Positions 1 through 64,000 of a stretch of 64,000 nucleotides of DNA are shown piece by piece; the first letter of the stretch is position 1, and every line of letters begins with the position of its first letter. The stretch covers positions 809,001 through 873,000 of the forward strand of contig NZ_CP032345.1 of the NCBI RefSeq assembly GCF_005222205.1, read 5' to 3'. Under the pieces are notes generated by a model. It searched no databases, was not told the origin of the DNA, and was given only the letters and a program-made list of their open reading frames with translations. Origin of the DNA: Azospirillum brasilense (GTDB taxonomy: Bacteria; Pseudomonadota; Alphaproteobacteria; Azospirillales; Azospirillaceae). A program made the translations under genes and the position numbers.

Positions 1-36
1 GGCCGGAAAAGCTCTGCAATGAGGCTGCGTTCCCGC

Positions 37-92
37 CCTTCGGGCGCCCCCTCACCCTGACCCTCTCCCCAGAGGAGAGAGGGAAATACATT
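37..92. repeat. Palindromic intergenic repeat (CCCTCTCCCC type)
   Basis: A GC-rich stretch downstream of urtD carries the block CCCTCACCCTGACCCTCTCC followed by a purine-rich partner (GAGGAGAGAGGG), so it can fold into a hairpin. The same wording recurs at 47961-48099. Bases 1-96 hold nothing else that I recognise; the next urt gene (urtE) would be expected to the left of the window. Confidence 0.6.
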
Positions 93-96
93 TGCG

Positions 97-843
97 TCAC
101 CGGCCCAGATAGACGTCGATGACCTGCTTGTTGGCGCTCACCGTGTCGAGCGAGCCTTCGGCCAGCACCGAGCCCTCGTGCAGCACCGTGACCTTCACGC
201 CCAGTTCGCGGACGAAGACCATGTCGTGCTCCACGACGATCACCGAATGCTTGCCGGCGATGTCCTTCAGCAGATGGGCGGTCTGTTCCGTCTCGGCGTC
301 GGTCATGCCGGCCACCGGCTCGTCGACCAGCAACAGCTTCGGGTCCTGGGCCAGCAGCATGCCGATCTCCAGCCACTGCTTCTCGCCGTGCGACAGGCTG
401 CCCGCCGGGCGGTCGCGCCGGGGCGACAGGCGGGTGATGTCGAGGATCTCCTCGATCCGCGCCCGGTCCTCCCGTGTCGCCGAGTAGGTCAGCGTCTTCA
501 GCGGACGGCGCGGCGCCTTCAGCGACAGCTCCAGATTGTCCCAGACGGTGTGCATCTCGAACACGGTGGGGCGCTGGAACTTGCGGCCGATGCCCAGGTT
601 GGCGATGGCCGGCTCGCGCAGGCTGGTCAGGTCGGTGCGGCCCTCGAACAGGATGGTGCCGGTGTCGGGGCGGGTCTTGCCGGTGATGACGTCCATCATG
701 GTCGTCTTGCCGGCGCCGTTCGGCCCGATGATCGCCCGCATCTCGCCGGGCTCGATCACCAGCGACAGGCTGTTCAGCGCCCGGAACCCGTCAAAGCTCA
801 CCGACACGCCGTCGAGATACAGCAGGGTGTCTTCGGTGCTCAT
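97..843 (-). CDS. urtD: Urea ABC transporter ATP-binding protein UrtD
   Basis: This 248-residue ATPase of the branched-chain amino acid/urea (LivG-like) group is one of two ATPases that power the UrtABCDE urea importer at the inner face of the cytoplasmic membrane. Visible motifs are Walker A GPNGAGKTT near residue 40, the signature LSHGEKQWLEIGM near residue 150 and Walker B LLLVDEP near residue 172. LSHGEKQWLEIGMLL is typical of UrtD rather than LivG. It follows urtC by 6 bp in the same orientation, at the end of the visible part of the urtABCD operon. The partner urtE is not in the window. Confidence 0.93.
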   Translation of the reverse strand: MSTEDTLLYLDGVSVSFDGFRALNSLSLVIEPGEMRAIIGPNGAGKTTMMDVITGKTRPDTGTILFEGRTDLTSLREPAIANLGIGRKFQRPTVFEMHTVWDNLELSLKAPRRPLKTLTYSATREDRARIEEILDITRLSPRRDRPAGSLSHGEKQWLEIGMLLAQDPKLLLVDEPVAGMTDAETEQTAHLLKDIAGKHSVIVVEHDMVFVRELGVKVTVLHEGSVLAEGSLDTVSANKQVIDVYLGR

Positions 844-849
844 GTCGTC

Positions 850-1989
850 TCAGACTCCCTTCTGGTCGACCGGCTTGGCGGTGACCGTGGCGCGCGCCGG
901 CAGCCGGTCGCGAAGCTGCGCCGCCAGCCCCAGGATGCCCTTGGGCAGGAACAGCGTGACCAGCACGAACAGGCCGCCCAGCGCGAACAGCCACAGCTCC
1001 GGCAGCGCCGCCGTGAAGTAGCTCTTGCCGAAATTCACCAGAACCGCGCCCAGCACCGGCCCGGCCAGCGTGCCGCGCCCGCCGACGGCGACCCAGATCA
1101 CCGCCTCGATGCTGCTGGCGGGGGAGAATTCCGACGGGTTGATGATGCCCACCTGCGGCACGTAGAGCGCGCCCGCCACGCCGGCCATGCAGGCCGACAG
1201 CGTCCAGGCGAACAGCTTGTAGCGGTCGGTCTCGTAGCCCAGGAAGCGCACCCGGCTCTCCGCGTCGCGCACGGCGATCAGCACCTTGCCCAGCTTGGAC
1301 GCCACCACGGCTGAGGCCAGGACGTAACCGACCGCCAGCGCCACCACCGTCGCCACGAACAGTCCGACGCGGGTCGAGGCGGCCTGGATGTCGAAGCCCA
1401 GGATCTCCTTGAAGTCGGTCAGGCCGTTGTTGCCGCCGAAGCCCATGTCGTTGCGGAAGAAGGCCAGCATCAGCGCGAAGGTCAGCGCCTGCGTGATGAT
1501 CGACAGGTAGACGCCGGTGACGCGGGAGCGGAAGGCGAACCAGCCGAAGGCGAAGGCGAGCAGGCCCGGCACCAGCATCACCATGATCGCGGCGAACCAG
1601 AACTGGTCGAAGCCGTGCCAGTACCAGGGCAGCTCCGTCCAGTTCAGGAAGACCATGAAGTCCGGCAGGTCGGCGTTGCCATACATGCCGCGCGAGCCGA
1701 TCTGCCGCATCAGGTACATGCCCATGGCGTAGCCGCCGAGCGTGAAGAAGGCGGCGTGCCCCAGCGACAGGATGCCGACGAAGCCCCAGACGAGGTCGAG
1801 CGACAGCGCCAGCAGGGCGAAGCACAGATACTTGCCGAGCAGCGCCACCGTGTGGGTGGACAGGTGCCAGGGCGAGTCCGGGGCGGTGCCCAGCGCCATG
1901 ACCGGCACCGCCACGGCCAGCACCGCCAGGACGGTCAGCAGCACGCCGGCCTTCTTGTCGAGGCCCATCAGGAAGAAACGGGTCAGCAT
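850..1989 (-). CDS. urtC: Urea ABC transporter permease UrtC
   Basis: This 379-residue protein is a LivM-like membrane permease subunit with about ten hydrophobic segments and the family loop VWVAVGGRGTLAGPVLGA near residues 295-312. It forms the urea translocation pore together with UrtB. It starts 4 bp after the urtB stop and ends 6 bp before urtD, so it is co-transcribed. Length and the N-terminal cytoplasmic stretch followed by a first membrane helix (residues 15-35) fit UrtC. Nothing is missing or unusual. Confidence 0.93.
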   Translation of the reverse strand: MLTRFFLMGLDKKAGVLLTVLAVLAVAVPVMALGTAPDSPWHLSTHTVALLGKYLCFALLALSLDLVWGFVGILSLGHAAFFTLGGYAMGMYLMRQIGSRGMYGNADLPDFMVFLNWTELPWYWHGFDQFWFAAIMVMLVPGLLAFAFGWFAFRSRVTGVYLSIITQALTFALMLAFFRNDMGFGGNNGLTDFKEILGFDIQAASTRVGLFVATVVALAVGYVLASAVVASKLGKVLIAVRDAESRVRFLGYETDRYKLFAWTLSACMAGVAGALYVPQVGIINPSEFSPASSIEAVIWVAVGGRGTLAGPVLGAVLVNFGKSYFTAALPELWLFALGGLFVLVTLFLPKGILGLAAQLRDRLPARATVTAKPVDQKGV

Positions 1990-1993
1990 CGGA

Positions 1994-3598
1994 TCAGGCC
2001 TCCACCGCCCGGCCCTTCAGCGCGAACAGGCCGCGCGGACGCCGTTGGATGAACAGGATGATGAAGATCAGCACCAGGATCTTGCCCAGCACCGCGCCGG
2101 CGTAGGGCTCCAGGAACTTGTTGACGCCGCCGAGCGCCAGCGCGCCGACCAGCGTGCCCCACAGGTTGCCCACCCCGCCGAACACCACGACCATGAAGCT
2201 GTCGATGATGTAGCCCTGGCCCAGGTTGGGGCTGACATTGTCGATCTGGCTCAGCGCCACGCCGGCCAGACCGGCGATGCCGGAACCGAGCCCGAAGGTC
2301 AGCGCGTCCACCCGTGCGGTGCGGATGCCCATGGCGTTGGCCATGCTGCGGTTCTGGGTGACGGCGCGGATGCTCAGCCCGAACCACGTCTTGCGCAGCG
2401 CCACCAGCAGCGCGCCGAAGACGAGAAAGGCGAAGACGACGATCCACAGCCGCCCGTAGGTGATGGTCAGCCCGCCCAGCTCGAAGGCGCCGGACATCCA
2501 GGAGGGGGCGCCGACCTCGCGGTTCGTCGGTCCGAAGATGGAGCGCACCGCCTGCTGGAGCGCCAGCGACAGGCCCCAGGTCGCCAGCAGCGTTTCCAGC
2601 GGGCGCCCGTAGAGCCAGCGGATCACGCTGCGCTCGATGGCGACGCCGACCGCGCCGGAAACCAGGAAGGCGACGGGCAGAGCCACCAGGATGGAGAAGT
2701 CGAACAGGCCCGGCGCCCACTGGCGGAAGGCCTCCTGCACCAGGAAGGTGGCGTAGGCGCCGATCATCACCATCTCGCCGTGCGCCATGTTGATGACGCC
2801 CATGACGCCGAAGGTGACGGCCAGCCCGATCGCCGCCAGCAGCAGCACCGAGCCGAGCGACAGGCCGTACCACAGGTTCTGCGCGGCACCCCACAGGGCG
2901 AGCCGCTGCTCCACCGACGCGATGGCCTTCGTCGCGGCGTCCTTCACCGCGTCGCTTCCCGTGTTGGCGGCGCCGTTCAGCAGGGCCCGCGCGTCCTGGT
3001 CGCCGCGTTCCTTCAGCACTTCGACGGCGGCGAGCTTGTCGGCGTCGGGCGCGTCCCCGGCCAGCAGGACGGAGGCCCGCGCCTGGGTCATCGCGCGGCG
3101 CACGCGCTCGTCGGTTTCCTTGGCCAACGCCGTGTTCAGCGCCTCCAACGCGTTGGCGTCGCGGCTCTTGAACACCGCCTCGGCGGCCTGCCGGCGCGTG
3201 TTGGCGTCGGGGCTCATCAGGGTGAGCGCGCCGAGCGTCGCGCTGATCGTGCGGCGCAGGGCGTTGTTGATGCGGATCTTCTCGACCGCGTTGCGGTCCG
3301 CCTCGCCCAGCGCGGCGCCGGTCAACGGGTCGGTCAGGGCGTAGCCGTTGCCGGCGCGCTTGGCGACGACCACGGCGCCGTCCGCCTTGCGGACATGCAG
3401 ATCGCCGGCTTGCAGGGCCTCGATCACCGGCACGAAGGCGGGATCGCCCGTCTCGGCCAGCCCGGCGATGGCCTTTTCAGTCTCGGCGTAGCTGCCGGCG
3501 CCCAAACCGCGGACCAGCGGTGCCAGATCGGCGGCGAAGGCGGACGGTGCGGCCAGCGCCAGAAACGCGGCCAGCAGCCAGCAGAATGCGCGGTGCAT
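1994..3598 (-). CDS. urtB: Urea ABC transporter permease UrtB
   Basis: UrtB is the second permease of the urea importer. The first ~20 residues from ATG 3598 (MHRAFCWLLAAFLALAAPSA) form a signal peptide. About 240 residues of periplasmic, helical-repeat-like sequence follow, and then a LivH-like membrane domain with the loop VVVFGGVGNLWGTLVGALALG. This extended N-terminus is characteristic of UrtB and distinguishes it from LivH. I chose ATG 3598 because it opens directly on the signal peptide; an upstream in-frame start at 3652 would add 18 non-signal-like residues reaching into the repeat before the gene. A 186-bp gap holding that repeat separates it from urtA. Confidence 0.92.
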   Translation of the reverse strand: MHRAFCWLLAAFLALAAPSAFAADLAPLVRGLGAGSYAETEKAIAGLAETGDPAFVPVIEALQAGDLHVRKADGAVVVAKRAGNGYALTDPLTGAALGEADRNAVEKIRINNALRRTISATLGALTLMSPDANTRRQAAEAVFKSRDANALEALNTALAKETDERVRRAMTQARASVLLAGDAPDADKLAAVEVLKERGDQDARALLNGAANTGSDAVKDAATKAIASVEQRLALWGAAQNLWYGLSLGSVLLLAAIGLAVTFGVMGVINMAHGEMVMIGAYATFLVQEAFRQWAPGLFDFSILVALPVAFLVSGAVGVAIERSVIRWLYGRPLETLLATWGLSLALQQAVRSIFGPTNREVGAPSWMSGAFELGGLTITYGRLWIVVFAFLVFGALLVALRKTWFGLSIRAVTQNRSMANAMGIRTARVDALTFGLGSGIAGLAGVALSQIDNVSPNLGQGYIIDSFMVVVFGGVGNLWGTLVGALALGGVNKFLEPYAGAVLGKILVLIFIILFIQRRPRGLFALKGRAVEA

Positions 3599-3644
3599 CG
3601 CGGTTCCTGTGATGTGTCGGAAGTCGTTTTTAGAGAAGGGCGTT

Positions 3645-3747
3645 GCCCCCACCCTTCCCGCTTCGCGGGCCCCTTCCCTCCCCCGCTTCGCAGGAGAGGG
3701 AGCAATCCCCTCCCCTGCGTCAGCGGGGGAGGGTTAGGGAGGGGGCA
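3645..3747. repeat. Palindromic repeat (GCCCCC...GGGGGC type) between urtA and urtB
   Basis: About 100 bp bounded by GCCCCCACCC and AGGGAGGGGGC. It contains two internal hairpins: CCCGCTTCGCGGG, and CCCCTCCCCTGCGTCAGCGG pairing with the upstream CCCCCGCTTCGCAGGAGAGG. Near copies are found at 10071-10174, 24689-24803 and 30002-30088. It lies within the urt operon and could fold in the mRNA, setting urtA expression apart from urtBCD. Confidence 0.75.
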
Positions 3748-3784
3748 TTACGCAGCCGTAAGCTTACTCAGACCTCAAGAAGCC

Positions 3785-5104
3785 TCACGACCCCTTGCCG
3801 CCGCACTTGCCGGTCTTCACGTTGAAGTTGCCGCAGGACATCGGGGCGCGCCAATCGGAGATCAGGTCCTTGCTGTCCGGCAGGAAGTCCGACCACTCGT
3901 CGCCGGCCACGAGGCCCGGCGTCTTGGAGACGGTCTCGAACTGGCCGTTCTCCTGCACCTCGCCGATCAGCACCGGCTTGGTGATGTGGTGGTTCGGCAG
4001 CATGGCCGAGTAGCCGCCGGTCAGGTTCGGCACGGCGACGCCGACGAGGCTGTCGATGACGGCGTTGCTGTCGACGGTGCCGGCCTTCTCGACCGCCTTC
4101 ACCCACATGTTGAAGCCGATGTAGTGGGCTTCCATCGGGTCGTTGGTGACGCGCTTGTCGTTCTTGGTGAAGGCCTGCCACTTCTTGATGAAGTCGCTGT
4201 TCTCCGCCGTGTCCACCGACATGAAGTAGTTCCAGGCGGCGAGATGGCCGACCAGCGGCTTGGTGTCGATGCCGGCCAGCTCCTCCTCACCCACGGAGAA
4301 GGCGACCACCGGGATGTCCTGCGCCTTGACGCCCTGGTTGCCCAGTTCCTTGTAGAAGGGGACGTTGGCGTCGCCGTTGATGGTCGAGACGACGGCGGTC
4401 TTCTTGCCGGCGGAGCCGAACTTCTTGATGTCGGCGACGATGTTCTGCCAGTCGGCGTGGCCGAACGGGGTGTAGTTGATCATGATGTCCTCGGACTTCA
4501 CGCCCTTGGACTTCAGGTAGGTTTCCAGGATCTTGTTGGTCGTGCGCGGGTAGACGTAGTCGGTGCCGGCCAGCACCCAGCGCTGCACGCCTTCCTTTTC
4601 CGCCAGATAGTCGACGGCGGGGATCGCCTGCTGGTTCGGGGCGGCGCCGGTGTAGAAGACGTTGCGCGAGGACTCCTCGCCCTCATACTGCACTGGGTAG
4701 AACAGGATGCTGTTCAGCTCCTCGAACACCGGCAGGACGGACTTGCGGCTGACCGAGGTCCAGCAGCCGAACACCGCGGCCACCTTGTCCTTGCTGATCA
4801 GCTCGCGCGCCTTCTCGGCGAACAGGGGCCAGTTGGAGGCGGGATCGACGACGACCGGCTCCAGCTTCTTGCCGAGAACGCCGCCCTTCTTGTTCTGCTC
4901 TTCGATGAGCATCAGCATGACGTCCTTCAGCGTGGTCTCGCTGATCGCCATGGTGCCCGACAGGGAATGGAGGATGCCGACCTTGATGGTGTCCTGGGCC
5001 GACGCCGGGGCGGCGAAGCCCGCGGCGAACGTGACGGCAAGGCCGGCGGCCGCCGCAAGGGTGCGACCGGTCTTGAAGCCCGACTGGAACCCCGTCTTGA
5101 ACAT
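3785..5104 (-). CDS. urtA: Urea ABC transporter substrate-binding protein UrtA
   Basis: The 439-residue periplasmic binding protein captures urea (or short amides) for the UrtBC channel. Residues 1-36 form a signal peptide with a long basic N-region and an AxA cleavage site (PASAQ). The mature protein begins DTIKVGILHSLSGTMAISE, a hallmark of the urea/amide Peripla_BP_5 group. It ends with a Cys-containing tail (SCGNFNVKTGKCGGKGS). It is the first gene of the operon and would be the most strongly expressed. A sigma-54 type promoter lies 60-75 bp upstream, which fits nitrogen-limited control. Confidence 0.94.
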   Translation of the reverse strand: MFKTGFQSGFKTGRTLAAAAGLAVTFAAGFAAPASAQDTIKVGILHSLSGTMAISETTLKDVMLMLIEEQNKKGGVLGKKLEPVVVDPASNWPLFAEKARELISKDKVAAVFGCWTSVSRKSVLPVFEELNSILFYPVQYEGEESSRNVFYTGAAPNQQAIPAVDYLAEKEGVQRWVLAGTDYVYPRTTNKILETYLKSKGVKSEDIMINYTPFGHADWQNIVADIKKFGSAGKKTAVVSTINGDANVPFYKELGNQGVKAQDIPVVAFSVGEEELAGIDTKPLVGHLAAWNYFMSVDTAENSDFIKKWQAFTKNDKRVTNDPMEAHYIGFNMWVKAVEKAGTVDSNAVIDSLVGVAVPNLTGGYSAMLPNHHITKPVLIGEVQENGQFETVSKTPGLVAGDEWSDFLPDSKDLISDWRAPMSCGNFNVKTGKCGGKGS

Positions 5105-5163
5105 TGTGAATACCCCCCGTTCTTTGGTCTGGCGCCCGCCTCAGGCGCCCGGGGGTGTCCTTC

Positions 5164-5178
5164 GCAAATGTGATGCCA
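5164..5178 (-). promoter_or_regulatory. Putative sigma-54 (-24/-12) promoter of urtA
   Basis: Read on the minus strand the sequence is TGGCATCACATTTGC. The GG and GC doublets are exactly 10 nt apart, as sigma-54 requires, and it differs from the TGGCAC-N5-TTGC consensus at one base. Transcription would start near 5152, leaving a leader of about 48 nt before ATG 5104. NtrC-activated sigma-54 transcription of urea transporters under nitrogen limitation is well known. I could not identify a convincing NtrC site upstream (5180-5317). Confidence 0.65.
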
Positions 5179-5317
5179 CGACACGTCGGCAGGAGGGCCG
5201 TTCAAGGAATCCGCAGCGATTTGCAGCCCAGTATTCGCTTACGAATTATGCATGCCCGCCGCTTTATGATCGAATTTTACTCACTTCCGCCGAATTGAAC
5301 GATTTTTAGGCAGCCAT

Positions 5318-6181
5318 TCACACCGAAGACCGATGCCGTTCGACGCAGACCGACAGCACCTCATCCAAAGGTCGTGCCCACCAGCGGCGCGAGAATATTT
5401 CGACCTCGGAATAGCCTTGGAATCCAACGGCTTCCACCCAACCACGGATCATTGGTATATCAATCATTCCGTCACCCATCATGCCTCGGTCCTCCAGCAG
5501 GTCGGCGGTCGGCACCAGCCAATCGCACACATGGAAGGCACACAGGCGATTCCGGCCCGCCCGGCTGATCTGCGCCTCCAGTTCCGGGTCCCACCAGACA
5601 TGGTAGACGTCCAACGCCACGCCCAGCGCGCCGGTTCCCTGCGGGTCCAGCCGGTCGCAGAGGTCGAGCGCGTGGCCCATCGTGTTCACGCAGGCGCGGT
5701 CGGCGGCGTACATCGGGTGCAGCGGCTCGATGGCGAGCGGCATCCCGGCGTCACGGGCGTGCTCCAGCAGCTCGGCGATGCCGTCCTCCACCTGGGCGCG
5801 GGCCAGCGCGATGTCCTTGGACGGCGGCGAACCGGGGCGGGAGAATTGCGGCAGACCGCCAACGACCAGCACGAGGCAGGGGGCGCCCAGCGCCACCGCC
5901 TCGTCCACCGCGCGGCGGTTGTCGTCGCGCACCTCGGCCCGGCGGTCGGGGTCGGCGGGGAACATGCCGCCGCGGCAATAGCCGGACAGCTCCAGCCCCA
6001 GCTCCTTCACGGCCCGGACGGCGCGGTCCAGCCCCACGGCGGCCACCTGGTCCCGCCAGGGGGAGACGGCGCGGATGCCCTGACGGGCGCAGGCGTCGAA
6101 GATCTGCAGCAGGTCGCCCTGCTTGCGCACCGTGGCGGTGTTGATGGACAGCCAGCGATGGTCGCCGGAGAAGTCGCGCAT
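5318..6181 (-). CDS. Sugar phosphate isomerase/epimerase family TIM-barrel protein
   Basis: A 287-residue xylose-isomerase-like TIM barrel (AP endonuclease family 2 fold). Metal-ligand type residues sit in the segments LAIEPLHPMYAADR, VALDVYHVWWDPE, LCAFHVCDW and YSEVEIFS, so a divalent-metal isomerase or epimerase acting on a sugar or sugar acid is likely. I prefer ATG 6181 because GAGG lies 9 nt before it; ATG 6196 would add five residues. It is the last gene of the seven-gene operon, separated from its neighbour by a 178-bp gap filled by a palindromic repeat. The substrate is unknown. Confidence 0.8.
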   Translation of the reverse strand: MRDFSGDHRWLSINTATVRKQGDLLQIFDACARQGIRAVSPWRDQVAAVGLDRAVRAVKELGLELSGYCRGGMFPADPDRRAEVRDDNRRAVDEAVALGAPCLVLVVGGLPQFSRPGSPPSKDIALARAQVEDGIAELLEHARDAGMPLAIEPLHPMYAADRACVNTMGHALDLCDRLDPQGTGALGVALDVYHVWWDPELEAQISRAGRNRLCAFHVCDWLVPTADLLEDRGMMGDGMIDIPMIRGWVEAVGFQGYSEVEIFSRRWWARPLDEVLSVCVERHRSSV

Positions 6182-6203
6182 GATCGTGGTCCTCATTGCG
6201 AAA

Positions 6204-6353
6204 TGCCCTCTCCCGCCCCGGGAAAGGGTGCCCGCGACAGCGGGCGGGTGAGGGTCGTGCGAGAATCGAGGCGCTGATCCTTGGCGGCACCCTCACCCTT
6301 CCCGCGCATCGCGCGGGCCCCTTCCCTCTCCCGAGACGGGAGAGGGAATTGCC
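6204..6353. repeat. Palindromic repeats between two operon genes
   Basis: Two adjacent hairpin-forming blocks. The first (about 6204-6254) reads CCCTCTCCCGCCCCGGGAAA and is followed by GCGGGCGGGTGAGGGT. The second (about 6282-6353) contains CGCGCATCGCGCGGG and CCCTCTCCCGAGACGGGAGAGGG. They resemble the repeats at 3645 and 13911 in wording but are not identical. They lie between the last two genes of the operon and may act as mRNA 3'-end or processing structures. Confidence 0.65.
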
Positions 6354-6359
6354 CTTACC

Positions 6360-7532
6360 TCACACCGCCTCGATGCCGCGGACGGCCAGGACGTCGGCCA
6401 TGCGCCACACCGCCTGTTCCGGGTCGCGCAGCAGCCCGGCCTTGTCGGCCAGCCGGAAAATCTCCGCCAGATGCAGGGTGGAGCGCGTGCCCTCCTGCCC
6501 GCCGATCATTGTGAAATGGCCCTGGTGGCCGTTCAGGTAGGCCATGAAGACCACCCCGGTCTTGTAGAAGCGGGTCGGCGCCTTGAAGATGTGGCGGGAC
6601 AGCGGGACGGTCGGCTCCAAAATCTCGTGGAAGCGCCCCTCCTCGCCCGCCGCCAGCTCGGCCAAGGCCGCCGCCGCCGCCGGGGCGATGGCGTCGAAGA
6701 TGCCCAGCAGCGCGTCGGAATGGCCCTCCGCATCGCCGGCGATCAGCTCCGCGTAGTTGAAGTCGTCGCCGGTGTACATGCGCACGCCGGGAGCCAGACG
6801 GCGGCGCATGACGATCTCCTTGTCCTTGTCGAGCAGGGAGATCTTCACCCCGTCGACCTTGGCCGCGAAGTCGTTGATGATGCCGACCGCCGTGTCGAGC
6901 GCCACCGGGAAGTCGTTGGTCCCCCAATAGCCGGCCAGCGCCGGGTCGAACATGTCGCCCAGCCAGTGGATGATCACCGGCTGGCGCACCTGGGACAGGA
7001 TGCGGCTGTAGACGCGGACATAGTCGTCCGGCCCCTTGGCCACGCGGGCGAGCGCGCGCGACGCCATCAGGATCACCCGCCCGCCGAGATCCTCGACCGC
7101 GGCGACCTGCGTCTCGTAGGCGCGGATCACGTCGTCGAGGGAGCGGGCGTCCTCCGGCGCCAGATGGTCGGTGCCCGCCCCGCAGGCGATCAGCGCGTTG
7201 CCGCGCGCCTTCGCCGCGGTCAGGGAGCGCCGGATCAGTTCCAGCGAGGCGTTCCAGTCCAGCCCCATGCCGCGCTGCGCGGTGTCCATCGCCTCGGCCA
7301 CGCCGAAGCCGAGGTCCCACAGATGCTCGCGGAAGGCGATGGTGCGGTCCCAGTCGATGGCCGGGGTCAGCCAGGGGTCGTTGTCGGCCAGCGGGTCGGC
7401 CACCATGTGGGCGGCGGCGTAGGCCACGCGGTTCAAGGGCCGGTCAGTGCGGGCGGGGAAGCCCCGCGCCGGAGCGACCTCGTAGCTTTCCAGCGACTGG
7501 TCGGCGCGCGGCAGCTTGATGGTCAGTGCCAT
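6360..7532 (-). CDS. DUF993 family protein (dihydrodipicolinate-synthase-like)
   Basis: This 390-residue protein belongs to the DUF993 family, annotated as dihydrodipicolinate-synthase-like, so a class I aldolase-type TIM barrel is likely. No member with a firmly known reaction comes to mind. Conserved-looking stretches are LIACGAGTDHL, PVIIHWLGDMFDPALAGYWG, MRRRLAPGVRMYTGDDFNY and GHQGHFTMIGGQEG. ATG 7532 is preceded by GGAGGG at 7-nt spacing and is preferred to an upstream TTG at 7538. It lies 16 bp after the oxidoreductase gene, in a tight operon. Context suggests a late cleavage step in breakdown of a sugar-like compound. Confidence 0.8.
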   Translation of the reverse strand: MALTIKLPRADQSLESYEVAPARGFPARTDRPLNRVAYAAAHMVADPLADNDPWLTPAIDWDRTIAFREHLWDLGFGVAEAMDTAQRGMGLDWNASLELIRRSLTAAKARGNALIACGAGTDHLAPEDARSLDDVIRAYETQVAAVEDLGGRVILMASRALARVAKGPDDYVRVYSRILSQVRQPVIIHWLGDMFDPALAGYWGTNDFPVALDTAVGIINDFAAKVDGVKISLLDKDKEIVMRRRLAPGVRMYTGDDFNYAELIAGDAEGHSDALLGIFDAIAPAAAAALAELAAGEEGRFHEILEPTVPLSRHIFKAPTRFYKTGVVFMAYLNGHQGHFTMIGGQEGTRSTLHLAEIFRLADKAGLLRDPEQAVWRMADVLAVRGIEAV

Positions 7533-7548
7533 GGACAAGGCCCTCCGG

Positions 7549-8700
7549 TCAGGCGGTCAGCGAGGGAACGTCGACCCAGCGGCGCTCCTTCCAGCTCTTC
7601 AGCGCGGCCTCGACGAGCTGCACGCCCTTGGCGCCCTCAATCAGCCCATGGTTGAAGGGAGCGTCCTCGACGACGTGGCGGATGAAGGACTCCCACTGCG
7701 TCTTGAAGCCGTTGTCGGTCGGCTGGTTGTCGGGCACCGGCTGCCACGTCGCGTAGAAGTCCATGGTCTGCTTCTGGTCCGGGTTCCACACCGGGCGCGG
7801 CGTGCCCTGGCGCGGCTGGATCACGCAATCGCTCAAGCCCGCAACGGCCGAGCCGTGGGTGCCGTCCACCTGGAAGGTCACCAGATCGTCGCGGTACACC
7901 CGCGTCGCCCAGGAGGAGTTGATGTGGGCGATGACTCCGCCCTCCAGCTCGAAGGTCGCGTAGGCCGCGTCGTCGGCGGTGGCCTGATAGCGCTTGCCCT
8001 GCTCGTCCCAGCGCTCCGGGATGTGGATGGCGCCCAGGCAGGAGACGCTCTTCACCTGCCCGAACAGGTTGTCGAGCACGTAGCGCCAGTGGCAGACCAT
8101 GTCGAGGATGATGCCGCCGCCGTCCTCCTCCCGGTAGTTCCAGGAGGGACGCTGCGCCGGCTGCCAGTCGCCCTCGAACACCCAATAGCCGAACTCGCCG
8201 CGCACCGAGAGGATCTTCCCGAAGAAGCCGCTGTCGCGCAGCATCTTCAGCTTCTGCAGGCCGGGCAGGAACAGCTTGTCCTGCACGGTGCCGTTCTTCA
8301 CCCCGGCCTCCTCGGCCAGCCGGACGACGCGCAGCGCCTCCTCCAGGTTGGTGGCGATGGGCTTCTCGCAATAGACGTGCTTGCCGGCGCGGATCGCCGC
8401 CTCCAGCAGCGTCGGGCGCATCTGGGTGGTGCCGGCGTCGAAGAAGATCGTGTCGTCCGGGTTCGCCAGGGCCGCGTCCAGATTGTCGGTCCAGCGCTCC
8501 ACGCCGTGGCGCTGGGCCAGTTCGCGGATCTTCTCGGCGTTGCGCCCGACCAGGATGGGGTCCGGCATGACGCGGGACCCGTCGGACAGCGTGACGCCGC
8601 CTTGCGCCCGGATGGCGAGGATCGACCGGATCAGGTGCTGGTTCATGCCCATGCGGCCGGTCACGCCATGCATGATGATACCAAGGCGCTTCGTGCTCAT
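7549..8700 (-). CDS. Gfo/Idh/MocA family oxidoreductase
   Basis: A 383-residue NAD(P)-dependent dehydrogenase. The N-terminal Rossmann region begins [18 protein letters not shown], followed by the family motif [12 protein letters not shown] at about residues 105-116, and a C-terminal alpha/beta domain with a conserved-looking [12 protein letters not shown] segment. Such enzymes oxidise hydroxyl groups of sugars, inositols or their acids. ATG 8700 follows GGGAG at suitable spacing. The gene is 20 bp from the enolase-family gene and 16 bp from the DUF993 gene, so it is part of the catabolic operon. The exact substrate cannot be read from the sequence. Confidence 0.88.
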
Positions 8701-8720
8701 GTCAGGGACTCCCTAGGGGA

Positions 8721-10187
8721 TTATTCGTTCTGCAGGGGGGACAGGCGGTCCCACCGGGGCTGCGCCGCGCTGGCGAAGCCGGGGACGGCCAGGGTTTCGG
8801 TCGGCAGGCTGCCGCCCGCCGTGGCGAGGCGGACGACGCCGTCCCGCCGGGTGTAGAAGCCGGGATGCGCGTCGAGGAAGGCGTCGGCCTCCGGCGCTCC
8901 GTCGAAGCCGTTTCCGTACTGGTGCCCGTTGCGCTCCGCGTCGGCGATGCCGAGCAGCGCGACCAGGGCCGTGTCCTGCTGCACCGCCAGCCCGGCCTGA
9001 CAGGTCAGGTCCTCCGCCGCGATGAAGTGCGGCGCCCCCCAGGCGGCGCAGCGCGCCCGGTTCAGGACGGCCTTGTAGAGACCCTTGCAGGACTTGGACG
9101 ACACGCCGCGGTAGCCGGCGGCGCGGGCGCGCGGGAAGGCGTCGTAGCCGTCGTCGGACTCGTCGATGATGAAAGGGATGCGTTCCGCCACGGCGCCCAG
9201 CGGCGCCTCCAGCGCGCGCTCCCGCGCCACCGGCTGTTCGATGTAGAGCAGGCGTCCGCGGAAGCCGGCCAGCGCCGGCTCGCGCTCCAGCCCGTCCACG
9301 AAGGCGGCGAGGGCCGCGGCGTCCGCGTATTGCTCGTTGCCGTCCAGCGTGGCGCGGTAGTCGCCCGCCGCCGCGTCGAGCACGCCGGCAATCTCGGCCA
9401 AGCGCGCGAGGTCGGCGGACGGATCGCCGCCCAGCTTGATCTTGAAGCGGCCCAGCCGCTCCCGCGCCAGCAGGGCGCGCAGGGCCTCCGGCTCGTCGAG
9501 CAGCCCGACCGTGTGGCGGAGCGCCACGGACGGTCGCACTTCCAGCCCGGTGAGGAAGCCGTCCAGGTCGAAGCCCGCCAGATCCGGCGTCAGCCGCGCG
9601 TCGATCCCGGCGCGGTTCGCCTTCATACCGGTGAAGAAATCCGTGTCCAGGACCCGCAACAGCCCGTCCAGCACCGCCTTGTCGATCAGCGCCGGCCCGT
9701 AGGCGGCGGTCAGGTCGGGCAGTCCGGCGGCGCGGCAGGCCGCCCGCTGCGCCTCGTAGGCCGCCGCGTGGTGGCCGAAGGCGGTGTCCGCCCGGTCCGT
9801 CCCGTAGGCGTCGCGGGCGAGGCGCAGGGAGCGGCGCAGGCCGTCCACCGTCTCGTCCGGGCTGCGGTCCGGGCGTTTGTCGAACCACTTCGGCATCATC
9901 ATCTCGGCGGTGCCACCCCACGCCTCGCCAATGCCGTCCACATGGACCAAAGCGCGGACGAAGGCCTGGGGAGCCGCCTCCACCGTCACGCTGCCGAAGC
10001 GGAAGGGCTTCACGAAGCGGACGGGGCGTTCGTAGAGGTCGATGGCGCGGATGGTGAGGAGGGGTGCGGTGCCCCCACCCTTCCCGCTTCGCGGGCCCCT
10101 TCCCTCCCCCGCTGACGCAGGAGAGGGAGCTGTTTCCCCTCCCCTGCGCAGCGGGGGAGGGTCAGGGAGGGGGCAAGGCTCATCCAT
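8721..10187 (-). CDS. Enolase-superfamily (mandelate racemase/muconate lactonizing type) enzyme with repeat-encoded N-terminus
   Basis: The 488-residue product has the enolase-superfamily layout. Residues from about 42 form the capping domain (LLTIRAIDLYERPVRFVKPF). The barrel carries a KIK general base (GRFKIKLGG), metal ligands in DGNEQY, YIEQPV and FIIDESDDG, and a second lysine region VSSKSCKG. It probably dehydrates or epimerises a sugar acid or a related hydroxy acid. ATG 10187 is the only convincing start: GAGGGG overlaps the previous stop, and no ATG or GTG lies between the repeat and the domain. As a result residues 5-39 are encoded by a palindromic repeat (PPPLRRGGETAPSPASAGEG), which is absent from ordinary family members. 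Confidence 0.82.
   Translation of the reverse strand: MDEPCPLPDPPPLRRGGETAPSPASAGEGRGPRSGKGGGTAPLLTIRAIDLYERPVRFVKPFRFGSVTVEAAPQAFVRALVHVDGIGEAWGGTAEMMMPKWFDKRPDRSPDETVDGLRRSLRLARDAYGTDRADTAFGHHAAAYEAQRAACRAAGLPDLTAAYGPALIDKAVLDGLLRVLDTDFFTGMKANRAGIDARLTPDLAGFDLDGFLTGLEVRPSVALRHTVGLLDEPEALRALLARERLGRFKIKLGGDPSADLARLAEIAGVLDAAAGDYRATLDGNEQYADAAALAAFVDGLEREPALAGFRGRLLYIEQPVARERALEAPLGAVAERIPFIIDESDDGYDAFPRARAAGYRGVSSKSCKGLYKAVLNRARCAAWGAPHFIAAEDLTCQAGLAVQQDTALVALLGIADAERNGHQYGNGFDGAPEADAFLDAHPGFYTRRDGVVRLATAGGSLPTETLAVPGFASAAQPRWDRLSPLQNE
10071..10174. repeat. Palindromic repeat lying in frame in the enolase-family gene
   Basis: A copy of the GCCCCC...GGGGGC element: it begins GCCCCCACCCTTCCCGCTTC and ends AGGGTCAGGGAGGGGGC. 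It closely matches the copy at 3645-3747, including CGCTTCGCGGGCCCCTTCCC. It lies immediately after the start codon of the enolase-family gene and is free of stop codons in that frame. Confidence 0.8.
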
Positions 10188-10201
10188 CACCACACGTCCC
10201 C

Positions 10202-11026
10202 TCAATCCAGATGCCCTTGGGCGTTGAAATGCGCCCGGATGCGCTGGGTCAGCTCGATGAAGACCGGGTGCCCCATGACGTCCAGCGAGCGCGGGCGGGG
10301 CAGCGGCACTTCGTAGGTCGCGGCGATGGCGCCGGGACGCTCGGACATCACCATCACCCGGTCGGCCAGGAACACCGCCTCGGGGATCGAGTGGGTGATC
10401 AGCAGCACCGTCTTGCCCGTCTCGTGCTGGATGCGCTGCAGCTCGACGTTCATCTTCTCCCGCGTCATGGCGTCGAGCGCGCCGAACGGCTCGTCCATCA
10501 GCAGGATCTTCGGGTCGTGGACCAGCGCCCGGCACAGCGAGGCGCGCTGTTGCATGCCGCCGGAGAGCTGCCAGGGGTACTTGTTCTCGAACCCCTCCAG
10601 CCCGGTCATGCGGATCAGCGCGCGGGCGCGCTCCAGATACTTGTCGCGCGGCAGGCCGCGGACCTCCACCGGCATCATGATGTTGCGCAGCACCGTCCGC
10701 CAGGCGAGCAGCACCGGGCTCTGGAACACGATGCCCACGTCGTCGTGCGGCTCGGTCACCGTGGTGCCTTCGATGGTGATGGCGCCCTCGCTGACCGGCA
10801 GCAGGCCGGCGACCAGCTTCAGCAGCGTGGACTTGCCGCAGCCGGACGGGCCGACCACCACCAGGAACTCACCGTCCCGAACGTCGAAGGTGATCGGGCG
10901 CAGGGACGGCACCTCCCCGTCGCGGGTGCGGTAGGTCTTGGTCACGCCGTCGATCTGGATCAGGGTCTTTTGCGACAAGCGGGCCGTTTCGGCCGATCCG
11001 ACGACTTTCAACTGGGGTTGAGCCAT
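10202..11026 (-). CDS. ABC transporter ATP-binding protein (nitrate/sulfonate/taurine type)
   Basis: This 274-residue ATPase energises the importer whose permease and binding protein are encoded just upstream. Motifs are Walker A GPSGCGKST, signature LSGGMQQRASLCRAL, Walker B ILLMDEPFGALD and the switch histidine in LLITHSIPEAVFLADRV. It resembles the SsuB/TauB group. ATG 11026 has AGGAGA 8 nt before it and is preferred to an in-frame start at 11056 that would overlap the preceding gene. It is 26 bp after the binding-protein gene and 14 bp before the enolase-family gene. Confidence 0.9.
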   Translation of the reverse strand: MAQPQLKVVGSAETARLSQKTLIQIDGVTKTYRTRDGEVPSLRPITFDVRDGEFLVVVGPSGCGKSTLLKLVAGLLPVSEGAITIEGTTVTEPHDDVGIVFQSPVLLAWRTVLRNIMMPVEVRGLPRDKYLERARALIRMTGLEGFENKYPWQLSGGMQQRASLCRALVHDPKILLMDEPFGALDAMTREKMNVELQRIQHETGKTVLLITHSIPEAVFLADRVMVMSERPGAIAATYEVPLPRPRSLDVMGHPVFIELTQRIRAHFNAQGHLD

Positions 11027-11052
11027 GTCCCTGCTCTCCTGTCCGTCCGGCC

Positions 11053-12051
11053 TCACTGGCCCGCCGCGGCGGGATCGGGGAGGAAGTCGCGGGTGTAGAA
11101 GGCCTTCGGGTTCTTCTTCGCCGCGGCGTCCAGACCGCCGTATTCGACCAGCAGGTCCACGGTCTCGGCCATGTTGGCATCGGTGACGCGGAAGGGCCGC
11201 TGCCCCTTGGTCTCCGCCGTGCGGTAGAGCGGCGTGGTCAGCTCGAAGCCCTCCAGCAGGGTGGCTTCCTGGCCGCCCTTGGGGTTGGCCTTGAGGATGG
11301 CGGCCACGGCCTCCTTGGGGTTCTTCTCCGCCCCCTCGACCGCCTTGGTCGTGGCGGCCATGAAGCGCTTCACGAGGTCGGGCTTGTCCTTCAGCGTCTC
11401 GGTGTGGGCGATGATGCCGGAGGAGACCATGTTGACGCCGTAGTCGGCGAAGCGGATCGGCGTCACCGACTTGCCGGTGGCGTCCTTGATCTTCATGCTC
11501 TGGTCCATGACGTAGCCCAGCAGCAGGTCCGCCTGCCCGTTGATGACGGCGTTCAGCTTGGTCTGGGCGTCGCCGGACACGACGCGGAAGTCGCCGTCCT
11601 TCAGGCCGGTCTTCTTCAGGAACAGCGGCCAGATCTGGGACATGCTGTCGCCCGGCGTCATGGCGACGGTCTTGCCCTTGATGTCCTCGGGCTTGCGGAT
11701 GTTCTTGTCGGTGAAGCCCATGGCCGACATCGGGCTGGTCTGCAGCAGCACGCCGGGCGAGGTGACCGGGGCGCCCTTCACCGCCGCCTTCATCATGGTC
11801 GGCACGTCGACGTAGCCGAAATCGACGGTCTTCGCGGCCACCGCCTGGGTCGTCACCGCCGACCCGCGGCCCTCCTGGATCTCCAGGTCGATGCCCTCGG
11901 CCTCGTACAGGCCCTTGTCCTTGCCGTAGTAGAAGGGCGCGTGCTCGCCATACACGTACCAGTTCAGCATCAGCACGACCTTGTCCGCGGCCTGGGCCGG
12001 AAGCGTCGTGGCGGTGAGGGCGCAGAGCGCCGCGAAGAGCGTCCGTTTCAT
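11053..12051 (-). CDS. ABC transporter substrate-binding protein (NMT1/THI5-like)
   Basis: A 332-residue exported binding protein with a signal peptide at residues 1-21 (cleavage after LPAQA). The mature protein starts ADKVVLMLNWYVYGEHAPFY, typical of the NMT1/SsuA family, and continues with EAEGIDLEIQEGRGS and VDFGYVDVPTMMKA. Family members bind thiamine-pyrimidine precursors, riboflavin, sulfonates or other organic anions, so the ligand cannot be deduced. A strong ribosome site (GGGAGGAGA) precedes ATG 12051. It sits 52 bp after the permease gene in the TetR-controlled operon. Confidence 0.88.
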   Translation of the reverse strand: MKRTLFAALCALTATTLPAQAADKVVLMLNWYVYGEHAPFYYGKDKGLYEAEGIDLEIQEGRGSAVTTQAVAAKTVDFGYVDVPTMMKAAVKGAPVTSPGVLLQTSPMSAMGFTDKNIRKPEDIKGKTVAMTPGDSMSQIWPLFLKKTGLKDGDFRVVSGDAQTKLNAVINGQADLLLGYVMDQSMKIKDATGKSVTPIRFADYGVNMVSSGIIAHTETLKDKPDLVKRFMAATTKAVEGAEKNPKEAVAAILKANPKGGQEATLLEGFELTTPLYRTAETKGQRPFRVTDANMAETVDLLVEYGGLDAAAKKNPKAFYTRDFLPDPAAAGQ

Positions 12052-12103
12052 CTCGTCTCCTCCCGAAAGGTGTCCGGCGTCGCTGTTGGTTTTGTTGTCG
12101 GCG

Positions 12104-12976
12104 TTACGACGTCGGGATGTAGTTGTGGCGTTGGCTCGCGTGCCAGGGGATGGCGAGCCGCTCGATCACGTCGATGACCCAGAAAAGCACCACCCCGATC
12201 AGCGCCAGCACCACCAGGGCCGCGAACATCAGGGGAAGTTCGAAATTGCCGATGGACCGTTGCAGGACGAAGCCGATGCCGGAATTCGCCCCGACGAACT
12301 CGCCCACCACGGCGCCCACCACGGCCAGCGTGATCGACACCTTCAGGCCGGCGAAGATGGCCGGCATGGCGTGCGGCAGGCTGACCATGCGGAAGGTCTG
12401 AAGGCGCGTGGCCTTCATGGACTTGGCGAGGTCCATCATGTCGCCATCCACCGACTTGAAGCCCTGCACCGCCGACACGACGATGGGGAAGAAAGCCAGC
12501 AGGAAGGCGGAGATCACCTTGGGCAGCAGCCCGAAGCCGAACCACACCACGAACAGCGGCGCGATGGCGACCTTCGGGATCGACTGCGAGAAGACCAGCA
12601 GCGGGTAGACGTAGGATTCCACCGTCTTCGACCCGGCGATCAGCATGGCGATGGGAATGCCGAACAGCACCGACAGGGCGAAGCCGCCCAAGGTCGCCAG
12701 CGTGGTCGGCACCGACGCCGCCAGGAGCTGGTCCCAGTCCGCGGCGAGCGCCAAGGCCACGTCGCCGGGTTTCGGTATCAGATAGGGCGGGATCGCGAAG
12801 ATCCGCACCGACAGGTCCCACAGGACGGTCAGGACCACCAGGAACAGCACCGGCCGGAACCAGCCGGAATTGAGCAGACGCAGCAGCGTGGCACCCGCCC
12901 CGCCCCGTCGCGCCGCCGTTCCCGAAGCGGGACCGCCACGGGACGCAGTCCCGTGAGCCGCCGCATCGACAGCCAT
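12104..12976 (-). CDS. ABC transporter permease (BPD_transp_1, SsuC-like)
   Basis: This 290-residue inner-membrane permease has six predicted membrane segments and the coupling-loop motif SLPHAMPAIFAGLKVSITLAV near residues 200-220, which corresponds to EAA-loop sequences. It is the first gene of the seven-gene operon running to 5318. ATG 12976 is preceded by GGAGGAG. The palindromic operator at 13019-13040 lies 43-64 bp before the start, where a repressor would block transcription of the whole operon. Confidence 0.9.
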   Translation of the reverse strand: MAVDAAAHGTASRGGPASGTAARRGGAGATLLRLLNSGWFRPVLFLVVLTVLWDLSVRIFAIPPYLIPKPGDVALALAADWDQLLAASVPTTLATLGGFALSVLFGIPIAMLIAGSKTVESYVYPLLVFSQSIPKVAIAPLFVVWFGFGLLPKVISAFLLAFFPIVVSAVQGFKSVDGDMMDLAKSMKATRLQTFRMVSLPHAMPAIFAGLKVSITLAVVGAVVGEFVGANSGIGFVLQRSIGNFELPLMFAALVVLALIGVVLFWVIDVIERLAIPWHASQRHNYIPTS

Positions 12977-13018
12977 CGCTCCTCCTCCCCGGTCGTTGCG
13001 GCGCCGACGTGAGGCGCT

Positions 13019-13040
13019 CTTTTAACCGGCTGGTTAAAAG
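13019..13040. promoter_or_regulatory. Palindromic operator, probably for the adjacent TetR regulator
   Basis: Arms CTTTTAACC and GGTTAAAAG flank a 4-nt centre (GGCT), a perfect 9+9 inverted repeat in otherwise GC-rich DNA. It lies between the TetR-family gene and the first gene of the catabolic operon. Size and symmetry fit a TetR-family operator. I found no second copy in the interval upstream of the regulator (13824-13984). Confidence 0.7.
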
Positions 13041-13145
13041 TAAGCCCGGCGCGGCAAAGCGGTCAACCCTGCCAAAGAGGTAGGACGGATGGTCAGGTAT
13101 GCGGATTATTCATGATGAAACCACCGACATGAAACCACCGGCGGC

Positions 13146-13823
13146 TCAGGCCCGCAACGACGAGAGGATCAGCTCCACCATATGGTCCAGCCGCTCCGCC
13201 TTGGCCTCCTCGGCGAGCAGGTCGCGGCCGAAGATGACCGACAGGGTGTGGACGTTGGACAGGTAGAAGTAGGACTGTCCGGCGATGGAGATGTAGAGCT
13301 GCACCGGGTCCACCCCGGCCCGGAAGATCCCGGTGGCGACGCCCCGTTCCAGAACGTCGGCGATCATCTGCACGAAGGGCGAATGCATGGCGTGCACCTT
13401 GTCGGAGGTCTTCAGCAACTCCGCCCGGTGCAGGTTCTCGATGTTCAGCAGCGCCATGAACTCGGGATGGTCGAGGAAATACTGCCAGGTGAAGTGGATC
13501 AGCCGGGCGATGGCGGCGGGCGGGTCCAGCGTCTCCAGGCTCAGCGTGCGTTCGGTGGCGCGGATGTGCTCGTAAGCGCCCTCCAGCACGGTCAGATACA
13601 GGCTCTCCTTGTTGCCGACATGGTAGTAGAGCATGCGCTTGTTGGTGCCGGCGACCTCGGCGATCCGCTCGACGCGGGCGCCGCCCAGCCCATAGCGTGC
13701 GAACTCCTCCGTCGCGGCGGCAAGGATGCGCGCGCGGGTGCCCTCCGGATCGCGGGTGACCTTCGCGGGTTTGGCCGGCTTGGCTGCGGAAGCGGTCTTC
13801 TTCGGGTCGGTCAGCGTGTCCAT
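13146..13823 (-). CDS. TetR family transcriptional regulator
   Basis: A 225-residue regulator. The basic N-terminus (KPAKPAKVTRDPEGTRARIL) leads into a TetR helix-turn-helix, ILAAATEEFARYGLGGARVERIAEVAG followed by NKRMLYYHVGNKESLY. The C-terminal ligand domain resembles those of the TetR_C group that regulate pyrimidine or other catabolic operons. ATG 13823 is chosen because GAGGAC lies 9 nt upstream; an in-frame start at 13865 is less likely. It is transcribed toward the catabolic operon 169 bp downstream, and the operator between them suggests repression relieved by the imported compound or an intermediate. Confidence 0.87.
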   Translation of the reverse strand: MDTLTDPKKTASAAKPAKPAKVTRDPEGTRARILAAATEEFARYGLGGARVERIAEVAGTNKRMLYYHVGNKESLYLTVLEGAYEHIRATERTLSLETLDPPAAIARLIHFTWQYFLDHPEFMALLNIENLHRAELLKTSDKVHAMHSPFVQMIADVLERGVATGIFRAGVDPVQLYISIAGQSYFYLSNVHTLSVIFGRDLLAEEAKAERLDHMVELILSSLRA

Positions 13824-13910
13824 CCAGGCCGGTCCTCGCATGCGCGGCCGGAGGGCGAGCCGCAATCCGTTCCAATGTGGAGCATATCAGCCGAAACGGA
13901 AAGACGCCTT

Positions 13911-13967
13911 CCCTCTCCCGACAGGCTCGTTGCCTGTGAAGTCCCCTCTCCCCTCTGGGGAGAGGGC
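13911..13967. repeat. Palindromic repeat between two genes
   Basis: Contains CCCTCTCCCGACAGG, an inner hairpin (ACAGGCTCGTTGCCTGT) and CCCCTCTCCCCTCTGGGGAG. It lies between the end of the caspase-MORN gene and the regulator gene and probably acts as a terminator-like structure for the former. Confidence 0.6.
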
Positions 13968-13984
13968 TGTAAGTCCAAGGGAAT

Positions 13985-16330
13985 TCAACGGCTCAGCAGG
14001 GTCGCGCCGCGCCAGATGCCGGGCTGCATCGCGCCGGCGGCGTCGATGGCCGCGCCCGGACCGTCCTGGATGCCGCCGCGGAACTGCCCGACATGGCGGG
14101 TGCCGCCGCGCATCGACAGTTCGCCCGGCCCCGCCGGAAGCCGGTCCACCACCACGCCGTTGAACCGCTCGCCGTTGGTGAAGGCCAGTTCGCCATGGCC
14201 GTCCACGCGGCCCTGGCGAACCTCGCCGGCGTAGGAATCGCCGTTGGCGAAGCGGTAGACGCCCGGCCCGTTCGGCACGGCGTTCACGAAGGTCCCCTCG
14301 AAGCGGTCGCCGGACGGGAAACCCAGAACGCCGTAGCCGGACATCTGGTCGTCCTTCCATTCGCCCTCATAGACCTGCCCGTTGGCGAAGCGGTAGACGC
14401 CGACGCCGTTGCGGCTGATCGTGCCCTGAAGGGAGAAGTTGCCCAACCCGCGGTTCCACGCACCCTCATAGACGTCGCCGTTGGGGAAGCGGTGCACCCC
14501 GTAGCCCGACTCCCCGCCGCGGGCCTGACCGGCGGCGCGGCGGGCGGCGGCCTGGGCCTCGCGCGCCTTCGCCTCCGCCCCGCGTCCGGCGGTGGCGGAG
14601 CGGGACGCGCGGGCGGCGGCGTTGCGGCCCGCCTGCACGGCGTCGCGGTAGGGTTCGGCCAGCCCGGCAAGGGCCGGGTCCGTGCCGGTCGTCGAGCGCC
14701 CCGCCATGCTTTCCCCGCCACCCTCGGGGCCGCCGCTCTGGGGAAGGGCGGCCAGCCGCGTCGGGCCGGTCGTGCCGGACAGCGCGCCAGCCACCGGATC
14801 GACGTCGTTGCGGACCACCGTGGGTGGCGGGTAGGCGCTGGGAGCCGCGCCGCCCGCCGCACCGCCCATGGACACCGCCTCGCCCGACCGGCCGGCCAGA
14901 GTCCCGGTGGTGACGTAGCCCTCCTGCCCCGACGAGTCCCGCACCAGCACCCAGCCGGAGTCGGGGGCGGCCTGGAGCAGCGTCACCCGCTGCCCCTGCT
15001 CCAGATCGCGCAGGCTGCGGGCGCCCAGCACAGGGCGGGCGAACAGGTTGGCGTCGCGCGCCACCGTGTAGACGCCGGGCGTCAGCGCGGCCGCCTGGGA
15101 TTGCGGCGGCTGCTGGGTTTGCTGGAGCTGGGTCGGCGGCTGGGCGGAGGCCACCGGCACCTCCTCCGGCTTGGCGAGGTTGCTGGCGAAGGCGAAGCCG
15201 GTCTTGCCGTCCTGCTCGACGCGCAGCCAGCCGCCGTTGCGCCGGGTCCGCCCGGTGACCATCACCTCGCTGTCGTGGCGCAGCGTGCCGACGACCGCCG
15301 CCTTGGTGTCGGGACCGGCGCGCAGGTTGGTGTCGCGCGTCACCACCCGCTTCTCGTTCAGCGGGTCCACCTCCACCTCGGCGACCGCCGGGGCAGCGGG
15401 CTTTTCCTCCGCCTTCTGCGGCAGCGGCTTGGGTTCGATTGGCCTGGGTTCAATTGGCTTGGGCTCGGCCGGCTTCGCTTCGGGGGCCGCCGCTACGGCG
15501 GGCGGCGCCTCCTCCGTCCGGGCAACGACCGGCGCGCGCGGGCCGGGCACCAGCACGAGATCCGTGCCCAACCGGTCCTGGAGCCAGGGGTGCTGCGTCC
15601 CGCGGGTGCGTCCCACGACGCTGCGGGCGACCTCGGCCAGCGCGTCGCGCAGCGGCACGCCCGGCTTGACCATCTCCTGCGCCAGGGCGGTGGAGAAGGC
15701 GTCCGCCCCCTTCCCGGCCGCCGTCGCGGGCGGCGTGCCGGGCCGGTGCGAGTAGACGACGAACAGGTTGTCGAGCGCCGCCGGGGCGGCCAGCGCCGGC
15801 TTGACGGACCGCCCCTCCTCGCCCATCGCCGAGGCCAGCCGGTCGGCCAGCGGGTGGGCGGGCACCGGGTCGAACACGGCGACGGCCTTGCGCCCGCTGC
15901 GCTGGATCTCCTTCAGCGCGTAGTCCAGCTCGACGGTGTCGAAGATCACGTCGTATTCGGAGCCGGGCTTGGCGTCCACCGGCACCAGGAAGCCCTTGGC
16001 CGACAGGCTCAGCGCCACGCCGGAGTAGTAGAGGAAGCCCAGCTCGGCCTGCCCCAGCGCATCCTGGAACCGGCTCAGCGCCGCGACCATGCCGCGGTGG
16101 TCGAGGTTCTCGGCGGCGGTGACGGTGAAGCCGGCGCGGCGCAGCGCGTCGGCGACGACCGCGGCGTTGGCGCCCACCCCGGCGGCCGGGCCGCCCTCCT
16201 CGTACTGCGCGTTGCCGATCACCAGCGCGACGCGCTTGTCGTCGGCGAACGCCTGGGGGGCGAAGGCGGTGTTCGCCGTCACCAGGACCAGCGCAACAGT
16301 CCAAACGGCGCTCCGGGGCCAGCGCAACAC
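13985..16330 (-). CDS. Exported pseudo-caspase with two SH3 domains and MORN repeats
   Basis: The 781-residue protein has a signal peptide (cleaved near QAFA-DD, about residue 30), a caspase-like (C14) domain at about 32-265, two bacterial SH3 domains (about 328-385 and 420-478), an Ala/Arg-rich helix (about 560-605) and about seven MORN repeats (605-775; GVYRFANGQVYEGEWKDDQM). The caspase dyad is lost: the His of the usual YFAGHG is Val105 (YYSGVALS), and the Cys of DACRNNP is Val156 (FDPVPAHP). It should therefore not cleave peptides and may bind or regulate. GTG 16330 is chosen because GGAGGG lies 7 nt before it. It is the neighbour of an intact caspase protein. Confidence 0.85.
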   Translation of the reverse strand: MLRWPRSAVWTVALVLVTANTAFAPQAFADDKRVALVIGNAQYEEGGPAAGVGANAAVVADALRRAGFTVTAAENLDHRGMVAALSRFQDALGQAELGFLYYSGVALSLSAKGFLVPVDAKPGSEYDVIFDTVELDYALKEIQRSGRKAVAVFDPVPAHPLADRLASAMGEEGRSVKPALAAPAALDNLFVVYSHRPGTPPATAAGKGADAFSTALAQEMVKPGVPLRDALAEVARSVVGRTRGTQHPWLQDRLGTDLVLVPGPRAPVVARTEEAPPAVAAAPEAKPAEPKPIEPRPIEPKPLPQKAEEKPAAPAVAEVEVDPLNEKRVVTRDTNLRAGPDTKAAVVGTLRHDSEVMVTGRTRRNGGWLRVEQDGKTGFAFASNLAKPEEVPVASAQPPTQLQQTQQPPQSQAAALTPGVYTVARDANLFARPVLGARSLRDLEQGQRVTLLQAAPDSGWVLVRDSSGQEGYVTTGTLAGRSGEAVSMGGAAGGAAPSAYPPPTVVRNDVDPVAGALSGTTGPTRLAALPQSGGPEGGGESMAGRSTTGTDPALAGLAEPYRDAVQAGRNAAARASRSATAGRGAEAKAREAQAAARRAAGQARGGESGYGVHRFPNGDVYEGAWNRGLGNFSLQGTISRNGVGVYRFANGQVYEGEWKDDQMSGYGVLGFPSGDRFEGTFVNAVPNGPGVYRFANGDSYAGEVRQGRVDGHGELAFTNGERFNGVVVDRLPAGPGELSMRGGTRHVGQFRGGIQDGPGAAIDAAGAMQPGIWRGATLLSR

Positions 16331-16583
16331 GTCGATACCCTCCACCTGAATCTTTCTTTGACCACCCCTTTAGGGAGTCCCGGGCCGCGGCGGCTGTAAC
16401 GAATTTGGTCGAAGCCGCCGCCGGCCTCTCATCATCGGGCCGTCCGGACCGCAGCCGGTTTGCGGATCGCCAAGCCTTGAACGGCCAAGTCTAGCGCATT
16501 GGCCCAACACCGATTTCTGCAATTTCGGGGGCGCCGCGGTCCCATCCGCAGACGGTGCGTCCCACCAACGAACGCGGGCGGAG

Positions 16584-19343
16584 TCAGTTCAGGTCGCGGG
16601 CCACCCGCAACCCGTCGGCGAAATAGCGTACGTCGGCGTCGTAGCCGATGCGGGCGGTGACGGCGATGGCGTCCTGCCCGTCGCGCCAGGAGCCGCCGCG
16701 CAGCACCCGCTTGCGGCAATCGCCCTCCGTCCAGGCGCTGCCGTCCGTCGGGGCGCCCTTGTAGCCGGGGTTCCAGCAGTCGGCGACCCACTCCGCCACA
16801 CCGCCGCTGGTGTCGTAGAGGCCGAAGGCGTTGGGCTGGAAGCTGCCGACCGGCGCCGGCAGGGAGCGGTCGGCGGCCCCGCCGCAGTCGCGGCAGTTGG
16901 CCAGCCGCGCCCCCGGCGTCAGGCTGTCCCCCCAGGCGAAGCGCGCCGCGCTGCCGCCGCGCGCCGCATACTCCCACTCGGCCTCGCTCGGCAGCCGGTA
17001 GCGCTGGCCGGTCTTGCGGCTGAGCCACTCGGTGTAGGCCTGCGCGTCCTCCATATGGATGTTGTGGACCGGCGTGTCGTCGGAGGGGTTGCGCATCCGC
17101 GGCATGGCGGCGCAACCGCCGCCCTCCACGCAGGCCCGCCAGTTGGCGACCGTCACCTCATAGACCCCGATGGCGAAGGGCCGGGCGAAGGTGACGCGGC
17201 GGGGCGGGCGCTGGCTGGGGTCGCCGCGATCGCTGCCCATGACGAAGCTGCCGGCGGGGATGCGCATCATCGGCGGACAGTCCGGGCAATCCTGGAAGCT
17301 GCTGCCGTTGCCCTGCGCCCGCCCCTGCGATCCTCCCGGCTGAACCGGTGCTGCGAGCGCCAGCCGCTGGCGGTCCTCCGGGCCGGCGGGACGCAGCGCG
17401 GGGCCGCGGACGAAGCCCTGCACGCCGCCCTGGGTGCCGTCATCCATGGCCACCCGGTACCAGTCGGCGTCGGCCACCCGCCCCAGCACCCGCACCGCGC
17501 CGTCCTTGGCGAGGGTGCCGACCCGCTCCGACCGTGCGTCCGGCCCGGCGCGCAACTCCGCGTCGGCGACGGCGACGTACATCCCCTCCCCGGCGGTGTC
17601 GAGCTGAAGTTCCGGAGGCGGGGACGCCTTGCCGCCGGGCGCTCCATTCCCTGCCCCATTGCCCGCCCCATTCCCCGATGACCCGCTGCTCCCCGCCCCG
17701 CCCGGCGAGGGAACCGCCGCGACCTTGGCCGATTCGGCGCGCAGCCGGTTCAGCCGGTCCCGCGCCGGGGCGGCGAAGGGGCCGGTGCCGAACAGCCGCA
17801 GGAAGGCGTCCAGCGCGTCGGCGTCACGGCTGTCGCGCACGCGGCGCCACAGCGACTCCTCCAGGTCGGCCTGCGGCGGGGCGGCGCCGGCCTCCTCGAC
17901 CTCCAGCAGCGCGCTCATCGTCGTGCGCCCGCCGCGCCCGTCCTCGACCAGCACGCTGAACACCCCGGCGCGGCCCGCCGGCGCCCGTTCCGGGTCGAAG
18001 GTCAGGGCGGTCAGCCGCTCCGGCGCAAGCTTGTCGCCGGGCTTCAGCGGGGTGGTGCCGTCGTGAACCTTGCCGCGCTCCGGCACGGCGCTGACGGTGA
18101 AGGTCAGCGGGTCGCCGTCCGGGTCGGTCGGCACCTCCAGCCGCAGGCTGTTGACCACGGCGCGCACGCTGCGCTCGGCGACGGCGACCGGCGGCCGGTT
18201 GCTCGGCTTGATGAGGATCGGCACGGCGCCCCGCGCCACCCCGCCGCGCCCGTCCATCACCGCGAACTCGAAACTGCCGGCGTCGCCCAGATGGGTGGCG
18301 TCGGCCCGGAAGGTCGCGGCGGTGAGCTGGTCGAGCGTCAGATAATCGCCGATCAGCACCACCCGGTCGCCGATGCGCACCCCGCCGCCGCGCGGCAGGC
18401 CGGTCACCTGGGCGAAGAGCTGGTCGTTGTCGGGGTCGCTTGGCCGCGCGATGCCCAGCCCCTCCGTCCCGCCGCGGTCGAACACCTCCAGCGTCTTGAA
18501 GGCGGCGAGCTGCGGCGGCCGGTTCTCCGGCAGCGGGTTGAAGTAGAAGGGGGCGGCCCCCAGCGAACCGTAGAGGAAGGGCTCCTGCCGGCCCTGGGTG
18601 ACCTGCATGACGTCGTCGCGCACGCGGCGGAAGAACAGGCTCAGCTCCAGCCCCGGCACGTCGAAATTCTTCAGCAGCGACGCGGTGTAGGGGCTGTGGT
18701 CGCCCTGCCCGTCCTCGGCCACCGCGTCGGCGCGGGTCGCCATGGCGACCAGCGTGTCGGTCGGCGTGTCGTCGACGCGGGCGAAGCCGGAATGCACCTC
18801 CGTCCGCTTGGTGCCGGACCGCACCAGCCGGTCGGCGAAGGGGTTGTTGCGGCAGGCGTCCAGGATCAGGATGCCCAGCTTGCGCGCCTGGGCCAGCTCG
18901 CCCATCGGCAGGTTCAGGGGCAGCGCCTCGTAGACCAGATCGCGCTCGCGCTCCAGCCGGGCATCGGCGGGGATCAGGAAGTTGGTGCCGCCCACCTGCA
19001 TGCCGTGGCCGGCGAAATAGAGCAGCGCCACGTCGGCCTGCGCCGCTTGGATGCCGAAACCGCGCAGCGCCTCGGCCATGCCGCGGTTGTCGAGGTCGTA
19101 GCGCTCCTCCACCGCGAAGCCGAGCTTGCGCAGGGCCGCCGACATGGCGCGGGCGTCGTTGCGCGGGTTGGGCAGCTCGGTGGCGTGGCGGTAGGCGCCG
19201 ACGCCGATGACGAGCGCGATGCGCTGCTCCGGCGCGGTGGCCGCCAAAGCGGGCGACACCCACGCCGCCACGGCCAGCAGAAGGCCGGCGGACAGGACCA
19301 GGAGGATGCGGCACGAGACGAAACGGTGAAGGAGCGAAGCCAT
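16584..19343 (-). CDS. Exported caspase-family protease with cadherin-like, SH3 and FGE-sulfatase domains
   Basis: The 919-residue protein starts with a signal peptide or membrane anchor (to about residue 35). A C14 caspase domain follows (about 39-268) with an intact dyad, His113 in YFAGHGMQ and Cys164 in LILDACRNNPFADRL. Two cadherin-like repeats come next (about 273-383 and 385-483, the second with TDPDGDPLTFTV), then a Gly/Asn-rich linker, an SH3 domain (588-648) and a C-terminal FGE-sulfatase domain (686-919; PAGSFVMGSD, LPSEAEWEYAARGG, VLRGGSWRDG). The C-terminal Cys pair of true formylglycine-generating enzymes is missing, so this domain is probably a binding module. ATG 19343 and GTG 19349 are alternative starts. 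Confidence 0.87.
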   Translation of the reverse strand: MASLLHRFVSCRILLVLSAGLLLAVAAWVSPALAATAPEQRIALVIGVGAYRHATELPNPRNDARAMSAALRKLGFAVEERYDLDNRGMAEALRGFGIQAAQADVALLYFAGHGMQVGGTNFLIPADARLERERDLVYEALPLNLPMGELAQARKLGILILDACRNNPFADRLVRSGTKRTEVHSGFARVDDTPTDTLVAMATRADAVAEDGQGDHSPYTASLLKNFDVPGLELSLFFRRVRDDVMQVTQGRQEPFLYGSLGAAPFYFNPLPENRPPQLAAFKTLEVFDRGGTEGLGIARPSDPDNDQLFAQVTGLPRGGGVRIGDRVVLIGDYLTLDQLTAATFRADATHLGDAGSFEFAVMDGRGGVARGAVPILIKPSNRPPVAVAERSVRAVVNSLRLEVPTDPDGDPLTFTVSAVPERGKVHDGTTPLKPGDKLAPERLTALTFDPERAPAGRAGVFSVLVEDGRGGRTTMSALLEVEEAGAAPPQADLEESLWRRVRDSRDADALDAFLRLFGTGPFAAPARDRLNRLRAESAKVAAVPSPGGAGSSGSSGNGAGNGAGNGAPGGKASPPPELQLDTAGEGMYVAVADAELRAGPDARSERVGTLAKDGAVRVLGRVADADWYRVAMDDGTQGGVQGFVRGPALRPAGPEDRQRLALAAPVQPGGSQGRAQGNGSSFQDCPDCPPMMRIPAGSFVMGSDRGDPSQRPPRRVTFARPFAIGVYEVTVANWRACVEGGGCAAMPRMRNPSDDTPVHNIHMEDAQAYTEWLSRKTGQRYRLPSEAEWEYAARGGSAARFAWGDSLTPGARLANCRDCGGAADRSLPAPVGSFQPNAFGLYDTSGGVAEWVADCWNPGYKGAPTDGSAWTEGDCRKRVLRGGSWRDGQDAIAVTARIGYDADVRYFADGLRVARDLN

Positions 19344-19545
19344 GGTCACCCCATGCCATGGTCACCGGACGGCGGAGCGAGGGCGCCCCATTGTCCATAC
19401 CGTCCAGTATTTGGCCGCGCCCCCCGGAACAAGAGGACAAAACCGGCTAAGAGCCTCCCCCAGGCGTGGGGATGGCCACCCGCAAGAAAGGCGGGACGCC
19501 CGGCGGGCGGGACCGGCGAATGCGCGATCCGGGGCGAGGTTGTGC

Positions 19546-19574
19546 TTTCCCTTTGCCCGAAAGGTTTCTATATG
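19546..19574 (+). promoter_or_regulatory. Candidate promoter of the DUF3126 gene
   Basis: TTTCCC (19546-19551) and TATATG (19569-19574) are separated by 17 bp, in the only AT-richer part of this intergenic region. Transcription would start near 19581, 22 nt before ATG 19603. The -35 box is weak. The rest of 19344-19602 shows nothing recognisable. Confidence 0.4.
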
Positions 19575-19602
19575 ACCCCTTCGACAACACAGGGATCATG
19601 CC

Positions 19603-19863
19603 ATGCCGCCCGCCAAGCCGACGGTCGCCAAGATGACCGAAACCGAAATCGCCCGTGTGCAGACCTATCTGCGCAAGACTCTCGGCAACGACAAGATCAT
19701 CATCCAGCCGCCCGAGAAGGCCGGCCAGTCCGCAGAAGTCATGCTGGGCGACGAGTTCGTCGGCACCCTGCACCGCGATGTGGACGAGGGTGAGGTCTCC
19801 TACGCCCTGCACGTCGTCATCCTGGAAGAAGACCTGCCGGCAGCCCCGACGGCCCGTCGCTGA
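19603..19863 (+). CDS. DUF3126 family protein
   Basis: An 86-residue cytoplasmic protein of the DUF3126 family, which is widespread and usually single-copy in alphaproteobacteria and has no known function. The sequence is a helix (TETEIARVQTYLRKTLGND) followed by several short strands (IIIQPPEKAGQSAEVMLGDE, VGTLHRDVDEGEVSYALHVV). It stands alone on the plus strand with its own candidate promoter, convergent with the next gene. Confidence 0.85.
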   Translation: MPPAKPTVAKMTETEIARVQTYLRKTLGNDKIIIQPPEKAGQSAEVMLGDEFVGTLHRDVDEGEVSYALHVVILEEDLPAAPTARR

Positions 19864-19887
19864 GTCACGCCTTTCCAGCGCGGTCCT

Positions 19888-19907
19888 CTCCCGCCCCGCG
19901 GCGGGAG
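19888..19907. terminator. Hairpin between convergent genes
   Basis: CTCCCGCC and GGCGGGAG form an 8-bp stem around a four-base loop, 25 bp after the DUF3126 stop and before the convergent gene end at 19931. There is no T-run, so intrinsic termination is uncertain. Confidence 0.4.
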
Positions 19908-19930
19908 GGGCGCTTGCGCATCGACGCCCT

Positions 19931-20542
19931 TCAGCTTGGCCGGCTGTGGCGGCGCAGTTCCGCGGCCAGCCCGGCCATCAGCGTCTCGCCGCCCGACAGG
20001 GTGAGGCCGCGCACCAGGATCAGCGACGGCAGATGGTTCCGGCGCAGCAGAAGCAGCCGGTAGCCGGCGCGCGGACGCCGCCCCCTTCCGGGCTTCTCCT
20101 CCTCCATGTCCACGTCACCGCCTGCCAGCGCCAGCTCGCGTTCGTGCTGCTGCGGGGTCATCGTCTGGATGCGCGCCACGAACAGCGGCCGCTTGCCCTG
20201 CGGCGGGTAGAGAGCCACGCCGCGGATGGTGTTGTGCGGGATGAGCTGCCCGTGGGCGGTCAGCCCCTCCGGCGCCACGACCAGCCGGACGGCGCTGCGC
20301 CTCGCGGCCCGCAGCAGCGTGATCACCCACATCAGCAGAAGCGGGATCGCGCACAGCATGCCCAGCCAGCGCAGCATCGAGGCCGCCGGCTCCAGCGTCA
20401 GCTCGGCGACCACGACGAAGCCGGCCAGCAGGATCGCCGCGTAGAGCAGATGGGCGAAGCGCTGGGGCGGCACGCTGGAGGGCGACGCCTCGAACACCGC
20501 CGCCTGCCCCGTATCCTCGCGGGAGATCTCGACCTCGGGCAT
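19931..20542 (-). CDS. Hypothetical protein with two membrane segments
   Basis: I do not recognise this 203-residue protein. After a short acidic N-terminus it has two adjacent hydrophobic helices (FAHLLYAAILLAGFVVVAEL and MLRWLGMLCAIPLLLMWVI). A soluble part follows that reads like a PH-type beta domain (VRLVVAPEGLTAHGQLIPHN). A basic spacer (PGRGRRPRAG) precedes the last third. ATG 20542 is chosen because GAGGA lies upstream at about 10 nt; a GTG at 20575 would add 11 residues. Two transmembrane helices plus a PH-like domain resemble small bacterial membrane PH-domain proteins, but that is only a guess. Confidence 0.6.
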   Translation of the reverse strand: MPEVEISREDTGQAAVFEASPSSVPPQRFAHLLYAAILLAGFVVVAELTLEPAASMLRWLGMLCAIPLLLMWVITLLRAARRSAVRLVVAPEGLTAHGQLIPHNTIRGVALYPPQGKRPLFVARIQTMTPQQHERELALAGGDVDMEEEKPGRGRRPRAGYRLLLLRRNHLPSLILVRGLTLSGGETLMAGLAAELRRHSRPS

Positions 20543-20866
20543 CCCGTCCGCATCCTCGTCGCTGCGCCACCGCACACCGCCCTAATACCTCCGGCGCGCG
20601 CAACTTGCCAGCGGGGCGGCGTCCGGCATTCCAGGCACCTGTCCGGACATCCGGACAGCCACAGCGCGGGGCGGCTGCGCAAAAGCACGGAAAACCGCCG
20701 CTCGGCGCCCCTGCCAAGCGCTGGCATGGGCATTGCTTTCCTTTGCAACGAAGCGTCCCGTGGCCGCGTCGTTCCCTGTGGCCATGGCGGCGATTCCTCC
20801 AAAGCATCTGGCCGGCCGCACCGTCGTTTTTCGCGACGGATGCGACCGGCACTTTTTTGGCGGACG

Positions 20867-21286
20867 TCAGGTCCCGGCGGGCGGCTCGGCCCCTTCGGTC
20901 GGGAAGTCGGCGGGAAGCGTGATCTCCAGCATCTCCAGATCGTCGGAATGCGCGATCTCCACATGCCGGATGCCCGGCGGCTGGTGCACGCAGGAACCGG
21001 CCTGCAACAGCACCTCCCCCACGCCCTCATACGCGAACTTCACCCAGCCCTTCAGCACATAGACCATCTGGAAATCCAGCGCGTGCCGGTGCCAGCCGCC
21101 GTGCGACGGCTCGCCGGGGCGGGCGCGGATGACGTGGGCGTTCGCCTTACCCGCCGTGGCGGCGCGGATGCCCAGGTCGCGGTATTCGAAGAAAGGCCGC
21201 AGCCCGTCGCGCGTGAAGTCCGCCGGATCGGCGTGGCTGACCGCGAAGGTCACCGAATCGTTCGCAGGCGCGTCGTTTTTGGACAT
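20867..21286 (-). CDS. Cupin domain protein
   Basis: A 139-residue single-domain cupin. Its two conserved motifs are visible: HGGWHRHALDFQMVYVLKGW with metal-type histidines and a downstream GSCVHQPPGIRHVEI. Small cupins of this kind bind a metal and act as isomerases, dioxygenases or sensors. GGAGG lies 8 nt before ATG 21286. It is divergent from the propionyl-CoA synthase gene, 174 bp apart, so it may serve the same metabolic route, but nothing in the sequence proves that. The interval 20543-20866 (324 bp) between the membrane-protein gene and this one shows no recognisable gene or signal. Confidence 0.8.
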   Translation of the reverse strand: MSKNDAPANDSVTFAVSHADPADFTRDGLRPFFEYRDLGIRAATAGKANAHVIRARPGEPSHGGWHRHALDFQMVYVLKGWVKFAYEGVGEVLLQAGSCVHQPPGIRHVEIAHSDDLEMLEITLPADFPTEGAEPPAGT

Positions 21287-21394
21287 GCCGTTTCCTCCCA
21301 TGCTCATTGATTGCTCCGAGTATGACCGAAAGCCGCGTATACGGCATACCCCCGCCGCGCACGGCGCCATTGCGGCGGATGCAGGGCGCCGCGC

Positions 21395-21400
21395 TATAGT
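21395..21400 (+). promoter_or_regulatory. Possible -10 box upstream of propionyl-CoA synthase
   Basis: TATAGT lies 61 bp before ATG 21461. A TTGCGG about 19 bp upstream could serve as -35 but the spacing is long. The same interval holds an imperfect inverted repeat around 21320-21350 (GTATG...CATAC with inner GCCG...CGGC) that could be an operator. Both are weak. Confidence 0.3.
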
Positions 21401-21460
21401 GATGCCCGCCGCGCACAAGACGTGGCCGCCAAGGAAGAAATGCCTGATCGGGAGGAAAGC

Positions 21461-24400
21461 ATGGACCACGCCGTCGCGGAGTCCGCCGGACAGCCGCCGC
21501 TGCCGCAGGACGTTGCCGTCAACCCCATCCGCTCCGCCGCGGACTGGCAGAGCCAGCGCGCCGCCTGCGCCGCCGATCCCGGCGCCTTCCACGGCGCCAT
21601 CGCCGCACAGACGATCCACTGGTTCGACGGCGCAAACTGGCTGATGCGCGGGGCGGACGGCGTGTGGCGCGGCTGGAACGCGGCAACGGGCGAGGCTGCG
21701 GAGCGGGCGGACTGGACGCCCTGGACCCAGGCCTTCGACGGGTCGGAGGCGCCCTTCTACCGCTGGTTCGCGGGCGGACTGACCAACGCCGCCTTCAACG
21801 AGGTGGACCGCCACGTCCTGTCCGGCCATGGGTCGGAGACCGCCTACTGGTACGAGGGCGACCGCTGGGACGCCGCCGCCAACGGCGGGCGCGGAGGCCC
21901 GGTCCATCACGTCACGCTGACCCGGCGCGAACTGCTGATCCGCTCGGCGCTCGCCGCTCTGGCGCTGCGTGGGCTGGGCCTGCGTCAGGGCGACCGCATC
22001 GCGCTGAACATGCCCAACATCCTCGACCAGATCGTCTGGACGGAGGGGGCGAAGCGCCTCGGCGTCATCTACACAGCCGTCTTCGGCGGCTTCTCCGACA
22101 AGACGCTGTCCGACCGCATCGAGAACGCCGGCGCCCGCGTCGTCATCACCGCCGACGGCGCCAGCCGCAACGCCGAGATGGCCCCCTTCAAGGAGGCCTA
22201 CAGCGACCCGGCGCTCGACCGCTTCGTCGCCTTGCCCACGGCGCTGCGCATCACCGAGGAGGTCCTGCGCGCCAAGCTGGGCGACACCGCCCTGATGGAG
22301 CCGGTGCGCCGCGGGCTGGAGGGTGAGATCACCGTCGCCCCCGCCGACGTGATGCGGGAGCTGGGCCGGGCGCTGGACCGCGCCGGGACGCTCGACGCCG
22401 CCACCGTGGCCGACCTGCGCGCCAGCGTCGCCGAGGCGCTGACCGCCGCCCCGCCGCGGGTCGAGGCGGTGATCGTCGTCCGCCACGCCGGGCTTCCCGA
22501 CATTCCCTGGACCGAGGGCCGCGATGTCTGGGCGCACGAACTGCTGGCAAAGGCCGAGGCGGAGCTGTGCGCCGCCGCTGGCCTGCCGGATACCGGTCTT
22601 CCGGGCATGGACGCGCTGCGCGCGCTGGACGACCGGGCGCTCTACGCCGCCGTGGCGAAGGCCGTTCCCTGCGTCCCGGTGGATGCCGAGTATCCGCTGT
22701 TCATCATCTACACCTCCGGCTCAACCGGGAAGCCGAAGGGCGTGGTGCATGTCCATGGCGGCTACGTCGCCGGCCTCGCCCACACCATGAAGGTCAGCTT
22801 CGACGCCCTGCCGGGCCGCGACGCGATCTACGTCGTCGCCGATCCCGGCTGGATCACCGGACAGAGCTACCTCATCACCGCCAGCCTCGCCGCCCGCATC
22901 CCCGGCATCGTGACGGAGGGGGCGCCGGTCTTCCCCAACGCCGGGCGCTTCGCCTCGATCATCGAGCGGCACAAAGTCACCATCTTCAAGGCGGGCGTGA
23001 CCTTCCTGAAGACGGTCATGACCCACCCGGAGAACCGCGCCGACGTCGAGCGCTACGACCGCAGCAGCTTGCGCGTCGCGACCTTCTGCGCGGAGCCGAC
23101 CAGCCCCGCCGTCCAGGCCTTCGGCATGGCGGTGATGACGCCGCAATACATCAACAGCTATTGGGCGACCGAGCATGGCGGCATCGTCTGGACCCACCCC
23201 TACGGCAACCCCGACCAACCGCTGCGCGCCGACGCCCACACCTACCCGCTGCCCTGGGTTCTCGGCGACGTCTGGGTTCCCGAGAGCGAGCCGGACGCCG
23301 CCGGACGCGTCGCCTTCCGCTCCGCCGAGCCTGAGGAGAAGGGCGAGATCGTCGTCACCGCCCCCTACCCCTACCTGACCCGCACCATCTGGGGCGACGC
23401 GGAGAATGTCGGTAAACCAGGCTGGAAGGGCGATTTCGACCGTTTCGTGACGACCTATTTCGGGCGCTTCCGCGATGCGGACGGCAAGCCGGTCTGGGCC
23501 TACCTGCAAGGCGACTTCGCGCGCAAGTACGAGGACGGCAGCTTCAGCCTGCACGGCCGGTCCGACGACGTGATCAACGTGTCCGGCCACCGCATGGGGA
23601 CGGAGGAGATCGAGGGCGCGATCCTGCGCGACAAACAGATCAACCCCGACAGCCCGGTCGGCAACGTCATCGTGGTCGGCGCCCCCCACCGCGAGAAGGG
23701 CCTGACCCCGGTCGCCTTCGTCCTGCCCGCCAAGGGCCGCGACCTGACGGCGGACGACGAGCGCCGGCTGAAGGATCTGGTGCGGCAGGAGAAGGGTGCG
23801 GTCGCGGTCCCCTCCGACATCCTCGCCGTCCCGGCCTTTCCCGAGACGCGCTCCGGCAAGTACATGCGCCGCTTCCTGACGGCGATGATGAACGGGGAGC
23901 CGCTGGGCGATACCTCCACCCTGCGCAACCCGGAATGCCTGTCCGACCTGGAGGCGCGTATCGCCGCCTGGACGCGCGGCCAGCAGCGGGCGGAGGAACA
24001 GACCCTCATCGAGCGGCAGCGCTTCCTGTCCGTCCAGTACGACCGGCTGGCCGACGGCGTGCGCCTGGCGACCGTCACCATCGACAACCCGCCGGTCAAC
24101 GCCCTGTCCGACCGCCTGCTCGACGAGCTGGACACGCTGGTCGCCCATCTTGCCCGGCGGAGCGACGTGCGCGCCGTGGTGATCACCGGCACGGGGCGCA
24201 ACTTCGTGGCCGGCGCCGACATCCGCCAGCTTCTCGACGAGGTGCGGGACGAGGGCGAGGCCCGCGCCCTGCCCGCCAAGGCCCACGCCGTCTTCCGCGC
24301 CATCGCGGCGCTGGACAAGCCGGTGTTCGCGGCGATCCGCGGCGTGGCGCTCGGCGGCGGCTGCGAGCTGGCGATGGCTTGCCATGTCCGGGTGGCCGAC

Positions 24401-26926
24401 CCGCGCGCCCGGCTGGGTCAGCCGGAGATCAACCTGTTCCTGCCGCCCGGCTATGGCGGGACGCAGCGCTTGCCGCGCCTGCTGCTGCGCAAGGACCCGG
24501 AGCATGGGTATGAACGCGCGCTGGAGATCCTGCTGTCCGGGCGCCAGATCGACGCGGAAACGGCGCTGGAGTATGGCTTGGTGGATGTGGTGGCGCGCGG
24601 GGCGGACGACGCGCTGACGCTGGCGAAGGCGATGGCGAGGGAGGCGGCGCTTGCCCCCACGAACACCCATGCCCCCACGAACACCCATGCCCCCACCCTA
24701 ACCCTCCCCCGCTGCGCAGGGGAGGGAACTCCGCCGCCCGCCGACAAAACCCTCCCCTGCGCAGCGGGGGAGGGAGGGGCCCGCGAAGCGGGAGGGTGGG
24801 GGCAATACTCCGCCAAAACCGCCCGCCTCCTTCGCCAAGCCCACAGCGTCGGCCGTGGCCCCGTCGCCGACACCATCGTCCAGCTCGTCGACACCGGCCT
24901 GCGCGACGGCTTCGACGCCGGCTCATCCGCCGAAATCGCCGCCTTCGCCCGCTTCCTCCTGGACTCCGACAACGGCGCCAAGAAGGGCATCGCCCTGTTC
25001 CTGGAGAAGAAATCGCCGCCCCTGCCCGCCCGGCCGCGGCGCGACAGCCGCGACGGCGTGATGCCCATCGGCAGCCCCTTCATCCCCGGCGCCACCCCCC
25101 TGCCGCGCTGGCAGATCGCCCAGGCCGTCGTCCGCGACCTGGAGACGGGAGCCGCCGCCCATGGCGACCCGGCGCAGGCCGAGACGGAAGTCGTCATCCC
25201 CGTCCCCGAGCCCGGGCCCAACCAGGCGCTCGTCTACATCCTCGTCTCCGAGGTCAACTACAACGACGTCTGGGCGCTGACCGGCATCCCCATTTCCCTG
25301 TTCGACGAGCATGACGAGGACGTGCACGTCACCGGCTCCGGCGGCGTCGGCATGGTCGTGCGGATGGGCGAGGCGTTGCAGGCCCAGGGGCGGCTGGCGG
25401 TCGGCGATCTGGTCGCCGTCTATTCCGGCGTCTCCGACCTGCTGGACCCGGAGGCCGGGGCCGACCCGATGTTCACTGACTTCCACATCCAGGGTTACCA
25501 GTCGCCGGACGGCAGCCACCAGCAATTCATGCTGGCCGATGGGCCGCAGCTCTTCCCGCTGCCGCCCGGCCTCGCGCTGGAGGAGGCGGGCAGCTACATG
25601 CTCGCCGCCGGCACCGGCTACCGCGCGCTGTTCACGGCGCTCGACGTGCAGCCGGGCAAGCGCCTGCTGGTCGAGGGTGCTGCGGGCGGTACCGGCGCCT
25701 GGACGGTGGAGCTGGCGCTGGCCCGGCGCATGAAGGTGACCGGCATGGTGTCGTCGGAACGCCGCGCCGCCGCGATCCGCGCCCGTGGGGCGGAGGCGGT
25801 GGACCGCTCCATCGCCGAGGCCGCCTTCACCCGCATCCCCGCCGACCCGGCGCAGTGGGCAGCGTGGGAGAGCGCGGGCCAGCCCTACATCGACGCGCTG
25901 CGCGCCGCCAATGGTGGTCAGCTCGTCGACTACGCGGTCAGCCACGCCGGCGAAACGACCTTCCCGCGCACCTTCCAATCGTTGGCGGACGGCGGCGGGC
26001 TGACCTTCTTCGGCGCCTCCAGCGGCTACCACATGACCTTCCTCGGCAAGCCCGGCGCCGCCGAGCCCGCCGAGATGCTGCGCCGCGCCCGCCTGCGGCC
26101 CGGCGAGGCAGTTTTGGTCTTCTACGGCGCCGGGGCGATGGGGCTGCGCGACGACATGGCGCTGTCGGCCATCGAGGCGGCCCGCGAGTCCGGCGCCCGC
26201 GTCTGCGTCGTCACCGACCGCGATTCCGAACGCGACTTCGTGCTGTCGCTGGGCTACGGCGAGGCGCTGGCCGGCGCCGTGTCGCTGGCCGAGATCACGC
26301 GCCGCGTCCCGCATTTCGATTGGCCCGACACCATGCCGGACCTGCCCGACCCGCAGCGCGAGACCGCCGCCTTCAAGGAGGCCGTGCGGCTGTTCACCGA
26401 GGACACCTTCAAGCCGCTGGGACAGGCGGTGGGCCGCATCCTGCGCGCCGCCGACAACCCGCGCGGCATGCCGGACGTGGTGGTGGAGCGGGCGCGGCGC
26501 GACACGCTGGCCGTCTCGACTATGCTCGTGAAGCCGCACACGGGGCGCGTGGTCTATTGCGGCGATATGGCCCCCAATGGAAATGGTCGTCGCTACAGCT
26601 TCTACGCGCCGCAGGTGTGGATGCGGCAGCGCCGCATCCTGATGCCATCCGCGACCATCGTCGGTACGCATCTTTCGAACGCTGCGGAAATCGCAGGGCT
26701 GAACCGCGTCATTGCGTCGGGGGCGGTCCGTGTGCCAACGACATACCTCGGGAACTGGGACGAGCTGCCCACGCTCCATCAGGCCATGTGGGAGAACCGC
26801 CTGCCGGAAGCGACCGGCGGCGCCGCCAAGGCCGTCGTGAACCACGCGCTGCCGGAAGCGGGCCTGACCTCGCGCGACGAACTGCTGATCGCCTGGGCGG
26901 GGTCGGCAACAGGAAAGGGACAATGA
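21461..26926 (+). CDS. pcs: Propionyl-CoA synthase (trifunctional acyl-CoA synthetase / enoyl-CoA hydratase / enoyl-CoA reductase)
   Basis: A single 1821-residue chain unites three enzymes that convert 3-hydroxypropionate, CoA, ATP and NADPH to propionyl-CoA. Residues ~30-850 are an AMP-forming synthetase with YTSGSTGKPKGVVHVHGG near 415-432 and catalytic Lys800 (TRSGKYMRR). Residues ~857-1060 are a crotonase domain with both catalytic glutamates, Glu969 (GGGCELAMA) and Glu989 (GQPEINLF), spaced 20 as in true hydratases. Residues ~1180-1821 are an MDR-type reductase with VEGAAGGTGAW near 1403. Layout and length match propionyl-CoA synthases of Chloroflexus and Erythrobacter. Residues 1065-1115 come from a palindromic repeat lying in frame in the linker. 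GGGAGGA precedes ATG 21461. Confidence 0.9.
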   Translation: MDHAVAESAGQPPLPQDVAVNPIRSAADWQSQRAACAADPGAFHGAIAAQTIHWFDGANWLMRGADGVWRGWNAATGEAAERADWTPWTQAFDGSEAPFYRWFAGGLTNAAFNEVDRHVLSGHGSETAYWYEGDRWDAAANGGRGGPVHHVTLTRRELLIRSALAALALRGLGLRQGDRIALNMPNILDQIVWTEGAKRLGVIYTAVFGGFSDKTLSDRIENAGARVVITADGASRNAEMAPFKEAYSDPALDRFVALPTALRITEEVLRAKLGDTALMEPVRRGLEGEITVAPADVMRELGRALDRAGTLDAATVADLRASVAEALTAAPPRVEAVIVVRHAGLPDIPWTEGRDVWAHELLAKAEAELCAAAGLPDTGLPGMDALRALDDRALYAAVAKAVPCVPVDAEYPLFIIYTSGSTGKPKGVVHVHGGYVAGLAHTMKVSFDALPGRDAIYVVADPGWITGQSYLITASLAARIPGIVTEGAPVFPNAGRFASIIERHKVTIFKAGVTFLKTVMTHPENRADVERYDRSSLRVATFCAEPTSPAVQAFGMAVMTPQYINSYWATEHGGIVWTHPYGNPDQPLRADAHTYPLPWVLGDVWVPESEPDAAGRVAFRSAEPEEKGEIVVTAPYPYLTRTIWGDAENVGKPGWKGDFDRFVTTYFGRFRDADGKPVWAYLQGDFARKYEDGSFSLHGRSDDVINVSGHRMGTEEIEGAILRDKQINPDSPVGNVIVVGAPHREKGLTPVAFVLPAKGRDLTADDERRLKDLVRQEKGAVAVPSDILAVPAFPETRSGKYMRRFLTAMMNGEPLGDTSTLRNPECLSDLEARIAAWTRGQQRAEEQTLIERQRFLSVQYDRLADGVRLATVTIDNPPVNALSDRLLDELDTLVAHLARRSDVRAVVITGTGRNFVAGADIRQLLDEVRDEGEARALPAKAHAVFRAIAALDKPVFAAIRGVALGGGCELAMACHVRVADPRARLGQPEINLFLPPGYGGTQRLPRLLLRKDPEHGYERALEILLSGRQIDAETALEYGLVDVVARGADDALTLAKAMAREAALAPTNTHAPTNTHAPTLTLPRCAGEGTPPPADKTLPCAAGEGGAREAGGWGQYSAKTARLLRQAHSVGRGPVADTIVQLVDTGLRDGFDAGSSAEIAAFARFLLDSDNGAKKGIALFLEKKSPPLPARPRRDSRDGVMPIGSPFIPGATPLPRWQIAQAVVRDLETGAAAHGDPAQAETEVVIPVPEPGPNQALVYILVSEVNYNDVWALTGIPISLFDEHDEDVHVTGSGGVGMVVRMGEALQAQGRLAVGDLVAVYSGVSDLLDPEAGADPMFTDFHIQGYQSPDGSHQQFMLADGPQLFPLPPGLALEEAGSYMLAAGTGYRALFTALDVQPGKRLLVEGAAGGTGAWTVELALARRMKVTGMVSSERRAAAIRARGAEAVDRSIAEAAFTRIPADPAQWAAWESAGQPYIDALRAANGGQLVDYAVSHAGETTFPRTFQSLADGGGLTFFGASSGYHMTFLGKPGAAEPAEMLRRARLRPGEAVLVFYGAGAMGLRDDMALSAIEAARESGARVCVVTDRDSERDFVLSLGYGEALAGAVSLAEITRRVPHFDWPDTMPDLPDPQRETAAFKEAVRLFTEDTFKPLGQAVGRILRAADNPRGMPDVVVERARRDTLAVSTMLVKPHTGRVVYCGDMAPNGNGRRYSFYAPQVWMRQRRILMPSATIVGTHLSNAAEIAGLNRVIASGAVRVPTTYLGNWDELPTLHQAMWENRLPEATGGAAKAVVNHALPEAGLTSRDELLIAWAGSATGKGQ
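24653..24688 (+). repeat. 18-bp direct repeat, two copies, inside pcs
   Basis: GCCCCCACGAACACCCAT occurs twice head to tail and its first eight bases start again at 24689, where the palindromic repeat begins. It encodes APTNTH twice. Because 18 is a multiple of three, copy number can change without breaking the reading frame. Confidence 0.85.
24689..24803. repeat. Palindromic repeat lying in frame inside pcs
   Basis: Begins GCCCCCACCCTAACCCTCCC and ends AGCGGGAGGGTGGGGGC. Its two long arms contain CCCTCCCCTGCGCAGCGGGG and the partner CCCCCGCTGCGCAGGGGAGG. The same element occurs between genes at 3645, 10071 and 30002. Here it is open in the pcs frame and encodes LPRCAGEG and LPCAAGEG motifs in the linker between the hydratase and reductase domains. 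Confidence 0.85.
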
Positions 26927-27696
26927 GGCTTATCATCAAGGACCTGTGCCACCGCTACGACGACCTCGTCGTGCTGGACGGCATCGACCTGACGGTGCAG
27001 GAGGGCGAGGTTCTGGCCGTCATCGGCCCGTCGGGCTGCGGCAAGTCCACCCTGCTCGGCATCGCCGGCGGCATCGTGGCACCCACCTCCGGCACCATCG
27101 CGGTGGCGGGCGAGGTGCCGGACGGCTGCCTGAACCCGATCACCTTCATCTTCCAGGACTTCGCCCTGCTGCCCTGGCGCAGCGTCGAGGACAACCTGTC
27201 GCTCGTCCTCGAACACCACCCGCTGTCGGCGGCGGATCGGCGGGAGCGCATCGAGTCCGGCCTGCGCCGCATGGGGCTGTGGGACTTCCGCAAGGCGCTG
27301 CCCAAGCAGCTGTCGGGCGGCATGCGCCAGCGTGTCGGCATCGCCCGCGCGCTGGCCGTGCGCCCGGCCATGCTGCTGCTGGACGAGCCGCTGTCGGCGC
27401 TCGACGCCCAGACGCGCGAGCTGCTGATGGAGGATTTCCTGTCGCTCTGGCAGCGCGAGCGGACGACCGCCCTCTACGTCACCCACAATCTGGACGAGGC
27501 GCTGCGGCTCGCCGACCGGGTCGTCGTGCTCAGCCGCCGTCCGGGCCGCCTGCGCGAGATCGTGACCATCGAGGAGCCGCGCGACCAGCGGCTTGAGCCC
27601 TCCGCCCAGGCGCATCTGGCGGAAGTGCGCGACCGGCTGTGGCACCTGATCCGGGCCGAGGCCCAACTGGCCGACCGGGAGATCGCCGATGCCTGA
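26923..27696 (+). CDS. ABC transporter ATP-binding protein coupled to pcs
   Basis: A 257-residue ATPase of the nitrate/sulfonate/taurine (SsuB-like) group. Its ATG overlaps the pcs stop codon (ATGA), so translation of the two is coupled. Motifs are Walker A GPSGCGKSTLL, Q-loop FIFQDFALLPWRS, signature LSGGMRQRVGIARAL, Walker B MLLLDEPLSALD and switch His in YVTHNLDEALRLADRV. It powers the importer encoded by the next two genes. Overlap with pcs implies that the importer brings in the substrate of the synthase or a precursor such as 3-hydroxypropionate or acrylate. Confidence 0.9.
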   Translation: MRLIIKDLCHRYDDLVVLDGIDLTVQEGEVLAVIGPSGCGKSTLLGIAGGIVAPTSGTIAVAGEVPDGCLNPITFIFQDFALLPWRSVEDNLSLVLEHHPLSAADRRERIESGLRRMGLWDFRKALPKQLSGGMRQRVGIARALAVRPAMLLLDEPLSALDAQTRELLMEDFLSLWQRERTTALYVTHNLDEALRLADRVVVLSRRPGRLREIVTIEEPRDQRLEPSAQAHLAEVRDRLWHLIRAEAQLADREIADA

Positions 27697-28528
27697 TACC
27701 CCTTTGACCAGCACCAGCCTCCCGATGACCGAACGTTCCGCCGTGCCGGCGCAACCCGTCCGCTTCCGCGGCGGCGGCTTCACGGTGAAGGGGCACCGCT
27801 GGGCGGCGCTGCTCGCCTTCGTGGTCCTGATCGCGGTGTGGGAGTCCACCAACCGCTTCGGCCTCGTCAGCGAGTTGTTCCTGCCGCCGCCGAGCGCGGT
27901 CGCCTCGGCGCTCGCCGCCATGGCGCAGGACGGATCGCTGTGGCAGCACCTGAAGGCGTCGCTGATGCGCATCGGCGTCGGCTGGGTCATGGGCACGGTG
28001 GCCGGCATGGCCGTGGGCTTCGCCATGGGCATCGGCTCGGTGGCGCGGGCGGTCGGCGTGCCGCTGGTCTCGGCCTTCTTCCCGATCCCGAAGATCGCCC
28101 TGCTGCCGCTGTTCATCCTGTGGTTCGGCATCGGCGAGCCGTCGAAGTTCGCCACCATCGGCTTCGGCGTCTTCTTCCCCACCGTGATCGCCACCTACAG
28201 CGCCATCGATTCGGTGCCGCGCAACCTGATCCGCATGGCGCAGAGCTTCGGCCTGCCCTGGGCGTCGATCCTGCGCAAGATCGTGCTTCCCGGCGCCCTG
28301 CCCGGCATCCTCGCCGGTTTCCGCATCACCGCCTCCATCGCGCTGATCCTGGTGGTCGCGGCGGAGATGATCGGGGCGGAATACGGCATCGGCGCCTTCG
28401 TCCTGACCGCCGGCAACCTGATGCTGACCGACCAGCTTCTGGCCGGCGTGCTGGTTCTCTCGCTGCTCGGCCTGGGCATCGGGACCGTGCTGTCCATCCT
28501 GGAACGCCGCCTGCTGAAATGGCGGTGA
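27689..28528 (+). CDS. ABC transporter permease of the pcs operon
   Basis: A 279-residue inner-membrane permease of the SsuC type with six hydrophobic segments after a basic N-terminus. The coupling loop is visible as ILRKIVLPGALPGILAGFRI near residues 192-211. The start overlaps the ATPase gene by 8 bp, so it belongs to the same transcript. It would pair with the ATPase at 26923 and the binding protein at 28561. The transported compound is inferred only from the linkage to propionyl-CoA synthase. Confidence 0.9.
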   Translation: MPDTPLTSTSLPMTERSAVPAQPVRFRGGGFTVKGHRWAALLAFVVLIAVWESTNRFGLVSELFLPPPSAVASALAAMAQDGSLWQHLKASLMRIGVGWVMGTVAGMAVGFAMGIGSVARAVGVPLVSAFFPIPKIALLPLFILWFGIGEPSKFATIGFGVFFPTVIATYSAIDSVPRNLIRMAQSFGLPWASILRKIVLPGALPGILAGFRITASIALILVVAAEMIGAEYGIGAFVLTAGNLMLTDQLLAGVLVLSLLGLGIGTVLSILERRLLKWR

Positions 28529-28560
28529 GAAAAATGATGATTGAAAATGGGAGACTGAGA

Positions 28561-29583
28561 ATGACCGTCGTGCGTTGGAGCCGCCGTTTGGTTCTGGGTG
28601 CAATGGGTGCCGCGGCCCTGGCGCTGGCCGGGACGCCCGCCGCCGAGGCGCAGGGATTGGAGAAGACCTCCATCGGCGTGCTGGCGCTGGCCTCCTCCGG
28701 CCCGATCTTCATCGCCAAATCCAAGGGCTATTTCGAGAAGGAAGGGCTGGACGTCGACCTGAAGATGTTCACCTCGGCCCAGCAGGTGCCGGTGGCGGTG
28801 GCCTCGGGCGACGTGGATTTCGGCGTCACCGGCCTGACGGCGGGCTTCTACAACCTCGCGGCCAAGGGCGCCGTCACCATGATCGCGGCGCAGAGCCGCG
28901 ACGAGCCGGGCTTCCAGCTCAGCGCCTATGTGGCGACCAAGGCGGCGCACGACGCCGGGCTGACCAAGCCGGCGGACCTCAAGGGCAAGCGCATCGCCAT
29001 CACCACGGTCGGCTCGACCTTCCATTACATGGTCGGCCTGCTCGGCCAGAAGCACGGCTTCTCGGTCAAGGACGTGACCATGGTGGCGATGCAGGACGTG
29101 CCGAAGATGGTCGCCGCCTTCAAGGGCGGTCAGGTGGACGCGGTGATCGCCCCGGTGACGGTGGCCCGTCAGCTCGCCGCCGAAGGTTCCGGCACCATCC
29201 TGGGCTGGGTCGGCGACGAGACGCCGTGGCAGCTCGGCGCCCTCTTCACCAGCCCGAAGACCGTCGCCCAGCGCCGCCCGCTGGCCGAGAAGTTCGTCAG
29301 CGCCTATCTGACCGCTCTGGCCGAATACCACGCCGCCTTCAACGCCAAGGACGCGTCGGGCGCCATTGTGAAGGGGCCGGGCTACGACGAACTGCTGGCG
29401 ATCATCGCCGAGGCGACGAAGCAGAAGCCCGAGGTGGTCGCCGCCGGCCTGCCCTACGTCGAGCCGAAGGGCAAGCTGCTGGTCGACGACGTCGTCAATC
29501 AGGTGAAGTTCTGGCAGTCCGAAGGTCAGGTGGACAAGGCGCTGGACGCCAAGTCCGTCATGGACCTGACCTTCGTAAAGTGA
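28561..29583 (+). CDS. ABC transporter substrate-binding protein of the pcs operon (NMT1/SsuA-like)
   Basis: A 340-residue periplasmic binding protein with a Tat-like or Sec signal (WSRRLVLGAMGAAALALAGT, cleavage after AAEAQ). The mature part contains GVLALASSGPIFIAKSKGYF and VDFGVTGLTAGFYNLAA, typical of the NMT1/SsuA fold. ATG 28561 follows GGGAGAC; a start at 28533 would put extra residues before the signal. It is the last gene of the pcs operon and ends 9 bp from a convergent gene. The twin arginine suggests that it may be exported folded. Confidence 0.87.
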   Translation: MTVVRWSRRLVLGAMGAAALALAGTPAAEAQGLEKTSIGVLALASSGPIFIAKSKGYFEKEGLDVDLKMFTSAQQVPVAVASGDVDFGVTGLTAGFYNLAAKGAVTMIAAQSRDEPGFQLSAYVATKAAHDAGLTKPADLKGKRIAITTVGSTFHYMVGLLGQKHGFSVKDVTMVAMQDVPKMVAAFKGGQVDAVIAPVTVARQLAAEGSGTILGWVGDETPWQLGALFTSPKTVAQRRPLAEKFVSAYLTALAEYHAAFNAKDASGAIVKGPGYDELLAIIAEATKQKPEVVAAGLPYVEPKGKLLVDDVVNQVKFWQSEGQVDKALDAKSVMDLTFVK

Positions 29584-29592
29584 GGGCAGATT

Positions 29593-29901
29593 TTACCGCT
29601 TGCCCGGTCCGTAGATCTTCGGCTGGGAGAAATTGATGTGGTCGAGAAGCTCCTGAGTCGGACAGCCGTCCACCGGGAGCTTCGCGGCCTTCTGATAGGC
29701 GCGGATGGCGGAGCGGGTGTTGGGGCCGATCTTCCCGTCGATCACGCCGGGGCGGAAGCCCTGCTCGGTCAGGGTCTTCTGGATGCCTTCAACATAGGCG
29801 AAATACATGTCCGGCGTCATCGAGTCCGTCGGGCAGGCGGCGTAGGCCGGGGACGCGAAGGCCGTGGCGGCCAGGAAGGCGGCGAACAGGCTGCGGTTCA
29901 T
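29593..29901 (-). CDS. Small exported peptidoglycan-binding-domain protein
   Basis: A 102-residue secreted protein with a clear signal peptide (MNRSLFAAFLAATAFASPAYA). The mature part is essentially one PG_binding_1 repeat: VEGIQKTLTEQGFRPGVIDG, then IGPNTRSAIRAYQKAAKLPV. Two cysteines (ACPTD near the mature N-terminus and DGCPTQ) could form a disulfide. Such single-domain proteins attach to the cell wall or to an autolysin. It is monocistronic, convergent with the ABC operon, and a palindromic repeat lies behind its start. Confidence 0.8.
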   Translation of the reverse strand: MNRSLFAAFLAATAFASPAYAACPTDSMTPDMYFAYVEGIQKTLTEQGFRPGVIDGKIGPNTRSAIRAYQKAAKLPVDGCPTQELLDHINFSQPKIYGPGKR

Positions 29902-30001
29902 GGTCTCTCTCCGTTTCTTGTTGCGGAGATCAACAACGCAGAGGCCGCGTTTCTTCCCAAGGGGTAAAAATGGGCCAAGGGATAAAAATAGGGGGTGCCT
30001 T

Positions 30002-30088
30002 GCCCCCTCCCCGGCCCTCCCCCGCTTCGCAGGGGAGGGAGGATCAAGTCCCCTCCCCTGCGAAGCGGGGGAGGGTTAGGGTGGGGGC
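30002..30088. repeat. Palindromic repeat (GCCCCC...GGGGGC type)
   Basis: A shorter copy: GCCCCCTCCCCGGCCCTCCC through AGGGTTAGGGTGGGGGC. The inner arms CCCGCTTCGCAGGGGAGGGA and CCCCTCCCCTGCGAAGCGGG are nearly perfect complements. It lies 22 bp beyond the prfB stop and may serve as its terminator. Confidence 0.75.
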
Positions 30089-30109
30089 TAGACCTACCCC
30101 CACCCGCAT

Positions 30110-31232
30110 TCACGCCGCAGCGTCGTCGCTCTGACCCTTCAGGCGGGAAGCCAGCGCCGCTTCCAGGAACATGTCCAGGTCGCCGTCCAGCACCGCCTGG
30201 CTCTGCGAGGTCTCCACCTCGGTCCGCAGGTCCTTCACCATCTGGTAGGGGTGCAGGACGTAGGAGCGGATCTGGTGGCCCCAGCCGATGTCGCTCTTGG
30301 TCGCTTCAAGAGCGGCGGCGGCGTCCTCGCGGATCTTCAGCTCCCGCTCATACAGGCGGGCGCGCAGCATGTCCCACGCCTTGGCGCGGTTCTTGTGCTG
30401 CGAGCGCTCCTGCTGGCAGGCCACCACGATGCCCGTGGGCAGGTGGGTGATGCGGATCGCCGAGTCCGTCTTGTTGACGTGCTGGCCGCCGGCGCCCGAC
30501 GCCCGGAAGGTATCGATGCGGCAGTCCTTCTCGTTGATCTCGATGTTGATCTTGTCGTCGATCACCGGAGACACCGAGACGGCGGCGAAGCTGGTCTGGC
30601 GGCGCGCCTGGCTGTCGAACGGGCTGATGCGCACCAGACGGTGCACGCCGGCCTCGGTCTTCAGCCAGCCGTAGGCGTTGTGGCCGCTGATCTGCGCGGT
30701 GGCGGACTTGATGCCGGCCTCTTCGCCGGGGCTCTCCTCGAGCCACTGCGTCTTGTAGCCGTGCTGTTCCGCCCAGCGGAGGTACATGCGCATCAGCATG
30801 AGCGCCCAGTCCTGGGCCTCCGTGCCGCCGGCGCCGGCGTTCACCTCGATGAAGCAGTCGTTGGCGTCGGCCTCGCCCGAGAGCAGGCTCTCGATCTGGA
30901 GCTTGGCCGCGCGGTCGCGCAGCGCGTAGAGCTGGGCCTCGGCGTCGGCGACCACGGTCGCGTCGCCCTCGGCCTCGCCCATCTCGATCAGCTCCAGGCT
31001 GTCGGACAGGTCGCGCTCAAGCGCACGGTAGCCGTTCACGGAATTTTCGAGCTGGGTGCGCTCGCGCATGATGGTCTGCGCGCGGGACGGGTCGTCCCAC
31101 AGCTTGGGGTCTTCGGCGTGGGCGTTCAGTTCGTCGAGACGACGCAGCGCGTTATCCCAGTCAAAGATGCCTCCTCAGCAGCGCCAGCGATTCTCTAATC
31201 TCGCCGGCGGCCGCTTCGATCTCGGCCCGCAT
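30110..31232 (-). CDS. prfB: Peptide chain release factor 2, with programmed +1 frameshift
   Basis: RF2 reads UGA and UAA stops. The gene starts at ATG 31232 (GAGGAGG upstream) and runs 23 codons, [20 protein letters not shown] then RHL, to an in-frame TGA at 31163-31161. Translation continues in the +1 frame as [15 protein letters not shown] and ends at 30110, giving about 373 residues. The shift site reads AGGAGG CAT CTT TGA C, with the same parts as in E. coli: an internal Shine-Dalgarno 3 nt before CTT, and a UGA stop followed by C. The anticodon motif SPF ([15 protein letters not shown]) and catalytic GGQ ([13 protein letters not shown]) are intact. Confidence 0.95.
31160..31175 (-). promoter_or_regulatory. 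prfB recoding site (autoregulatory +1 frameshift)
   Basis: On the minus strand the 16 bases are AGGAGGCATCTTTGAC. The ribosome pauses at the TGA when RF2 is scarce; AGGAGG pairs with 16S rRNA and CTT slips to TTT. This makes RF2 synthesis depend on RF2 level. Confidence 0.93.
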
Positions 31233-31562
31233 CGCAGTGCCTCCTCGTCAGCCAGAGTTGAACCAGTGTCTTGGCCCTTATGTAGCGGGTTGGGAGCGGC
31301 GTTGCACCCTCTTATTCCACAGCCCCACCGGCTTCCGCGACGCTGGACCAGACCGGAACGGTAACCCGCCGGAGCGCCGCACCGTCACAGGGACAGCCGG
31401 GCAACCCACTCGGATGAAACCGTTTTTGCGCCGCAAAACCACTTTCGCGGCGCGAATAGGTGGTGGTTCCCCATGATAGCGTCACCGACGTTCGTGCCCG
31501 TCACCCGGCGGGCGCGGGCTATCGGCGCCCCCGTTCCCCAACAACAATAGCGTGGCCCCCCG
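31233..31562. other. Intergenic region between prfB and the MBOAT gene
   Basis: These 330 bp separate two divergent genes and must hold both promoters, but I see no clear -35/-10 pair. The one notable element is TTTTGCG-C-CGCAAAA at 31424-31438, a 7+7 inverted repeat in GC-rich surroundings that could be an operator. No open frame here looks like a gene. Confidence 0.5.
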
Positions 31563-33002
31563 ATGAACTTCACCAGCCTGGGGTTCCTGCTGTTCATCAC
31601 GGCCTTCACGGCGGGCTTCATGATGCTCGCCAGGACGCGGCTGTTCACGCCGCTGCTGCTGGTGTCCAGCTACATCTTCTACGGCTTCTGGGATTACCGC
31701 TTCTGCCTGCTGCTCGCCGGCACGACGCTGCTCGACTTCTATTGCGGCCTGCGCATCGCCGACGCGCCGAACCGGGCCACCGCCCGCATCTTCATGCAGA
31801 TAAGCCTCGCCACCAATCTGGCGATCCTGTTCTTTTTCAAATACTTCAACTTCTTCATCGACAGCGCGCAGGTGGCGCTGGCCTCGCTCGGCCTCGACGT
31901 CGGGCACCGCACGCTGTCCATCATCCTGCCCGTCGGCATTTCCTTCTACACCTTCCAGAATCTCAGCTACACGCTGGACCTCTATCTCGGCCATCTGGAG
32001 AAGCCGGAGCGGTCGCTGCTGCGCTACGCCACCTTCGTCGCCTTCTTCCCGCAGCTCGTCGCCGGGCCGATCGTCCGGGCGCGCGACCTGCTGCCCCAGA
32101 TCCAGAACGGCCCGCGCCACGACGTCAGCTTCGCCTTCCGCTTCGCCGGGCTGGAGAAGATCATCTGGGGCTATTTCCTCAAGCTCGGTCTGGCCGACAA
32201 CGCCGCCGCCGTGGTCGACGCGCGCTTCGCCCAGCCGGAGTTCTTCAACGCGCTGAACCACGTCATCGGTCTGATCTGCTTCTCGCTCCAGATCTACGGC
32301 GACTTCGCCGGCTACTCGCTGATCGCCATCGGTCTGGCGCAGATCTTCGGCTACACGCTCTGCCAGAACTTCGCCCGCCCCTACTTCGCCATGGGCATGA
32401 AGGACTTCTGGCGGCGCTGGCACATCTCGCTGTCCACATGGTTCCGCGACTACGTCTACATCCCGATGGGCGGCGGACGCACCCACTGGCTGCGCATCCG
32501 CAACCTGACCATCGTGATGCTGGTGTCCGGCCTGTGGCACGGCGCCGCCTGGACCTTCGTCCTGTGGGGCGCCATGCACGCCACCCTGATGGCGGCGGAG
32601 GACGGCGTGCGCTGGCTGGCCAAGCGCAGCCCGCTGCGGCTCAGCGGCGCGCCGCTGATGGCGGGGAAGCTGCTGACCGTCGGGCTGGTCTTCCTGCTGA
32701 TCACGCTGACTTGGCTGCCCTTCCGCGCCGACGACATGCACACGGTGCGGACCATCCTGGGCATCATCGCCGAGGGCGATTTCAGCCTGCCGCGCGGCAT
32801 GCAGCAGATGAGCTATCTGGTCCGCGTCGCCCTGTTCGGCCTCGTCGTCCTGATGATCGACGCGATGATCGAGTTCGGGGCCGGGCGTCGCTACGCCGGA
32901 GTCAACGTCGTGGTCCGCTCCGCCGGCTGCGCCACGCTGATCCTGATGCTCCTGCTCTTCGGCAACTTCGCCAACCGATCCTTCATCTATTTCCAGTTCT
33001 GA
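31563..33002 (+). CDS. MBOAT family O-acyltransferase (AlgI-like)
   Basis: A 479-residue polytopic membrane protein of the MBOAT family. Such proteins pass acyl, usually acetyl, groups across the membrane to an extracellular polysaccharide or cell-wall acceptor. Family marks are YFFKYFNF-like FFFKYFNFFIDS, LPVGISFYTFQNLSYTLDLY, the PMGGGRTHW loop, and the conserved histidine in VSGLWHGAAWTFVLWGAMHA. It is 13 bp upstream of a GDSL-like partner, a layout typical of polysaccharide O-acetylation modules. The polymer is not known. Confidence 0.9.
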   Translation: MNFTSLGFLLFITAFTAGFMMLARTRLFTPLLLVSSYIFYGFWDYRFCLLLAGTTLLDFYCGLRIADAPNRATARIFMQISLATNLAILFFFKYFNFFIDSAQVALASLGLDVGHRTLSIILPVGISFYTFQNLSYTLDLYLGHLEKPERSLLRYATFVAFFPQLVAGPIVRARDLLPQIQNGPRHDVSFAFRFAGLEKIIWGYFLKLGLADNAAAVVDARFAQPEFFNALNHVIGLICFSLQIYGDFAGYSLIAIGLAQIFGYTLCQNFARPYFAMGMKDFWRRWHISLSTWFRDYVYIPMGGGRTHWLRIRNLTIVMLVSGLWHGAAWTFVLWGAMHATLMAAEDGVRWLAKRSPLRLSGAPLMAGKLLTVGLVFLLITLTWLPFRADDMHTVRTILGIIAEGDFSLPRGMQQMSYLVRVALFGLVVLMIDAMIEFGAGRRYAGVNVVVRSAGCATLILMLLLFGNFANRSFIYFQF

Positions 33003-33015
33003 GGGAGCCCGAACC

Positions 33016-33972
33016 ATGATCCGCCTTTTGGCCGCCGTCGGACTGATCCTGGGCATGGTGGTCGCCATGGACCGCGCGGTGGCGTCCTGGATGGGCGACA
33101 CGCTCCTCCAGTCGTCGGACCGCTTCATGACCGTCTACCGCAAGGGGCCGCCCGCCGACGTGGTGATCCTGGGCAACTCCCGCGCCGACAACCACTTCCC
33201 GGTGGAGGAGGTGCAGGCGCTGACCTGCGGCCGGGTGCTGAACCTGGGCATGGGCGGCGCCCCCACCACGGTCGGCGACCTGCTGTGGGAGGATTATCTC
33301 GACCGGCACGGCGCCCCCCGCCTGCTGCTGGTCGAGCCGACGAGCGTGGTCGACGATCCCAAGGCGCTCGCCGACCTGCCGCTGCTCGCCTACTACTCGG
33401 AACGGGTGGACGGCTTCATCCGTCAGGTCGACGCCACCATGTGGGCCTCCAACAAGCTGTTCAACACGCTGATCTTCAACAACAACCAGACGATCCGGCT
33501 GGCCTTCGACGGGCTGCACCCGACCGGCGACCGGACGCTGAGCGGCACCATGTCGCCCTTCCTCAAGGCCCAGCTCGAAAAGGCGCCGACGGAGCGGATG
33601 GAAGGCTTCCAGCCGAACTGGGACGCGCTGGACCGCATCATCGGCACGGCGCGGGAGAAGGGCACGCGGGTCGCCGTGGTCATCACGCCCTTCTTCCCCG
33701 GCTACATCGAGAAGGTGACCAACTTCGACGCCTTCTTCGAGGACCTGAAGACCCGCCTGCCGCCCGACGTGCCGGTCATCGACACCCGCCGCGAGGTCGA
33801 GGACGAGGCCCATTTCGTGGACGCCCTGCACATCAATCAGGAGGGCGTCCGCGTGATGCTGGCGCGGATGGAGGACCGGCTGCGCCCGCTGGCCGATTGC
33901 CCCACCGACACCGCCCCGGCCGACGCCATCGCCCAGCTCCGCCCGGACACCCACACCGCCGCACGGCCCTGA
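33016..33972 (+). CDS. SGNH/GDSL-like exported protein paired with the MBOAT
   Basis: A 318-residue protein with an N-terminal hydrophobic segment (IRLLAAVGLILGMVVAMDRA) that acts as a signal anchor. The block VVILGNSRADNHF corresponds to the nucleophile motif of the SGNH fold (GNSR in place of GDSL), and FVDALHINQEGVRVM gives the late D-x-x-H. It likely moves the acyl group supplied by the MBOAT partner to an extracytoplasmic polysaccharide, or trims it. It is co-transcribed with the MBOAT gene and followed by a strong terminator. Confidence 0.78.
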   Translation: MIRLLAAVGLILGMVVAMDRAVASWMGDTLLQSSDRFMTVYRKGPPADVVILGNSRADNHFPVEEVQALTCGRVLNLGMGGAPTTVGDLLWEDYLDRHGAPRLLLVEPTSVVDDPKALADLPLLAYYSERVDGFIRQVDATMWASNKLFNTLIFNNNQTIRLAFDGLHPTGDRTLSGTMSPFLKAQLEKAPTERMEGFQPNWDALDRIIGTAREKGTRVAVVITPFFPGYIEKVTNFDAFFEDLKTRLPPDVPVIDTRREVEDEAHFVDALHINQEGVRVMLARMEDRLRPLADCPTDTAPADAIAQLRPDTHTAARP

Positions 33973-33989
33973 GGCTTCGCACAAAGGAA

Positions 33990-34026
33990 AAGCCCCGCCT
34001 CCCGAACCGGGAAGCGGGGCTTTTTT
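33990..34026. terminator. Intrinsic terminator, probably bidirectional
   Basis: AAGCCCCGC and GCGGGGCTT, with inner CCCG/CGGG pairing, form a long stem followed by a run of six T (34021-34026). A run of A before the stem suits the opposite direction too, ending the convergent mrcA transcript. Confidence 0.88.
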
Positions 34027-34059
34027 CTTGTTGAACTCGTTCTGTCGAGCCGGCCCGGC

Positions 34060-36570
34060 TCAGTAGAGACCGCCGGTTCCCACCGTCGCCGCCGAGGGCG
34101 GAGCCGCCGGAGCGCCCCAACCACCCGGCTGCTGCTGGGCCGCCGGGTCGCCGCCGGGCACCCCGCCGGTCCAGCCGCCGTCCGCGGCGTGGGCCGAGCC
34201 GTCCAGCACCATCTGCGGCTGGTCGGGGTTCGGCTCGGTGCCGGGGATGAAGGCCTCCCAGATCGCCTTGCGCTCGCCGGGCTGGGCGAGACGCCCGTTC
34301 TCCGGGTTGACGCGGACGAGGCGCAGGCCGCGCGGCACGCGGAACGGCGTGGCCGGCTGGTCCTTCAGCGCCACCTCCATCACGTCCTTGAACACCGGCA
34401 CCGCCGCCGAGCCACCGGTCTCGCGGGCGCCCAGCGAGCGCGGCTGGTCGAAGCCGATGTAGGTGCCGACCACGAGGTTGGGCGAGAAGCCCATGAACCA
34501 CGCGTCGTGGCTGTCGTTGGTCGTGCCGGTCTTGCCGGCCAGCGGCTTGCCCAGCGACAGCAGCTTGGTCGCCGTGCCGCGCTGCACCACGCCCTCCAGC
34601 ATGGAGACCATCTGGTAGACGGTGCGCGGGTCGTTCACCTGCTCCCGCGTGTCGGCGACGGCGGGAACGGTCAGCCCGTCGTTCCAGGCCACCTGGTTGC
34701 AGGCGGCGCAGGGGCGCGTGTCGTGGCGGAAGATGGTCTTGCCGTTGCGGTCCTGCACCCGGTCGATGAAGGTCGGGCCGACCCGCTTGCCGCCGTTGGC
34801 CAGCATGGCGTAGGCGGTGGCGAGGCGCAGCACCGTCGTCTCGCCCGCGCCGAGCGACATCGGCAGGTAGGGCTGGAGGTTGTCGGTGATGCCGAAATTC
34901 TCGGCCAGCGCCTTCACCTTGTCCATGCCGACGGCCTGGGCCAGACGGACGGTCATGACGTTCCGCGACTTCTCGATGCCGGCGCGCAGCGGCGTCGGGC
35001 CGTAGAACTCGTGGCTGTAGTTTTCCGGCCGCCAGATCGGCTGGCCGTGGCCGGGGTCGTATTCGAACGGCGCGTCCATCACCAGCGAGGACGGGGTGAA
35101 GCCCTGGTTCAGCGCCGTCAGATAGACGAAGGGCTTGAAGGAGGAGCCCGGCTGGCGCATTGCCTGGGTGGCGCGGTTGAAGGAACTCATGTGCGGGGAG
35201 AAGCCGCCGACCATGGCGAGCACGCGGCCGGTGTGCGGGTCGAGCGCGACCAGACCGCCCTGCACCGCCGGAACCTGCCGCAGCGCGTAGGTGCCCGCCG
35301 GCGGTTCCTTGCCCTTCTCGTCCTTGCCGGCGGCCTCGACCAGGATCAGGTCGCCCAGCTTGGCGACGTCGGAAGGGCGGCGGATCTCCGGGCCGAGCCG
35401 GTTGTCGTCGCGCTGCGCCCGCGCCCAGCGCAGCTCGGCCAGCGGCACCCGGCCGCGCGAGCCGTCCGGCAGGCCGATGTCGAGCGCCGCCGCCTCGTCG
35501 TCCTTCAGCACCACCGCCAGATGCCAGCCCTCGGAGCCGGCGGGCGGCGCCATGGAGGCGAGCTTCTTCGCCCAGTTGTCGAAATTCTCCATCTTGCCGA
35601 CCGGGCCGCGGTAGCCGTGGCGGCGGTCGTACTGGACCAGCCCGCTGCGCAGCGCCTTGGTCGCCGCCTGCTGAAGCACCGGGTCCATGGAGGCGCGGAC
35701 CGACAGGCCGCCCTCGTAGAGCGCCTGCTCGCCGTAGAGCTTCACCAGCTCGCGCCGGACCTCCTCGGCGAAATACTCCGAGGTCACATACTCCTGCTCG
35801 TCGCGCTTGCGCACGACCAGGGGCTTGGACTGGGCGATCCTGGCCTCTTCCGGGGTGATGTGCCCGTCCTCGGCCATGCGCCCGATCACCCAGTTGCGCC
35901 GCGCGATGGCGGCGTCGCGCTGGCGTTCCGGATGGTAGTTGCTGGGCGCCTTGGGCAGGGCCGCCAGATAGGCCGCCTCCTCGATGTCCAGCTCGTCCAG
36001 CGCCTTGTTGAAGTAGTTCAGCGCCGCCGCCGCCACGCCGTAGGAACGGTATCCCAGGAAGATCTCGTTCAGGTACAGCTCGAGGATGCGGTCCTTGCTG
36101 AAGGCCCGCTCGATGCGGACCGCCAGGATCGCTTCCTTGATCTTGCGCGAGAAGGAGACCTCGTTGGTCAGCAGCATGTTCTTGGCGACCTGCTGCGTGA
36201 TCGTCGAGGCGCCCATCGGCCGGCGGTCGCGGCCGAGATTCTCCACGTTGGTCAGGATGGCGCGGGCGATGCCGACGGGATCGATGCCCTTGTGGTCGTA
36301 GAAGTTCTTGTCCTCGGCGGACAGGAAGGCGTTGGTCACGCGCTTCGGCATGGCGTCGATGGGGACGAACACGCGCTTTTCCGACGCGAACTCGGCCAGC
36401 AGGCGTCCGTCGCCCGCATGGACGCGGGTGGTCACCGGCGGTTCGTAGTTGGCGAGCTTGGTGTAGTCCGGCAGTTCGTGATCGTAATGGTCCAGCATGT
36501 AGACCAGCCCTCCCGCCCCGGCCAGGGCGAGGATCACGACGGCCATCAGGGCGGACAGAATAAAGCGCAT
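34060..36570 (-). CDS. mrcA: Penicillin-binding protein 1A (bifunctional transglycosylase/transpeptidase)
   Basis: This 836-residue class A PBP polymerises and cross-links peptidoglycan in the periplasm. After a membrane anchor (residues 1-25), the GT51 domain shows the catalytic Glu in FLSAEDKNFYDHKG and GASTITQQVAKN. A variable OB-like insert follows. The transpeptidase domain has SxxK in RQPGSSFKPFVY, SxN in KSRNVMTVRLA and KTG in LAGKTGTTNDSHDAWFMG. A Pro/Gln/Gly-rich tail ends the protein. It is transcribed away from the amidase gene in the same direction, 266 bp downstream of it. Length and all motifs are normal. Confidence 0.95.
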   Translation of the reverse strand: MRFILSALMAVVILALAGAGGLVYMLDHYDHELPDYTKLANYEPPVTTRVHAGDGRLLAEFASEKRVFVPIDAMPKRVTNAFLSAEDKNFYDHKGIDPVGIARAILTNVENLGRDRRPMGASTITQQVAKNMLLTNEVSFSRKIKEAILAVRIERAFSKDRILELYLNEIFLGYRSYGVAAAALNYFNKALDELDIEEAAYLAALPKAPSNYHPERQRDAAIARRNWVIGRMAEDGHITPEEARIAQSKPLVVRKRDEQEYVTSEYFAEEVRRELVKLYGEQALYEGGLSVRASMDPVLQQAATKALRSGLVQYDRRHGYRGPVGKMENFDNWAKKLASMAPPAGSEGWHLAVVLKDDEAAALDIGLPDGSRGRVPLAELRWARAQRDDNRLGPEIRRPSDVAKLGDLILVEAAGKDEKGKEPPAGTYALRQVPAVQGGLVALDPHTGRVLAMVGGFSPHMSSFNRATQAMRQPGSSFKPFVYLTALNQGFTPSSLVMDAPFEYDPGHGQPIWRPENYSHEFYGPTPLRAGIEKSRNVMTVRLAQAVGMDKVKALAENFGITDNLQPYLPMSLGAGETTVLRLATAYAMLANGGKRVGPTFIDRVQDRNGKTIFRHDTRPCAACNQVAWNDGLTVPAVADTREQVNDPRTVYQMVSMLEGVVQRGTATKLLSLGKPLAGKTGTTNDSHDAWFMGFSPNLVVGTYIGFDQPRSLGARETGGSAAVPVFKDVMEVALKDQPATPFRVPRGLRLVRVNPENGRLAQPGERKAIWEAFIPGTEPNPDQPQMVLDGSAHAADGGWTGGVPGGDPAAQQQPGGWGAPAAPPSAATVGTGGLY

Positions 36571-36836
36571 GACGGTTCCCAGACAGGCATGGCGGCGGCC
36601 CCGCCGCCTTCGTCCGGGACAGAGACCGGGAAGACGCGGAACCGTCCGATGGGCGGCATCCTACACCGCGAGGGGCAGCAGTCCGACTCCCTCGCAGCCA
36701 TGTCAGGAAAATGTGACGGCCACAAGGCGCATGCAAGAAAGTGGTGACCGGAAGACGCGTATGCCCGCCCGCCCCCGCCCGCATGGCTGCACTGGGCAGC
36801 GGTGCCCGGCGCGGCCGATTTCGGTTCAACCGAGCC

Positions 36837-38153
36837 TCAGCTCTTCTGCGCCCCGGTCAGCCATTTGAAATAGGCGTCGATGGTGCGGACCATGCCGCGG
36901 CCGAGCTTTTCGCGGTGGGCCGACTTGCTCAGCAGGCTGACGTCCTGGGGACTCGACAAGTAGCCCATTTCGACCAGCGCGGACGGCATGTCCGGCGCGG
37001 TCAGCACGGCGAAGCCGGCCTGACGGTGCGGCTTGTTGGGGATCAGCTTGACCTCGCGGCCGAGGTGCTCCAGCGCCATGTTGGCGAAGCGCTTGGAGTG
37101 GTTCATCGTGTCGCGCTGGGCGAGGTCGATCAGGATCGAGGCCACCAGATCATTCTCGGAGGACAGGTCCATGCCGGCCAGCGCGTCGGCCCGGTTCTCC
37201 TTGGCGGCCAGCATCTCCGCCTCGCGGTCGGACGCCCGGTCGGACAGGGTGTAGATGGACAGGCCGCGCATGTTGGCGGAGCCGATGCTGTCGGCGTGCA
37301 GAGACAGGAACAGGTCGGCGTTGGCCTCCCGCGCGATGGCGACGCGGTCGCGCAGGCGGATGAACACGTCCTTGTCGCGGGTCAGCCGCACCCGGTAGCG
37401 GCCGGACCCTTCCAACTGGCGCTTCAGCTCCCGCGCCATCGCCAGCGTGATGTCCTTCTCATAGACCCCGCCGACGCCGACCGCGCCGGGATCGACGCCG
37501 CCATGGCCGGGATCGACGACGATCATCGGCTTTTCCGGCACCGGCGCCGCCCGCGGCGGGACCGGGGGCGGAAGGGCCGCGGCGACCGGCACGATGGGGT
37601 CCTTCTTCGCCGGCGGGCGGACCGCGTCGCGGCTCACCGACGCGGTGGCCGCAGTGGCCGTGGTCGCGGCGACCGGGGCGGCGGCGGCGAACTGCGCCGG
37701 GGTGGTGCGGGCGATGTCGAGGACGAAGCGCGGCTTGAAGCCGTCGCGCGGCGGGATGAGGTAGGACTCGACCACCCGCGCCGGGCCGTCGGTCTCCACC
37801 ACCAGGCGGGAGGCGCCGCCGTCGCGCCCTTCGAAGCGGTAGCGGGCGACCACGCCCTTGCCCGCCATCACCGTGTTGCCGCCCGGCCAGCTCACCTCCG
37901 GCAGATCGACGACGACGCGGTAGGGCGAGCCGTGCACCGACACGGTGAAGGGAACCGAGTCGGTGAGTTCCAGAACCAGCCGCGTCTTGTCGGGATGCAG
38001 GCCGAGCCGCGCGTTCAGGACGGACACCCGCTCCTGCACCGGCGGCGGGAAGGGCAGCGCCGCGGTGGTCTGGGCCTGCGCCGGGGCGCACGGCAGAACG
38101 GCCGCCCCCAGAAGGGCGCCCAGCGCAGCGACAATCGCGAGCAATCGGGGCAT
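36837..38153 (-). CDS. N-acetylmuramoyl-L-alanine amidase (AmiC-like, AMIN domain)
   Basis: A 438-residue periplasmic zinc amidase that cleaves septal peptidoglycan stems. The signal peptide (MPRLLAIVAALGALLGAAVL, cleavage after AQA) is followed by an AMIN domain (about 30-150) with VVDLPEVSWPGGN. The Amidase_3 domain (about 215-435) shows zinc-binding VVDPGHGGVDPG, LSLHADSIG and VEMGYLSSPQD. ATG 38153 gives a clean signal peptide; a TTG at 38174 would add seven residues. It lies upstream of mrcA and divergent from rne. Confidence 0.92.
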   Translation of the reverse strand: MPRLLAIVAALGALLGAAVLPCAPAQAQTTAALPFPPPVQERVSVLNARLGLHPDKTRLVLELTDSVPFTVSVHGSPYRVVVDLPEVSWPGGNTVMAGKGVVARYRFEGRDGGASRLVVETDGPARVVESYLIPPRDGFKPRFVLDIARTTPAQFAAAAPVAATTATAATASVSRDAVRPPAKKDPIVPVAAALPPPVPPRAAPVPEKPMIVVDPGHGGVDPGAVGVGGVYEKDITLAMARELKRQLEGSGRYRVRLTRDKDVFIRLRDRVAIAREANADLFLSLHADSIGSANMRGLSIYTLSDRASDREAEMLAAKENRADALAGMDLSSENDLVASILIDLAQRDTMNHSKRFANMALEHLGREVKLIPNKPHRQAGFAVLTAPDMPSALVEMGYLSSPQDVSLLSKSAHREKLGRGMVRTIDAYFKWLTGAQKS

Positions 38154-38726
38154 CCGTTCCACCAGAAACCACAAACCGGCAAAGCCAGCGCTCAGCTATA
38201 GCGCAGCGAAATCAAGGCGCTCAACGCTGGTGTCCGGGGGCGTGGCGGAATTGTCGGCGAGGGTGCCGTTCATGCAACACCGCCCCCGCCGGCCCCGGCC
38301 CGGGGAAATGCCGCCGAACCGGATGCGACGGACCGCAACTTTCGCCGAATTCCACGTTGTGCATGGTTTCGTGCTTGTCTATGGTAGCTCTGCGACATAC
38401 CGCGACCCACCAGCCCACTCTTCCGAGAGGTTTCTCTCCGGGGTGACTGTGGGCGTCGCCCGCGGACCCCCACGGCCGAAATTTACATCATCGGGCGCGG
38501 TCCGGGGCGTGACGCTTCTGGGTTGCCGGTGGATTGGGACGAAACCTCGAAGCTGGTGCCGGCCGCAAGGCCGTAACCCGGAGGCCGAAGCCCGACCCGT
38601 CCTGGCTGCTTCGTCAGCGCCGTTCGACGGGTTAGGGGCCGGTTCCGCAGGCTTCGCTCACAACGATGACGCGCCCTGGCGGCTTGTCCGTCGCGCGGGC
38701 GGCCTGGGGCGTCATGGGGATCTTGT
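38154..38726. other. Long leader region between the amidase gene and rne
   Basis: This 573-bp interval holds no convincing gene. A sigma-70-like promoter at 38357-38385 would make a 5' untranslated leader of about 335 nt for rne. The leader contains CGGCCGCAAGGCCG (38559-38572) and a longer hairpin whose ends are ACCCGTC and GACGGGT (about 38594-38631). RNase E genes of other proteobacteria are autoregulated through long structured leaders, so this is probably the sensor region. Confidence 0.55.
38357..38385 (+). promoter_or_regulatory. Candidate sigma-70 promoter of rne
   Basis: TTGTGC (38357-38362) and TATGGT (38380-38385) are separated by exactly 17 bp. They lie in the AT-richest part of the leader region. 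The start would be near 38392. Confidence 0.5.
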
Positions 38727-41700
38727 ATGGCCAAGCGCATGCTGGTGGACGCCACGCACCCGGAGGAAACCCGGGTCGCCGTGGTCAATGGGAACAGACT
38801 CGAAGATCTCGACTTCGAAATCGCCACCCGGAAGCAACTCAAGGGCAACATCTACCTTGCCAAGGTGACCCGGGTCGAGCCGTCGCTCCAGGCGGCCTTC
38901 GTGGAATATGGCGGGAACCGCCACGGCTTCCTGGCCTTCTCGGAAATCCACCCCGACTATTACCGCATCCCGATCGCCGACCGCGAGGCCCTGCTGGCCG
39001 AGGAGCGCCGGCTTGAGGAGCAGGCCGAGGCCCGCGCCGAGGCCGCCGCCGACGGCGCCGTGATGGCCGAGCCGATCCGCCCGGATGTCGTGGTCGAGGA
39101 AAACTCCCCGATGCCCGGCTCCTACGCCGAGGCCGAGGGCGACGGGTTCGAGGGCGATGTCCCGGCCTTCGCCACGGACGCCGGTTCGGACGGTGGTTCG
39201 GACGAGGCCGCGGATTCGGACGAGGCTCCGGAAGGCGCCGCCCCGGCCGAGAGCCCGGACGTCATCGGCGGGGACGAGGTCGAAGAGGCCCACCGCCGCC
39301 GCGCCCGCCCGCTGCGCAGCTACAAGATCCAGGAAGTCATCAAGCGCCGGCAGGTCATGCTGGTCCAGGTGACCAAGGAGGAGCGCGGCAACAAGGGCGC
39401 GGCGCTGACCACCTACCTGTCGCTGCCGGGCCGCTACTGCGTGCTGATGCCCAACACGGGCCGCGGCGGCGGGATCTCCCGCAAGATCACCAACCCCGCC
39501 GACCGCAAGCGCCTGAAGGAGATCCTGTCCGATCTCGACATTCCGGAAGGCATGGCGGTCATCCTGCGCACCGCGGGGCTGGAACGCTCCAAGCAGGAAA
39601 TCAAGCGCGACCTCGAATATCTGCTGCGCCTGTGGGACGACATCCGCGTCCAGACGCTGAAGTCGTCCGCGCCCTGCCTCATCTATGAGGAGGCGAACCT
39701 CATCAAGCGCTCGATCCGCGATCTCTACACCGACGACATCGACGAGATCTGGGTGGAGGGCAGCGCCGGCTTCAACACCGCGCGCGACTTCATGCGCATG
39801 ATGATGCCGAGCCACAGCAAGCGCGTCATGCAGTACCAGGACGACACGATCCCGCTGTTCCACCGCTATCAGGTGGAAACGCAGATCGACGCGATCCACA
39901 GCCCGGTCGTGCAACTCCGCTCCGGCGGCTACATCGTCATCAACCCGACCGAGGCGCTGGTTTCCATCGACGTCAACTCGGGCAAGTCGACGCGCGAGCG
40001 CAACATCGAGGAAACGGCCTACAAGACCAACCTCGAAGCCGCCGACGAGGTGGCGCGCCAGCTCCGCCTGCGCGACCTCGCGGGCCTCATCGTGATCGAT
40101 TTCATCGACATGGAGGAGCCCCGCAACAACGCCGCGGTGGAGCGCCGTCTGAAGGAGGCGATGAAGAACGACCGGGCGCGCATCCAGCTCGGCCGCATCT
40201 CCGCCTTTGGACTGCTGGAACTGTCGCGCCAGCGCCTGCGCCCGTCGCTGCTGGAAACCAACTTCGAGCGCTGCCCGCACTGCTCCGGCACCGGCGTCAT
40301 CCGCTCGGTGGAATCCGCCTCGCTGCACGTGCTGCGCGCCATCGAGGAGGAGGGCATCCGCAAGCGGTCGTCGGAGATCACCGTCTTCGTGCCGACCCGC
40401 ATCGCGCTCTACATCCTCAACCAGAAGCGCGGCGAGCTGACCAAGATCGAGGACCGCTACCGGTTCCGCGTCATGGTCCAGGCCGACGACACGCTGATCG
40501 CTCCGGACCTGCGGCTTGAGCGCGTGAAGGCCCGCACGCCGGAGGACGACGTGCCGCTGGTCAGCGCCGAGCGCGTCCTGGCCGAGACCGACCGCATCCT
40601 GGCCGCCGAGGCCGAGGAGGCCGAGGAGGAGGCGCCCGTCGTCGAGGCCGCCGAGGTCGCCGGGGCCGAGGTCACGGAACGCGCCGACGCCGCCGGGGAG
40701 AGCGAGGGCGACCGCCGCCGCCGCCGCCGCCGCCGCCGTGGCCGCGGGCGTGACCGCGAGGATGGCCGCGCGCCGTTCGGCGAGTCCGCCGACGCGTCCG
40801 ACGAGGCGACCGAGGGCGAGGAAGTCGAAGCGGAGGCCGCCGACGCCGACGAGACGGCGGTCGACGAGGAAGCGATCGAGCGCGCCCAGATCGAGGCGCC
40901 GGAGTTCGTCATCAACGACGTCGATGTCGGCCCCGCCCACATCGAGGACGACGAGGACGAGGAGGCCGATCTGGCCGCGTCCGAGGCGGAGGACGGCGCC
41001 GATGCCTTCGAGGCCAACGGCGACGGGAATGGCGAGCGCAAGAAGCGCCGCCGCGGCAAGCGCGGTGGTCGCCGGCGGTCCCGCCAGCGCGAGGGCCTGG
41101 AGGCCGGCGAGGGTCTGCCCGCCGCCGAATCGGAAGATGGCGCCGAGGGCGAGGCGGAAGCCGAGTCCTTCCCGACCGCCGTCGAGGCCGGCCGCGCCGT
41201 CAACCCGCCGGAACTGCCGGCGGACATGGAACCGGTCGAGTTCGACTGGGTCCTGACCAGCGCGGTGGCCGCCGAGGCCGCCCCGGAGACCACGGCGGAC
41301 ACCGCCGCGGAGGTTCCGGCCGCCGAGGAAGCCGCCCCGGTGGCGGAGGAGGCTCCGGCCCGCAAGCCGCGCCGTGGCCGCGCCAAGGCGACCGCCGCGG
41401 AGGCTGCCGAGGCCGTGACGGCGGAGCCGGAAGCGGCCCCCGCCAAGCCGAAGCGCGCCGCGAAGGGCGCCAAGGCTGCTCCCAAGGCGGCCGCCCCCAA
41501 GGCTGCCGCTCCGGAGGAAGCCGCCCCGCCGGCCAAGCCGTCGCGCAGCCGCAAGGCGAAGACCGCGACCGCCGAGGCCGCCCCTGCCCCGGCGCCGGTT
41601 GCGGCCCCGGTCGCCGAGGAGCCGAAGAAGCGTCCGGCGCGCAAGCGCAAGACCGCGGCGGACGCTCCCGCCGAGGCGGCACCCGCTCCGGCCCCGGTTG

Positions 41701-41888
41701 CGGCCCCCGTCGCCGAGGAGCCGAAGAAGCGTCCGGCGCGCAAGCGCAAGACCGCGGCGGATGCGCCGACCGAAGCGGCGCCCGCTCCGGCGGTCAGCGA
41801 GACGGTTCCGGCCGCGCCGGCACCCGAGCCCGCCAGCGCAAACGCCGCTCCGGAGGCCAAGCCGCGCCGGGGTTGGTGGAGCCGCTAA
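38727..41888 (+). CDS. rne: Ribonuclease E
   Basis: The 1053-residue endoribonuclease starts mRNA decay and rRNA/tRNA processing. The N-terminal half is the catalytic part: an S1 domain split by an acidic insert (about 95-190), DNase-I-like residues Asp415 (SIDVNSG) and Asp458 (VIDFID), and the zinc-link CPHC at Cys516 and Cys519. These spacings (43 and 58) equal those of E. coli RNase E. The tail (about 600-1053) is low complexity, with an arginine run (GDRRRRRRRRRRGRGR), acidic stretches and Lys/Arg/Ala/Pro blocks. It also contains a 33-residue tandem duplication (PVAEEPKKRPARKRKTAADA). It should scaffold the degradosome. Confidence 0.94.
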   Translation: MAKRMLVDATHPEETRVAVVNGNRLEDLDFEIATRKQLKGNIYLAKVTRVEPSLQAAFVEYGGNRHGFLAFSEIHPDYYRIPIADREALLAEERRLEEQAEARAEAAADGAVMAEPIRPDVVVEENSPMPGSYAEAEGDGFEGDVPAFATDAGSDGGSDEAADSDEAPEGAAPAESPDVIGGDEVEEAHRRRARPLRSYKIQEVIKRRQVMLVQVTKEERGNKGAALTTYLSLPGRYCVLMPNTGRGGGISRKITNPADRKRLKEILSDLDIPEGMAVILRTAGLERSKQEIKRDLEYLLRLWDDIRVQTLKSSAPCLIYEEANLIKRSIRDLYTDDIDEIWVEGSAGFNTARDFMRMMMPSHSKRVMQYQDDTIPLFHRYQVETQIDAIHSPVVQLRSGGYIVINPTEALVSIDVNSGKSTRERNIEETAYKTNLEAADEVARQLRLRDLAGLIVIDFIDMEEPRNNAAVERRLKEAMKNDRARIQLGRISAFGLLELSRQRLRPSLLETNFERCPHCSGTGVIRSVESASLHVLRAIEEEGIRKRSSEITVFVPTRIALYILNQKRGELTKIEDRYRFRVMVQADDTLIAPDLRLERVKARTPEDDVPLVSAERVLAETDRILAAEAEEAEEEAPVVEAAEVAGAEVTERADAAGESEGDRRRRRRRRRGRGRDREDGRAPFGESADASDEATEGEEVEAEAADADETAVDEEAIERAQIEAPEFVINDVDVGPAHIEDDEDEEADLAASEAEDGADAFEANGDGNGERKKRRRGKRGGRRRSRQREGLEAGEGLPAAESEDGAEGEAEAESFPTAVEAGRAVNPPELPADMEPVEFDWVLTSAVAAEAAPETTADTAAEVPAAEEAAPVAEEAPARKPRRGRAKATAAEAAEAVTAEPEAAPAKPKRAAKGAKAAPKAAAPKAAAPEEAAPPAKPSRSRKAKTATAEAAPAPAPVAAPVAEEPKKRPARKRKTAADAPAEAAPAPAPVAAPVAEEPKKRPARKRKTAADAPTEAAPAPAVSETVPAAPAPEPASANAAPEAKPRRGWWSR
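41595..41793 (+). repeat. 99-bp tandem duplication in the rne tail
   Basis: Two nearly identical 99-bp units, each encoding a 33-residue block with PVAEEPKKRPARKRKTAADA, lie head to tail near the 3' end of rne. The period is a multiple of three, so the frame is kept. Confidence 0.85.
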
Positions 41889-41915
41889 GCGCGCGCTTCA
41901 TCGCCGTAAAGACTG

Positions 41916-41943
41916 GAAAAGGCGCCTCGCGGCGCCTTTTCCT
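41916..41943. terminator. Intrinsic terminator after rne
   Basis: GGAAAAGGCGCC and GGCGCCTTTTCC form a perfect 12-bp stem around a TCGC loop, followed by TTTTCC. It lies 28 bp after the rne stop and 30 bp before greB. Confidence 0.87.
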
Positions 41944-41972
41944 TTTCCTGAGAACCGCGAAGGGTCCCGACC

Positions 41973-42536
41973 ATGAGCAAGGCCTTCACCCGGGAGAACG
42001 ACTCCGCCGGCGACGACGACGAGGCCGACGATCCCAAACCCTTGCCCAAGGGCGTGAAGAACTACATGACGCCCGAAGGCTTCCAGCGCATGCAGGAGGA
42101 ACTGCGTTCGCTGCTGCGCGTCGAGCGCCCAAAGGTGGTCGAGGTGGTGTCCTGGGCGGCCGGCAACGGCGACCGCTCGGAAAACGGCGACTACATCTAC
42201 GGCAAGAAGCGCCTGCGCGAGATCGACCGGCGCATCCGCTTCCTGACCAAGCGGCTGGAATCGGCGGAGGTGGTTGACCCCACGCTCCAGAAGAACCGCG
42301 ACCGCGTGTTCTTCGGCGCCACCGTCACCTACGCGCGGGAGGACGGCACGGAGAACACCATCACCATCGTCGGCGCCGACGAGGTGGACATGGACCGTGC
42401 CCATGTGAGCTGGATTTCGCCCATCGCCCGCGCCCTGCTGAAGGCGCAGGAGGGCGACGTGGTGGACCTGCGCACCCCCGCCGGGCTGGAGCAGATCGAG
42501 GTCGTCGCCATCCGCTATCCGGGCGACGAAGCATAA
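41973..42536 (+). CDS. greB: Transcription elongation factor GreB
   Basis: A 187-residue cleavage factor that rescues backtracked RNA polymerase. The coiled-coil domain carries the GreB signature GDRSENGDYIYGKKRLREID with the catalytic acidic pair at its tip, and the C-terminal FKBP-like domain runs from FFGATVTYAREDG to the end. An acidic N-terminal extension of about 25 residues precedes it. It follows the rne terminator and is convergent with the HAD gene, 12 bp apart. Confidence 0.9.
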   Translation: MSKAFTRENDSAGDDDEADDPKPLPKGVKNYMTPEGFQRMQEELRSLLRVERPKVVEVVSWAAGNGDRSENGDYIYGKKRLREIDRRIRFLTKRLESAEVVDPTLQKNRDRVFFGATVTYAREDGTENTITIVGADEVDMDRAHVSWISPIARALLKAQEGDVVDLRTPAGLEQIEVVAIRYPGDEA

Positions 42537-42548
42537 AGAACGCTGGGG

Positions 42549-43160
42549 CTACAGCAGCCCCAGCTCCTCCAGTTCGGCGCGCAGGCTGGCGGCGCCGGAG
42601 AAACGGTGCGCCGTCATGCCGAGGATGCGGGCGGCCTCGACATTGGCCGGGCTGTCGTCGATGAAATAGCAGTCCGCCGCCGACAAGCCGTAGCGGTCGA
42701 GCAGGAGCTGGAAGATCGCCGGGTCCGGCTTCACCAGCCTCTCGTCGCCGGACACGATGATCCCGTCGAAGAGGTTTAGGAAATCGAAGCGCTGGCGGGT
42801 CAGCGCCAGCTTGTCCGACGAGAAGTTGGTGATGGAGTAGAGCGGCGTCCCGCGCTGCTTCAGTTCCATCAGGATCTCCGGCGTTCCGGCCATGGGGCCG
42901 GGCACCATCTCCTCCCACCGCTCGTGATAGGCGCGGATCAGCTCGCGGCAGTCGGGAAACTCGGCGGTCAGAAGGGCGACCGCCTCGTCCCACGGGCGGC
43001 CGCGGTCCTGCTCCAGGTTCCAGGCGGGGGTGCAGATGGTGTCGAGGAAGTCCTCCATCAGGTCCTCGTACCCATCGAACAGCTCGCGGTAGAGATGCCG
43101 CGGGTCCCATTCGATGAGCACCTGGCCGATGTCGAAGACGACGGTGGTCGGCTTGGTCAT
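42549..43160 (-). CDS. HAD family phosphatase (HAD-IA)
   Basis: A 203-residue haloacid-dehalogenase-type hydrolase. Motif I is VVFDIGQVLIEWDPRHLY, with the nucleophile Asp but no second Asp at the usual +2 position. Motif II is SITNFSSDK, motif III the lysine in RLVKPDPAIFQ and motif IV CYFIDDSPANVEAA. This wording matches the group related to YihX and the epoxide hydrolase N-terminal phosphatase. It is 20 bp after the thiol oxidoreductase gene. The substrate is probably a small phosphate ester but cannot be named. Confidence 0.85.
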   Translation of the reverse strand: MTKPTTVVFDIGQVLIEWDPRHLYRELFDGYEDLMEDFLDTICTPAWNLEQDRGRPWDEAVALLTAEFPDCRELIRAYHERWEEMVPGPMAGTPEILMELKQRGTPLYSITNFSSDKLALTRQRFDFLNLFDGIIVSGDERLVKPDPAIFQLLLDRYGLSAADCYFIDDSPANVEAARILGMTAHRFSGAASLRAELEELGLL

Positions 43161-43180
43161 CGTCAATTCCCGTCCCAGCC

Positions 43181-43936
43181 TCAGCCCTTGCGGGCCGCCG
43201 CGACGAGGTCCTTCATCTGGTCCAGCTTGATGGCGCCGGGGACCAGCTCGTCGCCGATGACGAAGGCCGGGGTGCCGCGGATGCCCAGCTCCTCGGCCAG
43301 CGCCTGGTTGGCGGCGATGACCTTCAGCACCTCGGGGCTGTTCATGTCCTTCTTCAGCTTGTCGGTGTCCAGCCCGACCGACTTGGCCAGCCGCTGGATC
43401 ACGTCGTCGTCGAGCTGGCCGCGGTGGGCCATCAGGGCGTTGTGGAATTCCAGATACTTGCCCTGCCCGCGCGACGCCAGGGCCGCCTTGGCCGCGGTCA
43501 GCGAGGCCGGGCTGAGGATCGGGAACTCCTTGAAGACGAAGCGCAGCTTGCCGTCGTCCTTGATCAGGCGCTCGGTGTCGGCCTGCACGGCCTTGCAGTA
43601 GCCGCACTGGTAGTCGAAGAACTCGACCACCGTCACGTCGCCCTTGGGGTTGCCGGCGACCGGATCGGCGGGGTTCTGGAACAGCGCCGCCTTGTTCTCG
43701 GCCAGCGCCGTCTTGGCCTTCTGCTCCTCGGCCATCTTCTGGCGCTTCTGGAGCGAGTCCACGGCCTCCAGGATGATCTCCGGGTTCTTCAGGATGTAGT
43801 CGCGCACGACCTCCTCGACGGCCTTGCGCTGCGCGTCGTCCATCGGGCTCTGCGCCTGGAGGGCGGGGGCCAGCAGCCCCGTCGGAAGGGCCAGCGCGGC
43901 GGCGAGCGCCAGGGCGGCGGGGCGGAAGCGGGTCAT
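43181..43936 (-). CDS. ScsC/DsbA-like periplasmic thiol:disulfide oxidoreductase
   Basis: A 251-residue exported thioredoxin-fold protein with a signal peptide (ALALAAALALPTGLLAP, cleavage after LQAQ). An N-terminal helical segment (MDDAQRKAVEEVVRDYILKN through about residue 85) resembles the oligomerisation domain of ScsC/Com1 proteins. The DsbA-type domain has a CGYC redox site (EFFDYQCGYCKAVQ) and the cis-proline in IRGTPAFVIG. It oxidises or isomerises disulfides of envelope proteins. It lies between the M48 protease gene and the HAD gene, all on the minus strand. Confidence 0.88.
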   Translation of the reverse strand: MTRFRPAALALAAALALPTGLLAPALQAQSPMDDAQRKAVEEVVRDYILKNPEIILEAVDSLQKRQKMAEEQKAKTALAENKAALFQNPADPVAGNPKGDVTVVEFFDYQCGYCKAVQADTERLIKDDGKLRFVFKEFPILSPASLTAAKAALASRGQGKYLEFHNALMAHRGQLDDDVIQRLAKSVGLDTDKLKKDMNSPEVLKVIAANQALAEELGIRGTPAFVIGDELVPGAIKLDQMKDLVAAARKG

Positions 43937-44049
43937 GTCGAACTCTCTCGTGGGGAGCCAAAACGGCGCGAATCGGGGCGATACTGTGGACCGGGACGGC
44001 GGGGTCAGGCAAGACGGCTGTGCGCCGCCCAAAGGGAGGAGGCTCAGGC

Positions 44050-45402
44050 TCACTTGCCGCCCGCCTGCCCGCGGATGTCCTGGGCGCGCAGCCAGCCGGG
44101 AGAGCCGACGGGCAGAAGCTTCTCCGCCCGCTCCGCCTGGAAGCGGGCCATCGGCTTGTCGCCGCGGGCGAAGGCCTCCTCGGCGGTGGCGTAGGCGACC
44201 ATGCCGGCGTTGCCTTTCATGCTCCAGGCCTGGGCCATCAGCCGCCACAGGAAGGCCGACTGCGCCTGCGTCTTGGACGCCACCTGGAGGTTGCGCAGCG
44301 CCTCGTCGGCCAGCCGGCCGTCGTTCTGCTCCATCAGGGAGTGGGCCAGCGAGACGCGGATGCTGCCGGCGTCCGGCTCCAGCTCGATCGCCTTGCGGTA
44401 GGGCGCGGCGGCGTCCACCGCCCGCCCGTTCTGCAGCATCAGGTCGCCCTTCATCTCGTAGAGGAAGGCGTTCTTCGGTTCCTGGGCGATCAGCCCGTCG
44501 ACCAGCGGCAGCGCCTGCCGGACCTCGCCGCGCCGGAAATAGGCGTAGGCCCGGCCGTAGCGCGCCACGAAGGACGGGTCGTCCGCCTTGTAGCGGCGCA
44601 GCGCCCCGTTGGGGTCGAGATAGGCGTAGAGCTTGGCCTGGATGCGGCGGAACTCCTCGTTCCATTGCGCCGGCACCGGCCTCTTGCCGACCCGTGACCG
44701 CTCCACGAAATTGCGCACCGTCTCGATGCGCTCGCGGGTCAGCGGGTGGGTGCGGCGGTAGCCGGCGTCGCGGTCCACCAGCAGCGGGTCGTCGGCGGCG
44801 CCCAGCTTCTCCAGGAAGGTGACCAGCCCCTCCGCCGAGATGCCCGATTGCTCCATGTAGGACAGGCCCGCCTGGTCGGCCGAGGATTCCTGGCTGCGCG
44901 AGAAGGACAGAAAGTTGCGCTCCGCCAGATGCTGGCCCAGCATGACGCCCGCAGCACCGGCCCCGGCGTTGCCCGCGGCGATGCCGCCGACGATGCCGAT
45001 GCCCATGCCGATCAGCGAGGACAGGAAGGCGTTCTCCATCGCCTCCGACCCGCGGACCAGATGGCCGCCGGCGATGTGGCCGGTTTCGTGGGCGATCACG
45101 CCGATGAGCTGCCCGGCGTCCTCCAGCCCCAGCAGCAGACCGGTGTGCAGGAAGATGTTCTGCCCGCCCGCGACGAAGGCGTTCATGGTGTTGTCGTTGA
45201 CCAGGACGATGTTCACCGCGTCCGGATCGATGCCAGCGGCCTGGAAGATTGGCCGCGCCATGTCGCGGATGATATGTTCCGTCTCGGCGTCGCTCAGGAA
45301 TTGCATCTCCTGGCGCCGCTGCGCGCCCGCGGGCGGCGACCACGACAGAACCATCACGGCAACCATGGCGATGACCGAAACCAGCCTGCTGGGCTTGCGC
45401 AC
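44050..45402 (-). CDS. Periplasmic M48 metalloprotease with TPR domain (BepA-like)
   Basis: A 450-residue exported metalloprotease for envelope quality control. GTG 45402 is the start, with GGAGGAAG upstream, and opens on a signal peptide (to PPAGAQ). The M48 domain contains the zinc motif HETGH (GVIAHETGHIAGGH), the conserved NDNTMNAFVAGGQNIFLHTG and SRSQESSADQAG with the third zinc ligand. The C-terminal half is TPR-like. In E. coli the homologue BepA assists outer-membrane assembly. The start overlaps the divergent gene's probable start by 32 bp. Confidence 0.9.
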   Translation of the reverse strand: MRKPSRLVSVIAMVAVMVLSWSPPAGAQRRQEMQFLSDAETEHIIRDMARPIFQAAGIDPDAVNIVLVNDNTMNAFVAGGQNIFLHTGLLLGLEDAGQLIGVIAHETGHIAGGHLVRGSEAMENAFLSSLIGMGIGIVGGIAAGNAGAGAAGVMLGQHLAERNFLSFSRSQESSADQAGLSYMEQSGISAEGLVTFLEKLGAADDPLLVDRDAGYRRTHPLTRERIETVRNFVERSRVGKRPVPAQWNEEFRRIQAKLYAYLDPNGALRRYKADDPSFVARYGRAYAYFRRGEVRQALPLVDGLIAQEPKNAFLYEMKGDLMLQNGRAVDAAAPYRKAIELEPDAGSIRVSLAHSLMEQNDGRLADEALRNLQVASKTQAQSAFLWRLMAQAWSMKGNAGMVAYATAEEAFARGDKPMARFQAERAEKLLPVGSPGWLRAQDIRGQAGGK

Positions 45403-46780
45403 CGTTTCTTCCTCCGCACACCGGGGCACCGGGCAGCCGGTCAAGACGCCGGTCCGGGCACCCCATTCCACCCGCCGAATCTGGCAAGGGTTGGGCGCGA
45501 TTGCCATAGCCGCATCGCTGGTGGGCGGCTGCGTCAACACGAAATACCGCACGGGCGCCCCGGCCCAGAGCTTCGTCGCGGCCGACGAGCCGCGCGCCGC
45601 GGAGATCGGGCGCGACATCATCGCCCAGGGCGGCAAGGCCGGCGACGCCGCCACCGCCATGGCGATGGCGATGGCCGTCACCCTGCCCTCGCGCGTCGGG
45701 ATGACCGGCGGCGGCGTCTGCGTGGTGTTCGACGCCGCGAAGAAGGAAACCCGCACGCTCGACTTCCTCCCCCGGCCCGCCGGTGCCGGCGGGGCCGCCC
45801 TGCCCGGCTTCCTGCGCGGCGTCTACGCGCTGCAGGCCTCCACCGGGGCGATGCGCTGGGAGCAGGCGGTGGTCCCGGCCGAGCAGCTCGCCCGCTCCAC
45901 CCCGGTCAGCCGGGCTCTGGCCAGCGACCTCGCCGACTCCGCCGCCCGCCTGTCCGCCGATCCGGAGGCGCGCCGCGTTTTCCTGCCCACCGGCGCGCCG
46001 CTGGCCGAAGGCGCTCCGCTGAGCCAGCCGGAGCTGGCCGCCACGCTGTCGCAGGTGCGGCGCAGCGGCATCGCCGCCATGTATGGCGGGCCGCTGGGCG
46101 GCGCCGTGGCGCAGGCCGCCGCCATCGACCCCGCCGCGGTCCGCGGCTTCCAGCCGCGCTGGACCGGCACCGCGGCGATCCCTCTGGGCATCGTGTCGAT
46201 GCATTTCGCCCAGCTTCCCGAGACCAACAACGGCGCCGCCCTGACCGCCGCCTGGAAGGCCGCCGCCGACCTGCCGTCTGACCGGCGCGCCGCCCGCGTG
46301 GCCCAGGCGCTGGGCGCCACCGGCAACGGCGCCTCCGCGCCCGGCGCCGGCCTCGTCGTGATCGACCATGAGGAGAATGGGGTCGCCTGCTCCTTCACCA
46401 TGGGGGCGCCGTTCGGCAGCGGCCGCATGGTGCCGGGCACCGGCCTGCTCGCCGCCCGCGGGGTGGACGGCGCCGGCTTCGGCGCGCCCGGCCTGCTCAC
46501 CAACGCCATCGTCGGCCGCACCCAGTTCGCCGGGGCGGCCAGCGCCGCCGGCAACGACGGCCCCGCCGCCGCTCCCGCCGCCCTGCTGACCGCCGCCCTG
46601 CCCGCCGCGCTCGACAAGGAGCCGGGCGCCGCCATCCGCGTCAGCCGCGACGCGAGCGGGCCGGGCCGGACCACCTTCGTCACCTGCCAGACCTCGATGG
46701 AGAGCGGCTGGAAGGAATGCCAGATCGCCGCCGACCCGCGCGCCCACGCCCTGGGCATCCTGGTCGAAACCGAGCGTTGA
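45371..46780 (+). CDS. Gamma-glutamyltransferase-like lipoprotein, probably inactive
   Basis: The roughly 469-residue protein has a lipobox (ASLVGGC, lipid Cys about residue 53 from ATG 45371) after an unusually long, basic N-terminus (VRAPHSTRRIWQGLG). Regions recalling gamma-glutamyltransferase are GGKAGDAATAMAMAMAVTLP, GMTGGGVCVVFD and APFGSGRMVPGTGLLAA. The nucleophile threonine, which normally opens a TTH-type motif before VVD, is absent: here the sequence is APGAGLVVID. It is also shorter than true enzymes (about 580). The start is uncertain: ATG 45371 overlaps the divergent protease gene; a TTG at 45491 would start just before the hydrophobic stretch. Confidence 0.65.
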   Translation: MTETSLLGLRTVSSSAHRGTGQPVKTPVRAPHSTRRIWQGLGAIAIAASLVGGCVNTKYRTGAPAQSFVAADEPRAAEIGRDIIAQGGKAGDAATAMAMAMAVTLPSRVGMTGGGVCVVFDAAKKETRTLDFLPRPAGAGGAALPGFLRGVYALQASTGAMRWEQAVVPAEQLARSTPVSRALASDLADSAARLSADPEARRVFLPTGAPLAEGAPLSQPELAATLSQVRRSGIAAMYGGPLGGAVAQAAAIDPAAVRGFQPRWTGTAAIPLGIVSMHFAQLPETNNGAALTAAWKAAADLPSDRRAARVAQALGATGNGASAPGAGLVVIDHEENGVACSFTMGAPFGSGRMVPGTGLLAARGVDGAGFGAPGLLTNAIVGRTQFAGAASAAGNDGPAAAPAALLTAALPAALDKEPGAAIRVSRDASGPGRTTFVTCQTSMESGWKECQIAADPRAHALGILVETER

Positions 46781-46799
46781 TGTTCAAAAGTCTGGAATC

Positions 46800-47954
46800 A
46801 TGAGCAAAGCACCGAAAGTCTCCAAACGGGGCGCCATCCCGCCCTTCTTCGTCATGGAAGTGATGCGCGCCGCCGCCGAGCGCGAAGCCGCCGGCCTTGA
46901 GGTCCTGCACATGGAGGTCGGGCAGCCCTCGACCGGCGCGCCGAAGGGCGTGCTGGAGGCCGCCCACCGCATGCTCGACGCCGACGTGCTCGGCTACACC
47001 GGGGCGCTGGGCATCCCGGCGCTGCGGGCGGCCATCGCCGGCTGGTACCGCGACCGCTACGGAATCGAGGTGCCGGAGCGGCGCGTGGTGGTCACCACCG
47101 GCTCCTCGGGCGCCTTCCAGCTCGGCTTCCTGGCGGCCTTCGATCCGGGCGACCGGGTGGCCATGGCCTCGCCCAGCTACCCGGCCTACCGCCACACGCT
47201 GACCGCCATCGGGGTCGAGCCGGTGGAACTGCCGACCGGGCCGGAGCACCGCTTCCAGCCGACCATCGAGCTTCTGGAACAGCTCGATCCGCCCATCCAG
47301 GGGCTGATCGTCGCCAGCCCGGCCAACCCGACCGGCACGATGCTGAGCCGCGAGGAGCTGACCGCGCTCGCCGCCTGGTGCGACGCCAAGGGCGTGCGCC
47401 TCGTCTCCGACGAGATCTACCACGGCCTGACCTATGGACCGGAGGCCGTCACCGCCGCCGAGGTCAGCGAAAGCGCCCTGGTGGTGAACAGCTTCTCCAA
47501 GTACTTCTCGATGACCGGCTGGCGGCTCGGCTGGATGATCGTTCCGGACGACCTGATCCGCTCGGTCGAATGCCTCGCCCAGAACCTGTTCATCTCGGCC
47601 CCCAGCCTGTCGCAGGCCGCCGCGGTCGCCGCGTTCAGCTGCACCGAGGAGCTGGACGGCCACGTCGCCCGCTACGCCCGCAACCGCGAGCTTCTGCTGA
47701 GGGAACTGCCGAAGGCCGGCTTCGACAAGCTGGCTCCGGCCGACGGCGCCTTCTACATCTACGCCGACGTGACGGAGATGACCGACGACAGCGAGGCCTT
47801 CTGCAAGCGCATCCTGACGGAGACCGGCATCGCCTGCACCCCAGGCGTCGACTTCGACCCGGCGCGCGGCCACCGCTTCGTGCGCTTCAGCTTCGCCGGT
47901 TCGGAGGAGACCATCGCCGAGGCGGCACGGCGTCTGATCGCGTGGAAGAAGTAA
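46800..47954 (+). CDS. PLP-dependent aminotransferase (class I/II)
   Basis: A 384-residue fold-type I aminotransferase. The PLP lysine lies in VVNSFSKYFSMTGWRLGWM. Other family marks are VTTGSSGAFQLGFLAAFDPG, IVASPANPTGTMLS and LVSDEIYHGLTY. It resembles aspartate/alanine-type aminotransferases, and the exact amino-acid pair cannot be told. It follows the lipoprotein gene by 19 bp on the same strand, so they may be co-transcribed. A palindromic repeat lies after its stop. Confidence 0.88.
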   Translation: MSKAPKVSKRGAIPPFFVMEVMRAAAEREAAGLEVLHMEVGQPSTGAPKGVLEAAHRMLDADVLGYTGALGIPALRAAIAGWYRDRYGIEVPERRVVVTTGSSGAFQLGFLAAFDPGDRVAMASPSYPAYRHTLTAIGVEPVELPTGPEHRFQPTIELLEQLDPPIQGLIVASPANPTGTMLSREELTALAAWCDAKGVRLVSDEIYHGLTYGPEAVTAAEVSESALVVNSFSKYFSMTGWRLGWMIVPDDLIRSVECLAQNLFISAPSLSQAAAVAAFSCTEELDGHVARYARNRELLLRELPKAGFDKLAPADGAFYIYADVTEMTDDSEAFCKRILTETGIACTPGVDFDPARGHRFVRFSFAGSEETIAEAARRLIAWKK

Positions 47955-47960
47955 GGAGCC

Positions 47961-48099
47961 CTTGCCCTATTCCTTCTCCCCCCTGGGGAGAAGGTTAGGA
48001 TGAGGGGGCGCCGAAGGCGCTCCAAGCTCAACAAGCATCATCCGCCCTACCGGGCGTAGCGCCCCCTCACCCAACCCTCTCCCCAGGGGGGAGAGGGCT
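47961..48099. repeat. Large composite palindrome between converging genes
   Basis: Contains CTTCTCCCCCCTGGGGAGAAG, and an outer inverted repeat with TGAGGGGGCGC (near 48001) facing GCGCCCCCTCA (near 48060). A second hairpin is CCCTCTCCCC/GGGGAGAGGG-like (48075-48097). It lies between the aminotransferase and gshA stops and likely terminates both. Confidence 0.7.
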
Positions 48100-48105
48100 T
48101 CATTC

Positions 48106-49470
48106 TCAGTACGCGTATTCCTTGAACACCGGGTCGACGCTGCCGCTCCAGGGGCCGTTGAACTTCGCCAGAAGTTCGTCGGCGGGGGTCTGGCCGGACT
48201 CGGCGATGTCGAGCAGCGTGTTCAGGAAATGCGCCTCGTCGTCGCCCCAGTTGTCGTTGCGGGCGCGCCGGGCCAGACCGCCGCGGGCGATCTCCAGCAC
48301 CTCCAGCGCGACCTCGCGCACCGTGCGTCCGCGGAAGGGGGTGCGCAGGGCGTGGCGCGGCACCTCGGCGCGCAGGTGGGCGCGCTCCTCCGTCGTCCAG
48401 CCCTTCACGAGGTCCCAGGCGGCGTCCAGGGCCTGGCTGTCGTAGAGCAGCCCGACCCACAGGGCCGGCAGGGCGCACAGGCGGCGCCACGGGCCGCCGT
48501 CGGCGCCGCGCATCTCCAGATACTTCTTCAGACGCACCTCGGGGAAGGAGGTGGTCATGTGGTCGGCCCAGTCGGTGATCAGCGGGACCTCGCCCGGCAG
48601 CGCCGGCAGGCGGCCCTGCATGAAGTCGCGGAAGGACTGGCCGGAGGCGTCGATGTACGTGCCGTCGCGGTAGACGAAGTACATCGGCACGTCGAGCAGA
48701 TAGTCCACGTACCGCTCGAACCCGAAGCCGTCCTCGAACACGAAGGGCAGGTCGCCGGTGCGGTCGGGGTCGGTGTCGGTCCAGATGTGGCTGCGGAAGC
48801 TCTGGAAGCCGTTCGGCTTGCCCTCGGTGAAGGGCGAGTTGGCGAACAGCGCCGTGGCGATGGGCTGAAGCGCCAGGCTGACCCGGAACTTCTTCACCAT
48901 GTCAGCTTCCGACGCGAAGTCCAGATTCACCTGCACGGTGCAGGTGCGCATCATCATGTCCAGGCCGAGCTTGCCGCGCTTGGGCATGTAGTCGCCCATG
49001 ATCTTGTAGCGGCCCTTGGGCATCCAGGGGATCTCGTCGCGCCGCCACTTCGGCTGGAAGCCGAGGCCCATCATGGCGATGCCCAGCTCCCCGCCGATCT
49101 CCTTGACCTGATCGAGGTGGCGGTGCACCTCGGCGCAGGTCTGGTGCAGGGTCTCCAGCGGGGCGCCGGACAGCTCCACCTGCCCGCCCGGCTCCAGCGT
49201 GATGTTCGCCATGCCCTGGGTCAGGGCGATCAGGTTGCCCTTCTCCTCCACCGGGTCCCAGCCGAAGCGCTGCAGGCGGGTCAGCAGTTCGCCGATCCCG
49301 TCCGGCCCCTCGTAGGGCAGCGGCCGGTGGTCGGAGACGCGGTAGGCGAATTTCTCGTGTTCGGTCCCGATGCGCCACTGGTCGGAGGGCTTGCTGCCTG
49401 ATTCCAGATAGGCCGCCAGTTGGCGGCGGTCGGTGATCGGTTCACCACGCGTCTGCGGAGGTGCGGACAT
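48106..49470 (-). CDS. gshA: Glutamate-cysteine ligase (plant/proteobacterial type)
   Basis: A 454-residue ligase that forms gamma-glutamylcysteine, the first step of glutathione synthesis, in the cytosol. [14 protein letters not shown] near the N-terminus, [20 protein letters not shown] and [19 protein letters not shown] are characteristic of the class also found in plants and alphaproteobacteria. ATG 49470 follows GGGAGC; a start at 49506 would add 12 residues. It is downstream of rsmE on the same strand, 81 bp apart. Confidence 0.94.
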
Positions 49471-49551
49471 GGAAGCTCCCGCTTTCAAAAAGTCTAAACT
49501 GGCCAACGAGTCAAACGGCCCGCCTCGGAACAGCGGCGCGTCGAGCGGCCC

Positions 49552-50346
49552 TTACTCCCCCACGGTGGGATCGGCCGGCGCGCGGAAGGGAGGTCGGGTG
49601 TCGCCCCCGTCCGCCGTCCAGTCCCCCGCAAGGGCCTGCCAGCAGGCGAGCGCCGCGACCACCGCCGTGTCGGCCCGGAGAATGCGGGGCCCCAGACCGA
49701 CGGGAACAACAAAGGGGAGTTTGCAAATTTCGTCAAGTTCGGACTGCGCAAAGCCGCCCTCCGGCCCGATCAGGAAGGCGGCGGGGCCGCGCGGACGGCC
49801 GCGGACGGCCTCCGCGATGGGGCGTACGTTCCCGGCCTCGGCGCACAGGTACAGCGTACGTTCCACCGGCCAGCCGGCCAGCGCCTTGTCCAGCGGCAGC
49901 GGGTCGGCCATCTCCGGCACGGTCAGCCGCTCCGACTGCTCGGCGGCCTCGATGGCGTTGGCGCGCAGGCGGTCGGTGTTGACGCGGTTGGGGTCGGTGC
50001 GGCGGGTGAAGACCGGCCACAGGCGCGACACGCCCAGTTCACTGGCCTTCTCCGCCACGAAATCGATGCGCCCGCGCTTGATCGGGGCGAACAGCAGCCA
50101 GAGGTCCGGGCCGGCCGCCTGAGGACGCCGCTGCGCCGTCACGGTGAGCGAGCACCAGCCCTTGCCGAAACCGTCGATGGCGGCAAGCCATTCACCGTCC
50201 CGCCCGTTGAAGACAGCCACGACGTCGCCCTTGTCGAGCCGCAGGACATGGCGCAGGAAATGCGCCCGCTCGTGGTCGAGCCCCACCGCCTGCCCCTCGC
50301 CGAGGGGGCTGTCCACATAGAGGCGGGTCTTCGGTTGGTTTGACAT
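49552..50346 (-). CDS. rsmE: 16S rRNA (uracil-1498-N3)-methyltransferase RsmE
   Basis: A 264-residue SPOUT-class methyltransferase for U1498 of 16S rRNA. The N-terminal PUA-like domain (RAHFLRHVLRLDKGDVVAVF) is followed by the knotted SAM-binding domain, with KRGRIDFVAEKASELGV, LIGPEGGFAQSELD and VGLGPRILRADTAVVAAL. These are all family signatures. ATG 50346 is chosen because the family start is MSxxxxxRLYVD-like; upstream extensions are not conserved-looking. It is divergent from ubiA (134 bp) and upstream of gshA. Confidence 0.93.
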   Translation of the reverse strand: MSNQPKTRLYVDSPLGEGQAVGLDHERAHFLRHVLRLDKGDVVAVFNGRDGEWLAAIDGFGKGWCSLTVTAQRRPQAAGPDLWLLFAPIKRGRIDFVAEKASELGVSRLWPVFTRRTDPNRVNTDRLRANAIEAAEQSERLTVPEMADPLPLDKALAGWPVERTLYLCAEAGNVRPIAEAVRGRPRGPAAFLIGPEGGFAQSELDEICKLPFVVPVGLGPRILRADTAVVAALACWQALAGDWTADGGDTRPPFRAPADPTVGE

Positions 50347-50480
50347 GGCGCGAGGTCTCCGGTGTGCGGCGCCGACTATAGCGATAACGCTTCGGGGCGG
50401 AAACGGCCCAGCCTTGCGGGGACCCACCCCCGCCGCTACCTTGCCCCCGGTTTCCTCCACTCCCCACACCCGAGTCCGCC

Positions 50481-51407
50481 ATGACCAGCCCCGCCTCCCC
50501 CGCTCCCGGCGACTTCACCGACATCCGGCGCGGCGACTGGATCGACCGCTTCGCCCCGGCGGCGGTCCGGCCCTATCTGCGGCTGGCGCGGTTGGATCGG
50601 CCCATCGGCACATGGCTTCTGCTGTTTCCCGGCTGGTGGAGCATTGCGCTGGCCGGGTCGGGACCGCTGCCCGACCTCTGGCTGATGGCGCTGTTCGCAA
50701 TCGGCGCCGTGGTGATGCGCGGGGCTGGCTGCACGGTCAACGACATCCTCGACCGCGACTTCGACGCCATGGTGGAGCGCACGCGGACCCGCCCGATCCC
50801 CTCCGGACAGGTGTCGGTGAAACAGGCGCTGGCCTTCCTCGCCGTCCAGCTCCTCATCGGGCTGGCGGTGCTGGTGCAGTTCAACCCGCTGACCATCGGG
50901 CTGGGCGTGCTGTCGCTGGTCCTGGTCTTCACCTACCCGCTGATGAAGCGCATCACCTGGTGGCCGCAGGCCTTCCTGGGGCTGACCTTCAACTGGGGCG
51001 CCCTGATGGGCTGGACCGCGGTGCGCGGCGAGCTAGAATGGCCGGCGCTGGCGCTCTACGCCGCGGGGATCGTCTGGACGCTGGGCTACGACACCATCTA
51101 CGCCCACCAGGATAAGGAGGACGACGCGCGAATCGGCGTGAAGTCCACCGCCCTGCGGCTGGGCGACCAGAGCAAGATCTGGATCTACGGCTTCTACACG
51201 TTGACCTTCGTGGGGATCGGCATCGCCGGGCGTCTGGCCGGGCTGGGCGGGCTGTTCCTGCCGCTGCTCTCGCTGGCCGCGCTGCAGCTCTCCTGGCAGG
51301 TGGCGACCTGGAACCCCGACGATCAGACGGACTGCCTGAAAAAGTTCAAGTCGAACCGCTGGTTCGGCTGGCTGGTGCTGGCGGCCTTCCTGGCCGGGAA
51401 GATCTAG
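50481..51407 (+). CDS. ubiA: 4-hydroxybenzoate polyprenyltransferase UbiA
   Basis: A 308-residue membrane prenyltransferase that attaches the polyprenyl tail to 4-hydroxybenzoate in ubiquinone synthesis. The first Asp-rich motif is CTVNDILDRDFDAMVERTRT and the second is YDTIYAHQDKEDDARIGVKS, both complete. About eight membrane segments follow the soluble N-terminus. UbiD is encoded about 2.6 kb away in the same orientation, although separated by unrelated genes. It is convergent with the next gene. Confidence 0.94.
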   Translation: MTSPASPAPGDFTDIRRGDWIDRFAPAAVRPYLRLARLDRPIGTWLLLFPGWWSIALAGSGPLPDLWLMALFAIGAVVMRGAGCTVNDILDRDFDAMVERTRTRPIPSGQVSVKQALAFLAVQLLIGLAVLVQFNPLTIGLGVLSLVLVFTYPLMKRITWWPQAFLGLTFNWGALMGWTAVRGELEWPALALYAAGIVWTLGYDTIYAHQDKEDDARIGVKSTALRLGDQSKIWIYGFYTLTFVGIGIAGRLAGLGGLFLPLLSLAALQLSWQVATWNPDDQTDCLKKFKSNRWFGWLVLAAFLAGKI

Positions 51408-51431
51408 GCGGCCAGGGAGCTGGAGGAAGGC

Positions 51432-52265
51432 TTAGCGCGTCAGCTCGGCGACGGTGCTGTCGCCGGAGCCCGGCTTGCGCGGCGGCAGGACCGCGCGGAT
51501 GCCCTCGGTGGAGGCCACCATCTCGACGCCCTTCTGCGCGGCCGGCTGGGTCGGCTTGCGGGCCGGCAGCACGGCGGTCACCACCGGCGGAGCCATCTTC
51601 GCAGCGGTGCCCTTGCCGGACAGGGTAAGGGACGCGGTCAGCACCTGCGGCTTGCGGCCCGGAACGGCGACGGCGTGGCCCTTCAGGGAAGCCTCCATCA
51701 GGCGCGGCCCGGCGGCGGGCTTGGGCGCGGCGCGGCCCTGCGGAGCCACGGCGAAGGTGCTGCCAATGCCGGCATCCCGGGCATCGGCCTGACGGATCTC
51801 CGCCTCCTCGCCCTCCGGCAGGATGAAGCCGTAGGTGGTGTAGACGCGCAGGCCGAGCTGGTCCGACGGCTCGTGCCAGACGCGGACGGCCGTCCAGTCG
51901 TTGCGCGGCGACACGTCGACCACGCGCATGTTGCGGCGCAGCCCGCGGCCGTCGAGCCAGGAGTGGTCCACCTCGATGGTGCGGCGGTCGATGATGTGGC
52001 TGACCAGGGAGACGTGGCCGCGGCCGAGCCGCTGCGACCGCTTGAAGACGAGGACGGAGCCGAGCGCCGGGCGCTTGTCGCGCTCATATTGATCGGCGGC
52101 GGTGTTCCACCACGTCCAGGCATCGCCCCGGATCTCGAAATCCGATATGGAACGCAGCGTGCGGACGCAATCGCCGTCCTGGGCCTGGGCTTGGGATATG
52201 GTGAACGGGCTGAGAGCGATGAACGCCGCGAACGATGCGCAGAGTGCAATCCCTTTCGACCGCAT
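51432..52265 (-). CDS. Exported CHAP-like domain protein
   Basis: A 277-residue secreted protein with a signal peptide (ALCASFAAFIALSPFTISQA, cleavage near AQA-QD). The mature N-terminal half (about 30-140) resembles a CHAP domain: a Cys in DCVRTLRSISDF, the fold-defining GSVLVFKRSQRLGRGHVSLV with the likely catalytic His, then IEVDHSWL. The C-terminal half is low-complexity with three ARKP/GRKP/PRKP-like blocks (AVLPARKP, VPGRKP, VLPPRKPG). It may cleave peptidoglycan peptides. ATG 52265 gives a clean signal. It is divergent from the methyltransferase gene. Confidence 0.75.
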   Translation of the reverse strand: MRSKGIALCASFAAFIALSPFTISQAQAQDGDCVRTLRSISDFEIRGDAWTWWNTAADQYERDKRPALGSVLVFKRSQRLGRGHVSLVSHIIDRRTIEVDHSWLDGRGLRRNMRVVDVSPRNDWTAVRVWHEPSDQLGLRVYTTYGFILPEGEEAEIRQADARDAGIGSTFAVAPQGRAAPKPAAGPRLMEASLKGHAVAVPGRKPQVLTASLTLSGKGTAAKMAPPVVTAVLPARKPTQPAAQKGVEMVASTEGIRAVLPPRKPGSGDSTVAELTR

Positions 52266-52406
52266 ATCAGCCCCATGCCCTTTGTTTTTCTCCTTTCGAA
52301 CGGGTAACACGGGACGGCAGGTGTGTCTACTCCGTTTGAATTATGTAACCAAAACCGGTTGTGGATAGATCATCCATCCCCGCGCAGCTCCGGTGAGAGT
52401 CCAGTT

Positions 52407-53066
52407 ATGAACAACTTTTCTCAAATCGACTTCATCCGCTCCAACACCGTCGTAACGCGGACTCCTTTGCTGCCCGAAATCGCGCTGCATCTGGCGACGG
52501 AAATCACGCCGTTGTGGGAGGCTACGGAGGATTCTTTGAAAGAGTCCAATGTACCGCCGCCCTATTGGGCCTTTGCTTGGCCGGGCGGTCAGGCGGTGGC
52601 GCGGCTCGTGCTCGACCGGCCGGAGCTGGTGGCGGGCAAGTCGGTGCTGGATTTCGCCGCCGGCACCGGGCTGGTCGGCATCGCCGCGATGATGGCCGGG
52701 GCGGCGCGCGTCCAGTCCTGCGACATCGACCGCTTCGCCCTGGCGGCCATCGCCCTTAACGCCGAATCCAACGGAGTCGACGTGAAGGCGGTCAGCGCCG
52801 ATCTGGTGGACCGCCCCCTGCCTGGCATCGACGTCGTCCTGGCGGGCGACGTCTGCTACGAGAAGCCGATGGCCGACCGGGTGACCGCCTGGCTGCGCGC
52901 AATCGCCGCAACCGGCACGCTGGTCCTGCTGGGCGATCCGGGCCGCGCCTATGTCCCGCTCAGCGGAATCGAGCGGGTCGCGCAGTACAGCGTCCCGACC
53001 TCCCTGGAGTTGGAGGACCGCGAGATGCGCGAAACGACGATCTGGCGCCTGCTGCCGGAGGCCTGA
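52407..53066 (+). CDS. Class I SAM-dependent methyltransferase (ETFB-KMT/NNMT-like)
   Basis: A 219-residue Rossmann-fold methyltransferase. The SAM-binding motif is VLDFAAGTGLVGIAAMMAGA, with the acidic post-motif residue in QSCDIDRFAL. PPPYWAFAWPGGQAVARL just before it is typical of the group that includes protein-lysine methyltransferases of electron transfer flavoprotein beta. ATG 52407 starts MNNFSQIDFIRSNT, matching family N-termini. It ends 3 bp before the AlkD-like gene, so both are co-transcribed. The substrate is probably a protein lysine; this is inference from family only. Confidence 0.82.
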   Translation: MNNFSQIDFIRSNTVVTRTPLLPEIALHLATEITPLWEATEDSLKESNVPPPYWAFAWPGGQAVARLVLDRPELVAGKSVLDFAAGTGLVGIAAMMAGAARVQSCDIDRFALAAIALNAESNGVDVKAVSADLVDRPLPGIDVVLAGDVCYEKPMADRVTAWLRAIAATGTLVLLGDPGRAYVPLSGIERVAQYSVPTSLELEDREMRETTIWRLLPEA

Positions 53067-53069
53067 GTC

Positions 53070-53900
53070 ATGAGCGCGACCGCGACCGCTCCGCGCAAGG
53101 GCGCCACCCGGATGGCCGACATCCCGCCGGAGGTGCTGGCCGACCTGAACGCCGGCCGCCGCGAGACCGCCACGCTGGCCGAATCGCTGGCCATCGACTT
53201 CGCCGCCCTGCTGGCCGCCGCCGTGCCGGAGGCCGCGGGCGCCGTGTCCTTCGACCCGAAGGAGGGCGTGACACGGCGCATGGCGGCGGCGGGGAGCGCG
53301 GCTTTCGACCGGCTGGGCCTGGGGGCTGTGGAGCGGCTGGCCGCCCACCCGTCCGACACGGTGCGCGGCTGGGCCTGCTACGCTCTGGCGGCGGCCCCCG
53401 GCCTGACTCTGGCGGAGCGGCTGGAGCGCGTCCGCCCGCTGGCCGACGACCCGCATTTCGGCGTGCGCGAATGGGCGTGGCTGGCCCTGCGCCCCCACAT
53501 CGCCGCCGCCATCGACGAGGCGCTGGCCCTCCTCACGCCCTGGACCGCCGAACCGTCGGAGCGGCTGCGCCGTTTCGCCAGCGAGGCCACCAGGCCCCGC
53601 GGCGTCTGGTGCGGCCACATCGGCGCGCTGAAGACCGACCCGGCGCGCGGCCTGCCGGTCCTCGACCCGCTGCGGGCGGACGGCGCGCGCTACGTCCAGG
53701 ATTCGGTCGCCAACTGGCTGAACGACGCGGCGAAGAGCCAGCCCGGCTGGGTGCAGTCCCTCTGCGCCCGCTGGGAGACGGACAGCCCCGCCCCGGACGC
53801 CACCCGCCGCATCGTCCGCCGCGCCCTGCGCAGCGTGCCCTGCGCAGCGTGCCCTGCGCAACGTGAAGGAACCCGCGTGAGGCGGCACCTCCCCCCTTGA
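53070..53900 (+). CDS. DNA alkylation repair (AlkD-like HEAT) protein with shifted C-terminus
   Basis: This 276-residue all-helical HEAT-like repeat protein resembles the AlkD/DNA alkylation repair family, which flips or excises alkylated bases. Supporting stretches are SDTVRGWACYALAAAPGL, FGVREWAWLALRPHI and DGARYVQDSVANWLNDAAKS. The end is abnormal. A 14-bp unit repeated three times (53823-53864) shifts the frame, so the protein ends RSVPCAACPAQREGTRVRRH. With a single unit it would end RALRNVKEPA at 53880, which reads like the usual family C-terminus. It follows the methyltransferase gene by 3 bp. Confidence 0.8.
   Translation: MSATATAPRKGATRMADIPPEVLADLNAGRRETATLAESLAIDFAALLAAAVPEAAGAVSFDPKEGVTRRMAAAGSAAFDRLGLGAVERLAAHPSDTVRGWACYALAAAPGLTLAERLERVRPLADDPHFGVREWAWLALRPHIAAAIDEALALLTPWTAEPSERLRRFASEATRPRGVWCGHIGALKTDPARGLPVLDPLRADGARYVQDSVANWLNDAAKSQPGWVQSLCARWETDSPAPDATRRIVRRALRSVPCAACPAQREGTRVRRHLPP
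53823..53864 (+). repeat. 14-bp tandem triplication at the end of the AlkD-like gene
   Basis: GCCCTGCGCAGCGT at 53823-53836 and 53837-53850, and GCCCTGCGCAACGT at 53851-53864 (one mismatch). The two extra units add 28 bp, which is not a multiple of three. Confidence 0.92.
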
Positions 53901-53974
53901 CGCGGCGCCCTCCAGGCCGATGCTAAGCGCCCTCTCCTGATCCGACCCCATCGCACCCGAACGGACCCTCGACC

Positions 53975-55486
53975 ATGCCCTACACCTCGTTGCGCGACTT
54001 CATCGACCGGCTGGAGAAGGCCGGGCGGCTGGTGGTGGTCCGGGAGCCGGTGTCCACGGCGCTGGAGATGACCGAGATCCAGACCCGCCTTCTCGCCGAA
54101 GGCGGCCCGGCGGTGCTGTTCGAGAACGTCATCAAGGCCGACGGCACCCGCTCGGAAATGCCGGTGCTGGTCAACCTGTTCGGCACGGTGGAGCGCGTCG
54201 CCTGGGGCATGGACCGCGAGCCGCACGAGCTGCGCGGCGTCGGCGAGACGCTGGCCTTCTTGAAGCAGCCGGAGCCGCCGGGCGGCTTCCGCGAGGCGAT
54301 GGAACTGATCCCGCTCGCCAAGACCGTGCTGTCGATGAAGCCGAAGACGGTCGGCTCCGCCCCCTGCCAGGAGGTGGTGCTGACCGGCGACCAGATCGAT
54401 CTCGGCCGCCTGCCGGTGCAGAGCTGCTGGCCGGGCGAGCCGGCGCCGCTGATCACTTGGCCGCTGGTCGTCACCAAGGGGCCCACGGCCAAGCGCGAGG
54501 ACGACTTCAACCTCGGCATCTACCGGATGCAGGTGCTGGGGAAGAACAAGACGATCATGCGCTGGCTGAAGCACCGCGGCGGCGCGCAGCACCATCACCG
54601 CTGGCAGGCCAGCGGAAAGCGCGAGCCGCTGCCCTGCGCGGTGGTCCTCGGCGCCGATCCGGGCACCATCCTGGCCGCCGTCACGCCGGTGCCGGACACG
54701 CTGTCGGAGTACCAGTTCGCCGGCCTGCTGCGCGGCAAGAAGGTCGAACTGGTGGATTGCAAGACCGTGCCGCTGAAGGTGCCCGCCCAGGCGGAGATCA
54801 TCCTGGAAGGCCATGTCAGCCTGGACGAATACGCCGACGAAGGGCCCTACGGCGACCACACCGGCTATTACAACTCGGTCGAGCCCTTCCCGGTCTTCAC
54901 CGTCACGGCGATGACCATGCGGCGCAACCCGATCTACCTGTCCACCTTCACCGGCCGCCCGCCCGACGAGCCGTCGGTGCTGGGCGAGGCGCTGAACGAG
55001 GTCTTCATCCCCCTGTTGACCCAGCAATTCCCGGAGATCGTGGATTTCTGGCTGCCGCCGGAGGGCTGCTCCTACCGGATCGCCGTGGTCAGCATGAAGA
55101 AGGCCTATCCCGGCCACGCCAAGCGGGTGATGATGGGCGTCTGGTCCTTCCTGCGCCAGTTCATGTACACGAAATGGGTGATCGTCGTGGACGACGACAT
55201 CGACGCGCGGAACTGGAAGGACGTGATGTGGGCGATGAGCACCCGCATGGACCCCGCCCGCGACATCACGGTGATCGAGGGCACCCCCATCGACTATCTG
55301 GACTTCGCCAGCCCCGAGTCGGGTCTCGGCGGCAAGGTCGGGCTGGACGCCACCAACAAGTGGCCGCCGGAGACCAAGCGCGAGTGGGGCCAGAAGATCC
55401 GCATGGACCAGGGCGTGGTCGACGAGGTGTCGCGCAAATGGGCGTCCTATGGTCTTCCGGGCAGCGGGACCCCGATCTGGAAGTGA
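53975..55486 (+). CDS. ubiD: 4-hydroxy-3-polyprenylbenzoate decarboxylase UbiD
   Basis: A 503-residue prenylated-FMN-dependent decarboxylase of ubiquinone synthesis. Typical regions are [36 protein letters not shown] with the conserved acid residues, and [20 protein letters not shown]. The catalytic Glu lies near [20 protein letters not shown]. Length is normal for UbiD. The N-terminus [20 protein letters not shown] is standard, so ATG 53975 is safe. It is followed by the DUF3616 gene 39 bp downstream. Confidence 0.94.
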
Positions 55487-55525
55487 GGCGTTAAGGGACG
55501 TCCCGCCTTTTCCAAGGAGCCCGCC

Positions 55526-56638
55526 ATGCCCAGCGAGATCGCTCGCCCCATCGCCACCGTCCGTCTGGTCTTCCGCGACGGCGACGAGACCGCCGGGGAC
55601 CTGTCGGTGGCGGAGCGGGCGGGAAACAACCTGTTCGTGGCGTCGGACGAGGGCGCGCAGATCGTCCATCTGGCCGCCGAGGAGGGCGGCACCCTCTACC
55701 GCCAGGACGCCGTGCATCGCCTGACGGATTTCTTCGCCTTGCCGATGATGGAGCCGGGGGAGGACGAGGTGGACGTCGAGGGTATGGCCGTCGCCGGCGG
55801 CTGGCTGTGGGTCACCGGCTCCCACGCGCTGGCCCGCAAGAAGCCGGAGCGCGGGGAGAACGGCACCGAGACGGCGCTGGAGCGGCTGACCGAGGTGCGC
55901 TGCGACCCCAACCGCTTCCTGCTCGGCCGCATCCCGCTGGTCAGCGAGGCGGACGGGCGCCTGACCCCGGTCCGCCGCGACGGAAAGCGCAAGGCCGGCT
56001 GCCTGAAGTTCCGCAAGGGCGGCAACGCGCTGACCAAGGCACTGGCGGAGGACGAGCATCTGGCCCGCTTCGTCGCGGTTCCCGCCAAGGAGAACGGCTT
56101 CGACGTGGAGGGGCTGGCCGCCCATGGCGACCGGGTCTGGCTGGGGCTGCGCGGCCCGGTGCTGCGCGGTTGGGCCTGCATTCTCGAACTGGCGGTGGAG
56201 GACCACCCGGACGTCGAGGAGCGTCTGCGGCTGCGCCCCATCGGGCCGAACGGCGAGAAGTACCGCAAGCATTTCGTCGATCTGGACGGGCTGGGCATCC
56301 GCGAACTGACCTTCGACGGCGAGGATCTGGTCATCCTGGCCGGGCCGACCATGGATCTCGACGGTCCCGTCGCCGTGTGGCGCTGGACCGACGCCCTGTC
56401 GGTCACCCAGGAGACCGTCATCCCGCGCGACCGGCTGGTTCCTCTGCTGAACCTGCCCTACGGCAAGGGCGACGACCACGCGGAGGGCATTGCCTGCGTC
56501 CGCCGCGACGGCGCCCCGCCCGCCCTTCTGGTGGTCTACGACAGCCCGTCCAAGGCGCGCCGCCACGGTGCCGGGACCACCGCCGACCTGTTCGCCCTGC
56601 CCTCCCGCTACGATCCGGCCAACGCCTTCCGGGCGTGA
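55526..56638 (+). CDS. DUF3616 domain protein
   Basis: A 370-residue protein of the DUF3616 family, with no signal peptide. Blocks such as NNLFVASDEGAQIVHLA, DVEGMAVAGGWLWVTGSHAL, FDVEGLAAHGDRVWLGLRGP and ELTFDGEDLVILAGPTMD recur at roughly regular spacing and suggest a beta-propeller. Function is unknown. AAGGAG precedes ATG 55526. It is 39 bp after ubiD and could be read from the same transcript, but no role in quinone synthesis is known. Confidence 0.82.
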   Translation: MPSEIARPIATVRLVFRDGDETAGDLSVAERAGNNLFVASDEGAQIVHLAAEEGGTLYRQDAVHRLTDFFALPMMEPGEDEVDVEGMAVAGGWLWVTGSHALARKKPERGENGTETALERLTEVRCDPNRFLLGRIPLVSEADGRLTPVRRDGKRKAGCLKFRKGGNALTKALAEDEHLARFVAVPAKENGFDVEGLAAHGDRVWLGLRGPVLRGWACILELAVEDHPDVEERLRLRPIGPNGEKYRKHFVDLDGLGIRELTFDGEDLVILAGPTMDLDGPVAVWRWTDALSVTQETVIPRDRLVPLLNLPYGKGDDHAEGIACVRRDGAPPALLVVYDSPSKARRHGAGTTADLFALPSRYDPANAFRA

Positions 56639-56648
56639 GCTGTCGTTG

Positions 56649-56677
56649 TTGATATTGCAACAATCAGTGCATAATTA
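56649..56677 (+). promoter_or_regulatory. Candidate sigma-70 promoter with overlapping inverted repeat, before the DoxX gene
   Basis: TTGATA (56649-56654) and TAATTA (56672-56677) are 17 bp apart, good matches for -35 and -10. TTGTTG and CAACAA (56646-56663), around a 6-nt centre, overlap the -35 box and may be an operator. The start would be about 56684, 88 nt before ATG 56772. Confidence 0.6.
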
Positions 56678-56771
56678 AGCGGATTATCCCAAACGTGGAC
56701 ATCGCTATTCTTGGCCTCAGACGACAACGGCCCCGACGCGGGGCGCCACGCTGAGACAAGGAGACCATGCC

Positions 56772-57221
56772 ATGACCGCCAACACCGCCGCCATCGACAC
56801 CCGCACCGCCCCCTACGCCGCCTTCCTGCTGCGCGTCAGCCTGGGCCTTCTGTTCATCGCCCACGGCCTGATCCTGAAGGTCTTCACCTTCGGCATCGCC
56901 GGCACGGTCGGCTACTTCGAGAGCCTCGGCTACCCCGGCCTCTTCGCCTATCTGGTCATCCTCGGCGAGATCGGCGGCGGCCTGCTGCTGGTGGCCGGCG
57001 TCTTCACCCGCTGGATTTCGCTGTCCCTGCTGCCGATCCTGATCGGCGCGACGCTCCAGCACACCGGCAACGGCTGGGTCTTCTCGGCCCAGGGCGGCGG
57101 CTGGGAGTTCCCGGTGTTCTGGACGGTGCTGCTCGGCGTGCAGGCCCTGCTCGGCGACGGCGCCTTCGCCCTGAAGCTGCCGACCGCCGGCCGCGACACC
57201 CTTCAGAGCCGGCTGGCCTGA
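56772..57221 (+). CDS. DoxX family membrane protein
   Basis: A 149-residue protein with four membrane helices of the DoxX family. Family marks are AAFLLRVSLGLLFIAHGLIL and FAYLVILGEIGGGLLLVAGV. DoxX proteins are thought to take part in membrane redox or thiol-stress functions; the precise role is unsettled. AAGGAG precedes ATG 56772. A promoter with an overlapping inverted repeat lies upstream, so it is probably regulated and monocistronic. Confidence 0.9.
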   Translation: MTANTAAIDTRTAPYAAFLLRVSLGLLFIAHGLILKVFTFGIAGTVGYFESLGYPGLFAYLVILGEIGGGLLLVAGVFTRWISLSLLPILIGATLQHTGNGWVFSAQGGGWEFPVFWTVLLGVQALLGDGAFALKLPTAGRDTLQSRLA

Positions 57222-57383
57222 CCCTAAGGAAAGATATGACGAGCGGCGCGCGGGCGGGCACCAGCCCCCCGCGCGCCGCCGCTTTTGTGCGGCGGAGGGA
57301 CCGGACCTGAGGCGATATGCCCCTTCCTCTTCTTCTCCGGGCTCCCATTTGCTAGACAAGCCGGAGACCTAGCGGAGACCGTA

Positions 57384-58739
57384 ATGCCCGTTTCGACCAC
57401 CTCGCAACCTGACGTGCTGACCCTGCTGGACGATCTGATCCGCAAGGCGAAGGGCGCCGGGGCCGACTCCGCCGACGCCGTGCTGTTCGACAGCGCCTCC
57501 CTGTCGCTGAGCCAGCGTTTCGGCAAGACGGAGAAGCTGGAGCGGTCCGAGTCGGGCGATCTGGGGCTGCGCGTTTTCATCGGCAAGCGGCAGGCCATCG
57601 TCTCCTCCACCGACCGCAGCGCCAAGGCGCTGGACGAGCTGGTGGAGCGCGCCGTCGCCATGGCCCGCGTGGTGCCGGAGGACCCCTTCTGCGGCCTCGC
57701 CGACCCGGAGCAGATCTACACCACCCTCCCCGACCTCGACGTCTGCGACCCGTCGGAGCCGTCGGCGGAGTTGCTGATCGAGCGCGCCCGCATCGCCGAG
57801 GAGGCCGCGCTGGCCGTCGAGGGCGTCACCAACTCCGAAGGCGCCGACGCCGGGTGGAGCCGCTCCACCATCGCCATCGCCGCGTCCAACGGCTTCACCG
57901 GCCGCTACGGCGTGTCGCGGCAGTCGCTGTCGGCCTCGGTGCTCGCCGGGACGGGCACGGGGATGGAGCGCGACTATGACTATGACAGCAAGGTCTACGG
58001 CTCCGACCTGCGCGACCCGGCGTCGATCGGCCGCGAGGCCGGCGAGCGGGCCATCCGCCGCCTGAACCCGCGCCGGGTCAAGAGCTGCAAGGTGCCGGTG
58101 GTGTTCGACCCCCGTGTCTCCCGCGGGCTGCTGGGGCATCTGACCGGCTCGATCAGCGGGCCGAGCATCGCGCGGGGCACCAGCTTCCTCAAGGACAAGA
58201 TGGGGCAGCGGATTTTCGCCGCCGGCATCACCATCGTCGACGACCCGCATGTGAAGCGCGGCCTGCGCTCCCGCCCCTTCGACGCGGAGGGCATCGCCAC
58301 CACCCGCCGCAACCTGATCGAGGACGGGCACCTGACCACCTGGCTGCTCGACCTGCGCTCGGCCCGCCAGCTCGGCCTGTCGACGACCGGCCACGCGGCG
58401 CGCGGCACCTCCGGCCCGCCGGGCCCGGCCCCGGCCAACGTCTACATGGCCCCGGGCGCCAAGAGCCGCGAGGAGCTGCTGGCCGAGATCCCCAACGGCT
58501 TCTACGTGACGGAGCTGATGGGCACCGGCGTCAACGGGGTGACCGGCGACTACAGCCGGGGTGCCGCGGGCTATTGGATCGAGAACGGGCAGATCGCCTA
58601 CCCGGTCACCGAACTGACCATCGCCGGCAACCTCAAGGAGATGTTCCTGAACCTGGAACCGGCGAGCGACCTGGAACTGCGCTTCGGCATGGACGCCCCG
58701 ACCATCCGCATCGACGGGCTGACCATCGCGGGCCAATGA
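57384..58739 (+). CDS. pmbA: PmbA/TldE family metallopeptidase subunit
   Basis: A 451-residue protein of the TldD/PmbA family. TldD and PmbA (TldE) form a heterodimeric protease that in E. coli matures microcin B17 and degrades CcdA. This one is the PmbA type: SADAVLFDSASLSLSQRFGK, RGLLGHLTGSISGPSIARGT, GTGVNGVTGDYSRGAAGYWI and EMFLNLEPASDLELRFGM. PmbA subunits lack the zinc motif that TldD carries, and I see no HExxxH here. The TldD partner is not in the window. A hairpin terminator follows the stop. Confidence 0.92.
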   Translation: MPVSTTSQPDVLTLLDDLIRKAKGAGADSADAVLFDSASLSLSQRFGKTEKLERSESGDLGLRVFIGKRQAIVSSTDRSAKALDELVERAVAMARVVPEDPFCGLADPEQIYTTLPDLDVCDPSEPSAELLIERARIAEEAALAVEGVTNSEGADAGWSRSTIAIAASNGFTGRYGVSRQSLSASVLAGTGTGMERDYDYDSKVYGSDLRDPASIGREAGERAIRRLNPRRVKSCKVPVVFDPRVSRGLLGHLTGSISGPSIARGTSFLKDKMGQRIFAAGITIVDDPHVKRGLRSRPFDAEGIATTRRNLIEDGHLTTWLLDLRSARQLGLSTTGHAARGTSGPPGPAPANVYMAPGAKSREELLAEIPNGFYVTELMGTGVNGVTGDYSRGAAGYWIENGQIAYPVTELTIAGNLKEMFLNLEPASDLELRFGMDAPTIRIDGLTIAGQ

Positions 58740-58747
58740 GTGCCACG

Positions 58748-58769
58748 GGAGGCGCCGCAAGGCGCCTCC
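58748..58769 (+). terminator. Hairpin terminator after pmbA
   Basis: GGAGGCGCC and GGCGCCTCC form a perfect 9-bp stem around GCAA, starting 9 bp after the stop, followed by TCTT. Confidence 0.75.
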
Positions 58770-58792
58770 TCTTGGCGTCAGCGGCCCCCCTG

Positions 58793-59260
58793 TTAACGAA
58801 CCACGCCGCGGACGATGTCGGCGATGGTGCCGTGCACCGCATCCAGGATCAGCATGTCCGCGCCGGCCAGGATGCACTCCCAGCCGTTCATGCACACCGG
58901 CACCCGCTGGCGCAGTTCGACGGGCGCCACCTTTTTGGCGATGCCCGGCGGCAACGGCTTGCCGCGCGCCAGCTTCTTCGCGATCCCCGGCGGCAGGGAC
59001 GTCACCCCGACCGGATGGGCGACGAAATAGTCGCGGATGATCGTCACATCGCCGCGGGACACCGACCCTCCGGAGGCGCGCCCTTTGGAGTCGTGCCCCC
59101 GGGATTCGTAGGACGGCCCCCCCTGCGGCTTGCCGTGCCCTCCGCCGGGACCACCGGCCCAGTCGGGCTTGTCCGCCAGCGCCGGGCCGGTGATGGACAG
59201 CACCGCCAGAAGCGCCAGCGCGGCGCGCCCGTTGCGGCGCCGCATCCGATCCCCACTCAT
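58793..59260 (-). CDS. Exported CigR/RcnB-like protein
   Basis: A 155-residue secreted protein with a signal peptide (ALALLAVLSITGPALA). A Gly/Ser/Lys-rich linker follows, then the repeated motif LPPGIAKKLARGKPLPPGIA of the CigR family (RcnB-like fold). Members are periplasmic inner-membrane-associated proteins; CigR acts as an anti-virulence regulator in Salmonella, but most homologues are uncharacterised. ATG 59260 is the preferred start (59245 and 59269 are also possible). It is convergent with pmbA and stands alone. Confidence 0.78.
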   Translation of the reverse strand: MSGDRMRRRNGRAALALLAVLSITGPALADKPDWAGGPGGGHGKPQGGPSYESRGHDSKGRASGGSVSRGDVTIIRDYFVAHPVGVTSLPPGIAKKLARGKPLPPGIAKKVAPVELRQRVPVCMNGWECILAGADMLILDAVHGTIADIVRGVVR

Positions 59261-59369
59261 TATCCGCATTCCCTTGCCGGCCGAAGGTGAGCCGCAAGCG
59301 CATCCCGCGGCCCTACCCCCATCGGATTAGCGATAAGCGTCGCTGCTGGCCTGTGGCAAGAACGGGATA

Positions 59370-60980
59370 TCAGACCGTCACGCTCATCGGCCCACCGGCG
59401 CCGCGCACCGACAGGTTGGGCAGGAAATCCTGGAACAGCGACAGGCTCTTCAGGTCGGACACATAGCCCGTTCCCTCCCCGCCCATCGTCTTCCCACCGA
59501 CGCTCTTCATCACGTCGCCGGCCTGCGCGTCCTGGGCCTCCAGCGCGTCCTTCAACACGGAGGCCAGCGCGCTGCCGTAGCCCAGCCGCTCCATCGGCGC
59601 GCCGGTCTCCTTCGTCGTCTTCTCGTAGCTGTACTGCAGCGCGGCCCGCTGGACCGACCAGTTGACCGACTCCTTCTCCTCCTGGCTGGCCTCGTCGAGG
59701 AACTTCACCCCGGCGCGGTAGGCGGCGGCCTTGTCAGTGCCGAGGGGATCGGCGGCATCCATCGCCTCCTTCTGCTGGCGGGCCATGATGGACTGCGCTG
59801 CCTCCTGCTCGTTCTTGGAGAAGGTGCCGTCCTTGTTGCTGGCGATGGCATGGAGGCTGCGCCGGTCGAAGCCGCCGAACAACCGCTCCACGTCCTTCCC
59901 GGTCGGGTCGGAGTAGTTCACCCCCTTGCCTTCCTTCGCCATCGCCGTGTAGGTGGCGTCCAGCGAGTCGCGGGCGTCCTGGATGACCTTGGCGAAGCCC
60001 TGGAGCCCCGGCGTCTGGCTGGTGGTCAGCACCGTGGTGGGCGGCGGCGGCAGGCCGGCGGCCTCGGCCTCCTCCTTGGCGGAGGGCTCGAAGTCTTTGC
60101 CCCCTGGGCGGCTCTTGTCGACCTCACCGCGCCCGACGCCGGGAATGTCCACGTTCGCGGCGTACTCCGCGAGACCATTCGCCCAGAGCTTCCCCTCGAA
60201 GCCCAGGTCATACATAAGCTTGGCGGCGGCCTTTCCCTTCTCATTGTCCGGTGACAGCAACCCACCCTCGCCGCCTTCCGCTTCCGCGCCGAAATCCAGT
60301 TTTTCGAACGCGTCCTCTCCCTTCGTCGCGAAATACCTGAAGGCATTCCCCTTGATCTTGTTCGGGTCGCCGCCGACGGTTTCCATCATCTCGCGGTCGA
60401 TGTCCGCCGACTCCGCGCGGAAGAGGGCATTGGCCGGAGCCATCGCCGCCTGGAACGCCTCGGTGTCCTCGTCCTTCCCGAAGGCGTCGTAAGCGGCGGT
60501 GCGCGCCTCATTCAGGGCCGACATGGCCTTGTCCATGCGTTCCGTCTTGATCTTGAAGGCCTTTTCAGCCGCCCCGAGCTTCTCCGCCCAGGCTTCGTCC
60601 TCCTCATCCTCGGGCCGCTCCTTGATGAAGCGGTCCTTCACGGCGTTGGTCGCCATTTGGCGCAGTCCCAACGCCACGTCCTTCTCGGTCATCTTGCCGG
60701 ACTTGACGAAGTCTTCCAGCATCGCGCGGCCCTTGGAGCCGATGGAGGCGAAGACCTTCCCCGCCACGCCGGTCAGCGACTTCGCCAGACCGCTGAGTTC
60801 CACGCTGTCCTCGCCCTTCAAGGCGGCCAGGGCGGCGGAGCCCGCGGAGGACCCGGCGTCGGAGGCCGCCTTCCAGGTCCCCTCCGCTTCGGCGGCCCCC
60901 CCGGCGGGCTTCATTTTTGTGGCGGTCGCGGTGGCGCTGGCCGTGGTGGCCGAAAACAGGGCGTTGATCGACGCGGACAT
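59370..60980 (-). CDS. Unrecognised 536-residue hypothetical protein with an EF-hand-like loop
   Basis: I do not recognise this protein. It has no signal peptide, few hydrophobic stretches and is rich in Ala, Glu, Asp and Lys. The N-terminal 45 residues are Ala/Thr/Gly rich (ALFSATTASATATATK), followed by GEDSVELSGLAKSLTGVAGK, a pattern also seen near the start of flagellar or secreted export substrates. A possible calcium loop, ASNKDGTFSKNE (380-391), has acidic or polar residues at most ligand positions but lacks the first Asp. A Pro-rich linker (GLPPPPTT, 309-316) divides helical halves. It is monocistronic. Confidence 0.5.
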   Translation of the reverse strand: MSASINALFSATTASATATATKMKPAGGAAEAEGTWKAASDAGSSAGSAALAALKGEDSVELSGLAKSLTGVAGKVFASIGSKGRAMLEDFVKSGKMTEKDVALGLRQMATNAVKDRFIKERPEDEEDEAWAEKLGAAEKAFKIKTERMDKAMSALNEARTAAYDAFGKDEDTEAFQAAMAPANALFRAESADIDREMMETVGGDPNKIKGNAFRYFATKGEDAFEKLDFGAEAEGGEGGLLSPDNEKGKAAAKLMYDLGFEGKLWANGLAEYAANVDIPGVGRGEVDKSRPGGKDFEPSAKEEAEAAGLPPPPTTVLTTSQTPGLQGFAKVIQDARDSLDATYTAMAKEGKGVNYSDPTGKDVERLFGGFDRRSLHAIASNKDGTFSKNEQEAAQSIMARQQKEAMDAADPLGTDKAAAYRAGVKFLDEASQEEKESVNWSVQRAALQYSYEKTTKETGAPMERLGYGSALASVLKDALEAQDAQAGDVMKSVGGKTMGGEGTGYVSDLKSLSLFQDFLPNLSVRGAGGPMSVTV

Positions 60981-61101
60981 GGCTTCCCCCTTTCGGTCCC
61001 GCCTGGGCCGCGGGGCCTTAATCCTTAGAGATCGAAGTAATTATTGAATGTTCCCAAATAATTTTCCCAAGGCACCTCTTAACGGACTCTTAAAACAGCC
61101 G

Positions 61102-62022
61102 TCAGGGCGCCAGCACCGGCAAGACCCAGGGAGCCAGCGCGATCTCCACCGGCAAACGGGCGATCACGTCGCCGTCGCCCTGCACGGGCTCCCCCGCCGG
61201 CCCGTCGATGACCACGCGGCGGGCGGGCAGGATGCGGTAGTCGGGGAATCGCGGCAGCCGCCCGGCGGTGACGCCCCACAGGTAGCGCAGGGCGTTCCCC
61301 CGCCCTGCCCGCGGAAACAGGCAGACGTGCAGCCGCGGGTCGGCCAGCCGGGCGTCGGGCGCGCAGACGAAGCGCCCCCCGTAGAAATGCCCCTTGGCGA
61401 CGATGACGGAGGCGACGTCCACCGGCTCCGCGCCATCCACCGCCACGCGGTAGGGACCGCCGCCGCCCGCGGCGATCCGGGCCAGCGTTTCCACCGCATA
61501 GGCACCCTTGCCGATCAGCCGCTTCAGCCGCGCGTCAACCCGCTCGACCACCCGGGCATCCAGGCCGGCGCCGGCCATCATGGCGAAGGCGCGGCCATTC
61601 GCCACACCCAGATGCACCGGCAGTGGGCGCCCCTCCGCCAGCACCCGCGCCACGCCCTCCGCGTCCAGCGGCAGGTCCAGCTCATGGGCCAGCACGTTGG
61701 CGGTGCCCAGCGGCACGATGCCCAAGGGGATCGTCGTCTCCCCATGTCCGCGCGCGCCCAGCCCGTTGACCACCTCGTTGATGGTGCCGTCGCCGCCCGC
61801 GGCGACCACCGCGTCGAAGACGCCGGGCGCCACCGTACGGGCCATCGCCTCCGCGTCGCCGCGCCCGCCGGTGGCCCGAAGCGTCACCGCAGCCCCGTGG
61901 CGCTGCTCCAGCAGGTCCAGCACCACGCCCAGACGGCGCGCCCGGCGGGCGCCGGCCACCGGGTTGTGGATGACCAGAAGACGACGCCGGGTCGCCGCGG
62001 CCGGACTCGACGTCTCAGGCAC
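61102..62022 (-). CDS. Diacylglycerol kinase family lipid kinase (YegS/Rv2252-like)
   Basis: A 306-residue lipid kinase of the DAGK_cat family. Key blocks are LLVIHNPVAGARRARRLGVV, the nucleotide loop AVVAAGGDGTINEVVNGLGA and IPLGIVPLGTANVLAHEL, with C-terminal LPVEIALAP. Such kinases phosphorylate diacylglycerol, sphingosine or a related lipid. GTG 62022 is chosen because GGAGG lies 7 nt upstream; ATG 62064 would add 14 residues without a ribosome site. It is divergent from the metallophosphoesterase-glycosyltransferase pair, so all three may belong to envelope lipid metabolism. Confidence 0.85.
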   Translation of the reverse strand: MPETSSPAAATRRRLLVIHNPVAGARRARRLGVVLDLLEQRHGAAVTLRATGGRGDAEAMARTVAPGVFDAVVAAGGDGTINEVVNGLGARGHGETTIPLGIVPLGTANVLAHELDLPLDAEGVARVLAEGRPLPVHLGVANGRAFAMMAGAGLDARVVERVDARLKRLIGKGAYAVETLARIAAGGGGPYRVAVDGAEPVDVASVIVAKGHFYGGRFVCAPDARLADPRLHVCLFPRAGRGNALRYLWGVTAGRLPRFPDYRILPARRVVIDGPAGEPVQGDGDVIARLPVEIALAPWVLPVLAP

Positions 62023-62160
62023 CGATTCGCCTCCATTCGCCGCTCCGGCATCCAATATGACCATTATGCTTCAGTTTTGATAAAGTCATATTTCGCCTTT
62101 GTTTCACCGCCAAGAAGTCTTATCGAAATCAATGGACCCAACAGATGCGCGTTATTGAAA

Positions 62161-62192
62161 TCGTTGTCAAGACAACGAGCCGCCGATATACG
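62161..62192 (+). promoter_or_regulatory. Candidate promoter with overlapping palindrome, before the metallophosphoesterase gene
   Basis: TTGTCA (62164-62169) and TATACG (62187-62192) are 17 bp apart. A perfect 8+8 inverted repeat, TCGTTGTC-AA-GACAACGA (62161-62178), covers the -35 box, as a repressor site would. The transcript would start near 62199, 40 nt before ATG 62239. Confidence 0.6.
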
Positions 62193-62238
62193 GAACATGT
62201 TTCCATGAACCCTTGCCAAAACGGCGATGGAGCGGGGC

Positions 62239-63084
62239 ATGAGCGCATCACGCGACGTCAAGCAGTACCGCAGCATCTGGATCTCCGACGTCCATCTGGG
62301 GACGCGGGGGTGCAAGGCGGAGTATCTTCTCGATTTCCTGAAGCAGAACGAGTCCGAGCACCTCTATCTCGTCGGCGACATCGTGGACGGCTGGCGCCTG
62401 CGCAAGGCGTGGTACTGGCCACAGGCGCACAACGACGTGGTGCAGAAGATCCTGCGCCGGGCGCGCAAGGGCGTGCAGGTCTATTACATCCCCGGCAACC
62501 ACGACGAGGCCGCCCGCGACTACGCCGGCCTGCAGTTCGGCGGCGTTCATGTGGTGGAGGAGTGGATCCACGTCACCGCCGACGGGCGGCGGCTGCTGGT
62601 CACCCACGGCGACCGCTTCGACGTGGTGGTGAAGTACGCCCGCTGGCTGGCCTTCATCGGCGACAACGCCTACGTGACCCTGCTCCAGGCCAACACGCTG
62701 TTCAACTGGGTCCGCCGCAAGCTGGGCTTCCCCTACTGGTCGCTGTCCGCCTTCCTGAAGCACAAGACGAAGACGGCGGTCGAATTCATCGGCAACTACG
62801 AGACCGCCCTCGGCGACGAGGCCCGGCGCCGCAAGGTGGACGGGGTCGTCTGCGGCCACATCCACACCGCGGAAATCCGCGACATGGAAGGAATCCTCTA
62901 TTGCAACGACGGCGACTGGGTCGAGTCCTGCACCGCCTTGGTCGAGCATCCCTGCGGCCGGCTGGAGATCATCGACTGGGCGGCGGACATCCGCCGGCGC
63001 ACCGCAACGACGCTCCCCGCCCGCCTTCCGGCAAAGGAGAAGACGGAGAAGGAGAAGGCGGCCAAGGAGTCGGTTGCGGCGTGA
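62239..63084 (+). CDS. Metallophosphoesterase, UDP-2,3-diacylglucosamine diphosphatase-like
   Basis: A 281-residue calcineurin-like phosphoesterase with the five metal motifs: SDVHLG, VGDIVDGWRL, PGNHDE, VTHGDRFD and CGHIHTAE. This wording is that of LpxH/LpxH2-like enzymes, which hydrolyse UDP-2,3-diacylglucosamine in lipid A synthesis. However, members encoded next to a glycosyltransferase may act on another lipid or nucleotide. The C-terminus is a Lys/Glu-rich tail. ATG 62239 has GGAGCGGGG before it; ATG 62227 is possible. Its stop overlaps the next start (GTGA). Confidence 0.85.
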   Translation: MSASRDVKQYRSIWISDVHLGTRGCKAEYLLDFLKQNESEHLYLVGDIVDGWRLRKAWYWPQAHNDVVQKILRRARKGVQVYYIPGNHDEAARDYAGLQFGGVHVVEEWIHVTADGRRLLVTHGDRFDVVVKYARWLAFIGDNAYVTLLQANTLFNWVRRKLGFPYWSLSAFLKHKTKTAVEFIGNYETALGDEARRRKVDGVVCGHIHTAEIRDMEGILYCNDGDWVESCTALVEHPCGRLEIIDWAADIRRRTATTLPARLPAKEKTEKEKAAKESVAA

Positions 63085-64000
63085 ACATCCTGATCGTCTC
63101 CGACGCCTGGCTCCCCCAGGTCAACGGCGTGGTGCGCACCATCGGCACCGTCCGTTCGGAACTGGAGGCCATGGGCCACCGTGTGGAGGTGATCGGCCCC
63201 GACCGCTTCCGCACCGTGCCCATGCCCACCTACCCGGAAATCCGACTGGCGCTTGGCGCGGGGCGGCGGTTGGCGGCGATGATCGACGCGCTGCGCCCCG
63301 ACTGCATCCACATCGCCACCGAAGGGCCGCTGGGCTTCGCCGCCCGGCGCTACTGCCTCGCCCGCGGCAAGCCCTTCACCACCGCCTACCACACCCGCTT
63401 TCCCGAATATGTGCGCGACCGGGCGCCGGTCCCGCTGGCGCTCAGCTACGCGGTGGTGCGCCGGTTCCACAGGCCCTCCTCGGCAGTGATGGTGGCGACG
63501 CCGTCCATCGAGAGCGACCTCGCCGCCCGCGGCTTCACCAACATCCGGCGCTGGACCCGCGGTGTCGACACCGAGCTGTTCCGCCCCCGCGCCAAGGGCT
63601 TTCTGGCGCTGCCCCGCCCCATCGCCCTCTATGTCGGGCGCGTCGCGGTGGAGAAGAACCTCGAGGAGTTTCTGAGGCTCGACCTGCCGGGCAGCAAGCT
63701 GGTGGTCGGCGATGGCCCGGCCCGCGCGGAGCTTCAGCAGAAATATCCGGAGGTCCATTGGGCCGGCGCCCGCCATGGCGAGGAGCTGGCCCAGCATTAC
63801 GCCGCGGCGGATGTCTTCGTCTTTCCGTCGCGCACCGACACCTTCGGCCTGGTGCTGCTGGAGGCGCTGGCCTCGGGCGTGCCGGTGGCCGCCTACCCGG
63901 TGCCCGGCCCGCTGGACGTGGTCGACGGCTCCGGCGCCGGCTGCCTGGACGAGGATCTCAAGGGGGCGATCGAGCGCGCCCTGACCATCCCGCCGGAACA
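63081..64000 (+). CDS. Glycosyltransferase family 4/1 protein (cut by window edge)
   Basis: The first 306 residues of a GT-B glycosyltransferase. The donor side begins VNILIVSDAWLPQVNGVVRT, typical of the GT4 group that makes glycolipids or sugar-modified diacylglycerols. The C-terminal domain has YVGRVAVEKNLEEFL and the catalytic acid motif region FPSRTDTFGLVLLEALASGV. The GTG start overlaps the phosphoesterase stop, so the two are translationally coupled. The 3' end is outside the window. Confidence 0.87.
   Translation, partial: MNILIVSDAWLPQVNGVVRTIGTVRSELEAMGHRVEVIGPDRFRTVPMPTYPEIRLALGAGRRLAAMIDALRPDCIHIATEGPLGFAARRYCLARGKPFTTAYHTRFPEYVRDRAPVPLALSYAVVRRFHRPSSAVMVATPSIESDLAARGFTNIRRWTRGVDTELFRPRAKGFLALPRPIALYVGRVAVEKNLEEFLRLDLPGSKLVVGDGPARAELQQKYPEVHWAGARHGEELAQHYAAADVFVFPSRTDTFGLVLLEALASGVPVAAYPVPGPLDVVDGSGAGCLDEDLKGAIERALTIPPE

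What the first reader, a model, noticed from the sequence alone, without database searches (positions are those of the whole stretch)
21461..29583. Propionyl-CoA synthase translationally coupled to an ABC importer
Propionyl-CoA synthase is known from the 3-hydroxypropionate bicycle of Chloroflexus and from a few aerobic marine bacteria. Here its stop codon overlaps the start of an SsuB-type ATPase followed by permease and binding protein. That arrangement predicts an uptake-and-assimilation route for an external C3 acid (3-hydroxypropionate, acrylate or a precursor) rather than CO2 fixation.
Basis: partly seen in the sequence, partly recalled or inferred. Interest (0 to 1): 0.75.

Follow-up and report, generated by a model that had tools for sequence, protein, structure and literature searches.

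The report
Orphan propionyl-CoA synthase beside older importer
A soil bacterium (Azospirillum) carries a giant three-in-one enzyme known from a CO2-fixing cycle, but without the partner enzyme of that cycle; it belongs to a separate branch that probably salvages a small acid for food, and the neighbouring nutrient importer looks like an older resident rather than its dedicated supplier.

Summary
A full-length trifunctional propionyl-CoA synthase (PCS, 21461-26926) ends in an ATGA that is also the start of an ABC ATPase, followed by permease and binding protein. Importer genes follow PCS in 17 of 20 PCS-bearing Azospirillum genomes, with the 4-nt overlap in all 17, and in none of 20 other PCS genomes (one contig ends inside PCS). 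'Not CO2 fixation' fits: malonyl-CoA reductase (Mcr) was found in 0 of 45 Azospirillum genomes but beside PCS in four family relatives. A tree puts the Azospirillum PCS in a separate branch whose members have no Mcr beside PCS. 'Importer feeds PCS' is not supported: the importer is in 22 of 25 PCS-less Azospirillum genomes, at the same place in the 17 examined, with no association with PCS. A divergent cupin gene does track PCS (16 of 20 versus 0 of 25). Best reading: a stand-alone 3-hydroxypropionate salvage enzyme whose cassette landed beside an older NitT/TauT-type importer. The 3HP source and the importer's ligand are unknown.

The parts
20867..21286 (-). single-domain cupin (139 aa), divergent from PCS; tracks PCS within Azospirillum
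   Evidence: PF07883; nearest solved relative 2O8Q, hypothetical protein; in 16 of 20 PCS+ and 0 of 25 PCS- Azospirillum
21287..21460 (.). divergent intergenic region between cupin and PCS
   Evidence: coordinates; no sigma-70-like site found
21461..26926 (+). propionyl-CoA synthase, ACS-ECH-ECR, Mcr-free branch
24662..24802 (+). in-frame repeat-derived linker inside PCS (residues 1068-1114), with perfect 25-nt inverted arms 24702-24726 and 24750-24774
   Evidence: pLDDT under 50 in the model
26923..26926 (+). ATGA stop/start overlap
26923..27696 (+). ABC ATPase (NitT/TauT class)
27689..28528 (+). ABC permease
28561..29583 (+). periplasmic binding protein, NMT1/SsuA-like fold

Best explanation
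The PCS gene encodes a stand-alone propionyl-CoA synthase that works without malonyl-CoA reductase. It activates 3-hydroxypropionate (3HP) to its CoA ester, dehydrates it to acrylyl-CoA and reduces that to propionyl-CoA in one protein, so the toxic acrylyl-CoA is not released; propionyl-CoA then enters central metabolism, most likely by the methylmalonyl-CoA route. Its 3HP is more likely a product of the cell's own C3 breakdown (aldehyde, diol or beta-alanine type) or of a general uptake than of malonyl-CoA reduction. The cupin|PCS cassette came to lie between two importers that other Azospirillum already carry in tandem, and the downstream one (oxyanion, sulfonate or pyrimidine class, ligand unknown) is now co-translated with it. 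Shown: domain make-up, junction, absence of the known Mcr, phylogeny, importer independence. Inferred: substrate, flux direction, fate of propionyl-CoA, insertion history.
For: Full-length match to 6EQO, with the ACS, ECH and ECR motifs that I compared kept, acyl-pocket stretches included. Mcr 0 of 45 in Azospirillum, but beside PCS in 4 of 4 PCS genomes of other genera of the family, with an AccA-like gene next to it in two. Mcr-free branch of 13 rows supported 100/100 and 100 in wider trees. In the 4 gammaproteobacterial members of that branch in the tree (L016, L018, L147, L153), and in the untreed fragment L155, an alcohol dehydrogenase gene lies directly upstream: Fe-type in 3, two of them with an aldehyde dehydrogenase too, Zn-type in 2. 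A full-length methylmalonyl-CoA-mutase family protein in the own genome. The importer has the same upstream neighbours in 17 of 17 PCS-less genomes of the genus that I examined, in 16 behind a second importer; no PCS-importer association (Fisher p = 1.0).
Against: Nothing shows that 3HP is the substrate in vivo. The ATGA overlap is kept in 17 of 17 adjacent genomes, which an accidental neighbour need not show, though these genomes are related. The own genome also has two AcuI/YhdH-type reductases over cut-off, so PCS may be redundant for 3HP assimilation. A malonyl-CoA reductase of another family is not excluded. PF01642 also covers other mutases such as ethylmalonyl-CoA mutase (recalled), and propionyl-CoA carboxylase was not sought, so the fate of propionyl-CoA is not shown. 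No alcohol or aldehyde dehydrogenase was seen beside the Azospirillum PCS. The haloarchaeal PCS and one gammaproteobacterial one (L149) lack adjacent Mcr too without belonging to this branch.
Confidence: 0.6

Rival explanations
1. One reading: the ABC importer takes up an external C3 acid or precursor for PCS.
For: Translational overlap in 17 of 17 adjacent genomes; adjacency in 17 of 20 PCS+ Azospirillum.
Against: Importer in 22 of 25 PCS-less genomes of the genus, no association; absent or unlinked in 3 PCS+ genomes (G017, G029, G032); its permease and binding protein not found near PCS in 20 of 20 other genomes (in G885 the contig ends inside PCS); the binding-protein fold ranks with sulfonate, bicarbonate, nitrate, taurine and pyrimidine binders, which does not name a ligand; ATPase frameshifted in G044 while its PCS is open.
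Confidence: 0.15
2. PCS works in a partial 3HP cycle that takes up CO2, with 3HP made from malonyl-CoA by a reductase unrelated to the known double-SDR Mcr.
For: Relatives in the family have PCS with Mcr, two of them with an AccA-like gene; a haloarchaeal PCS locus holds an acylating aldehyde dehydrogenase and a hydroxyacid reductase instead of Mcr.
Against: No double-SDR Mcr in 45 genomes; no such genes seen beside the Azospirillum PCS; the PCS sits in a branch whose members lack adjacent Mcr.
Confidence: 0.12
3. PCS mainly removes acrylate or acrylyl-CoA, with the divergent cupin as an acrylate-producing lyase.
For: The cupin tracks PCS; some DMSP lyases are cupins (recalled).
Against: No chain named as a DMSP lyase among the 4 hits at E up to 1; the best hit is a hypothetical protein; the cupin is also in 4 PCS-less genomes of another genus of the family and is missing in 4 of 20 PCS+ Azospirillum.
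Confidence: 0.06

Closest known systems
Propionyl-CoA synthase of Erythrobacter sp. NAP1 (6EQO) and Chloroflexus aurantiacus
   Same: three domains in the same order, co-linear with 6EQO, motifs kept; Chloroflexus sequence not compared here
   Different: separate, well-supported branch from 6EQO; no Mcr found in the genome; ECH signature NLFLPPG instead of the L-R-L-L-P-G of the alphaproteobacterial Mcr-linked group; linker rebuilt from a genomic repeat
Reductive 3HP assimilation of Rhodobacter sphaeroides (AcuI as reductase; passages of PMC6572756)
   Same: works like it: 3HP to propionyl-CoA for assimilation
   Different: one trifunctional protein; AcuI-type genes are also present here
SsuABC / TauABC / NrtABC importers
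   Same: binding-protein fold and ATPase/permease class
   Different: every curated score shown is below cut-off; ligand unknown
Haloarchaeal PCS on megaplasmids (Natribaculum, Natronococcus, Natrinema); a 3HP route to propionyl-CoA in Haloferax mediterranei is in print (passages of PMC7137286)
   Same: full-length PCS without adjacent Mcr in the 3 loci read; one locus has an Fe-alcohol dehydrogenase
   Different: own branch, about 51-55% identity; a mutase-family and an acyl-CoA carboxylase gene beside it in L158

Membership tests
propionyl-CoA synthase | ACS, ECH and ECR domains in one chain, in this order | tested here: met
propionyl-CoA synthase | full-length co-linearity with a solved PCS | tested here: met
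   6EQO, query 29-1820 to chain 29-1847; C-terminal half
propionyl-CoA synthase | catalytic motifs (AMP-binding loop, PETRSGK lysine, two ECH glutamates, NADPH loop) | tested here: met
   the roles of the residues are recalled
propionyl-CoA synthase | propionyl-CoA formed from 3HP | not testable with these tools
   needs an enzyme assay
autotrophic 3-hydroxypropionate bicycle | bifunctional malonyl-CoA reductase in the genome | tested here: not met
   0 of 45 Azospirillum genomes, own included, at E <= 1e-60
autotrophic 3-hydroxypropionate bicycle | methylmalonyl-CoA mutase | tested here: inconclusive
   one full-length PF01642 protein in the own genome, a family that also holds other mutases (recalled)
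autotrophic 3-hydroxypropionate bicycle | malyl-CoA lyase, mesaconyl-CoA transferase and hydratases of the second cycle | not tested
   -
NitT/TauT-type ABC importer | ATPase, single permease, NMT1/SsuA-fold binding protein | tested here: met
taurine or alkanesulfonate importer (equivalog) | score over the curated cut-off | tested here: not met
   those shown are below cut-off, e.g. SsuA family 94.5 against 163.5 bits, taurine binding protein 59.9 against 304.25
importer dedicated to PCS | co-occurrence with PCS | tested here: not met
   18 of 20 versus 22 of 25, Fisher p = 1.0
cupin DMSP lyase | sequence relation to solved DMSP lyases | tested here: inconclusive
   none named so among 4 hits at E <= 1

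The most novel reading that the evidence does not exclude
There is a distinct branch of propionyl-CoA synthase that takes no part in CO2 fixation in its present hosts: a stand-alone 3HP (or C3 alcohol/aldehyde) salvage enzyme, found in Azospirillum and other Alpha- and Gammaproteobacteria, with its own genomic partners (alcohol and aldehyde dehydrogenases, or a cupin). In Azospirillum one of its linkers has been rebuilt again and again from a genome-wide palindromic repeat.
Probability: 0.45. Interest if true: 0.62.

Novelty: new variant of a known kind. Interest (0 to 1): 0.5.

Why it matters
PCS is usually read as a marker of the 3-hydroxypropionate cycle. If a separate Mcr-free branch serves organic-acid salvage, PCS alone must not be scored as CO2-fixation potential in genomes and metagenomes, and a plant-associated diazotroph gains a testable route for C3 compounds. 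It also shows that a conserved, translationally coupled neighbour can be an older bystander: the phyletic pattern, not the overlap, decides.

Tried and rejected
Importer as dedicated supplier: rejected as the leading reading on phyletic pattern and synteny. Cupin as DMSP lyase: no sequence support. Ligand of the binding protein by fold: the twenty best solved entries (Z 27.8 to 24.0) include sulfonate, bicarbonate, nitrate, taurine and pyrimidine binders, so no ligand can be named. Double-SDR Mcr elsewhere in the own genome: not found (in the SDR domain scan the longest open frame under a match is 732 aa). Promoter and terminator scan: nothing above chance in 20500-30200. The ECH-ECR model from a shallow alignment has only moderate confidence (pLDDT 69.1); used only to note that the linker is unstructured in it. 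Literature: no paper of the held library has both 'propionyl-CoA synthase' and 'Azospirillum' (0 papers); 'propionyl-CoA synthase' with 'ABC transporter', '3-hydroxypropionate' and 'operon' gave 2 papers, seen in the search listing only; spelling variants of the enzyme's name were not all tried. The PCS structure paper (PMC6499725) and the Chloroflexus co-assimilation paper (PMC3165406) are not held. Rows dropped before the tree: two near-copies of the Azospirillum rows. Passages of PMC8269255, PMC11599936, PMC8307300 and PMC4029986 were seen and are not used as evidence.
Full report
What is there. The PCS frame 21461-26926 gives 1821 residues with AMP-binding, enoyl-CoA hydratase and zinc-type reductase domains in order, and it aligns with the solved PCS 6EQO from residue 29 to 1820. 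TGA 26924-26926 overlaps ATG 26923-26925 of an ABC ATPase; the permease (27689-28528) starts inside the ATPase gene and the binding protein (28561-29583) follows. The window lies in a 7.2-Mb, six-contig genome.

Conservation of the junction. PCS is in 24 of 82 genomes of the family: 20 of 45 of the window's genus and 4 of 37 of other genera (genus lists typed and counted). Importer genes follow PCS directly in 17 of the 20 (in G006 the gene is split over two contigs). The ATGA overlap is present in all 17: 16 by script and G044 by reading, whose ATPase gene has a frameshift. The three exceptions are G029 (A. soli; no binding protein match in the genome), G017 (A. halopraeferens; none) and G032 (TSO22-1; importer on another contig). 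Outside the genus I held PCS surroundings from 20 distinct genomes (22 loci, two of them duplicates). In none did the permease or binding protein beside PCS in the window find a match at E <= 1e-6. The ATPase query had four distant hits in three loci (30-41% identity), none next to PCS, and the window's other binding protein had one in L153 at 26%. In one of the 20 (G885, L155) the contig ends inside PCS, so its downstream side was not seen.

The importer is older than, or at least independent of, PCS. Its binding protein is in 40 of 45 genomes of the genus: 18 of 20 with PCS and 22 of 25 without (Fisher p = 1.0, not corrected for kinship). I fetched stretches around it from 17 of those 22 PCS-less genomes, plus G032, G001 and G056. 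In 17 of 17 the upstream neighbours are those of the window's PCS: an 86-aa protein and a 214-aa protein. In 16 of 17 a first importer follows (ATPase 40-43% identical to the window's, two permeases), then this importer at 76-87% identity; L098 lacks the first. Downstream, 5 of 17 share the window's next genes (small secreted protein, prfB); in the other 12 the downstream side differs (gene names by eye). In the brasilense group cupin|PCS occupies the place of the first importer. In A. soli the first importer stays and cupin|PCS occupies the place of this one. The simplest history, inferred and not tested on a species tree, is that a cupin|PCS cassette landed between two tandem importers and one or the other was later lost.

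What does track PCS. A small divergent cupin gene (20867-21286) is in 16 of 20 PCS-bearing and 0 of 25 PCS-less genomes of the genus (Fisher p = 7e-9, again without correction for kinship). In 16 of 16 it lies next to PCS (places), also in TSO22-1, where PCS is elsewhere in the genome. Against a strict link: it is absent in 4 PCS-bearing genomes (G017, G019, G028, G044), has an internal stop in one (G010), and is present in 4 PCS-less genomes of another genus. Its function is unknown; only Cupin_2 matches, and the nearest solved chain is the hypothetical protein 2O8Q.

Mcr. In the four PCS genomes of other genera of the family, PCS is followed by a protein of about 1240 residues. The one from L110 matches over its full length solved double short-chain dehydrogenases, 8HI4 and 8HJW whole and 6K8S and 6K8V in halves (that these are malonyl-CoA reductases is recalled). 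An AccA-like gene follows in two (by eye, the one of L110 over the AccA cut-off). This protein was not found in any of the 45 genomes of the window's genus at E <= 1e-60. In the order of Dasania, PCS was in 11 of 390 genomes. Of these 11 surroundings five have Mcr next to PCS (42-44% identical to the family's), five do not, and in one (G885) the downstream side is not seen. For the newly fetched ones Mcr was sought only in the stretch, not in the whole genome. PCS is rare in wider samples: 5 of 385 of the class and 2 of 398 of the phylum, own genome included.

The PCS tree. With 20 rows (IQ-TREE, LG+C20) the eight Azospirillum rows and five others form one side of a branch supported 100/100; the six Mcr-linked rows and 6EQO form the other. 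With 26 rows the Mcr-free branch has 13 rows at SH-aLRT 100; the Mcr-linked rows make an alphaproteobacterial and a gammaproteobacterial group, and one row of the latter (L149) has no Mcr beside it. With three haloarchaeal rows added the branch stays at 100 and the haloarchaeal rows stand apart, but that all Mcr-linked rows are one side of a branch falls to 53. So lack of adjacent Mcr is not confined to one branch, and whether Mcr was lost or never gained in this one is open; the root is a midpoint and no Chloroflexus row is in. Two members of the Mcr-free branch (L015, L128) have long branches. The motifs compared are kept on both sides, and the acyl-pocket stretches are nearly identical, which argues for the same substrate.

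What the branch may do. In the four gammaproteobacterial members of the tree, and in the fragment L155, an alcohol dehydrogenase gene lies directly upstream: Fe-type in L018, L147 and L153 (with an aldehyde dehydrogenase and an amino-acid type permease in L018 and L153), Zn-type in L016 and L155 (families scanned for L147, L153 and L155, the others by likeness). The Fe-type of L153 matches methanol, lactaldehyde and 1,3-propanediol dehydrogenases, and both Fe-types scanned are below all curated cut-offs, so the substrate is open. The three alphaproteobacterial members outside Azospirillum (L015, L026, L128) show no such neighbour (by eye). A haloarchaeal locus (L158) has an acyl-CoA carboxylase subunit, a mutase-family gene, PCS, Fe-alcohol dehydrogenase, a hydroxyacid reductase and an acylating aldehyde dehydrogenase. 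The own genome has one full-length methylmalonyl-CoA-mutase family protein and two AcuI/YhdH-type proteins over cut-off. Two routes of 3HP use, reductive and oxidative, are described in passages of PMC6572756. That lack of PCS and Mcr leaves the bicycle open, while the rest may serve assimilation, is in passages of PMC6593406. An A. brasilense aldehyde dehydrogenase is reported to make 3HP from 3-hydroxypropionaldehyde (PMC5385487; search listing with title and start of abstract only), which offers an internal source but no physiological proof.

The importer's ligand. The binding protein model is good (pLDDT 87.8). Its best solved neighbours include SsuA, CmpA, NrtA, TauA, pyrimidine-precursor binding and Thi5 proteins. 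This places it in the oxyanion/sulfonate/pyrimidine class and does not name a ligand.

A side finding inside PCS. Residues about 1064-1120 of the hydratase region stand where 6EQO has 39 residues. In the Azospirillum rows compared they are replaced by mostly proline- and glycine-rich letters that differ between species. In the window this stretch contains a perfect 25-nt inverted pair (24702-24726, 24750-24774) of a repeat that also lies between genes at 29999-30091; it matches at least four other places in the genome at protein level. Six copies with up to 3 mismatches are in the window against none in shuffles (the pattern was chosen after seeing the repeat). The model leaves residues 1068-1114 unstructured between confident helices. 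In-frame palindromic elements in proteins are known from Rickettsia (recalled).

Verdict. Observation confirmed; interpretation partly supported. The gene is a real PCS of a branch without Mcr, most likely for salvage of 3HP. The importer is a conserved but independent neighbour. Tests corrected for kinship, the insertion history and every biochemical step remain to be done.

Noticed in passing
window 24662-24802 and 29999-30091: A palindromic repeat sits in frame inside PCS and also between genes; other Azospirillum PCS genes have differing repeat-like letters at the same linker.
   Followed up: partly
L103 (G044) around 6900, - strand: The importer ATPase is frameshifted and the permease match is split, while PCS upstream is open; real decay or sequencing error.
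   Followed up: partly
L156, L157, L158 (haloarchaeal plasmids): Full-length PCS on Natronococcus, Natrinema and Natribaculum plasmids; in L158 beside an acyl-CoA carboxylase subunit, a methylmalonyl-CoA mutase family gene and an Fe-alcohol dehydrogenase.
   Followed up: partly
L159 7938-9836: Haladaptatus plasmid has a stand-alone gene like the reductase part of PCS, with hydratase genes, an acetate-CoA ligase family gene and a BCCT transporter nearby.
   Followed up: no
L148, L150, L152, L154: In four gammaproteobacterial loci the Mcr frame, by first possible start codon, overlaps the PCS stop by 4 nt: the same kind of junction that the ABC ATPase has in Azospirillum.
   Followed up: no
L083 7041-7379: A 112-aa gene between the two tandem importers of a PCS-less genome matches no NCBIfam family at E <= 1e-5.
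   Followed up: no
window 13985-16345 and 16584-19349, - strand: Two neighbouring large, probably secreted proteins that look (by eye, no search) like caspase-like proteins with SH3-like and MORN-like or sulfatase-modifying-factor-like parts.
   Followed up: no
window 11053-13865, - strand: A second NMT1-like binding protein with permease and a TetR-like regulator (by eye), a different importer from the one beside PCS.
   Followed up: no
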